From Candidatus Omnitrophica bacterium CG11_big_fil_rev_8_21_14_0_20_41_12 (GTDB lineage: Bacteria; Omnitrophota; Gorgyraeia; Gygaellales; Profunditerraquicolaceae), in contig PCWB01000054.1 in NCBI GenBank assembly GCA_002796135.1, positions 466 through 35,140 on the forward strand: a DNA stretch of 34,675 bases, given 5' to 3'. Below, piece after piece: positions 1 through 34,675 of this stretch. The notes under the pieces are model-generated. The model saw nothing but the letters and a program-made list of their open reading frames with translations. It searched no databases and was not told the origin of the DNA. Positions within the stretch are counted from its first letter, which is position 1; every line of letters starts with the position of its first letter. Position numbers and translations under genes: made by a program.

Positions 1-1
1 G

Positions 2-58
2 AACAAGTTAGCCAAAAAGCATAAATCCTGGCAGGTTTTTGTAAGTTTTGTTATTTAA
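2..58 (+). CDS. ispE: 3' end of ispE-like gene (4-CDP-methylerythritol kinase), partial
   Basis: An open frame enters from the left edge and stops at TAA 56-58. Its last residues (NKLAKKHKSWQVFVSF..) resemble the C-terminal end of GHMP kinases of the IspE type, where a basic helix is followed by a W-x-V-F-V strand. IspE phosphorylates 4-diphosphocytidyl-methylerythritol in the isoprenoid pathway. The position directly upstream of spoVG and glmU is the classic neighbourhood of ispE. Only 18 codons are visible, so the call rests on this short match plus context. Confidence 0.5.
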   Translation, partial: NKLAKKHKSWQVFVSFVI

Positions 59-79
59 GCAGCATAAGCAGGGAAATCA

Positions 80-484
80 ATGGAAGTAACCGAAGTTAGG
101 GTAATTTTAAAGGATTCTCCGGATAAAAAATTAAAAGCCTATGCTACAGTTACCTTTGATAATGTTTTTGTGGTCAGGGATATTAAGGTGATCGAAGGAT
201 CGACGGGGTTATTTATCGCCATGCCTTCCCGTAAAGTAAAACACGCCTGTCCCAAATGCGCTTACAAAAATGAATTGCGCAGTAAATATTGTAATCAGTG
301 TGCTGCGTCGTTACCGGCCGAAGTTGTTAAGCAGCGCAATGAAGATCTGCCGGCTAGCCAATCTGAGCATAAAGATATAGCGCATCCGATTACGCAGCCG
401 TTTAGGGAAAATTTACAGAAGAAAGTTTTAGAAGCTTATACTCAGGAAAAAGGCAAGGTACAAACCGGTTCTGCCTTGGAATAA
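80..484 (+). CDS. spoVG: SpoVG family protein with embedded zinc ribbon
   Basis: 134 aa. Residues 1-53 (EVRVILKDSPDKKLKAYATV, FDNVFVVRDIKVIEG, LFIAMPSRK) are a good SpoVG core, a small nucleic-acid-binding regulator known from Firmicutes. Right after the MPSRK strand, residues about 57-75 form a Cx2C-x10-Cx2C zinc ribbon (CPKC and CNQC). A linker follows, then the usual SpoVG tail with H-P-I-x-x-x-F-R and a helix. Family members are normally about 85-100 aa, so the ribbon and linker account for the extra length. The gene sits between ispE and glmU as in Bacillus. An inverted repeat without a T-tract (about 490-522) lies between it and tRNA-Gln. The fold call is strong; the role of the ribbon is unknown. 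Confidence 0.85.
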   Translation: MEVTEVRVILKDSPDKKLKAYATVTFDNVFVVRDIKVIEGSTGLFIAMPSRKVKHACPKCAYKNELRSKYCNQCAASLPAEVVKQRNEDLPASQSEHKDIAHPITQPFRENLQKKVLEAYTQEKGKVQTGSALE

Positions 485-524
485 ATTTTAGTCCCGCATT
501 GAGGTGCATGTGCGGTACGGGAAT

Positions 525-595
525 TGGGACGTCGTCCAATGGTAGGACATCAGAATTTGGGTCTGACTATCATGGTTCGAATCCATGCGTCCCAG
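525..595 (+). tRNA. tRNA-Gln (anticodon TTG)
   Basis: A full cloverleaf can be drawn. The 7-bp acceptor stem is TGGGACG with CGTCCCA; the D arm has the GGTA loop; the anticodon stem TCAGA/TCTGA encloses the loop ATTTGGG with anticodon TTG; the T arm is CATGG-TTCGAAT-CCATG. The discriminator base is G595 and CCA is not encoded. Confidence 0.95.
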
Positions 596-606
596 TATGA
601 TATGAA

Positions 607-707
607 GGGGACGTCCTATTTGGGGACACCCTGGTAAAGATAGACTTGATTTAGTAGGTAATATTAAGAATTATGTATAGCAGGGTGTCCCTTTTCAGGA
701 CGTCCCC
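607..707 (+). repeat. REP-like long inverted repeat (GGGGACGTCC type)
   Basis: The left arm 607-633 and right arm 681-707 are inverse copies matching at 22 of 27 positions. The mismatches form one central 5-nt internal loop, and the hairpin loop spans 634-680. The outer block GGGGACGTCCT and inner block GGGACACCCTG are perfectly mirrored. Elements built from GGGGACGTCC/GGGACACC blocks occur as dispersed palindromes, often mobilised by REP-associated (Y1/RAYT) transposases; no transposase lies here, so it would be a non-autonomous copy. It lies between tRNA-Gln and glmU, and its right arm ends 10 nt before the glmU ATG. Confidence 0.7.
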
Positions 708-717
708 ACCTATTTAT

Positions 718-1983
718 ATGAAAAAAGATATTGTGGTGATAATTTTAGCAGCAGGTAAAAGCACTCGGATGAAGTCTGCGTTGCCCAAGGTGCTGCATAA
801 ACTTTGCAGTCGGCCGATGCTAGGGTATGTTTTAGATCTGGTCGCCGGACTGAAACCTAAGCAGGTGGTTGCGGTCTTAGGAAATCAGCAGGGGCTGGTG
901 CGTAAAGTTATACCCAAAGGAATTAAGATTGTTATCCAGAAAAAACTTATCGGTACCGCCGATGCGGTTAAAGCAGGGCTGTCGGCCTTAAAAGGCTTCA
1001 AAGGCACGGTACTTGTTCTTTACGGAGATATCCCTCTTTTAAAAAAAGAAACCTTAAAGAAACTTATTGATTATCATTTTGAAAATAATGTTGATGCCAC
1101 ACTGTTAACGACAACGCTAAAAAAACCTTTTGGCTATGGCCGGATCATGCGCGATAAATATTCTAGCGTCTGTGGCATCGTTGAAGAAAAAGACGCCGAT
1201 GAAGTGCAGAAGGATATCAAAGAGATCAATACCGGGATTATCGCATTTAGAAAAGACAGATTAGCGGAAAATTTAAAATATATCCGTCCGAATAACCGCA
1301 AAAAAGAGTATTATTTAACTGACATCATTGAAATTTTAGCTAAGAGGGATTATTTAGTGGATGCAGTTAAGGTAGATGATCCTCAGGAGGCGTTAGGGAT
1401 CAATACCCGCGCGGAGTTAGCCAAGGCCAATTCCTTAATGCAGAAAACAATTAATGATAAATTTATGCAAAATGGGGTAACGATTATGGATCCGGCATCT
1501 ACCTTTATCAGCTTCGGCACTAAAATCGGTGCGGATACAGTGATTTATCCCTTTACAGTAATTGAAAGTAATGTTAAAATTGGAAAACGTTGTTCAGTAG
1601 GCCCCTTTGCGCACCTGCGTGAGGGTGTCGAGCTAAAGGATGATGTTACAGCCGGCAACTTCATTGAGATGGTGCGTTCCAGGATCGGCGTTAAAACATT
1701 CGTCAAACATTTTTCTTACATCGCAGACAGCTCGGTTGGCTCAAATGTAAATATCGGGGCCGGCACGGTTACGGCTAATTTCGACGGAATTAAGAAAAAT
1801 CATACAATTATTGAGAATAATGTCAAGATCGGTTCGGATACCGTGATTGTTGCTCCGGCAAAAATCGGAAAATTCGCGGTCACCGGAGCCGGCTCGGTAA
1901 TTACTAAAAATATTCCGGACAGAACAGTTGTCGTCGGTGTTCCGGCAAGAATCTTAACAAAAAAAAGGAAAAAGAATGGATAA
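718..1983 (+). CDS. glmU: Bifunctional UDP-GlcNAc pyrophosphorylase / glucosamine-1-P N-acetyltransferase
   Basis: 421 aa. The N-terminal uridylyltransferase has the LAAGKSTRMKS nucleotide-binding loop (residues about 10-20), YGDIPLL, YGRI and EINTGI. The C-terminal left-handed beta-helix has hexapeptide repeats (GNFIEM, KHFSYIAD with the catalytic His, NIGAGTVTANFDG, VVGVPAR). It makes UDP-GlcNAc for peptidoglycan and lipid A. A longer frame starts at 673 inside the upstream inverted repeat; ATG 718 is preferred because the conserved strand MKKDIVVIILAAG begins there. No Shine-Dalgarno is visible. The gene overlaps prs by 8 nt. Its product is the substrate of the LpxA/LpxC/LpxD route encoded further right. 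Confidence 0.95.
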   Translation: MKKDIVVIILAAGKSTRMKSALPKVLHKLCSRPMLGYVLDLVAGLKPKQVVAVLGNQQGLVRKVIPKGIKIVIQKKLIGTADAVKAGLSALKGFKGTVLVLYGDIPLLKKETLKKLIDYHFENNVDATLLTTTLKKPFGYGRIMRDKYSSVCGIVEEKDADEVQKDIKEINTGIIAFRKDRLAENLKYIRPNNRKKEYYLTDIIEILAKRDYLVDAVKVDDPQEALGINTRAELAKANSLMQKTINDKFMQNGVTIMDPASTFISFGTKIGADTVIYPFTVIESNVKIGKRCSVGPFAHLREGVELKDDVTAGNFIEMVRSRIGVKTFVKHFSYIADSSVGSNVNIGAGTVTANFDGIKKNHTIIENNVKIGSDTVIVAPAKIGKFAVTGAGSVITKNIPDRTVVVGVPARILTKKRKKNG

Positions 1984-2914
1984 ACTTGCGATTTTTAGCG
2001 GTAATGCAAATCCTGAATTAGCCAATGATATCTGTAAAAATCTAAAAGTTAAATTACAGGATGCTCTGGTTGGCAGGTTTAGCGAAGGTGAAATTCGCGT
2101 TAAGATCAATGAAAATGTGCGCGGTAAAGATGTTTTTATAATACAGCCCACCTGTCCGCCGTCAAATGATAATCTTATGGAATTATTGATTATGATTGAT
2201 GCGATGCGCCGGGCTTCCGCCCAGAGAATCACTGCCGTTATCCCTTATTTTGGTTATGCCCGTCAAGATAGGAAGGATCAGCCGCGCGTACCGATCACCG
2301 CGAAATTAGTGGCAAATTTATTGACTACCTCCGGAGTAAGCCGGATCCTGACCATAGATTTACATGCCGGTCAGATTCAGGGATTTTTTGATATTCCGGT
2401 GGACCATTTATTTTCGGTCGGAGTATTCGTGGATTATTTCGGGAAGATGAATCTCAAAGACCTGGTTGTAGTATCTCCTGATGTCGGCAGCATTAAAATG
2501 GCCAGGGCTTATGCCAAAAGAGTATCGGCAGGGCTGGCCATCATTGATAAGCGCCGGGTTTCGCCTGAGAAGGCCGAAGCCATGCATATTATGGGCGAGG
2601 TAGAAGGTAAAAATGTGATTATTGTTGATGATATGATTGCTACCGGCAGCTCGCTGATTGAAGCAGTCGGCGCTTTGAAGAAAGCTAATGCAAAAACTAT
2701 TTATGCTGCCATTGCGCACGGTATTTTATCAGGTCCGGCGATTGAGCGTATTGGAAAATGCGAGGGCCTGGAGAAGTTGCTTATTTCTGATAGCATTCCT
2801 TTACCTGCAGATAAGAAAAACAATAAGATTCAAGTGCTCTCATTAGCCGCGCTTTTGGCGGAAGCAATAAAAAGGATACACAACGAAGAATCAGTTAGCT
2901 GTTTATTCGATTAG
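1976..2914 (+). CDS. prs: Ribose-phosphate pyrophosphokinase (PRPP synthetase)
   Basis: 312 aa, the normal length. It makes PRPP from ribose-5-phosphate and ATP for purines, pyrimidines, His and Trp. Visible motifs include LAIFSGNANPELA at the start, GRFSEGEIRVKI, the ATP-site loop YFGYARQDRK, DLHAGQIQGFFDIPVDHL, SPDVGS, and the PRPP-binding signature VIIVDDMIATGSS. The start overlaps the 3' end of glmU by 8 nt, so translation is probably coupled. The order glmU-prs-ctc-pth is conserved in many bacteria. Confidence 0.95.
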   Translation: MDKLAIFSGNANPELANDICKNLKVKLQDALVGRFSEGEIRVKINENVRGKDVFIIQPTCPPSNDNLMELLIMIDAMRRASAQRITAVIPYFGYARQDRKDQPRVPITAKLVANLLTTSGVSRILTIDLHAGQIQGFFDIPVDHLFSVGVFVDYFGKMNLKDLVVVSPDVGSIKMARAYAKRVSAGLAIIDKRRVSPEKAEAMHIMGEVEGKNVIIVDDMIATGSSLIEAVGALKKANAKTIYAAIAHGILSGPAIERIGKCEGLEKLLISDSIPLPADKKNNKIQVLSLAALLAEAIKRIHNEESVSCLFD

Positions 2915-2931
2915 AAAAGAAAGGTAAAGAA

Positions 2932-3627
2932 ATGGAAGAGATATTTTTGGAAGCAGAATTAAGAGAAAAAAAGGGAAGAGCCGGAGTAAAAGATCTGAGG
3001 GAGAGCGGTTATTTGCCTTCGGTAATTTATTCTCACGGTAAGGACGCCTTGTCTTTGCAAATCTCCCGCAGTGCGCTTTTAAAATTAGTGCACCAGCATC
3101 ATTTGGAAACAAGCGTGGTTACTTTAAAGATCAAGGATGATAAAAAAGCAAAAGGCCGCTCTTGCCTGATTAAAGAGATCCAGTATAGCCCGGTTGGCGA
3201 GGAGATCGTCCATGTAGATTTTAATGAGATCTCCCTTACCGAAGCAATCAAAGTTAATGTTCCGATTGAAGCCAGCGGTGAAGCTGTTGGGGTTAAGCAG
3301 GAGGGTGGATCTTTAGAGCAGTTACTTTGGGAGATTGAAGTAGAATGTTTACCGACGAATATCCCCGAGAAAATAGAAGTAGATATTATTGCCCTTAAAA
3401 TGGGAGAGTCTATTCATGTCAAGGATTTAGTTGTTGCTTCGGGAGTAAAATTTTTGCATGATCCGACGGCAGTTGTCTTGCATATCGTAGAACCGATGAA
3501 GGAAGAGGCGCCGGTTGAAGAAGCTGAAGGAGAAGCTAAAGCAGAACCTGAAGTAATTAAAGAGAAGAAAGAAGTTCCCGGCGAAGGAACCGGTGAAGCT
3601 GAAGAGAAAGAGAAAGATAAAAAGTGA
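2932..3627 (+). CDS. rplY: Large-subunit ribosomal protein bL25 (CTC/TL5 type)
   Basis: 231 aa. It is the long two-domain CTC/TL5 form: an N-terminal 5S-rRNA-binding L25 domain (about 1-95, EAELREKKGRAGVKDLRESG and YLPSVIYSHGKD) and a beta-rich C-terminal domain (about 96-188). An acidic, Glu/Lys-rich low-complexity tail (about 190-231) follows and is probably disordered. A purine-rich ribosome-binding site (GAAAGGTAAAG) lies just upstream. The gene is 17 nt after prs and overlaps pth by 4 nt. Confidence 0.92.
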   Translation: MEEIFLEAELREKKGRAGVKDLRESGYLPSVIYSHGKDALSLQISRSALLKLVHQHHLETSVVTLKIKDDKKAKGRSCLIKEIQYSPVGEEIVHVDFNEISLTEAIKVNVPIEASGEAVGVKQEGGSLEQLLWEIEVECLPTNIPEKIEVDIIALKMGESIHVKDLVVASGVKFLHDPTAVVLHIVEPMKEEAPVEEAEGEAKAEPEVIKEKKEVPGEGTGEAEEKEKDKK

Positions 3628-4199
3628 AGTTGATTGTAGGGCTGGGAAATCCCGGTTTGACTTACGCGGGCTCCCGGCATAATATCGGTTTTGCAATCGT
3701 TAAATCTTTAGCCAGTTCTTTAAAAGTTTCATTTAAAAGAGATAATTCAGTTTTAGCTTCAGTGGGTTCAGGAAAGTTTGGCGGGCATATTTTAATACTA
3801 GCATTACCGCAGACTTTTATGAATTTAAGCGGTGTAGCCGTGGGGTCCCTGCTTAAAAAATTTAAGGCTAGATTCGAAGATCTGTTAGTAGTTTGTGATG
3901 ATCTGGATTTGGATCTGGGTAGAATGAAGATCCGTCAAAACGGCTCAAGCGGTGGCCACCGGGGATTAAGTTCGGTTATCGAACACCTCGGAACGCAGAA
4001 TTTTAATCGTCTGCGTATTGGAATCAGCCGGCCCAGGAAAAATCAGGATGCCGCAGAGTATGTGCTTGCGGGTTTCTCGCATAAAGAAAAATCTATAGTG
4101 CAGGAAATTAAGGTCGATGCCCTTGATTGTTGTAGGGGTTGGGTAGAACATGGTATAGTTGAAACGATGAATACGTTTAACGTAAGGGGTGAGAAATGA
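3624..4199 (+). CDS. pth: Peptidyl-tRNA hydrolase
   Basis: 191 aa, standard length. It releases peptides from stalled peptidyl-tRNA. The family signature GLGNPGLTYAGSRHNIGF with the catalytic His is at residues about 6-23. PQTFMNLSG, VVCDDLDLDLG and SSGGHRGLSSVIEHLGTQNF are also present. The start is GTG at 3624, within GTGA, so it shares four bases with the bL25 stop. Its own stop overlaps the rpsF ATG in the same way (ATGA), giving a translationally coupled chain rplY-pth-rpsF. Confidence 0.95.
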   Translation: MKLIVGLGNPGLTYAGSRHNIGFAIVKSLASSLKVSFKRDNSVLASVGSGKFGGHILILALPQTFMNLSGVAVGSLLKKFKARFEDLLVVCDDLDLDLGRMKIRQNGSSGGHRGLSSVIEHLGTQNFNRLRIGISRPRKNQDAAEYVLAGFSHKEKSIVQEIKVDALDCCRGWVEHGIVETMNTFNVRGEK

Positions 4200-4486
4200 A
4201 TAAGTATGAAGCAATGGTGATTGTTAAACCTAGTCTGTCGGATGAAGATAAAAAGAAATTATTTCAACAGATTGATGATGTGGTAACCAAAAATAGCGGC
4301 CAGATTAGCCAATCGGGAGTTTGGGCTGAAAAGCGCAAATTTTATTTTCCGATTAATAAATTTATGGAAGGGATTTATTATCTGGCAGCTTTTACTGCGC
4401 CTCCTGAAGCAATCAAAGAAATCCGCAGTATTTATAAGCTTAATGAGAATATTCTGAGGGTTTTATTTACTCGGATGGATGCTTAA
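4196..4486 (+). CDS. rpsF: Small-subunit ribosomal protein bS6
   Basis: 96 aa. It begins MNKYEAMVIVKPSLSDED, the bS6 beta-alpha fold. WAEKRKFYFPINKFMEGIYYLAAF and the C-terminal NENILRVLFTRMD strand are typical. It binds 16S rRNA as a heterodimer with bS18, which is encoded two genes downstream in the common order rpsF-ssb-rpsR-rplI. The start codon overlaps the pth stop (ATGA). Confidence 0.93.
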   Translation: MNKYEAMVIVKPSLSDEDKKKLFQQIDDVVTKNSGQISQSGVWAEKRKFYFPINKFMEGIYYLAAFTAPPEAIKEIRSIYKLNENILRVLFTRMDA

Positions 4487-4505
4487 TTTATTAAATCAGC
4501 TTCAC

Positions 4506-4548
4506 CCGGCGCTAATTGGAATTGCGCCGGTGTGCACTACGTAGTGCA
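4506..4548 (+). promoter_or_regulatory. Two adjacent hairpins in the rpsF-ssb spacer
   Basis: Stem 1 is CCGGCGC (4506-4512) with GCGCCGG (4524-4530), 7 bp and GC-rich. Directly after it is a 16-nt perfect palindrome TGCACTACGTAGTGCA (4533-4548), four bases before the ssb Shine-Dalgarno AAGGAG (4552-4557). No T-tract follows, so these are unlikely to be a terminator. They could be an RNA processing or translational control site for ssb or for the S6/S18 operon. Function is unproven. Confidence 0.45.
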
Positions 4549-4564
4549 GGTAAGGAGAATCTAT

Positions 4565-5029
4565 ATGGCAAGTTATAACAAAGTATTATTGATGGGCAAT
4601 CTTACCAAAGATCCTGAATTACGCTATACCCCGCAAGGTACGGCGGTGGCTAATTTACGTTTGGCGGTAAATCGTAAATATCGTAATAAAGATCAGGAAT
4701 TAAAAGAAGAGGTTTGTTTTATAACTGCAGTAGTCTGGAATAAGCAAGCAGAAACCTGTAATCAGTATTTGCATAAAGGAAGCAGTGTTTTTGTCGAAGG
4801 CAGACTGCAGTCGCGCTCCTGGGAGGATAATACCGGAGCTAAGCGCTCAGTGATTGAAGTCAGGGCAGAGCGGGTTCAATTTATGGGTGCTCCCGGAGGA
4901 CCGGCGGCTAAGGCGCCTGAGCAAAGCAATCAGGTACATGCTCAGGCCATGCCTGAAGTATTGGCTGAGGAACCGACTAGTGAATCAACATGGTTAGCAG
5001 AAAGCGAGGATGAAGCACATGAAGGTTAA
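4565..5029 (+). CDS. ssb: Single-stranded DNA-binding protein
   Basis: 154 aa. OB-fold of SSB at about 1-108 (MASYNKVLLMGNLTKDPELR, YTPQGTAVANLRLAVNRKY, VWNKQAE, FVEGRLQSRSWED). A Pro/Glu/Ala-rich linker and an acidic tail follow. The tail ends ESEDEAHEG rather than the usual DDIPF-like tip. ATG 4565 is chosen because AAGGAG lies 7 nt upstream and the family starts here; a frame from 4532 would add residues through the hairpin. The 3' end overlaps rpsR by 11 nt. Confidence 0.93.
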   Translation: MASYNKVLLMGNLTKDPELRYTPQGTAVANLRLAVNRKYRNKDQELKEEVCFITAVVWNKQAETCNQYLHKGSSVFVEGRLQSRSWEDNTGAKRSVIEVRAERVQFMGAPGGPAAKAPEQSNQVHAQAMPEVLAEEPTSESTWLAESEDEAHEG

Positions 5030-5297
5030 AACACGGGGTTTTGATAAAGATAAAAAGAAACTTCTTAAAAAGAAGAGAGACGCTTTAGGCCCGGTCAGAA
5101 AAAGATTCTGCCGGTTCTGCGCGGATAAATTAGGCAGTATTGATTATAAAGATATAAAAAGATTGGGAGTTTTTATTACCGAGAAAGGTAAAATCAATTC
5201 CAGCCGTTTTTCCGGTAATTGCGCCAAGCATCAGAGAATAATTCGGGAACTGATCAATAAGGCCAGATTTCTTTCCTTGATTCCTTATGTCAGATAA
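5019..5297 (+). CDS. rpsR: Small-subunit ribosomal protein bS18 (zinc-binding form)
   Basis: 92 aa from ATG 5019 (95 aa if the in-frame ATG at 5010 is used). GAGG at 5006-5009 is 9 nt before 5019 but abuts 5010, so 5019 is favoured. The bS18 core is clear: DYKDIKRLGVFITEKGKI, SRFSGNCAKHQR and LSLIPYV. It has CRFC near the start and C-x2-H (CAKH) in the core, the set expected of zinc-binding (C+) bS18. A Lys-rich N-terminal stretch precedes the core. It is the partner of bS6. Confidence 0.93.
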   Translation: MKVKTRGFDKDKKKLLKKKRDALGPVRKRFCRFCADKLGSIDYKDIKRLGVFITEKGKINSSRFSGNCAKHQRIIRELINKARFLSLIPYVR

Positions 5298-5302
5298 ATT
5301 AA

Positions 5303-5746
5303 ATGGAAGTGATTTTAAATAAGGATGTGGCTGATATTGGTAAGGCAGGCCAGATTGTTAAGGTTAAAGAAGGTTTTGCCAGGAATTTTCTCTTTCCGCA
5401 GAATTTAGCCAAACCGGTTACTTCCGGCAGCCTTAAAATATTAGAACAACAGAAGCAGATTAAGTTTGAGCAATCGCTTAAGCAAAAGGAACAGGCGCTG
5501 GAGCTCAAGAGGCGGCTCGACAGCTTCTCTTTAACAATTGCAGCGCTTGCCCAGGATGAAGAAAAATTATACGGCAGCATCAGCGCTCAAGATGTATTCG
5601 AGGCCCTCAAGAACGAAGGCTTCCTGATTAATAAAAATAATATTAATTTAATTGATCCGATAAAATCTTTGGGAATTTATGAAATTCAAGTAGATCTCCA
5701 TCCTGAAGTGACGGCTAAACTTAAACTATGGGTAGTCAAAAAATAA
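5303..5746 (+). CDS. rplI: Large-subunit ribosomal protein bL9
   Basis: 147 aa. The N-terminal domain reads MEVILNKDVADIGKAG, then VKVKEGFARNFLFPQNLA, the bL9 signature. The central connecting helix (about 45-80) and the C-terminal domain (KLYGSISAQDVFEAL, LGIYEIQVDLHPEVTAKLKL) are complete. It starts 5 nt after rpsR and overlaps dnaB by 19 nt. Confidence 0.94.
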   Translation: MEVILNKDVADIGKAGQIVKVKEGFARNFLFPQNLAKPVTSGSLKILEQQKQIKFEQSLKQKEQALELKRRLDSFSLTIAALAQDEEKLYGSISAQDVFEALKNEGFLINKNNINLIDPIKSLGIYEIQVDLHPEVTAKLKLWVVKK

Positions 5747-7089
5747 CATCCCCGCAAGATCTAATCTTAGATAAGCTGCCTCCGCAAAACCTGGAAGCTG
5801 AAATGGCTGTTTTGGGCTCGATGCTTTTGGATGAGGAAGCAGTATCCATTGCCTCGGAAAAATTGGATGCGTCTTGTTTTTATAAAGATACCCACAGAAA
5901 AATCTTTTCCGCGATCAGCGGCCTTTACAACGCTAATAAAGCCGTAGATCTGATTACTTTGACCGACGCGCTGAAAAAAGATGACTCTCTTGATGCTATC
6001 GGCGGGGCAAGCTATCTGACATCTTTGGCTAACGCTGTTCCTACCGCAGCCAACATTAATCATTATGCCGGTATTGTGCGTGAAAAATATATTTTAAGAA
6101 CTTTAATCAATAACTCAACTAAGATTATTACCGTCTGCCATGAAAGCGAAGGAAATATCGCTGAAGTTGTGGATACTGCCGAGAAGCTGATCTTTGAGGT
6201 CAGCGACCGTAAAAATCAAGGCAGTTATCAGCATCTTAAAGAAATTGTTAAGGATAGTATTGAAACAATTGATAAGCTTTATCAGAATAAGGCCCATGTT
6301 ACCGGAATACCTACAGGCTACATAGATTTTGATATGAAAACTGCCGGCTTGCAGCCATCGGATCTGATTATTATCGCTGGCCGTCCTTCAATGGGAAAAA
6401 GTGCTTTTGCTTTAGGGATTGCCGAATATGCCGGAGTGATCGAAAAGATGCCTACGGCGATTTTTAGTTTAGAGATGTCCAAGGAACAATTAGTACAGAG
6501 AATGCTTTGTGCTCATGCGCGGGTGGATGCGCATAAAGTCAGGACAGGATATCTGGCCACCAGTGACTGGCCGCGCTTGACTGCGGCTGCCGGTAAACTT
6601 TCTGAGGCGCCGATATATATCGATGATACTCCGGCGATCTCGGTGATGGAGCTGCGTGCCCGTGCCCGCAGATTAAAGTCACATCATGATATAAAATTAA
6701 TTATTTTAGATTATATGCAGTTAATGCGCGGAACAGCTTCGAATATGGAAAGCCGCCAACAGGAGATCTCTGAGATCTCCCGCTCCCTTAAAGCTTTGGC
6801 CAGAGAATTAAGTGTCCCGGTGATTGCGATTAGCCAGCTCTCCCGGGCGGTTGAATCCCGCCAGGATCACCGTCCGCAACTTTCGGATTTAAGAGAGTCC
6901 GGAGCCATTGAACAGGATGCGGATGTCGTGGTATTAATTTTAAGAGAAGAATATTATACGCCTTCTCCTGAGAATCAAGGCGTCGCCGAGGTAATTATCG
7001 CCAAGCAGCGTAATGGCCCGGTGGGTTCTTTAAAGCTAGCCTTTATTAAAGAGTTTACCCGATTTGATAATCTGTCGAAAATTGAATAA
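5728..7089 (+). CDS. dnaB: Replicative DNA helicase DnaB
   Basis: 453 aa, typical length. The N-terminal helical domain starts at PPQNLEAEMAVLGSMLLDEEA. The RecA-like ATPase has Walker A GRPSMGKSA (about 218-226), FSLEMSKEQL, LIILDYMQLM as Walker B, QQEISEISRSLKALARELS, AISQLSRAVE and the arginine-finger region DLRESGAIEQDAD. RNGPVGSLKLAF lies near the C-terminus. It unwinds DNA at the chromosomal fork. The start lies within the rplI 3' end, so the two are probably cotranslated. The order rplI-dnaB is widely conserved. No intein is present. Confidence 0.95.
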   Translation: MGSQKITSPQDLILDKLPPQNLEAEMAVLGSMLLDEEAVSIASEKLDASCFYKDTHRKIFSAISGLYNANKAVDLITLTDALKKDDSLDAIGGASYLTSLANAVPTAANINHYAGIVREKYILRTLINNSTKIITVCHESEGNIAEVVDTAEKLIFEVSDRKNQGSYQHLKEIVKDSIETIDKLYQNKAHVTGIPTGYIDFDMKTAGLQPSDLIIIAGRPSMGKSAFALGIAEYAGVIEKMPTAIFSLEMSKEQLVQRMLCAHARVDAHKVRTGYLATSDWPRLTAAAGKLSEAPIYIDDTPAISVMELRARARRLKSHHDIKLIILDYMQLMRGTASNMESRQQEISEISRSLKALARELSVPVIAISQLSRAVESRQDHRPQLSDLRESGAIEQDADVVVLILREEYYTPSPENQGVAEVIIAKQRNGPVGSLKLAFIKEFTRFDNLSKIE

Positions 7090-7093
7090 CTAT

Positions 7094-7122
7094 TTGCTTA
7101 AACAGGCCTATTCCTATATAAT
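7094..7122 (+). promoter_or_regulatory. Putative sigma-70-type promoter of bamA, close to the start codon
   Basis: TTGCTT (7094-7099), a 17-nt spacer and a perfect TATAAT (7117-7122). The bamA ATG begins at 7130, only 7 nt after the -10 box, so the predicted transcript would start at or next to the A of the start codon. No Shine-Dalgarno precedes that ATG. The -35 is weak. Confidence 0.45.
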
Positions 7123-7129
7123 AATAAAA

Positions 7130-9487
7130 ATGCGTAGATTAATCCCCGTACTGTTAATTGCTTTTCTTGCTTTGTCTGCTTTTTCTTCGATTTTTGCCGA
7201 AGAGAATCCACAGGATCCTGCAGTATTGAAAAATGTCACCGCCATAGAAGTTACCGGCAATAAAGCCATCAGCACTAATGTTATTGTCTCTAAGATGAAG
7301 ACGCGTATCGGCAGTGCCTATCGTGAGAATATTATCAGCGATGATCTGAAAAGGTTATATCTTTTAGGTTTTTTCAGCGATATTAAAATCGACACTAAGG
7401 ATTATAAAGACGGCCTTAAGGTTATCGTCAGCGTTGTGGAGAGGCCGATTATCGAAAAGATCACTTTTTCAGGGATGAATATTATCACGATGAAGGATGA
7501 TAAGCTAAAGCAGCAGCTAAAGAGCAGGGAGTCGCAATATCTAGATTACCCTTCTTTAGTTGAGGATGTGCGGGTATTAGAAAAAATTTATGAAAAAAAG
7601 GGATATAGCCAGGCCGATATTACTTATAAAGTTGATTTAGATGCCCAGAATAATAAAGCCAAAATTGAATTTGTCGCCGTAGAAGGCAGGAAAGTACGCA
7701 TTAAAAATATTATAATTTCCGGAAATAAAAGTTTTTCAAGCGGCCGTATCCTGAAACTGCTTAAAACTAAGCGCGCCTGGTTTTTTAATGCCGGAGTCCT
7801 CAAGGATGAGGTGATCACCGAGGATATTGCGCGCATTAAGTCTTTTTATCAGCGTGAAGGTTTTACCGATGTGGTAGTAGATTATGAAGTTAAGCCTGAT
7901 GCTAAAAAGGCCTACCTGCTTTTTATTACGATTAGGATTAATGAGGGGAGAAAATATCTTGTGGGCTCGGTGATTGTAAAAGGCAATAAAGATATCTCTG
8001 AGAAAGAAATTATCAGCCGCCTGACGGATTGCATTCCCGGAAAAGTTTTTTCTCAAGAAGCGATGAAGAAGGATATTACCAGTATTCAGGGATTGTATTT
8101 TGACCGTGGGTATATCTCGGCACAAGTTCAGGAGTCTACAATAATTAATTCCGATAGTAGCCGCGTAGATATAACCTATACAATTACTGAAAACCAGGTG
8201 GTTTATGTTGATAAGATTAAAATCCGGGGCAATATCAAAACTAAGGATGTGGTTATCCGTAGGGAGATGAGGATCCATCCCGGGGAAAAATTTGACGGAG
8301 AAAAACTCAGGCGCAGTAAGGAGAGATTGACTAACCTGGGGTATTTTGACGAGGTAAGCTATGATACGGAAGACACTAAAAAGCCTGATCAAAAGGATCT
8401 GGTGGTGGATGTAAAAGAGACTAAAACCGGTAGTTTTAGTTTTGGCGGCGGCTACAGTACAGTTGATCAGTTCGTGGGTTTTGTTGAGGTTGAACAGAAG
8501 AATTTTGATTGGAGAAATTGGCCTTATTTTACCGGAGCAGGCCAGACCTTAAAGGCGCGGGCTTCTATCGGTAATTTAAGTAACGGATTTGATCTAAGTT
8601 TTACCGAGCCGTGGATGTTTGATTATCCGGTTTCTTTCGGGTTTGATTTATACCGCCGCACGCATGACCGCAATGACGAGACAGGGTATGGTTATAATGA
8701 AATAGTTACCGGAGGAGATCTGCGTTTGGGTAAGGAGCTATCCGAATATTTAAGAGGTGACCTTGTTTATCGTCTGGATCAAATAGATATCAGTAATCTT
8801 GCCGCTACTAATTCTCAGGATTTAATAGACGAGGCGGCAGGCAGCCCGTATTTAGTTAGTGTTATTACTCCTAGCTTGACTTATGATTCACGGGACAATG
8901 TTTTTGATACCAGAAAAGGTAATTTACTTACTGGAGCATTTGATTTTGCCGGATTGGGTGGAGATAAGAGTTATTTGAAATTTTTCGGCCGGGCTTCGCA
9001 TTATTTTCCGATGCCTCGTGGTGCGGTGCTTGAATTAAGAGGCCGGATAGGTTTGGCTAATCCGTATGGCAATACAGAAAAGATGCCTATTTCTGAAAGA
9101 TTTTTTGCTGGTGGAGCTTACACGATTAGGGGCTATGAAGAAAGAAAAGTCGGCCCTGTTGATTCAAATTTGGATCCTCTGGGCGGCGCTTCTTTGGCAG
9201 TCGGCAATATTGAATATACTTATCCATTGTTTAGTTTTTTAAAGGTTGCGGCATTTTATGATGTTGGTAATGTTTGGGAGAAGATGGGGGATATATTCTC
9301 TTCTCAAGATGGTACAGGAGGATTAAATTCCGGAGGATTAAAATCCGGCATAGGTTTAGGCCTGCGGATTAAAACTCCGATCGGACCGATCATGCTGGAT
9401 TATGGTATCCCAATGGATAAACAATCTGGCGAAAGCGCTAAGAAGAGCAGTGGCAGGTTCCACTTTAGTGCCAGCCATGGATTTTAA
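7130..9487 (+). CDS. bamA: Outer-membrane protein assembly factor BamA (Omp85)
   Basis: 785 aa. A signal peptide (MRRLIPVLLIAFLALSAF.., cleavage near FA-EE, residue 23) is followed by about five POTRA repeats (to about residue 430) and an Omp85 beta-barrel. The barrel has the GGGYSTVDQFVGFVEV opening, the FTEPWMFDYPVS repeat, the RGYEER loop-6 motif (about 665) and a terminal aromatic residue (HGF). It inserts barrel proteins into the outer membrane, direct evidence of a diderm cell. A frame open from 7064 would add a non-conserved leader, so ATG 7130 is chosen. skp follows 41 nt later. Confidence 0.95.
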   Translation: MRRLIPVLLIAFLALSAFSSIFAEENPQDPAVLKNVTAIEVTGNKAISTNVIVSKMKTRIGSAYRENIISDDLKRLYLLGFFSDIKIDTKDYKDGLKVIVSVVERPIIEKITFSGMNIITMKDDKLKQQLKSRESQYLDYPSLVEDVRVLEKIYEKKGYSQADITYKVDLDAQNNKAKIEFVAVEGRKVRIKNIIISGNKSFSSGRILKLLKTKRAWFFNAGVLKDEVITEDIARIKSFYQREGFTDVVVDYEVKPDAKKAYLLFITIRINEGRKYLVGSVIVKGNKDISEKEIISRLTDCIPGKVFSQEAMKKDITSIQGLYFDRGYISAQVQESTIINSDSSRVDITYTITENQVVYVDKIKIRGNIKTKDVVIRREMRIHPGEKFDGEKLRRSKERLTNLGYFDEVSYDTEDTKKPDQKDLVVDVKETKTGSFSFGGGYSTVDQFVGFVEVEQKNFDWRNWPYFTGAGQTLKARASIGNLSNGFDLSFTEPWMFDYPVSFGFDLYRRTHDRNDETGYGYNEIVTGGDLRLGKELSEYLRGDLVYRLDQIDISNLAATNSQDLIDEAAGSPYLVSVITPSLTYDSRDNVFDTRKGNLLTGAFDFAGLGGDKSYLKFFGRASHYFPMPRGAVLELRGRIGLANPYGNTEKMPISERFFAGGAYTIRGYEERKVGPVDSNLDPLGGASLAVGNIEYTYPLFSFLKVAAFYDVGNVWEKMGDIFSSQDGTGGLNSGGLKSGIGLGLRIKTPIGPIMLDYGIPMDKQSGESAKKSSGRFHFSASHGF

Positions 9488-9528
9488 TAAGCTAGGAGTT
9501 ATTAATTAACACAGAAAAGGAGAGACAG

Positions 9529-10029
9529 ATGAAGAAAGCAGCAGTAGTTTTAGCCGGAGTATTTTTTAGTTTGGTTCTGGTTGCCAGCGCGCATGCCGCG
9601 GATAAAATCGGTTATGTTGATTTAAGCCGCTCTTTCAGTGAATATAGTAAAACTAAAGGATTTGATAAGACTTTAAGCGATAAAGAAAAAGCATATACCT
9701 CCGAGCGCGATAAGAAAGTCGCTGATTTAAAATCTTTTCAGGATAAATTGAATTTACTTAACGATAAAGAAAGAGAAGCAAAAGGGGTTGAGCTTCAGAA
9801 TAAAGTAAAAGATTTCCAGGATTATGACCGCCAGAAGCAGGCTGATTTGCGTAAAGAGCAGGAAGAAAAGATGAAAGAGATCCTCAAAGATATCGAAGAG
9901 GCGGTGAAGGAGTATTCTGAAAAAGAAGGATATACGATTGTGCTTAATGACCGGGTCTTGGTTTATCAAACCAAGAGTATGGATATTACAGATCAGGTTA
10001 TTAAGATTCTAAATAATTCAAAAAAATAA
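9529..10029 (+). CDS. skp: Periplasmic chaperone Skp/OmpH family
   Basis: 166 aa. A clear Sec signal peptide (residues 1-23, ending AHA) is followed by ADKIGYVDLSRSFSEYSKTK, the conserved Skp N-terminal strand. A long charged coiled coil (about 45-130) and the C-terminal strand YTIVLNDRVLVYQT complete the fold. It carries unfolded outer-membrane proteins to BamA, matching its position after bamA and before lpxD. A strong Shine-Dalgarno (AAAAGGAGAG) precedes the ATG. Confidence 0.9.
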   Translation: MKKAAVVLAGVFFSLVLVASAHAADKIGYVDLSRSFSEYSKTKGFDKTLSDKEKAYTSERDKKVADLKSFQDKLNLLNDKEREAKGVELQNKVKDFQDYDRQKQADLRKEQEEKMKEILKDIEEAVKEYSEKEGYTIVLNDRVLVYQTKSMDITDQVIKILNNSKK

Positions 10030-10059
10030 TAGCTGCCGGTAGCAGACAGATTTCATCGA

Positions 10060-11091
10060 ATGCAGAAGAAACTTAGTGAAATAGCTAAACTTATCGGTGG
10101 AAAGGTTATCGGTAACGGCGATATTTTGATTACCGGAGCTAGCGGAATCAAAGAGGCTGCCGAAGGCGAGATCACCTTTCTGGCCAATCCCAAATATAGC
10201 TCGCTGATGGATAAAACGCGCGCTAGCGCAATTGTTACTTCAGCTGACGCCAGCCAGAGCTCCAAGCCTGTCATTGTAACTGAAAATCCTTCCCTGGCTT
10301 TTGCCAAGATCATCTCTATGTTTGTTCCTGATGAGGCAGGCCATCCTAAGATTATAGACTATACCGTAACCATGGGTAAAAATGTCTCTTTAGGCAGGGA
10401 TGTTGTTATTGGCCCTTATACGGTTATTGAGGATGATTCCGTTATAGGAGATAATGTAATAATTTATGCGGGTTGCTATATCGGCCATCATGTTAAGATC
10501 GGCCAAAAAACCCTGATTTATCCGCATGTCTCTATACGCGAGCGCGTGAGTATCGGAGCCCGTGTAATCATTCATTCGGGAACGGTGATCGGTTCCGACG
10601 GTTTTGGGTTCGCCACGATCAAAGGGGTGCATCATAAGATCCCCCAGGTGGGCACAGTTGAGATCGCCGATGATGTTGAGATCGGGGCTAACGTTACCAT
10701 TGACCGGGCGCGTTTTGGTAAAACGATCATCGGCAAGGGTACTAAAATTGATAATCTGGTGCAGATTGCCCATAATGTAGTAATCGGGGAGAATTCTCTG
10801 ATTGTGGCTCAGGTCGGCATATCCGGCAGCACGATTATCGGAAACAGTGTTATTTTAGGCGGCCAAGCCGGATTAGTCGGGCATATTACCGTCGGCGACA
10901 ATGCTATAGTAACTGCCCAAACCGGGGTAGCCAAGTCTGTTCCGCCGGATACGATGGTTTCGGGTTATCCGGCGCGCCCTTTTATGACTACGCAAAGAGC
11001 AAATGCAAGCCTTCAGAACTTGCCTAAGCTATTCGATTTGGTTAAAGAATTAAAGAAAAAAATCGAGGAGCTTGAGGCCAGGTTAAAATAA
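10060..11091 (+). CDS. lpxD: UDP-3-O-acylglucosamine N-acyltransferase LpxD
   Basis: 343 aa. An N-terminal uridine-binding domain ([20 protein letters not shown]) precedes a left-handed beta-helix of hexapeptide repeats. The catalytic His lies in IAHNVV (His238). GSDGFGFAT is conserved, and a C-terminal helix ([13 protein letters not shown]) extends beyond the helix domain. It adds the N-linked acyl chain in lipid A synthesis. The gene is followed by lpxC-fabZ after only 3 nt. Confidence 0.94.
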
Positions 11092-11094
11092 TAA

Positions 11095-12387
11095 ATGGAA
11101 AAACAAAAGACAATTATCAAAGAAGTCTCTCTTAAGGGTAGCGGTATCCATACCGGTAATAAGGTCAATGTAACGCTTAAGCCGGCTCCGGAGGATAGCG
11201 GAGTAACTTTTATCCGCACGGATATTGTAGGATCACCGAGGATCAAAGCCGATATTGAATCTTTGATTGAGCAAAGATCAAGCCGGCGTTCCTCCATTGG
11301 AAATAATCAGGCCGGGGTGCAGACGATTGAGCATCTTATGGCTTCATTATCCAGTCTGGGAATTGATAATATCGATATTGAGATAGATAGCGACGAACTT
11401 CCCGGATTAGACGGCAGCGCTATTGATTTTGTCGAGGCGCTTGAGCGTGCCGGGATAGCTGGCCAGGAAAAACAAAAATATATTTATGCGGTTAAGGAGC
11501 CCATAATTATTCAGGAGGGTTCAAGCTCGATTACGGTCCTACCGTATCCGGAGTTTAAAATCTCCTATACTTTAAATTATGACCACCCGATGCTCTCCTC
11601 TCAGTTTTTAGAGCTAACGATTAATGCGGATTCTTTTAAACAGGAGATTGCTTCGGCGCGTACTTTTTGTCTTGAAAGCGAAGCGAATCAACTGCAAAGC
11701 CAGGGGCTTGGCCAGGGTGCAAATTATGAAAATACTTTAGTTGTGGGCAAAGTGGGCGTGATTAAGAATAAGCTTAGATTTCAGGATGAGTTTGTCAGGC
11801 ATAAGATCCTGGATTTAATCGGGGATCTTTATTTAGCAGGGTGTCCAATGCGCGGCCATGTAGTGGCTTTAAGAAGCGGCCATTCTTTAAACCTGCAAAT
11901 CGCCCGCAAGATTTACCAGCAAAGGGTTAAAACACAAGGAGCCAGCGATATGAAAGAATCTTTGGATATTAACGCGATTATGAAAATCCTTCCGCACCGT
12001 CAGCCGTTTCTATTTGTTGACCGGATTACGCACTTGGAAAAGGGAAAACGCGCAGTAGGATTTAAAAACCTGACTATTAATGATGATTTTTTTAGAGGCC
12101 ATTTTCCGGGCCGGCCGATCATGCCGGGAGTGATTATTATTGAGGCAATGGCTCAAGTTGGCGGAGTAATGATGCTGGCCAGTGAAGAGAATAAAGGAAA
12201 GCTGGCGTTTTTTATGGCGATCGATAATGCAAAATTTCGAAAGACAGTTGTTCCCGGAGACAAGTTGGTTTTTGAGGTTGAGGCTGGTAAAATGCGCTCA
12301 AAGATCGGTTCTGTACATGGTAAGGCCCTGGTGGACGGTAAGGTCGTCGCAGAGGCGGATTTAATGTTTGCGCTAGTAGATAATTAA
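11095..12387 (+). CDS. lpxC-fabZ: Bifunctional LpxC deacetylase / FabZ dehydratase fusion
   Basis: 430 aa. The LpxC part (1 to about 280) has zinc ligands His80 (EHLMAS), His236 and Asp240 (VRHKILDLIGD), and catalytic His263 (SGHSLN). The FabZ part starts near residue 286 (LDINAIMKILPHRQPF) and has catalytic His336 (GHFPGRPIMPGV) and Glu350 (IEAMAQ). LpxC deacetylates UDP-3-O-acyl-GlcNAc, the committed step of lipid A; FabZ dehydrates 3-hydroxyacyl-ACP, which competes for the same acyl pool. Such fusions are known in Bacteroidetes and some other diderm groups. No stop or frameshift separates the halves, and both active sites look intact. Confidence 0.95.
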   Translation: MEKQKTIIKEVSLKGSGIHTGNKVNVTLKPAPEDSGVTFIRTDIVGSPRIKADIESLIEQRSSRRSSIGNNQAGVQTIEHLMASLSSLGIDNIDIEIDSDELPGLDGSAIDFVEALERAGIAGQEKQKYIYAVKEPIIIQEGSSSITVLPYPEFKISYTLNYDHPMLSSQFLELTINADSFKQEIASARTFCLESEANQLQSQGLGQGANYENTLVVGKVGVIKNKLRFQDEFVRHKILDLIGDLYLAGCPMRGHVVALRSGHSLNLQIARKIYQQRVKTQGASDMKESLDINAIMKILPHRQPFLFVDRITHLEKGKRAVGFKNLTINDDFFRGHFPGRPIMPGVIIIEAMAQVGGVMMLASEENKGKLAFFMAIDNAKFRKTVVPGDKLVFEVEAGKMRSKIGSVHGKALVDGKVVAEADLMFALVDN

Positions 12388-12389
12388 TT

Positions 12390-13169
12390 ATGAAAATACA
12401 TCCTTCGGCAATAGTTTCTCCGTTAGCCAAATTAGAAACAAGCGTAGTTGTCGGCCCTTATAGCGTGATCAGCGATAATGTCAGTATCGGGGCTGAAACT
12501 AAAATTGGTGCACATTGCGTAATTGAAGGCAATACTTCAATCGGAGAATCCTGTGAAATATTTACCGGAGCAGTAGTCGGCAGCCGTCCGCAGGACCTTA
12601 AATTTAAAGACGAAAAAGTATTTTTAGAGATCGGCAATCATAATATTATCCGCGAGTATTGCACCCTTAATCCGGGGACCAAAGAAGGTGCTAAGACGAT
12701 CATCGGAGATAATAATTTGCTGATGGCCTATTCACATATTGCTCATGATTGTAAGGTTGGCAATGGGTGTGTTTTAGCGAATAACTGTACGCTGGCCGGA
12801 CATGTCACGATTGAAGATAAAGCGGTTATCGGTGGGATAGTTGCCATTCATCAGTTTGTCAGGATCGGGATGCTTTCCATCGTCGGAGGATGCTCCAAGG
12901 TAGTTCAGGATATTCCTCCGTTTTCAACCTGTGACGGACACCCGGCGCGCGTCTATGGATTAAATTTAATCGGTTTAAGGCGCAAGGGTATTTCCAGCGC
13001 CTCGATAAAGCAGCTTGACCAGGCATTTAGAATAATATTTAACTCTGGATTATCCGTAAAACATGCCGTGGAAAAAGTTGAAAAAGAGCTAGAAAAAAAT
13101 GAAGAGATATCCTATCTGATTAATTTCGCTAAAAGCTCTGAGCGCGGCTTAACCCGCTCCTGCCGTTAG
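12390..13169 (+). CDS. lpxA: UDP-GlcNAc O-acyltransferase LpxA
   Basis: 259 aa, normal length. It starts MKIHPSAIVSPLAKLE and has hexapeptide repeats throughout the beta-helix domain, VGSRPQDLKF, REYCTLNPGT, and the catalytic His119 in HIAHDCKVGN. The C-terminal helical domain contains YGLNLIGLRRKG. It performs the first acylation of UDP-GlcNAc in lipid A synthesis. It follows lpxC-fabZ by 2 nt and precedes lpxI by 2 nt, so the lpx genes form one operon. Confidence 0.95.
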   Translation: MKIHPSAIVSPLAKLETSVVVGPYSVISDNVSIGAETKIGAHCVIEGNTSIGESCEIFTGAVVGSRPQDLKFKDEKVFLEIGNHNIIREYCTLNPGTKEGAKTIIGDNNLLMAYSHIAHDCKVGNGCVLANNCTLAGHVTIEDKAVIGGIVAIHQFVRIGMLSIVGGCSKVVQDIPPFSTCDGHPARVYGLNLIGLRRKGISSASIKQLDQAFRIIFNSGLSVKHAVEKVEKELEKNEEISYLINFAKSSERGLTRSCR

Positions 13170-13171
13170 AT

Positions 13172-13975
13172 ATGAAGAAAATTGGTTTAATCGCCGGAAA
13201 TAGAAAATTCCCCCTACTTTTTGCCGAGTGTGCCAGGAAAAAAGGCTGTTCAATTGTCGCTGTCGCAATTAAAGGCGATACCTCGCCGAAACTTAAGCAT
13301 CTCGTTGATAAAATATACTGGATTGGTTTAGCTGAATTCCAGAGAATGTTTGAGATATTTAAAAATGAGGAAGTTGAAGGTATAATTATGGCTGGTCAAA
13401 TCAGCCCGCGCCGGTTGTTCAGTAAAGAAATCGACAAAAGCCCGGAGTTAAAACAGATTTTGCAGAGCCTCAAAGATAAAAAAACAGATACGTTGTTCGG
13501 AGCTGTGGCGCAAAAATTAGAAGCAGAGGGCCTTACGCTTTTAGATTCCACTACTTTCATCGAAGAATACCTGCCTAAAAAAGGTACCCTTACTAAACGC
13601 CAACCGGATTTTGATACCTGGGAAGATGTTTATTTTGGTTTAAGCCTGGCTAAAGCAGTGGCAAGTCTGGATATCGGCCAGACCGTTGCGGTGAAAGCCA
13701 AGACAATCGTGGCGGTTGAAGCTTTTGAAGGAACGGATAATTTAATCCGCCGTTCAGCTAAAATAGGCTACGGTAATATTGTAATCGTGAAGGTCAGTAA
13801 ACCCAAGCAGGATATGCGTTTTGATATTCCGGTTATCGGATTAAATACGGTTAAGAACTTAGTTAAGGCGCATGTCAAATGCCTCGCTTTTGAAGCAGGG
13901 AAAACTCTTTTCCTTGATCAAAAAGAAAGTCTTATCCTTGCGGATAAGAGGGGTATTTCGATTGTTGCAGTATAA
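13172..13975 (+). CDS. lpxI: UDP-2,3-diacylglucosamine pyrophosphatase LpxI
   Basis: 267 aa. It matches LpxI (DUF1009): IGLIAGNRKFPLLFAECARKKG at the start, VEGIIMAGQISPRRLF, DTLFGAVAQKLEAEG, VVAVEAFEGTDNLIRR, and the C-terminal CLAFEAGKTLFLD plus ILADKRGISIVAV. It hydrolyses UDP-2,3-diacylglucosamine to lipid X. LpxI is the isofunctional replacement of LpxH found in alpha-proteobacteria and several deep-branching diderms. lpxB is not in the window. Confidence 0.93.
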   Translation: MKKIGLIAGNRKFPLLFAECARKKGCSIVAVAIKGDTSPKLKHLVDKIYWIGLAEFQRMFEIFKNEEVEGIIMAGQISPRRLFSKEIDKSPELKQILQSLKDKKTDTLFGAVAQKLEAEGLTLLDSTTFIEEYLPKKGTLTKRQPDFDTWEDVYFGLSLAKAVASLDIGQTVAVKAKTIVAVEAFEGTDNLIRRSAKIGYGNIVIVKVSKPKQDMRFDIPVIGLNTVKNLVKAHVKCLAFEAGKTLFLDQKESLILADKRGISIVAV

Positions 13976-13981
13976 AAAATC

Positions 13982-14010
13982 TTGACAGTAGTGATTTGTA
14001 GTGTGAGAAT
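13982..14010 (+). promoter_or_regulatory. Putative promoter of the CBM48 mini-gene
   Basis: A perfect TTGACA (13982-13987), a 17-nt spacer and GAGAAT (14005-14010), with a TG dinucleotide at 14002-14003 as an extended -10. A second TATAAT at 14013-14018 is 25 nt from the -35. A strong Shine-Dalgarno (AAAGGAGG, 14022-14029) sits 5 nt before the ATG. Confidence 0.6.
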
Positions 14011-14034
14011 AATATAATAAAAAAGGAGGCTAAT

Positions 14035-14310
14035 ATGCCACGGATAGCAGGAGCAAAACCAATAGAATTTAAGTTGTATGCCCCGGGAGCCAAAAGAGTT
14101 GTCATCGCCGGAAGTTTTAATAAATGGGACACTAAGAAGTTACTGGCGAAAAAAGACAGTAAAGGCAATTGGATGGCCAAAGTTGCCCTTAAACCGGGTA
14201 GGCACGAATATAAATTTGTCGTAGATGAGAATTGGACAAATGATCCGCGCTGTACCTCTTGTGTGGCCAATTCACTTGGTTCGCATAATTGCGTAGTTGA
14301 AGTTAAATAA
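14035..14310 (+). CDS. Stand-alone glycogen-binding (AMPK-type CBM48) domain protein
   Basis: 91 aa, one domain. It reads EFKLYAPGAKRVVIAGSFNKW, then GNWMAKVALKPG, HEYKFVVDENWTNDP and SLGSHNCVVEV, the pattern of the AMPK-beta/isoamylase-N glycogen-binding fold, with the carbohydrate-contacting Trp residues present. No catalytic domain is attached and no signal peptide is seen, so it is probably a cytoplasmic polysaccharide-binding module. It is monocistronic: a good promoter is upstream and a strong terminator follows. The ligand and partner are unknown. Confidence 0.85.
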   Translation: MPRIAGAKPIEFKLYAPGAKRVVIAGSFNKWDTKKLLAKKDSKGNWMAKVALKPGRHEYKFVVDENWTNDPRCTSCVANSLGSHNCVVEVK

Positions 14311-14340
14311 TTTAATCTTTCTATTAATTATAAATTAAAC

Positions 14341-14378
14341 TTTAAGGCGCTACTTAACCAGTAGCGCCTTAAAAATTT
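14341..14378 (+). terminator. Rho-independent terminator after the CBM48 gene
   Basis: A 14-bp perfect stem (14341-14354 with 14360-14373) with loop TAACC. The core is AAGGCGCTACT/AGTAGCGCCTT. The T-run after the stem is short (ATTTATTAT), but A/T-rich flanks on both sides suit an intrinsic, possibly bidirectional terminator. Confidence 0.7.
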
Positions 14379-14388
14379 ATTATAAAAA

Positions 14389-15108
14389 ATGAAGTATATC
14401 TACGGACCGATAAAATCACGCAGGCTGGGGCTTTCGCTAGGGTTAAGTTTAAGCACTGATAAAATCTGCGATCTGGATTGTATTTATTGCCAATGGGGCT
14501 CTGTGGGTTCGACCGTCTCTGAAAGAAAAGAATACGCCAAAGCTTTTGAAATCATCGCTGAGTTAAAATCCTGGATAAAAATTAATCCTCAAGAATTTAA
14601 GGAGTTAAAATTTGTTACGCTTTCCGGATTAGGTGAGCCGACGCTAAATACCAGTATCGGAGAAATTATTGATCAGGCAAGGGCCATAACCGGCGCCAAA
14701 ATTGCCGTAATTACTAATTCTACGCTTTTAGGCGACCCTGCAGTACGTAAAGGAATTGTAAAAGCTGATCTAATTGTTCCTTCTTTGGATGCGGTCAAGG
14801 AGCAGATCTTTAAGCAGATTGACCGGCCTAATGCCGATATAAAATTAAACGAGATTATTGAGGGGCTTATTGCGTTAAGAAAAGAATTCCGCGGAAAGAT
14901 TTGGCTTGAAATAATGTTAGTTGCCGGAGTAAATGATGATTTGCAGCATATTGAAGAGCTAAAAAAGGTAATTGAACTTATTAATCCGGATAAGATTCAG
15001 CTAAATTCTCCTGTACGTAGGCCTGCTGAAAAAGATATTTCTGCGGTAGAGAGATCTAAGCTCGAGAAGATAAGAGAGATCCTGGGGAATAAGGCCGAGA
15101 TAGTTTAA
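14389..15108 (+). CDS. Radical SAM protein (COG0731-like)
   Basis: 239 aa. It begins MKYIYGPIKSRRLGLSLGL, the usual start of the COG0731 family. The 4Fe-4S/SAM motif is C-x3-C-x2-C (CDLDCIYC, residues about 27-34). FVTLSGLGEPTLN is the SAM-binding GGE-like region, and KIAVITNSTLL, LDAV and QLNSPVRRPAE follow. The family is distantly related to the wybutosine enzyme TYW1, but bacterial members have no agreed substrate, so no gene name is given. It lies between the CBM48 terminator and tRNA-Arg. Confidence 0.85.
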   Translation: MKYIYGPIKSRRLGLSLGLSLSTDKICDLDCIYCQWGSVGSTVSERKEYAKAFEIIAELKSWIKINPQEFKELKFVTLSGLGEPTLNTSIGEIIDQARAITGAKIAVITNSTLLGDPAVRKGIVKADLIVPSLDAVKEQIFKQIDRPNADIKLNEIIEGLIALRKEFRGKIWLEIMLVAGVNDDLQHIEELKKVIELINPDKIQLNSPVRRPAEKDISAVERSKLEKIREILGNKAEIV

Positions 15109-15109
15109 T

Positions 15110-15183
15110 GCGCCTATAGCTCAACTGGATAGAGCATCAGTCTTCGGAACTGATTGTTGGTGGTTCGATTCCACCTAGGCGCA
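15110..15183 (+). tRNA. tRNA-Arg (anticodon TCG)
   Basis: Acceptor GCGCCTA/TAGGCGC, D arm with AGCTCAACTGGATAGAGC, anticodon stem TCAGT/ACTGA with loop CTTCGGA (anticodon TCG), T arm GGTGG-TTCGATT-CCACC, discriminator A15183. CCA is not encoded. It starts one base after the radical SAM stop codon. Confidence 0.95.
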
Positions 15184-15194
15184 AAACAATTCCC

Positions 15195-15223
15195 TTGATT
15201 TCATTTTTTATCTAAGTTATACT
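15195..15223 (+). promoter_or_regulatory. Putative promoter for tRNA-Lys and the archease-rtcB operon
   Basis: TTGATT (15195-15200), a 17-nt spacer, TATACT (15218-15223). The predicted start is about 15 nt before the mature tRNA-Lys. No other promoter is evident before archease, so tRNA and mRNA may share this start. Confidence 0.55.
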
Positions 15224-15246
15224 TTTTACTACACTTAACGATTTTA

Positions 15247-15319
15247 GGGCCATTAGCTCAATTGGCAGAGCAGGATCCTCTTAAGATCAAGGTCGTTGGT
15301 TCGACTCCAACATGGCCCA
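15247..15319 (+). tRNA. tRNA-Lys (anticodon CTT)
   Basis: Acceptor GGGCCAT/ATGGCCC, D arm AGCTCAATTGGCAGAGC, anticodon loop CTCTTAA (anticodon CTT), T arm GTTGG-TTCGACT-CCAAC, discriminator A15319. The outermost anticodon-stem pair is G-A (mismatched). It ends 23 nt before the archease start. Confidence 0.94.
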
Positions 15320-15342
15320 AGTTTTTCCTATCTAAAAAACGG

Positions 15343-15759
15343 ATGAAGAATTATGAAGTATTAGAACATACTGCAGATATCGGTATCAGAGTTAAGTCCT
15401 CCTCGCTGGAGGGGCTGTTTAGGAATGCAGGATTGGCGATAAAAGATATCTCTGCAGAGAAACAAAAAACTCTCATCCCGGAAAAACATAAAATCGTAAT
15501 CACGCAAAAAGCAGATAATAGAGAAGAGCTTTTTGTTAACTGGCTTAATGAATTATTGTCACTATCCGCTGCAGAAGCCTTAATCTTCGAAGATATTAAA
15601 ATCAATCAGATCAACGAGCAGTTTGTCGACGCCATTGCCGTAGGCAGCGACATTAGAAATTATAAAACTAATATCGAGATCAAAGCGGCAACCTACCATC
15701 AGCTCAAAGTCCAAAAAACCGGCTCACACTGGCAAGCCGAAGTGATATTCGATATCTAA
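15343..15759 (+). CDS. Archease (RtcB activator)
   Basis: 138 aa. It matches the archease fold: YEVLEHTADIGIRVKS at the N-terminus, SLEGLFRNAGLAIKDI, ELFVNWLNELL, and the C-terminal Asp of VIFDI needed for metal binding. Archease promotes guanylylation and turnover of the RNA ligase RtcB, which is encoded 8 nt downstream. ATG 15343 is chosen; the frame stays open back into tRNA-Lys, which cannot be part of the protein. Confidence 0.92.
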   Translation: MKNYEVLEHTADIGIRVKSSSLEGLFRNAGLAIKDISAEKQKTLIPEKHKIVITQKADNREELFVNWLNELLSLSAAEALIFEDIKINQINEQFVDAIAVGSDIRNYKTNIEIKAATYHQLKVQKTGSHWQAEVIFDI

Positions 15760-15767
15760 AATCAAAA

Positions 15768-17222
15768 ATGCCTGAAAATATCCCATTAGAAAAAATTGAT
15801 GATTTTCGTTGGCGCATTCCCAAAAGCTATAAGCCGGGGATGCGTGTGAGCGGATTAATCTATGCCAGTGAAAAATTATTAGAGAGTATTTATAAAGATA
15901 AGGCCTTAGAACAGGTAGCCAATGTTGCGTTTTTGCCGGGGATTGTTAATTATGCATTAGCGATGCCGGATATCCATTGGGGTTATGGATTTCCGATCGG
16001 TGGGGTAGCCGCGACGGATATTGAAGTAGGCGGGGTTGTTTCCCCCGGTGGCGTGGGGTTTGACATAAATTGCGGAGTAAGGTTAGTAAAAACTAATTTA
16101 GAATATGATGATGTTAAGAATAGAATTGAAGATTTAGTAAGTCGGTTATTTTTGGATGTTCCCGCAGGAGTCGGCTCAGAAGGTAATATAAGAGTAGGGG
16201 CCAAAGAGGAAAAGCAGATATTATTAAAGGGTGCTCGCTGGGCGGTAGAACAGGGTTTTGGCACAGAGGATGATCTTGAATGTACCGAAGAAAACGGTGC
16301 AATCCAGGGAGCGGATCCAGAGGTAGTTTCAGAACGCGCTTTTCAAAGAGGCAAGGCTCAATCAGGTACACTTGGTTCAGGAAATCATTTTTTAGAAATT
16401 CAGGTAATCGATCAGCTTTATGATCGAGAGGCTTGCGATACTTTGGGTTTAAATTTAGGACAGATAATGGTAATGATTCACTCCGGCTCGCGCGGCTTCG
16501 GTTATCAGATTTGCGAAGATTATGCGCGCAAGATGGTGGAAAGTTTATCAAAATATAAAATCAATGTTCCCGATAGGCAGTTAGCCTGTGCTCCGGTAAA
16601 TTCCAGCGAAGGTAAGGCTTATTTAGGGGCAATGAGATGCGCGGCAAATTATGCCTGGGCAAATCGACAATGTCTGATGCATCTGACGCGGCAGGTTTTT
16701 GAGAAGATATTTGGCTCTTCCTGGCAAAAATTAGGAATGTCTTTGATTTATGATGTTGCCCATAACATTGCCAAAATTGAGAAACATGAAGTTGGCGGTA
16801 TCAAGAAAAATCTTTGTGTACATCGTAAAGGTGCCACCCGCGCTTTTGGTCCGGGCAATCCGGCAATACCGCAAAGATATAGAAAAATCGGCCAACCGGT
16901 AATTATCCCGGGGGATATGGGTAGAAATTCATATCTGTTAGTCGGTACGCAAAAGGCAATGGAGGAAACCTTCGGCAGCTGCTGTCATGGAGCAGGCCGT
17001 TTAAAATCCCGTACTGCCTCTGCTAAATCTACCAGTACAGATATGTTATTGAAAGAATTAAGCTCTAAGGGTATAATAGTAAAAGCTTTTGGTCGTAACA
17101 CTCTCGTAGAAGAGGCGCCTTCTGCTTATAAGGATGTAAATGATGTTGTGGATGTTGTGGCTAATGCGGGAATCGGAAAACGTGTCTGCAGAATGCGGCC
17201 GTTGGGTGTTATTAAAGGATAA
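15768..17222 (+). CDS. rtcB: RNA-splicing ligase RtcB (3'-phosphate/5'-OH RNA ligase)
   Basis: 484 aa, full length. Metal- and GTP-site motifs are all present: [29 protein letters not shown] with Cys102, [42 protein letters not shown] and CCHGAGR, whose His (about residue 406) is the guanylylated one. It joins 2',3'-cyclic or 3'-phosphate RNA to 5'-OH RNA in tRNA splicing or repair. It is paired with archease and lies behind tRNA-Lys; RNA repair is the likeliest role. Confidence 0.96.
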
Positions 17223-17224
17223 AA

Positions 17225-18493
17225 ATGCTGGATATAAAATTTATCAGAGAAAATCAGGATCAAGTTAAGCAGGCGATTAGGAACCGTGTTTTAAAGATCG
17301 ATATTGACGGTATTCTTAAAATTGACGATGCGCGGCGTAAAGAATTGGCTGAATTTGAGGAATTGGCGGCTAAGCGTAATCAAGCCAATGACGAAATAGG
17401 TGTCTTGCTCAAAGAAAAGAAAGACGCTAAAGCTAAAATCTCGTCGATGAAGGAGATCTCCAAGCGTATCGCTGAGCTGGATAACCAGATAAAAGGCAAG
17501 GAAGCAGAATTAAATAAACTGCTTTTGAATATTCCAAATGTGCCGCATGCCTCTGTGCCGGTAGGAGACGCAACAAAAAATAAAACTGTGCGCAGTTGGG
17601 GAGAGCCGAAGAAATTTAATTTTAAGCCGCTTAGTCACATTGAACTTTGTCAGAATTTGGATATTGTGGATTTTAACCGCGCAACTAAAATTACCGGCTC
17701 AAACTTTATTCTTTTTAAGGGTGGGGGGGCTCGCCTGGAGCGGGCACTGATCAATTTTATGCTTGATCTGCATACTGCTAAGCACGGGTTTACCGAAGTG
17801 CTTCCCCCGTTTTTAGTCAACCGCGCTTCGATGCTGGGCACCGGACAACTGCCGAAATTAGAAGAGGATATGTATAAATTAAAAGATGATGATCTTTTTC
17901 TCATCCCTACTGCTGAGGTTCCCGTAACTAATATTTTCCGCGATGAGATATTGGACGAAGACAAGCTGCCGGTCTATTATACTGCCTATACGGCGTGTTT
18001 CAGACGGGAAGCAGGTTCTTACGGAAAAGATACTAAGGGCTTAAACCGGGTGCATGAATTTGATAAGGTAGAGATGGTTAAATTTGTTAAGCCGGAAGAT
18101 TCTTGCGCAGAATTGGAGAAACTGGTTGTTAATGCCGAAGAGGTTTTGCAGCTTTTAGAGCTGCCTTACCGGGTCTTGATGCTGGCAACGCAGGATTTGA
18201 GTTTTTCTGCCAGCAAATGTTATGATTTAGAGGCTTATGCCGGCGGGGCGGATAAGTGGCTGGAGGTATCCAGCTGCAGTAATTTTGAAAGCTTCCAGGC
18301 GCGCCGGGCCAACATCAGATTCCGCCGTAAAGAAAGCAAGAAGGTCGAATTTGTGCATACTTTAAACGGCTCAGGCATTGCTTTGCCGCGCACGGTGATT
18401 GCGATATTAGAAAACTATCAACAGGAGGATGGTTCGGTATTGATTCCTAAAGTACTGCAACCATATTTAAATGGCCAAAAAAGAATTTCCTGA
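17225..18493 (+). CDS. serS: Seryl-tRNA synthetase
   Basis: 422 aa. The N-terminal long coiled-coil arm (about 25-110) grips the tRNA-Ser variable arm. The class II core follows: the TAEVPVTN region, motif 2 with [28 protein letters not shown], and motif 3 [19 protein letters not shown]. It is 2 nt after rtcB. Three tRNA-Ser genes begin only 0.7 kb downstream. Its 3' end overlaps the next gene by 23 nt. Confidence 0.96.
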
Positions 18494-19187
18494 TAAAGCT
18501 GCGTTAAAGAATAAGGATAAACCGGAAAAAGATGATTTTGGCAGCGGACTAAGAGGAGATTTTTCCAGTAAAATTTCCGGTTTATCCAGTAAGCTGTTTG
18601 GCGTGATTAAAGTTATCTTAGCGGTTTTTATCCTGCCCGTTGTTTATTCCTCGGTTGTATCTTTCTTGAATGAATTTGTACAGATCGACAAAGGCCTGCA
18701 GCAGTTTTTTTATGACGGGATAATTACTTTTCTGGCGATCTATTTATTTATCTGGGAGCCGGCGGCACTTTATAATAAAGGGCATAAGCTTTTAGAGTTT
18801 ATGTTCAGTTTTTTTAAGCCGCTGGTAAATGTCGCCCCGTTTTTGTTGCCGATTTATACAATTTTGATCTTTATTATTTACGGATTGCTATCCATCGGGA
18901 TTAAATCAGCTCAATTGCTGGAGTATTCACTTTTTGCAATAGGTTTTAGCACTATTTTACATCTGGTTTTTGCAGCCAAAACCATCCGTTCTAAAAAAGG
19001 CGATTTTCTAAAGGCAAATTATATTTTTGGATTTTCTTTTATTTTCATTCTGAACCTTACCTTGCTGGCTCTGGGTCTTAGTTTTATTTTTGGTGGTTTT
19101 TCATTTGTTGATTTCTGTAGCACTTCTTTTAACATAGTTAAGGGCATATTCTATTCGGTTTTTAAGCAGCTTTTTTTGTTTAAATAA
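18471..19187 (+). CDS. Multi-pass membrane protein of unknown function
   Basis: 238 aa. A charged N-terminal segment (1 to about 40, Lys/Asp-rich) precedes about five hydrophobic segments near residues 43-67, 81-98, 115-141, 150-168 and 183-212. No enzymatic motif is recognised. The ATG lies inside the serS 3' end (23-nt overlap), so it is part of the rtcB-serS transcription unit. Localisation is inner membrane by hydropathy only. Confidence 0.75.
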
Positions 19188-19189
19188 TT

Positions 19190-19276
19190 GGTGGGGTGAC
19201 CGAGCGGTCTAAGGTGATAGTCTTGAAAACTATTGTGGGCGTAAGCCCACCCAGAGTTCGAATCTCTGCCCCACCG
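19190..19276 (+). tRNA. tRNA-Ser (anticodon TGA)
   Basis: Acceptor GGTGGGG/CCCCACC, anticodon stem ATAGT/ACTAT with loop CTTGAAA (anticodon TGA), a long class II variable arm (GTGGGC-GTAA-GCCCAC), T arm CAGAG-TTCGAAT-CTCTG, discriminator G19276. It is the first of three tRNA-Ser genes in 2.5 kb. Confidence 0.95.
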
Positions 19277-19440
19277 TAACTACTTATATAATTATATCAC
19301 GAGTTAAATTTCCTGAGGGAGAACAGCGTCGTTTTCTTAATTCTGTCGGACTTTATTTCAAGAATGATTGGATAGAAGCATCGAAATTTCTTAATATTAA
19401 TGAGAGGACTCTTAGAGATTGGCGATGTGAAAAATTCACA

Positions 19441-20316
19441 ATGGATCATGATTCTTTAAAGGATTTACTTTCTTTGACTAAAATTCCTATGCCTCAAAGT
19501 ATTGAAATTTTAGAGGATTATTGGAGTGCGAAGAAATATTCTCGGATGGGAGCGTTAAAGAGGTTTCAACTGTATGGTGCGCTTGCTACGCCGGAGGGAA
19601 GACGTAAGGGCGGATTAGCGATTCAGAGGTTAATAAGGATGAACCCCCTGAGGGCTTTACAATCCGGAATTATTGTCAGGAAAGAAATATATAATTCCGG
19701 ATATTCGCTTGAATTAGCAGAATTTATAGGAATTATGCTTGGCGACGGAGGTCTGACAAATTATCAGCTTAATATAACTCTTAATTCGCAGACTGATAAA
19801 GAATATTTGGCTTATGTAAAAAGCCTCATTGAAAAGTTATTTCATATTCAATCATCCGTTATGTTGCGGAAAAATGAAAATGCCGCGCGTATAGTTGTCT
19901 CAGGAAAAAATCTTGTTGAATTATTAGCTGGGAGATATGGGCTTAAGGTGGGGAATAAGGTAAGGCAATCTGTTACTGTTCCCGATTGGGTTTTGAAAAA
20001 AAATGAATTTGCAGTTGCATGTTTGAGGGGACTCATGGATACCGATGGCTCCTGCTATGCGTATGCACATAACGTTAATAAAAAGCGATATTATAATTTT
20101 GCTTTATGTTTTACGAATGCTTCTTTTCCCTTGCTTAAAAGTTTTTACACTATTCTTGATAAAAATGGTTATCATCCTTGCATGACCGGCAGGCGCGTCT
20201 ATGTACATAGAAAGAATGAAATTGCAAAATATTTTCAAGAAGTAGGCACACATAATAATAAACACTTGCATAAATATCAGAAATTTGTTGACCAAAAGGC
20301 TTTACCGGAAAGATAG
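19441..20316 (+). CDS. LAGLIDADG-type homing endonuclease-like protein
   Basis: 291 aa from the first ATG. Two LAGLIDADG-like helices are visible: FIGIMLGDGGL (about 97-107) and LRGLMDTDGS (about 198-207), each ending in the acidic catalytic residue. This two-motif layout is that of single-chain homing endonucleases. The same frame is open without a stop from 19213, across the 3' half of tRNA-Ser(TGA). The part 19306-19440 reads as plausible protein (EASKFLNINERTLRDWR, helix-turn-helix-like), but no ATG, GTG or TTG exists there. The true start is therefore unclear, or the N-terminus has decayed. It is free-standing between two tRNA genes, with no sign of an intron or intein. Confidence 0.8.
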   Translation: MDHDSLKDLLSLTKIPMPQSIEILEDYWSAKKYSRMGALKRFQLYGALATPEGRRKGGLAIQRLIRMNPLRALQSGIIVRKEIYNSGYSLELAEFIGIMLGDGGLTNYQLNITLNSQTDKEYLAYVKSLIEKLFHIQSSVMLRKNENAARIVVSGKNLVELLAGRYGLKVGNKVRQSVTVPDWVLKKNEFAVACLRGLMDTDGSCYAYAHNVNKKRYYNFALCFTNASFPLLKSFYTILDKNGYHPCMTGRRVYVHRKNEIAKYFQEVGTHNNKHLHKYQKFVDQKALPER

Positions 20317-20337
20317 ACGTTTTAAGAATTTATAATT

Positions 20338-20422
20338 GGAGGGATGGGAGAGTGGTTGAATCCAGACGCCTCGAAAGCGTCCAGGCCGCAAGGCCTCGCA
20401 GGTTCGAATCCTGCTCCTTCCG
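20338..20422 (+). tRNA. tRNA-Ser (anticodon CGA)
   Basis: Acceptor GGAGGGA/TCCTTCC (one G-U pair), anticodon stem GACGC/GCGTC with loop CTCGAAA (anticodon CGA), a long variable arm (CAGGCC-GCAA-GGCCTC region), T arm GCAGG-TTCGAAT-CCTGC, discriminator G20422. TATAAT at 20331-20336 ends just before the mature 5' end. Confidence 0.95.
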
Positions 20423-20457
20423 ATAATTTTGATAAACGGCATGGATAATTAATAGAC

Positions 20458-20514
20458 TTGACTTGAAACCTAAGAAGTTGTATAATTTACATCAGTTGAT
20501 GTAAATTATACAAC
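20458..20514 (+). promoter_or_regulatory. Promoter with -10 buried in a perfect 38-nt palindromic operator
   Basis: TTGACT (20458-20463), a 17-nt spacer, TATAAT (20481-20486). The -10 lies inside an inverted repeat with perfect 18-nt arms (20477-20494 and 20497-20514) and a GT centre; the left arm is GTTGTATAATTTACATCA. A protein bound here would block the -10 and the start site (about 20493). The nearest candidate binder is the winged-helix domain at the N-terminus of the next gene, so autoregulation is inferred. Confidence 0.75.
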
Positions 20515-20529
20515 AGTAAAGCTAATCCG

Positions 20530-21093
20530 ATGACACCTTTTACCGGCTCAAAATTAAGATCAAAACTGCTTTCCTACTTTTTCACCAATCCGGAAAAGTT
20601 TTGTTACGTTCGCCAGCTTGGTATTATCCTAAATGCTGACCCAGGCAACCTTTCAAGGGAGCTGTGTAAACTTGAACGAGAAGGTATATTTATCTCTTCT
20701 ACTAAGGGATCAATAAAGCTTTATTCTCTAGATAAAAAATATCCTTTATTCAATGATCTTAAAAACATAGTATTTAAAACCGAGGGAATAGAGGGGAGCT
20801 TAAGACAGTTGGTTTCTGAATATGCGGGGATAGAACTTGCTTTCATATATGGTTCTTATGCAAAAGGAAAAGAGAAAGGAAATTCTGATATAGATATTGT
20901 TGTGGTCGGTTCTTTTCCGAGAGACGAATTCACGCGAAAATTGCGCATGCTGGAATCAAGATTAAATAGAGAGGCTAATTTTAGCTCCTATACTAAAACA
21001 GAATTTGTGAAAGAGAGTCAGATAAAAGGTGGATTTCTTAATATTGTTATTAAAGGCAAGGTTATATTATTGAAAGGTAATTTCAATGATTGA
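20530..21093 (+). CDS. Winged-helix + MNT-type nucleotidyltransferase (antitoxin-like)
   Basis: 187 aa. Residues about 1-75 look like an ArsR-type winged helix (KLLSYFFTNPEKFCYVRQLG, NLSRELCKLEREGIF). Residues about 95-185 are a minimal nucleotidyltransferase with the complete GS-x10-DxD motif (GSYAKGKEKGNSDIDIVVVG). In MntA/HepT systems the MNT protein AMPylates and neutralises the HEPN toxin. Here it overlaps a HEPN gene by 8 nt and lies behind a palindromic operator. The fused DNA-binding domain suggests it is also the autorepressor. No Shine-Dalgarno is evident before ATG 20530. Confidence 0.85.
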   Translation: MTPFTGSKLRSKLLSYFFTNPEKFCYVRQLGIILNADPGNLSRELCKLEREGIFISSTKGSIKLYSLDKKYPLFNDLKNIVFKTEGIEGSLRQLVSEYAGIELAFIYGSYAKGKEKGNSDIDIVVVGSFPRDEFTRKLRMLESRLNREANFSSYTKTEFVKESQIKGGFLNIVIKGKVILLKGNFND

Positions 21094-21547
21094 GGGCCTT
21101 GCAAAGAAATTAGAAAAAGAGGGAAAACTCGCGGCACAGAAGGTCGGCATTGTTCAGATAGAACCCCTTTTAAAGGAGGCGATCATAGATTTAGAGGAGT
21201 CTAAAAAGACATTACATATAGCAGATAGGGCAACTTATATAATGGCATACACGGCTATGCTTAAAGCGGGGCGCGCGCTCCTTCTCTTGAAAGGCTATAG
21301 GCCTACGGATGGTGCGCAGCACAAAACCGTGGTAGAAATGACCGGTGCTATTTTAGGCGACAAATATGTCAGCCTGGTTAATCATTTTGAAACGATGCGC
21401 AGGAAAAGGAACGAATTGACATATGAGGCTGGAACGTTGCTTTCCGGATCAGAATCTAAGCAAGCTTTGGATGACGCCACTTTGCTAATAAGAAATATTC
21501 TGAAAGAAGTGAAGTTGCGAAATTCTCAGTTTGAACTTAAGTTGTAA
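21086..21547 (+). CDS. HEPN-domain protein (toxin-like partner of the MNT protein)
   Basis: 153 aa, mostly alpha-helical. The pattern LLKEAIIDLEESKKTL, YIMAYTAMLKAGRALLLLKGYRP, HKTVVEM, HFETMRRKRNELTYE fits HEPN proteins paired with minimal nucleotidyltransferases. The expected R-x4-H RNase motif is not intact: the sequence is RRKRNELTYE, keeping Arg, Asn and Tyr but lacking the His. The start overlaps the upstream gene by 8 nt (ATGATTGA). It is a toxin candidate by context; RNase activity is doubtful from the sequence. Confidence 0.78.
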   Translation: MIEGLAKKLEKEGKLAAQKVGIVQIEPLLKEAIIDLEESKKTLHIADRATYIMAYTAMLKAGRALLLLKGYRPTDGAQHKTVVEMTGAILGDKYVSLVNHFETMRRKRNELTYEAGTLLSGSESKQALDDATLLIRNILKEVKLRNSQFELKL

Positions 21548-21557
21548 AGTTTATAAT
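21530..21557 (+). promoter_or_regulatory. Putative promoter of tRNA-Ser(GGA)
   Basis: TTTGAA (21530-21535), a 16-nt spacer, TATAAT (21552-21557), starting inside the last codons of the HEPN gene and ending 20 nt before the tRNA. The -35 is imperfect. Confidence 0.4.
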
Positions 21558-21577
21558 ATGAACCAGTAGGAAGATTT

Positions 21578-21662
21578 GGAGGGGTCGCGTAGTGGTCGAG
21601 CGCGCGTGTTTGGAAAACACGTAATCCGCAAGGGTTCCAGGGTTCGAATCCCTGCCTCTCCG
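21578..21662 (+). tRNA. tRNA-Ser (anticodon GGA); likely attachment site of the downstream element
   Basis: Acceptor GGAGGGG/CCTCTCC (one G-U pair), anticodon stem CGTGT/ACACG with loop TTGGAAA (anticodon GGA), a long variable arm, T arm CAGGG-TTCGAAT-CCCTG, discriminator G21662. Element genes begin directly downstream and run to a tyrosine integrase at the right edge, so the tRNA 3' end is the natural attB/attL core. The second copy expected beyond the integrase is outside the window. Confidence 0.93.
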
Positions 21663-21758
21663 ATGTACTTTTTATACACACTGCTATTACCTCGTCTTAA
21701 CCCTACCAAAAGTATCAAATCTCCCATATAAATCAATAGGTTACATCACAAGTTTATT

Positions 21759-21802
21759 AAAGCCATTTCAAGTTATCGCAAGATAACAGAAGTGGCTTTT
21801 TT
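21759..21802 (+). terminator. Strong intrinsic terminator between tRNA-Ser(GGA) and the element's first gene
   Basis: Outer stem 21759-21769 with 21789-21799 (11 bp, one G-U). Inner stem GTTATC/GATAAC (21772-21777 with 21782-21787) is capped by a GCAA tetraloop, and a run of six T follows (21797-21802). It ends tRNA-Ser transcription and isolates the element from chromosomal read-through. Confidence 0.78.
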
Positions 21803-21810
21803 GTTTAAAA

Positions 21811-21830
21811 AAGTGGTAGAAAAGTGGTAG
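21811..21830 (+). repeat. Tandem AAGTGGTAG repeats, 11-bp period
   Basis: AAGTGGTAG occurs at 21811-21819 and again at 21822-21830, 11 bp apart, about one helical turn. A partial copy (AAGTGGC) is at 21790-21796. Between the terminator and the first element gene this could be integrase or excisionase arm-type binding sites, but two short repeats are weak evidence. Confidence 0.4.
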
Positions 21831-21850
21831 GAAATTGCCAGGAGGAAACG

Positions 21851-22474
21851 ATGGTAGCAATTAATAAAGAAACTTATTGGAATGATGGGCTTTGCCGGTA
21901 TGAAGACATCTCAACTTTTTCATATCCAACAGAGATTGAGTTATTGAAGATATTTCCGGAGGCGAGGGAGATAATCCCGCAGAAGATAGATGAGTGGATG
22001 AGGGTGAAGGGGAAGCTCCTCAGCAAGGAAGTAATGCCTGTATTAAAGAAGATTGGCGGTATTAAAGATGATTTCTCTCGCTGGTTCTGGAGGGAGGCCT
22101 ACAAGTCTTTTGTTAATCCAAGATTTATAGAGACGGTAGAGCAATTGGCACGCCTTAAAAGGCTTCAGATATTAATTGCTGATACTAAGCACTCTAAGAA
22201 TATTGTAGATTTTGAGCAGAAGAAAGAGGCCGCCAAGCAAACTCCCATTCTAAGTTTATATTCTTTCCAGAAGCTGAGAAAACTAGGTTCAAGATATACT
22301 GCATTATGTCCATTTCACAATGAGGATACTGCCAGTTTTGTTATCTACCCGGATAATTCATTCCATTGTTTTGGCTGTCAAGCTCACGGAGATGCTATAG
22401 ATTTTGTGAAGTTATTGAAAAATTACGATTTTAAAGAAGCAGTCGGATCTCTTTGTTTTGGAGGGGTGGCATAA
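21851..22474 (+). CDS. CHC2 zinc-finger protein (DnaG-type primase zinc domain)
   Basis: 207 aa. The C-terminal part (about 145-200) is a CHC2 zinc finger: C-x2-H (CPFH) and C-x2-C (CFGC) around TASFVIYPDNSFH, followed by AHGDAIDFVKLL, as in DnaG and phage primases. The N-terminal 140 residues are helical and unrecognised; there is no TOPRIM or primase catalytic domain, so it is a zinc-finger subunit or DNA-recognition partner of the helicase encoded next. ATG 21851 is used, as AGGAGG (21840-21845) lies 5 nt upstream; an in-frame GTG at 21824 is less likely. Its stop overlaps the next ATG (TAATG). Confidence 0.82.
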   Translation: MVAINKETYWNDGLCRYEDISTFSYPTEIELLKIFPEAREIIPQKIDEWMRVKGKLLSKEVMPVLKKIGGIKDDFSRWFWREAYKSFVNPRFIETVEQLARLKRLQILIADTKHSKNIVDFEQKKEAAKQTPILSLYSFQKLRKLGSRYTALCPFHNEDTASFVIYPDNSFHCFGCQAHGDAIDFVKLLKNYDFKEAVGSLCFGGVA

Positions 22475-23790
22475 TGAGTACGAATGTTTTATTAGAAAAA
22501 GAGTTTACGAATGCTCTCAAAGATACACGAGAACCCAATGAGATTGAGATTAAAAATTGCAATCAGATAGCCGAAAGTATTCAAAGAGATAAAACTCTAT
22601 TGTATTGTGATGGCTATTACGAATATGAATTAGGAGTGTTCCTGTTGGTCAAGGAAGATAAGATAAAGAAATTCATAAAGGCTAAATTGAAAGATAAATT
22701 CACCCAGTTTAAAGCAAATGAGATCCTCCATTCCTTGAGAGTTGATATAGCCTTAGGATGTTCTGAAGATTTGAATGCAAGCAAGCTGTTGAATTTGAAG
22801 AATGGTATGTTTGATCTTGAGACTTTAAAGCTTATTCCTCATTCATCTGATTTTAAGTCAACAATACAGTTGCCGGTAAATTATGATCCAAATGCAAAGT
22901 GCGGTAAATGGCTTGAATCCTTAAAGGAAATATTCTTGGATGATATTGAGAAAGCAGATATATTACAAGAGTTTTTTGGGTTGTGTCTTACAAAGGAAAC
23001 TAAGTACGAAAAGGCGCTTTTTACAATAGGAGAAGGTGCAAACGGAAAATCTACGATACTACATATCCTTCAGCAGATACTTGGGAAAAGAAATTATAGT
23101 TCTGTTCCATTAGAGTTATTTAATAACCCGCATTATACCGCTAATTTTTATAACCGGTTAGCCAATATTTCTATTGAAACCAATGCTAAAAGTTCGGTCT
23201 ATGATTCTCTAATGAAGGCGGTAATATCTGGAGATACGATTAGCGCGGATCTTAAATATCAGAATGTTATACAATTCAATCCCTTCTGTAAGTTAATCTT
23301 CGCCCTTAATAGTATGCCAAGAGTAGATGATAAAACAGACGCTTTCTATAGGAGGATAATTGTTTTAAGATTTAATCGGCAGTTTAAGGAAGATGAACAG
23401 AATAAAAACTTAAAGCATGAACTTGAGGTTGAAATGGACGGAATCTTTGCTTGGATGGTTGAGGGCCTTAGAAGATTGCGCCAGAGAGGTTATTTTGAGC
23501 TTTCTACAGGCATAAAACAAGAGGTAGAGGAATATCGCAAAGAAAATAACAATGTTCTTACTTTTGTTGAGGAAGAGTGCAATTTAGAGTCAGATGCCAT
23601 TATTTCTAAGCAGGAACTTTATAATTCTTATAGTGAATGGTGTAAGAAGAATGGCTATAAGAGCTTAGCTAAGAAGAAATTTGGTAAAGAATTGGCAAAG
23701 CATTTTCAGGGTAAGATAACAGATGGCCGAAGTGGATCAGGAGATATAAGGATATGGATGGGAGTAGGAGCAACGGGGGCAATCATTTGA
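22474..23790 (+). CDS. Phage/plasmid P4-type (D5) replicative helicase
   Basis: 438 aa. The D5-N region (LLNLKNGMFDLETLKLIPH) is followed by a superfamily 3 helicase domain with Walker A GEGANGKST (about 187-195), the YNRLANISIETNAK region with GDTISADLKYQ, and FALNSMPRVDDKTDAFYRR as sensor/arginine region. A winged helix-like C-terminus (NVLTFVEEECNLE, SYSEWCKKNGYK) completes it. This is the replication initiator-helicase type of P4-like satellites and many phages. ATG 22474 with GGAGG upstream is chosen over an earlier in-frame ATG. With the CHC2 gene it makes up the replication module. Confidence 0.9.
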   Translation: MSTNVLLEKEFTNALKDTREPNEIEIKNCNQIAESIQRDKTLLYCDGYYEYELGVFLLVKEDKIKKFIKAKLKDKFTQFKANEILHSLRVDIALGCSEDLNASKLLNLKNGMFDLETLKLIPHSSDFKSTIQLPVNYDPNAKCGKWLESLKEIFLDDIEKADILQEFFGLCLTKETKYEKALFTIGEGANGKSTILHILQQILGKRNYSSVPLELFNNPHYTANFYNRLANISIETNAKSSVYDSLMKAVISGDTISADLKYQNVIQFNPFCKLIFALNSMPRVDDKTDAFYRRIIVLRFNRQFKEDEQNKNLKHELEVEMDGIFAWMVEGLRRLRQRGYFELSTGIKQEVEEYRKENNNVLTFVEEECNLESDAIISKQELYNSYSEWCKKNGYKSLAKKKFGKELAKHFQGKITDGRSGSGDIRIWMGVGATGAII

Positions 23791-23873
23791 CGATACTGAC
23801 GAAGCTGACGATTATTGTTCTATGTTATCTTGCTATCTCCTATCTTTTTTACCGCTATAAAGCACGAGGATAA
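23754..23873 (+). CDS. Candidate 39-aa single-pass membrane peptide
   Basis: A frame overlapping the helicase 3' end starts at ATG 23754, with AGGAG (23739-23743) 10 nt upstream. It encodes 39 residues with one strongly hydrophobic stretch (LTIIVLCYLAISYLF) flanked by basic residues (YRYKARG). The size and charge pattern suit a small phage membrane peptide. The hydrophobic run could be chance, and part of it covers the TGACGA repeat array. Confidence 0.35.
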   Translation: MDGSRSNGGNHLTILTKLTIIVLCYLAISYLFYRYKARG

Positions 23874-23911
23874 CAATAAAGAAATATCGTCAGAATTGTC
23901 AGTAATTGTCA
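23788..23911. repeat. Mirrored array of TGACGA-type hexamers (possible replication origin)
   Basis: Three direct TGACGA copies at 23788, 23797 and 23806 (9-bp period) face three inverted relatives, TCGTCA at 23887 and TTGTCA at 23896 and 23906. Between them TTATTGTT...GTTATC (about 23812-23829) is mirrored by GATAACAATAA (23869-23879), with a pyrimidine-rich middle. This lies between the helicase and terS. Iteron-like origin, operator and packaging (cos/pac) recognition site are all possible. Confidence 0.5.
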
Positions 23912-23929
23912 GTAGACAAAGGATAATGC

Positions 23930-24418
23930 ATGAAAAACGAAGTAAAATTAACCCTAAAACAGCGGAAATTCATTAAATATTATATTGAAACCGGTAATGC
24001 AAGCTTGGCGGCGCGCAGGGCAGGATATGCCTTAGGTAAAGAACAGGGCTATGAAAACCTCACTAAGCCTCACATTCGGCTTGCTTTTATGGTTCTTTTG
24101 GATAAAAGGGGTCTAACGGATGAGAAAATTATCGATAAGCTTATTGAATTGATTGAAGCTAAGCGGCAGATATCAGCCAATATTACCTATGGCGATGCAG
24201 ACGAAAAGACAGTGGACTTTATTGAGGTGCCGGATAACCCAACACAGATAAAAGCCCTTGAGCTTCTAATAAAATTAAAATCACTTATAGGTAATGACGG
24301 AAATACCCTGATAGATCAATCTCAACATGTAACCCAGATATTTCTTGCTAACAAAATAAAAGAAGCAAGGGAAAGAATAATCAATGGCAAAGTTATCAGC
24401 ACAGAATCCGGAACGTGA
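23930..24418 (+). CDS. terS: Phage terminase small subunit
   Basis: 162 aa. The N-terminal LTLKQRKFIKYYIETGNASLAARRAGY is the DNA-binding helix-turn-helix signature of the terminase small subunit (Terminase_2/XtmA family). A central helical oligomerisation region (TDEKIIDKLIELIEAKR) follows, and the C-terminus probably binds TerL. It recognises the packaging site on the element or helper-phage DNA. The 3' end overlaps terL by 35 nt. Confidence 0.85.
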   Translation: MKNEVKLTLKQRKFIKYYIETGNASLAARRAGYALGKEQGYENLTKPHIRLAFMVLLDKRGLTDEKIIDKLIELIEAKRQISANITYGDADEKTVDFIEVPDNPTQIKALELLIKLKSLIGNDGNTLIDQSQHVTQIFLANKIKEARERIINGKVISTESGT

Positions 24419-25847
24419 CTTGATTAATGATATGGTTTCAATATCTAAAGACCCCTACGATTGGGTTTTATATTCTTTTGAATGGGGCAAGGGCGAGCTT
24501 TTAGGCTTTGATGGGCCGGATGTATGGCAGAAGGACCTACTTTGCGCCATTAGGGATGGCTTATTGACTTCGAATGAAGCGATAAGGCTGGCAACTGCTT
24601 CAGGAAATGGCGTAGGTAAATCCGCTTTAGTGTCCTGGATTATCCTCTGGTCGTTATCTACCTTCGAAGATACTCGTGGAATAGTTACCGCTAACACAGA
24701 AAATCAGCTCAGGACTAAAACTTGGGCTGAACTTGCTAAATGGTATCGGTTATTTATAGCTAAACACTGGTTTACTTTTACCGCAACGGCAATCTATTCA
24801 GTTGATCCAGAACATGAAAAGACTTGGCGTGTAGATCAGATTCCCTGGTCAGAGCATAATTCAGAAGCGTTTGCGGGACTACACAATAAGGGCAAACGTA
24901 TTATTGTGATAATGGATGAAGCTTCGGCTATTCCTGATATTATATGGGAAGTTACTGAAGGCGCTCTTACTGATGAAGGTACCGAAATAATCTGGGCTGT
25001 CTTTGGTAATCCAACACGAAATACAGGGCGCTTTCATAGTTGCTTTGCTAAGTCTCGGAATAGATGGAAAACTTGGCAGATAGATAGCCAAACAGTTAAG
25101 ATTACTAACAAAGAACAGCTTAGTCAGTGGATTGGAGACTACGGAATAGACAGTGACTGGGTACGTGTTCACGTTCTAGGAAAGTTTCCTAAGGCAAGCG
25201 ACCTACAGTTTATCCCAACAGACATAGCAGAGGCTGCAGCTGGGCGCAAACTTGGAGAGAACTCATACTATTGGGCACCAAAGATAATCGGTCTTGATCC
25301 AGCTTGGACAGGTGGAGATAACATAGTTATCTATTTACGGCAAGGTTTAATGGCTAAAAAGCTTGCAGAGTTTCAAAAGAATGATGACGACAGTAAAATA
25401 GCCGGTGCACTTGCGCACTACGAAGACGCAGAGAAAGCAGACGCAGTCTTTATAGACCAAGGTTACGGCACAGGGATATACTCCTTTGGTAAGACGCTAA
25501 ACCGTAACTGGACGCTTGTTAACTTTGGGGCAAAGAGCGGAACTCCAGGGTTCGCTAATAAGCGTGCAGAGATATGGGGTATGCTAAAGCAGTGGCTCAT
25601 AGAAGGTGGCTGTGTCCCCAAAGATCCTAAGATGATTGTAGATCTAACCGGCCCAGAGAGCCATATAAACATACGCGATTGCATTGTACTGGAAAGTAAA
25701 GACAGCATGCGTAAACGCGGATTAGCAAGTCCCGGGAACGCAGACGCTCTAGCTTTGACGTTTGCATTCCCGGTTAAGGCCAAGAATAGACTGGCCCAGC
25801 AAATAAAGGAATTTACTAATGATAAGTATGATGTTCTAGGAGATTAG
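24384..25847 (+). CDS. terL: Phage terminase large subunit (ATPase + nuclease)
   Basis: 487 aa. The packaging ATPase has Walker A SGNGVGKSAL (about 73-82) and Walker B IVIMDEAS (about 174-181), followed by the coupling region WAVFGNPTRNTGRF. The C-terminal RNase H-like nuclease has its acidic residues in GLDPAWTGGDN (about 303), FIDQGYGTG and GNADALALTFA. It looks complete and active. It ends in two consecutive TAG codons. In ordinary phages a portal gene follows; none is found here. Confidence 0.9.
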   Translation: MAKLSAQNPERDLINDMVSISKDPYDWVLYSFEWGKGELLGFDGPDVWQKDLLCAIRDGLLTSNEAIRLATASGNGVGKSALVSWIILWSLSTFEDTRGIVTANTENQLRTKTWAELAKWYRLFIAKHWFTFTATAIYSVDPEHEKTWRVDQIPWSEHNSEAFAGLHNKGKRIIVIMDEASAIPDIIWEVTEGALTDEGTEIIWAVFGNPTRNTGRFHSCFAKSRNRWKTWQIDSQTVKITNKEQLSQWIGDYGIDSDWVRVHVLGKFPKASDLQFIPTDIAEAAAGRKLGENSYYWAPKIIGLDPAWTGGDNIVIYLRQGLMAKKLAEFQKNDDDSKIAGALAHYEDAEKADAVFIDQGYGTGIYSFGKTLNRNWTLVNFGAKSGTPGFANKRAEIWGMLKQWLIEGGCVPKDPKMIVDLTGPESHINIRDCIVLESKDSMRKRGLASPGNADALALTFAFPVKAKNRLAQQIKEFTNDKYDVLGD

Positions 25848-25907
25848 TAGGAGCAAACAATCCTCCCGGTCGTTTTTACAGGTTTTCAAGGAGAAGGAAG
25901 GCATGGT

Positions 25908-25927
25908 AAACAAACGAACGATTGTTT
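25908..25927. promoter_or_regulatory. 20-bp palindromic operator-like site A
   Basis: AAACAAACGAACGATTGTTT, arms of 9 nt with one mismatch. It matches site B (27363-27382) at 18 of 20 positions, and both are preceded by T and followed by G. It lies just upstream of the Cys-rich mini-gene. The layout resembles TetR-family operators, but no TetR gene is in the window. Confidence 0.5.
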
Positions 25928-25941
25928 GGTAAGGAGGAGCA

Positions 25942-26091
25942 ATGGCTTTAAGCGGGGTAAATAGGCTTTGCAAGAATTGCAGCCAAGAGTGTAAGCAGTG
26001 GAAGTTGGTAAAAGTAGTAAGGTGTCCGGCCTATCAGCGCAACCAGGATGCCAAAGTCGGAGATATGCAAGTTTTAAGCAAAGCAGAATAG
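25942..26091 (+). CDS. Small Cys-rich, probably zinc-binding protein (49 aa)
   Basis: 49 aa. It reads MALSGVNRLCKNCSQECKQW with C-x2-C-x3-C and a fourth Cys 12 residues later (VRCPAY), enough for one zinc site. A strong Shine-Dalgarno (AAGGAGGAG) sits a few bases upstream. Small Cys-rich proteins of this kind are common in phages (Com-like translation regulators, zinc ribbons), but no family is recognised. Operator-like site A lies just upstream. Confidence 0.6.
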   Translation: MALSGVNRLCKNCSQECKQWKLVKVVRCPAYQRNQDAKVGDMQVLSKAE

Positions 26092-26236
26092 GGAAATAGG
26101 CTCGTAGTGAGGTGATTTTTGAATGATAAAGGAAATGGGCATTGAAAGGGCTTCGTTGATTTTAGGGCTTATTTGAGTTTTTTTGCAAGTATTCGGGATT
26201 AGCTTATTAGGTGTACATTTTAGAGATAAATAATGC

Positions 26237-26266
26237 TTGACGGAGATGCTTTAAGAGAGGTAAAAT
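26237..26266 (+). promoter_or_regulatory. Putative promoter of the 53-aa/PIN gene pair
   Basis: TTGACG (26237-26242), an 18-nt spacer, TAAAAT (26261-26266), about 50 nt upstream of ATG 26317. The rest of 26092-26316 shows no other gene or clear structure. Confidence 0.45.
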
Positions 26267-26316
26267 AAGTAAACCTCAAGAAGATGTAAGATAGCTAAAA
26301 AAGCAAGGGGGGGGTA

Positions 26317-26478
26317 ATGAAACAAGAAAAAGAGATTGTAAAGCTGGCTAAGATAAAAAACGGGGGAGACTTTGAGAAATGGCTTGAGGCGACGCCTCCC
26401 CACGTTCCGAGTATTGATAGAGTAAGGGAAATCACTAAAAAGGTGGCTTATTCTATGGTTGAGGCTACTTCTGAATAA
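26317..26478 (+). CDS. Small protein (53 aa), possible antitoxin of the PIN gene
   Basis: 53 aa. It has a Lys/Glu-rich start (MKQEKEIVKLAKIKNGGDFE), then KWLEATPPHVPSIDRVREIT, a helical charged tail and TSE. A G-rich run (8 G) lies 3-10 nt before the ATG as a ribosome-binding site. It ends 1 nt before the GTG start proposed for the PIN gene, the tight arrangement seen in VapBC-type pairs. No antitoxin family is recognised, so the role is inferred from layout alone. Confidence 0.5.
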   Translation: MKQEKEIVKLAKIKNGGDFEKWLEATPPHVPSIDRVREITKKVAYSMVEATSE

Positions 26479-26479
26479 T

Positions 26480-27283
26480 GTGCATTATTGTGTATTAGAT
26501 ACATCTGCTATTCTGCAACGATTTCAACCTACCGATCAAAACGCTCAGTATTTAATTGATGTCCTCTATCAGAACACTAAGATTGAATTATATATTCCTT
26601 ATGTTTGTTTCTCTGAAGTAATACAGCAGTTCTACAATGCCCATAAAAAAAGTCAATTAACATCTACTCCGATGTCGATTACTGAAAGATCTGGTCTTAT
26701 CAATAGACTGAGGCAAGATGTTAAAGATGGTAAGCTCAATCCTTATCCTACTGAAGCAAGTTTGTTTGCAAGAACAGAAGAGATTTTTAATCAATCGTTC
26801 ACTATCACTGCTAGGAATCGTGTTATAGATATGGCTGATATGCTTGTTATTGCTACGGGACTTGAACTTAATAGTCTTTCTAGCAGCGCAGAGGAAACGT
26901 ATATATTTTCTTCCGATTGCCATTTATTTGATGTTGCTACTGCTTTAGGTATTAAATGTTTTAATCCAAGACTTGTCACAGTAGATCAAATGCCAGAATG
27001 TTTTGATAGGAGAATGTTTAAACGTAATCCTGTATCTTTGCATGCAATATGTAAAGATTGTAATACAGGAGATGTTTACGGTTCTACGAGAATAATTGAT
27101 ATTTGTGAATATGGGATATGCATTGAACAACCAAAAAAGAATATAAACATTGGTGACAGAATTAACTTTTCAATTTCACCTGGAGGTAGCTGGAAAGATG
27201 CAGACACCAGGATAGGCGTAGCTGTCCGTTCTGAAAATGACAGAGTTGGTGTTTTATTAGAAGAACCGTTGTCTTTGAATTAG
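26480..27283 (+). CDS. PIN-domain protein with PilZ-like C-terminal domain
   Basis: 267 aa from GTG 26480 (an in-frame TTG at 26459 would add 7 residues). Residues about 1-180 are PIN-like: YCVLDTSAIL with the first Asp, the FSEVI acidic residue, VIDMADMLVIATGLEL, and IFSSDCHLFDVATALG, giving the expected acidic cluster of a metal-dependent RNase. The last 80 residues resemble a PilZ beta-barrel: RIIDICEYGICIEQPK (D-x-S-x-x-G-like with Cys for Ser), INIGDRINFSI, IGVAVRSENDRVGVLLEE. The PilZ call is tentative; the RxxxR c-di-GMP motif is not clear. Nucleotide- or RNA-sensing control of a nuclease would be the inference. Confidence 0.65.
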   Translation: MHYCVLDTSAILQRFQPTDQNAQYLIDVLYQNTKIELYIPYVCFSEVIQQFYNAHKKSQLTSTPMSITERSGLINRLRQDVKDGKLNPYPTEASLFARTEEIFNQSFTITARNRVIDMADMLVIATGLELNSLSSSAEETYIFSSDCHLFDVATALGIKCFNPRLVTVDQMPECFDRRMFKRNPVSLHAICKDCNTGDVYGSTRIIDICEYGICIEQPKKNINIGDRINFSISPGGSWKDADTRIGVAVRSENDRVGVLLEEPLSLN

Positions 27284-27362
27284 TCTCCCTTACTCTAGTC
27301 TAGTATATTATAAACTACCTTTTAATGTTCCAACTTCACTATCCAGGTTTTCTATGTTTACT

Positions 27363-27382
27363 AAACAAACGACCGTTTGTTT
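27363..27382. promoter_or_regulatory. 20-bp palindromic operator-like site B
   Basis: AAACAAACGACCGTTTGTTT, with perfect 9-nt arms around AC. It is the near-twin of site A, 1,455 bp away. The two bracket the Cys-rich, 53-aa and PIN genes. No open frame of note follows within 70 nt. Confidence 0.5.
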
Positions 27383-27456
27383 GATAGGTTATTTGCAAGG
27401 GGAAATATGGCTGAATAAGGAGAAGGGGATTATTTGGTCGGTTTTTCTTTTACACC

Positions 27457-27654
27457 CTAAATTTCAATCTTCCACAAAAGTTTTATTTTCTTCCGTTTAA
27501 TCTAGATCTCTAAGTCTTTCAGATCAAACTTAACTATCTTACCAAACTTGTAATGAGGGATTTTCTTTTCGTGCGTCCATTGATAGAGCGTCTTGATGGA
27601 AAGACCTAAGTATCCCGAACACTCTTTCATTCCAAGGAAGCGTTTCTAATGCAT
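27457..27654 (-). pseudogene. Excisionase-like helix-turn-helix gene interrupted by two amber codons
   Basis: On the minus strand, ATG 27654 opens M-H-TAG-KRFLGMKE.. The frame then runs through SGYLGLSIKTLYQW, IPHYKFGKIVKFDLKDLEI, a second TAG (27504-27502), IKRKKIKLLWKIEI and a final TAG (27459-27457). This is the whole HTH_17/excisionase pattern; relatives usually read M-x-KRFL at the start and have Trp (TGG) where the second TAG stands. Internal ATG 27630 still gives a 42-aa wHTH. It is a decayed gene, a shortened functional one, or, least likely, amber-recoded; TAG ends other element genes such as terL. Confidence 0.65.
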
Positions 27655-27663
27655 AGATTAAGA

Positions 27664-28272
27664 TTAGCGAAGTCGAGATCCTGACCTAAGACCTCTATAT
27701 GTAGGGGTTTTGTATATACCGCAAGATTTCAGAATAGAAATCAATAAAAATAGAATACCTAATATCAGAATGACCTTAATCAGGAATTCTTTTTCAAGAG
27801 CTTTCTTAAATATCTTTTTTATTGTGGTTAGTGTTTTATTAATTCCGTATGCTTTAATTGTCATAATTAAGCGAATGAGAAGATAAATCGCATATGCGAA
27901 AACAATCAATACCACCAAGTTTCGTAGAGTATTTCTTAATCTTCCCCAAAAGGAATTAGTCCAGCCTATTGTTTCAATTTCAAGGTCTGCTGGGCATCCT
28001 TCTAATTCAACAATATCCTTGTTGGCCTTTTTATTAAAAGATTCTGGGTAAAATTTTACAATTTCCTTGAATATGGTAACTTTCTCTTTAAACTCATCAA
28101 ATGTAAGTATTGGTTGAAGAAATGACACTTTATAAGAATGACCGCCAGTAGTACCTAAATAGTTATATACTTGTTTTTCGTTGGGAATAAAGTAATTTAT
28201 CAATACTGTAACAAAGATGCAGATTGCAATAATAACTTCTCTTATTATTATCTTCTTAAGTTTTTTATCCAT
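27664..28272 (-). CDS. Membrane protein of unknown function (cargo)
   Basis: 202 aa from ATG 28272. One N-terminal hydrophobic helix (IIIREVIIAICIFVTVLINYF) is followed by about 90 soluble residues and then two hydrophobic helices (NLVVLIVFAYAIYLLIRLIM and FLIKVILILGILFLLISIL). The tail is basic. No family is recognised. A GTG 15 nt upstream is an alternative start, but it falls inside the -10 region. It is one of the few minus-strand genes and has its own promoter. Confidence 0.6.
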   Translation of the reverse strand: MDKKLKKIIIREVIIAICIFVTVLINYFIPNEKQVYNYLGTTGGHSYKVSFLQPILTFDEFKEKVTIFKEIVKFYPESFNKKANKDIVELEGCPADLEIETIGWTNSFWGRLRNTLRNLVVLIVFAYAIYLLIRLIMTIKAYGINKTLTTIKKIFKKALEKEFLIKVILILGILFLLISILKSCGIYKTPTYRGLRSGSRLR

Positions 28273-28278
28273 GCTCCA

Positions 28279-28308
28279 ATTATACACCCCAGAGTATGCT
28301 TATGCCAA
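28279..28308 (-). promoter_or_regulatory. Promoter of the minus-strand membrane gene, leaderless spacing
   Basis: Read on the minus strand: TTGGCA (28308-28303), an 18-nt spacer, TATAAT (28284-28279) with TG upstream. ATG 28272 begins 6 nt after the -10, so the transcript should start at about the start codon. Confidence 0.55.
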
Positions 28309-28367
28309 GATAAATAGTTAGTTAGATTTACCCACTTCTTTTGTCTATTGTATTAGGAGGCGAAGAT

Positions 28368-28526
28368 ATGGCTGATTGTCCAGATGAAAACGATATGGCT
28401 TGCTATATTGACAAATTGCTCTCTGATGATGAGGTAGGCCAGATAGAGGGGCATTTACTTGGTTGCGATAGGTGCCGGGAGATAGTAGTGGTTACCAAGA
28501 AGGTTGTTGCCTGGATCGAGGGTTAG
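28368..28526 (+). CDS. Stand-alone anti-sigma-type zinc finger (zf-HC2-like) protein
   Basis: 52 aa. DENDMACYIDKLLSDDEVGQIEGHL is followed by H-x3-C-x2-C (HLLGCDRC) and a short helix, the zinc-binding anti-sigma pattern of ZAS proteins. It has no membrane helix, so it would be a soluble regulator. ATG 28368 is chosen because AGGAGG (28355-28360) lies 7 nt upstream. The partner is unknown; no sigma factor gene is in the window. Confidence 0.7.
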   Translation: MADCPDENDMACYIDKLLSDDEVGQIEGHLLGCDRCREIVVVTKKVVAWIEG

Positions 28527-28628
28527 AGGTATAATCCGTTTATACACAAAGGAATGGTAATGGGATCTAAGTAGTTAAATTTAAAGACAACTCTTGAAAA
28601 AGGTTTTGTTTTTTATTGGAGGAGGCAG

Positions 28629-29216
28629 ATGAAGGTAATATACTATAGCTCTATTTTTTATTTAGGTGCATTTGCTATCGTGGTAGCGTTTCCTTTTTTT
28701 ACCAGATGGCATTGGTTAATAAAGTTAGCTGTAGCTCTTTTAGCCTTTGTGGCTCTTATTTTATCTATCGCTTATCAGCATTTAGAGAAGAAAACAGAAG
28801 AATTAGATAAGCGAATCGCAGAGATGCGAGATGAACAGCGCACACAAGTCATAAGTAAGAAATTAGACGATCTAAAAGAAAAAGAGAAGAAGGGTTTATT
28901 TACTGATAAGGATTATTTAAATAGGATAGCTCTTCAATTAGAGGAATTAACTATTAATATTGAATCACAGAGTAAATTAGTAAGGCAGCAGTATCTTACT
29001 GCATATTTTGATGAAGTAGCTAAAATACCCGCTTTTTATACTTGGGAAGAATGGAAAGAAACTGAGGGAATTTTGTATTCGCGCATTTTAAACGGCATTA
29101 ACGGCATTTTTAATCTAAGAGGTATGTTTAGTAGCAGTGAACGAGTAGCTTTAATTGATGAGTTTAATAAAGAGCGAGATAAATACCTTAAAGCGAAAGA
29201 GCGACAAAACAAATAA
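28629..29216 (+). CDS. Membrane-anchored coiled-coil protein, unknown function
   Basis: 195 aa. Two hydrophobic segments (IFYLGAFAIVVAFPFF and LIKLAVALLAFVALILSIAY, residues about 9-53) are followed by a charged coiled coil (HLEKKTEELDKRIAEMRDEQ) and a soluble helical C-terminal half. GGAGG is 5-10 nt before the ATG. No family is recognised. The two-TM plus cytoplasmic helical layout is common in accessory proteins of mobile elements, including some defence effectors, but nothing specific supports that. Confidence 0.65.
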   Translation: MKVIYYSSIFYLGAFAIVVAFPFFTRWHWLIKLAVALLAFVALILSIAYQHLEKKTEELDKRIAEMRDEQRTQVISKKLDDLKEKEKKGLFTDKDYLNRIALQLEELTINIESQSKLVRQQYLTAYFDEVAKIPAFYTWEEWKETEGILYSRILNGINGIFNLRGMFSSSERVALIDEFNKERDKYLKAKERQNK

Positions 29217-29280
29217 ATGAATAAACAACCAATAGCTGCTCGGAGAAGTTTCATATTTTCCTAAAATTACTCTAAAGATC

Positions 29281-30027
29281 ATGCAATTATCTAATATTTA
29301 TTTTGCCTATAAGAATTACATAAATGATGATTACGGCGCTAGTTGGGATTGGATAAATCAATTAATAAAGAAGCATAATGTTGACGAACGACTTGATCGG
29401 ATAACAACAAAGGATGTTACAGAAGATATTGTAAAAAGCAGCATTTTAATAAAAAAAGGATATTATGCAGTATCATTTAACAAGTCTAAAGTGTCTTCAG
29501 TAGAACAAATCACGGGTTTTCATCTTTATCATACTGGAATCGGTTGCGATATTTGTTTTGATACTGATGGTGCTTCTTCGCACGATAGTAATGTGCATGT
29601 TATAGTGGAAAGGAAGGAAGATTTAACGCGGATAGCTGAGCATGTAGAATTACAAAAGGCAAATATATCCAAGGAACAAATATTTGAAAAAATTCATCTA
29701 CAGGAGCCGTATATTAAAAAGCATGAATTAACCGATTTATTGACCATAAATAAAGAATATCTTTTAATCAAGGGGATTTTTAAGTTTTCCTGTGACGATG
29801 ATGATCTCGGAGACGAATATCCTTATTTTGGAATACTATTGCAAAATGACGGCACTCTTTTGATTGAAGTATGTCATGAATTATGGAATGTGCTTTTGAT
29901 AGATGAAAAATATTATTTTGTGACGCATTGGCAGAAACCAGAAGCCGGTGGAAGGGGATTAATTATTTATACATTAGAGGGAAAATTTTTAAAAAAAGTT
30001 TTTGCAGATCATTCCGATGCTACTTGA
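29281..30027 (+). CDS. Hypothetical soluble protein (248 aa)
   Basis: 248 aa, acidic, no signal peptide and no membrane segment. There is a helical N-terminal half and a beta-rich C-terminal half (YLLIKGIFKFS, YFGILLQNDGTLLIEVCHELWNVLLIDEKYYFV). No motif or family is recognised. No Shine-Dalgarno precedes ATG 29281. It stands alone between the coiled-coil membrane gene and the structured RNA. Confidence 0.6.
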   Translation: MQLSNIYFAYKNYINDDYGASWDWINQLIKKHNVDERLDRITTKDVTEDIVKSSILIKKGYYAVSFNKSKVSSVEQITGFHLYHTGIGCDICFDTDGASSHDSNVHVIVERKEDLTRIAEHVELQKANISKEQIFEKIHLQEPYIKKHELTDLLTINKEYLLIKGIFKFSCDDDDLGDEYPYFGILLQNDGTLLIEVCHELWNVLLIDEKYYFVTHWQKPEAGGRGLIIYTLEGKFLKKVFADHSDAT

Positions 30028-30120
30028 TTAGTTGAAAAGAAAGGTAGTTAATAATAGTTGCTTGATTTAGTTTTTGCAGTAAACTTGAGTTAGATAATTT
30101 GGTTTAAAGCATTACCTTAA

Positions 30121-30244
30121 AGAGGATTTAGGCCTCTGACCGTGAAGTAGGGTAAGCTGCATCACTCCCCGAAAGGGGGGCGGGAAATGCAGTCTTACTT
30201 GGTCTTCCTTCACGGTCGCCAGTGGGAATATGCGCCCGCTTTTT
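30121..30244 (+). ncRNA. Candidate structured RNA with terminal intrinsic terminator
   Basis: Four nested or adjacent helices are visible. P0 is AGAGG/CCTCT (30121-30125 with 30133-30137). P1 is a perfect 10-bp stem GACCGTGAAG/CTTCACGGTC (30138-30147 with 30208-30217). P2 inside it is GTAAGCTGCAT with ATGCAG-T-CTTAC (30152-30162 with 30187-30198, one bulge). P3 is a C/G stem capped by a GAAA tetraloop (30167-30178). A terminator-like stem AGTGGG/CCCGCT (30221-30226 with 30235-30240) runs into TTTTT (30240-30244). It lies 30 nt before a lipoprotein gene, so it may be a cis-acting leader or a free small RNA. No known RNA family is recognised and no convincing promoter was found. Confidence 0.6.
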
Positions 30245-30273
30245 ATTGGGGAATCTTAATTGGAGGAAATAAT

Positions 30274-30876
30274 ATGAGAAAATGTTCTACTCTTTTTATT
30301 ATTATTTTGACTTTTACCTCTATATCCTGCGCTACGTTTGATCCAAAAATGCTTATCCAAAGCAACGATGCTGTTTCAAATCGACTCTTACCATTAGAAA
30401 TATCTAATCTGGCTTCGACAAAATTTGAACAATCCGATGTAAAAGATCTCAGTACCCAATCTTACTTCTATACCTTGTTTGAGAGGGAACTGGAAAAGAA
30501 CATAATATTGACAGATCCTAATGGGACGATTTATGGAAATATAGAGCCAAGGGTAATATTATTCTCTATTGATCGCTCAGGTCAATTTCTTTCATTTTTG
30601 TCCGGAGCCTCTTTATTTATTCTGAATGTTCTCGGAATGCCGATAGATAGTTATAGGGGCAATTTAGAGATAAAAATATTCATTTATAATAGAAGCCAGA
30701 AAATAATTAAGAAATACGACTATATTTCAAGTAGAACTTTTAATGCAGGATTTTATTATGGGACAATGGATGAAAGGGTTATGGGCATCAGTTTAATGAG
30801 GGGTATACTAAGAGATTTTAAGAAAGATATTGAAAAAGATGCCGCTGTTATTAATGAGCAGTTAAGGAAGAATTAA
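30274..30876 (+). CDS. Predicted lipoprotein, unknown function
   Basis: 200 aa from ATG 30274, with GGAGG (30262-30266) 7 nt upstream. A type II signal peptide is visible: MRKCSTLFIIILTFTSISC with a lipobox-like SISC and Cys19 as the lipidated residue. The mature part has no recognised domain; a hydrophobic stretch (FLSFLSGASLFILNVLGM) lies near residue 110. A frame open from 30187 would include the terminator and is rejected. The structured RNA lies directly upstream and could control it. Confidence 0.7.
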   Translation: MRKCSTLFIIILTFTSISCATFDPKMLIQSNDAVSNRLLPLEISNLASTKFEQSDVKDLSTQSYFYTLFERELEKNIILTDPNGTIYGNIEPRVILFSIDRSGQFLSFLSGASLFILNVLGMPIDSYRGNLEIKIFIYNRSQKIIKKYDYISSRTFNAGFYYGTMDERVMGISLMRGILRDFKKDIEKDAAVINEQLRKN

Positions 30877-30959
30877 TTCTTACACAACACATTACTTTTG
30901 AAACAATTATTTGTCAACTTTAAGGATTTTAGTCTTAATTTACATGGGAAACGGAATAA

Positions 30960-31109
30960 ATGAAATCGTCGCGTTCACCAACTACAAAATATCCAAAGTA
31001 TACACTAAGGGATGCGCTTCTTATGTTAGCGGATTTCACCCTGAGAATAAGAAAAACCCGGAGGGAGAGTCGACCAAGAGAAAACCGCTTCAAAAAAGTC
31101 AGTGGATAG
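30960..31109 (+). CDS. Possible small basic protein (49 aa)
   Basis: ATG 30960 to TAG 31107-31109 encodes a very basic 49-residue peptide (TKYPKYTLRDALLMLADFTLRIRKTR..). It ends 3 nt before the next gene. An overlapping frame (30911-31132, TTG start) competes. Neither has a good ribosome-binding site, so coding is uncertain. Confidence 0.22.
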   Translation: MKSSRSPTTKYPKYTLRDALLMLADFTLRIRKTRRESRPRENRFKKVSG

Positions 31110-31112
31110 CCA

Positions 31113-31364
31113 ATGTTGAATATTATTTTTAAATTAGCAATATTCTCTGTAATAGCCATTATTATTCTCTATTTAGCTCTTTCCAAAAATAGGTTTATAC
31201 CAAAATCAATTAGGATCTCGGCTCAGTTTTTATTACTCCCATTGCATCCTTATTTGAAACACGGAGATACTTTAAAAGGCATAGGTGGAACTATAGCTAT
31301 TTCTTGTGGCGTTGGATTGGTTCTTAGTTTAATTTTTGGATTGATAAAGCATTTTATGAAATAA
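31113..31364 (+). CDS. Small two-helix membrane protein, unknown
   Basis: 83 aa. Two hydrophobic helices (IIFKLAIFSVIAIIILYLAL and IGGTIAISCGVGLVLSLIFGL) are separated by a basic loop with RFIPKSIRIS. It has the size and layout of a holin, but no lysin is nearby, so holin is only a guess. No clear Shine-Dalgarno. Confidence 0.5.
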   Translation: MLNIIFKLAIFSVIAIIILYLALSKNRFIPKSIRISAQFLLLPLHPYLKHGDTLKGIGGTIAISCGVGLVLSLIFGLIKHFMK

Positions 31365-31382
31365 ATAGAAAGCGTTCAAAAT

Positions 31383-32027
31383 ATGGATTCTGATAAAATT
31401 ACAGGTAAAAGTAAGCAATTTACAGAGTGGCTGAAGAAACGGGATGAAGAGCTCGTACGAGAAAAAGAGAAGTTTCCTGATGTATGTGCTGCGTGTAGTA
31501 AACAGAATAGGTATTTCTTTGTACAAGAATACTATGGTACTGGAGCAGCATACCCAGAAATTCTCGGAGAACATTGCGATATAATTACGGCGAAAAAGCA
31601 TATTTTGAAATATATCTATGATGTTATTAAAATCGACAAGGAGCTATCACAAAAACGTATATTCTTGGGATTTGTGGAACCAGATTTTGATTGGCCGGAG
31701 GATATCAATCAGGATAGCCTTCGTTATTCGTATGATGAGTGGAAGGTTATTTTTGAAGTAAATGACATAGCGATAAATAGCCAAGAAGAGTTAAATAAAC
31801 ATATGGAAGGGTTATTTGATAAAAGCGATGATTATAGATTTCAAGAAAGTGGAGGCCTGCAGATTAAAGAATTTAAGATTGTAGATGGGAAGGAAGTTGT
31901 TAGTGAAGACTATATTTCGCTTAGACCAGATATGATATGGGAAGACTTAAAGCTAACATTTAATTGCTCTGTAGACGGTTCAATTATAAGAGGATTTGAA
32001 GAATTTTCACAATTCCAATTTGATTAA
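31383..32027 (+). CDS. Hypothetical soluble protein (214 aa)
   Basis: 214 aa, acidic. One C-x2-C (CAACSKQ) near residue 35 is followed by a Cys/His pair (GEHCD), which could bind zinc. The rest is mixed alpha/beta (FGFVEPDFDWPED-like acidic loops, SYDEWKVIFEVNDIAI). No family is recognised. It is the last cargo gene before the repressor and points toward it. Confidence 0.6.
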   Translation: MDSDKITGKSKQFTEWLKKRDEELVREKEKFPDVCAACSKQNRYFFVQEYYGTGAAYPEILGEHCDIITAKKHILKYIYDVIKIDKELSQKRIFLGFVEPDFDWPEDINQDSLRYSYDEWKVIFEVNDIAINSQEELNKHMEGLFDKSDDYRFQESGGLQIKEFKIVDGKEVVSEDYISLRPDMIWEDLKLTFNCSVDGSIIRGFEEFSQFQFD

Positions 32028-32071
32028 GACATAAAAAAAGTCAAAAGAAATGATAGATAAAGAACTACTAA

Positions 32072-32623
32072 TTATCTCTCCTGGGAACTTTTAGGAGGGG
32101 TGATCCTTTGTTTCTGCAAAATAGAATCAACGCATTGTTCTAATCTTTTTTCTCCCGCCTTAGATTTTTCTTCAAACTCAACAAGTATTTTTCGCAGTTC
32201 TTCAAGGATAGGGATAATTTTTTTGATTTCTTCCTTTGTAGGGGTAAATGAAGGGTTGGCTTTATCAAAAATTCTAGCGGCAGCGGGTTCATATTCTTTA
32301 TTCCAAAGGTAGGAAGTATATTGTGAGATAAAGATTTCGTGTTTAGTTCTTCTTAGCGCTTCAGGATTGTTCTTATAGGCACCTTCAAAATTATTCTTGT
32401 AGTATCCTCTTTGCGTTTGAAAGGGTAAGCCAAGAGTTTTGACAATATTGCTGAAGACAGGGGGAGAAGGAAGTTGTTTATCTGCTTCGATGCGCGACAA
32501 GAAACTTTCTGTTATGCCCACCTTACCCTTAACATAAGACAGGGAATATCCTAAATCCATCCTAGCTTTTCTTATTTTCTGGCCAAGAGTTTTTGCTTCT
32601 TTGGGGTATTCTGATTTTCGCAT
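32072..32623 (-). CDS. XRE-type helix-turn-helix repressor of the element
   Basis: 183 aa. The N-terminal XRE helix-turn-helix (about 12-66: LGQKIRKARMDLGYSLSYVK, VGITESFLSRIEADKQLPSP) is followed by a helical C-terminal region (about 110-170). There is no S24/LexA-type autopeptidase, so induction would not be by RecA-triggered self-cleavage. It is transcribed divergently from the Cro-like gene, from a near-consensus promoter with the start codon about at the transcript start. It is the CI-equivalent of the switch. Confidence 0.85.
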   Translation of the reverse strand: MRKSEYPKEAKTLGQKIRKARMDLGYSLSYVKGKVGITESFLSRIEADKQLPSPPVFSNIVKTLGLPFQTQRGYYKNNFEGAYKNNPEALRRTKHEIFISQYTSYLWNKEYEPAAARIFDKANPSFTPTKEEIKKIIPILEELRKILVEFEEKSKAGEKRLEQCVDSILQKQRITPPKSSQER

Positions 32624-32629
32624 AGTTTA

Positions 32630-32712
32630 ATTATACTATTTCTTACTTTCCTGTCAAGAAAAATAAAACTTGACTTTTATTAAGGGCATGTTATACTTAC
32701 TTGTCAGGTAAG
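32630..32712. promoter_or_regulatory. Divergent promoter/operator region (lambda-like switch)
   Basis: Minus-strand promoter: TTGACA (32657-32652), 16 nt, TATAAT (32635-32630). Plus-strand promoter: TTGACT (32670-32675), 16 nt, TATACT (32692-32697) with extended TG. Two 17-bp sites share the CTTAC-N7 layout: CTTACTTGTCAGGTAAG (32696-32712), covering the plus -10 edge and start, and CTTACTTTCCTGTCAAG (32642-32658), covering the minus -35. A weaker CTTGA..TTAAG (32669-32684) covers the plus -35. The remaining spacer 32713-32859 shows nothing further. Confidence 0.72.
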
Positions 32713-32859
32713 AAAGAAATGCATCTATGAATAATGGTGTTTGATAATTAAGGGTTGAATGAATATAGACTCCTTCGTTCAGGTAAAATGAAATGGTTGA
32801 AGAAGCCAAAAATTTTTAACCTGCTTAGTTAGTTAATATTATTGAAAGGCGGTGATGAG

Positions 32860-33117
32860 ATGAACAATTTAGTGCTTTATCGTAAACGAGCTAGAATGCG
32901 CCAATTTGATATAGCAAGGCAGCTTGGTGTAACAGAGCAGTTAATCTCTAAGTGGGAGTCTGGTAGAGCAGAGCCCCATATTGAGCAGGCCGTAGATGTA
33001 GCTAGAATTTTAGACATAGATCCGGAAAAGATATTCCCGGAGATGTTTGCTATTGGAATTGATGAAGGAGAAAGACCAGCTGCGGAAAAGAATGAGAAGG
33101 TTATTAGTTATGATTAG
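32860..33117 (+). CDS. Cro-like XRE helix-turn-helix protein
   Basis: 85 aa. The single HTH domain reads YRKRARMRQFDIARQLGVTEQLISKWESGRAEP, then VDVARILDIDPEKIFPEMF. ATG 32860 is chosen; AAGGCGGTGA lies just upstream, and the earlier in-frame TTG 32842 would absorb that ribosome-binding site. It is first in the rightward operon cro-resolvase-xis-int and faces the repressor, so a Cro or activator role is inferred. Confidence 0.82.
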   Translation: MNNLVLYRKRARMRQFDIARQLGVTEQLISKWESGRAEPHIEQAVDVARILDIDPEKIFPEMFAIGIDEGERPAAEKNEKVISYD

Positions 33118-33128
33118 GAGGCAAAGAT

Positions 33129-33701
33129 ATGAGAATTTGCTTGTATTGTCGGGTATCAAAGAATGATGAGAGTCAAGATCCGCAGAATCAACTTAATCCT
33201 CTCAGGGATTATGCAAAAGCTCTTGGCGGTGAAGTTGTTGGTGAGTATGTTGATCAGGCAAGTGGTAGTAATGGCGACAGGACGGAGTTTAAAAAAATGT
33301 TTGAGGATGCCGATAAAAGGAAGTTTGACCTCTTACTTTTATGGTCTTTAGACCGGCTCAGTAGGGAGGGGATTTCTAATACCCTAGGCTATATTGAAAG
33401 GCTAAAGCGTAGTGGCATTGCCTTAAAGTCGCTTCAGGAGTCTTGGTTGGATACCCGGGATGAAGGATTAGGCCAGCTCCTGCTGGCAATATTCAGCTGG
33501 GTGGCCCAGCAGGAACGCCGGCGTATCGTAGAAAGAACGAAGGCAGGGTTGGATAGGGCTAAGCGTGAAGGTAAAAAATTAGGTCGCCCTAAGAATAGAA
33601 AAGATGCTAAGCCTCGTTCTAAGAGTGGATACTATCTGCGCTATGCAGGGAAGACTAAAGAAGAACGCAAGCTTGGAGAATATAAGGAGGAAGGTAAATG
33701 A
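33129..33701 (+). CDS. Serine recombinase (resolvase/invertase family)
   Basis: 190 aa. The catalytic domain has YCRVSKND with nucleophile Ser10, LLLWSLDRLSREG, and QQERRRIVERTKAGLDRAKREGKKLGRPK with the E-helix. The C-terminal DNA-binding helix-turn-helix is short and unusual (SKSGYYLRYAGKTKEERKLGEYK). AGGAGG precedes the ATG. It could resolve element dimers or invert a segment; the tyrosine integrase downstream presumably does integration. Its 3' end overlaps the xis-like gene by 4 nt. Confidence 0.88.
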   Translation: MRICLYCRVSKNDESQDPQNQLNPLRDYAKALGGEVVGEYVDQASGSNGDRTEFKKMFEDADKRKFDLLLLWSLDRLSREGISNTLGYIERLKRSGIALKSLQESWLDTRDEGLGQLLLAIFSWVAQQERRRIVERTKAGLDRAKREGKKLGRPKNRKDAKPRSKSGYYLRYAGKTKEERKLGEYKEEGK

Positions 33702-33886
33702 CAACAAATATACTTGAGAAACCGATTCTCTATACAGAAGATATTGCTGAGATATTACGGATTACAAGGAACACTATTCAGAGTAAGCGGTGGAAAGAGT
33801 CTTCGGGTTGTCCTTTAAGAAAAAAAGGAAAGTGCCTTAGCGCATTAAGAGATGATTTTTGGAAATGGTATAAGGATAATGGTTAA
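33698..33886 (+). CDS. Excisionase-like helix-turn-helix protein
   Basis: 62 aa. PILYTEDIAEILRITRNTIQSKRWKESSGCP is a MerR/HTH_17-type winged helix, followed by LSALRDDFWKWY. Small HTH proteins directly before a tyrosine integrase are usually excisionases or directionality factors. Start overlaps the resolvase stop (ATGA), and its stop overlaps the integrase start by 8 nt, so all three are coupled. Confidence 0.78.
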   Translation: MTTNILEKPILYTEDIAEILRITRNTIQSKRWKESSGCPLRKKGKCLSALRDDFWKWYKDNG

Positions 33887-34675
33887 AGAATATAAGAGGC
33901 ATAAATATGCTGGTGTAAGACCGGCGAAATCAGGTAAGCCTAATCTGTTTGAAGTTTCTTTTCCGAAGTATAAGGGGAGTAAGGATAAGGCTTATCGGAA
34001 TGTAGAAGCTAAGAATGAGAAAGAGGCTTATGACAAAAGGGTTAGGCTGATAGAAGAATATAGAATGGGACAGCTAGGGGTAGGCGAATCCGTCAATTTA
34101 CTTAATACTGGACTATCTGTTGCTTGGGAACAGTTAATAAATAATGTTTCCTCTGATTTGGATGTTAAATATCCGCCAAAAACTAGGATAAAGCATACAG
34201 AAATAACTATAAAGAAGACAAAAAGCAAGTTTAAGAAAGTATTTAACCGCTTGTTTAGTGATTTTAGGTTAAAACATTTTCCTGCAGTAGATAGCCCTTC
34301 TCAATTAACCTTGCCATTCTTTGAGAGATACAAGAATTATTATTGCTCTGAGCTAGGCAGGGCAAGTGGTTGGCGAGCAGAGTTGATAATGGTAAAGACT
34401 ATAATGAAAAGATTATTTAGATTGGGTTATGTAAGGCAGGACATTATTAAAGCTCTAGAGGAAATGAAAAGACCTTCTCCAATAAAGAAGCAATTTCCCG
34501 ATATTCCTAAGAATAAGTTTAATGAATGGTTGAGTTTTATAAAGAAAGATAACCTATATAATTATCGGATTATCCATTTCTTAAAAAGAACAGGGAGAAG
34601 AATTGAGGAAACTACTTTGATTGAGCGAAAGGATTTAGATTGGAATGGTATAAAAATTGAGAAGATAGATATTGT
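33879..34675 (+). CDS. int: Tyrosine recombinase (integrase), 3' end outside window
   Basis: At least 265 aa, open to the right edge. A basic N-terminal arm-binding region (VKEYKRHKYAGVRPAKSGK) is followed by a SAM-like core-binding domain (about 105-190) and the start of the catalytic domain. The first catalytic Arg is in FLKRTGRRIEETTLIERKDLDW (about residue 240). The H-x-x-R box and Tyr are beyond the window. ATG 33879 overlaps the xis-like stop. It defines the right end of the element; the tRNA-Ser(GGA) 3' end is its likely target. Confidence 0.88.
   Translation, partial: MVKEYKRHKYAGVRPAKSGKPNLFEVSFPKYKGSKDKAYRNVEAKNEKEAYDKRVRLIEEYRMGQLGVGESVNLLNTGLSVAWEQLINNVSSDLDVKYPPKTRIKHTEITIKKTKSKFKKVFNRLFSDFRLKHFPAVDSPSQLTLPFFERYKNYYCSELGRASGWRAELIMVKTIMKRLFRLGYVRQDIIKALEEMKRPSPIKKQFPDIPKNKFNEWLSFIKKDNLYNYRIIHFLKRTGRRIEETTLIERKDLDWNGIKIEKIDI

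Follow-up and report, generated by a model that had tools for sequence, protein, structure and literature searches.

The window (the whole 34,675-nt stretch of Omnitrophota DNA analysed here) carries genes of a mobile element, among them a D5-type primase, a terminase small subunit, a probable large subunit and a serine recombinase. The D5-type primase and terminase genes of this phage or satellite element lie at 22453–25847, and a 4.4-kb IMG/VR contig (L044) is 99.98% identical to positions 21349–25784. An HTH gene and a small serine recombinase occupy 32842–33701; the same pairing recurs in G287 (L047 5209–5996), and the recombinase is 76% identical to its counterpart in viral contig L045. 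Elsewhere in the window are three tRNA-Ser genes (TGA, CGA and GGA anticodons; 19189–21663), the first two separated by a LAGLIDADG-type gene, and near-palindromic 25-nt repeats, TAAACAAACGA(A/C)CG(A/T)TTGTTTG, at 25907–25931 and 27358–27386, which flank a PIN-domain gene (26459–27283).

A compact RNA at 30121–30244 precedes a gene for a small lipoprotein-like protein. Its minimum free energy is −56.7 kcal/mol (z = −4.1), which makes it more stable than 200 of 200 dinucleotide shuffles, and its homologues fold with z from −3.4 to −4.7. Searches with Rfam 15 at this locus and at ten homologous loci found nothing that reaches a gathering threshold and nothing significant; over the whole window they returned tRNAs only. 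Judged from sequence, the folded RNA is real, evolutionarily conserved and previously uncatalogued. Its features and those of its surroundings are as follows.

30058–30085, + strand: putative promoter-like pair TTGCTT-16-TAAACT, a weak match that is absent from the promoter-scan list and shares its offset with better matches in homologues
30092–30120, + strand: conserved 5′ extension from the presumed transcript start; a boxA-like GYTCTTT lies here in six homologues, not in the window
30121–30137, + strand: 5′ hairpin H0 (AGAGG/CCTCT); both sides changed in 3/5 pairs among homologues
30138–30217, + strand: P1 closing stem (30138–30147/30208–30217), enclosing P2, P3 and the internal loop; compensatory changes in 6/13 pairs, 96.6% of cells paired
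30152–30198, + strand: P2 (GTAAG-CTGCA/TGCAG-T-CTTAC; 30152–30161/30188–30198), from the fold and the covariation alignment
30165–30180, + strand: P3 stem with a GAAA tetraloop; compensatory changes in 4/6 pairs, 100% paired
30180–30184, + strand: internal-loop strand of the pseudoknot (strand 1), GCGGG, which shares its first G with P3; covariation and complementarity
30221–30240, + strand: local hairpin AGTGGG/CCCGCT, alternative partner of pseudoknot strand 2; a scan match, not conserved
30235–30239, + strand: pseudoknot strand 2, CCCGC, directly before the U-tract; C–G to G–C double change, complementarity in 14/14 members (p = 0.0013)
30240–30244, + strand: U-tract, putative conditional termination site; a U-rich run follows strand 2 in 14/14 members
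30274–30876, + strand: downstream gene, small lipoprotein-like protein of 200 aa; no Pfam match, good ribosome-binding site

Much of this architecture had been set out in a preliminary description, and it can be read directly in the sequence: the 5′ hairpin, the perfect 10-bp closing stem, the inner stem with its single bulged base (a U), the GAAA-capped C/G stem, the five T and the nearby lipoprotein gene, whose ATG at 30274 lies 29 nt past the T run. This gap is too short for a second promoter.

A conserved RNA family in Omnitrophota

A blastn search of 195 relatives recovered four full-length copies at 81–89% identity and one 3′ fragment (G056), all in other genomes. The conserved block opens with the promoter-like sequence, some 70 nt before the 5′ hairpin, and ends just past the T run, beyond which the sequence is unrelated; the unit is longer than had been described. 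A covariance model of the window and the four full-length copies (R1) picked up G365, G287, G325, G174 and G147, which belong to other families of the class. Outside their training sets, a model built from nine members (R2) matched phage contig L053 and G357, and one built from twelve (R3) matched G227 and G352. The covariance searches bring the members beyond the window to 13, of which 12 are in Omnitrophota genomes of several families and one is in an IMG/VR temperate phage. The G056 locus, which holds the 3′ third only, was excluded from R1–R3 and from the count of 14.

Every match is a single copy per genome, and the distribution is scattered: 6 of 108 genomes in the family, counting the G056 fragment, and 12 of 374 in the class. 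A repeat element was rejected as an explanation because the window's own genome has only one full copy. No matches were found by blastn in phage and plasmid records or by three pattern scans of viral contigs. A fourth such scan returned the true match L053 and two chance matches (L052 and L054), and a genome-wide pattern scan gave four already known loci and six chance terminator matches outside the group.

The covariance-model search proposed in the preliminary description shows that the stems covary. In the nine best members, whose alignment was fitted to the model and leans towards structure, 96.3% of pair cells are standard pairs and 17/42 pairs are changed on both sides, giving 34 such cells versus 7.9 in shuffles (0/500 shuffles match). 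A structure-blind MAFFT alignment of five members agrees with this (6 pairs, 0/500 shuffles). G–U pairs are tolerated within the stems, and by reading the GAAA tetraloop of P3 is retained in 10/14 members. Substitutions in the homologues are compensated in the stems, with one exception. The terminator stem that had been placed before the T run (AGTGGG/CCCGCT) exists in the window but is mismatched in most homologues, with its middle pair broken in 5/9, and is among the weakest helices in the nine-member alignment.

A pseudoknot abutting the U-tract

In 14/14 members the C-rich strand just ahead of the U-tract is complementary over 5–10 bp to the G-rich 3′ strand of the internal loop, and the two form a pseudoknot. 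For these strands, which were hand-picked from the covariance alignments, permutations that swap partners between members all give a lower total pairing score, save for 0.13% of them (p = 0.0013); the same test on the first 12 members gave about 0.02 and strengthened once the new members were added. Among five close members, pair 73–131 switches between C–G and G–C (3 versus 2) within fixed surroundings. Distant members carry matching strand pairs of their own (AGGGAG/CUCCCU, AGGGGA/UCCCCU and AAGGGGC/GCCCCUU, as well as GGGGCAGGC/GCUUGCCCC and AGGGGCAAGC/GCUUGCUCCU).

Duplex energies for the pseudoknot range from −10 to −20 kcal/mol; in the 12 members whose local hairpin was evaluated, that hairpin has −1.6 to −8.2 kcal/mol. 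When members are taken singly against shuffled strands, the pairing is weak in the window (0.13) and strong in G227, G352 and G357 (0.01 or less). Strand 2 adjoins a U-rich run in every member, and in L053 this tract is short and interrupted (CUUCUUUU). The GC-rich helix right before the U-tract is the pseudoknot helix in 14/14 members, whereas a simple hairpin can form there in some members only.

Placement before cargo genes and candidate modes of control

All 14 members are followed by a gene on the same strand that starts 13–82 nt downstream. These genes are not recognisably homologous to one another; reading of their N termini suggests lipoprotein, secreted or membrane products in the window, G002, G058, G365, G287, G147, G227, G352 and G357. 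Several members stand before a single gene or a short gene run, and most are situated among integrases, primases or terminases. Tyrosine integrases lie beside tRNA genes in G058, G015 and G056, a recombinase gene is immediately upstream in G352 and G147, and serine recombinases are nearby in G287 and G174; genes that read as restriction-modification-like are close by in G325 and G147. In L053 the RNA lies between a leftward integrase and rightward early genes (excisionase, RecE-like exonuclease, RecT and replication initiator) and heads the early operon right after the early phage promoter, whereas the other members precede cargo genes.

The preliminary description had guessed at a riboswitch-like attenuator, a regulatory small RNA or an RNA partner of a cargo protein. 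The attenuator fits best, because each member immediately precedes a gene on its own strand and, in most cases, leaves no space for an intervening promoter. Ligand sensing finds no support in the downstream genes, which are unrelated and non-metabolic; a ligand riboswitch was rejected. A partner RNA is unlikely, because no single protein recurs beside it.

Upstream alignment places promoter-like boxes of homologues at the same offset as the candidate pair in the window (TTGTTT-16-TAGAAT, TTGACA-17-TATACT, TTGCAG-17-TATACT and TATAAT). A promoter directly before the 5′ hairpin (TAGACA-16-TACCTT) was dropped; distant members have clear TATAAT-type boxes about 45 nt upstream. A boxA-like G[CT]TCTTT occurs no more than 50 nt upstream of the model start in 6/14 leaders, against a mean of 0.17 and a maximum of 2 in 1,000 shuffles. 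Because it is missing from eight members, among them the window with its four closest relatives, boxA is a feature of part of the family. GCTCTTT is also found upstream of 16S in the rRNA leaders of G000 and G058. These leaders (L067 and L066, reverse strand, about 620–790 from the 5′ end of the printed strand) contain a strong hairpin with an extended T run, a terminator-like signal within an rRNA leader; in G000 it reads GTCCCGACACTTTGTCGGGACGTTTTTTTTT and immediately precedes boxA GCTCTTT.

The order of promoter, structured RNA, GC-rich strand, U-tract, ribosome-binding site and gene suggests that transcription beyond the U-tract is the step under control; the RNA probably determines whether RNA polymerase terminates before the gene or continues into it. 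Our main reading, to which we assign a probability of about 0.5, is that the RNA is a portable 5′ leader that acts in cis on the cargo genes of phages and satellites, with the pseudoknot building a conditional terminator. The transcript would start at the putative promoter, and the small hairpin and then the long bulged hairpin would fold. The C-rich strand, emerging just before the U-tract, would pair with the G-rich internal-loop strand, and the resulting pseudoknot would occupy precisely the position that the 3′ arm takes in a terminator hairpin. The default would be for RNA polymerase to pause or stop at the U-tract. Under the right condition it may read through into the cargo gene, the signal being perhaps the host Nus complex at boxA where present, or a factor encoded by the element or the host. 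A pseudoknot in place of a hairpin suggests that the entire fold, not a local stem, decides.

The G056 remnant (L022 4590–4720) has lost the 5′ part and the internal loop, and its strand lies in an intact local hairpin with a U-tract. It is located behind a TTGACA-18-TAGAAT promoter with a palindromic operator-like sequence (TTGACACCCCCACATATGGAGGTGTAGAAT), opposite an XRE repressor gene. That the local hairpin is kept after loss of the internal loop supports a terminator role for the strand. Against the conditional terminator count the weak promoter match in the window, the missing boxA in the window and its four closest relatives, the short, interrupted U-tract of L053, an alternative downstream pairing of the C-rich strand (described below), and the fact that a terminator built from a pseudoknot is unusual. 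A broader proposal, which we put forward tentatively, is that the family may be a new class of leader RNA, with a pseudoknot, not a hairpin, building the conditional terminator and boxA in part of its members; it would be passed around among the temperate phages and satellites of an uncultured phylum as a plug-in switch for expression.

A processive antitermination site of the nut, put or conAn kind is a serious though unlikely alternative. The RNA, either with boxA and Nus factors or alone, would stay on RNA polymerase, distant terminators would be ignored and the U-tract would merely be the first passed. The L053 copy lies just downstream of an early promoter, as HK022 putL does; the RNA has two stem-loops, like put (PMC9378689); six leaders contain boxA; and mobile elements are known users of such systems (PMC8955417). 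However, when the + strand beyond the RNA was scanned for strong intrinsic terminators, none turned up in L053 (to 14.3 kb) or in the window, which favours local control by attenuation, although Rho-dependent targets may exist. Moreover, several members head only one gene or a few, put measures about 70 nt with a pseudoknot unmentioned (PMC9378689), and R3 finds nothing in the early region of HK022.

It is rather improbable that the RNA is a trans-acting small RNA of the element, about 120–150 nt long with its own promoter and U-tract, such as an immunity or anti-phage RNA like P4 CI RNA. The terminated transcript would measure about 150 nt, promoter-like sequence and U-tract are in place, and the conserved GGAAUAUGCGC, located between P1 and strand 2, might base-pair with a target. 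Nevertheless, 14/14 members stand directly before a same-strand gene whose nearest promoter is upstream of the RNA, a placement that an independent small RNA gene does not need, and there is no similarity to P4.

A leader acting on translation or mRNA stability, in which the fold shields the mRNA or governs access to the ribosome-binding site, is very improbable. An RTTGGG stretch further downstream, close to the ribosome-binding site in G174, G357, G352 and G227, offers the C-rich strand an alternative partner, and the strand's role may then differ from that in a pseudoknot terminator; but this pairing is weakly supported (p = 0.08), and the ribosome-binding sites, themselves not conserved, fall outside the conserved fold. 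A DNA-level feature (a recombination hairpin, attC-like site or MITE) would suit the occurrence in mobile elements with varied neighbours, but is highly improbable given the single copy per genome, the tolerated G–U pairs, the consistent promoter/U-tract polarity and, on reading the sequence, the absence of RYYYAAC/GTTRRRY ends; an attC/dif-like recombination site was rejected, as matching core sequences were not seen.

With this locus a well-supported family of RNAs becomes known in which a pseudoknot directly adjoins a U-tract. To our knowledge it offers the first handle on control of cargo genes by integrated phages and satellites of the largely uncultured Omnitrophota. If, as in the conditional-terminator reading, the pseudoknot is what stops transcription, the family would be a case from nature in which long-range pairing, and not a hairpin, drives termination.

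Comparison with known systems

The Rfam skipping-rope RNA (RF02924) resembles the family in general look, with a long hairpin and a side hairpin, but was rejected as a chance-level match (13.1 bits, E = 3.1, versus a gathering score of 36.7). The P4 CI RNA leader and satellite-phage attenuators are leader RNAs with terminator control in satellite-type elements with primase genes. The present RNA is similarly a leader, with putative terminator control, in satellite-type elements carrying primase genes; R3 gave no match over P4 1–11600.

Six members recall lambda nut sites and the boxA of rRNA leaders, which serve Nus-factor antitermination, in having a boxA-like GYTCTTT shortly after the presumed promoter; rRNA leaders of related genomes have GCTCTTT. 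Unlike nut, the family RNA is far larger, pseudoknotted and without a lambda-like boxB; eight members including the window have no boxA, and no N-like protein was identified. The conAn system of pLS20-type conjugation operons, compared by description only, likewise has an RNA component at the start of mobile-element operons, but requires the protein ConAn1 and serves operons over 30 kb (PMC8955417).

HK022 put (putL/putR) is a cis-acting RNA of two stem-loops and about 70 nt, located just downstream of a temperate-phage early promoter, that acts alone on RNA polymerase; the text on its structure mentions no pseudoknot (PMC9378689). The family is similar in being a cis-acting structured RNA whose L053 copy comes right after an early phage promoter, and differs in its size and, judging by that text, in its pseudoknot. 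R3 over HK022 24000–33000 gave no match up to E = 10. No kinship to HK022 put or P4 was found with R3, and membership in those families is not claimed; the odds are roughly even that this RNA works like a cis-acting leader of the nut, put or attenuator kind.
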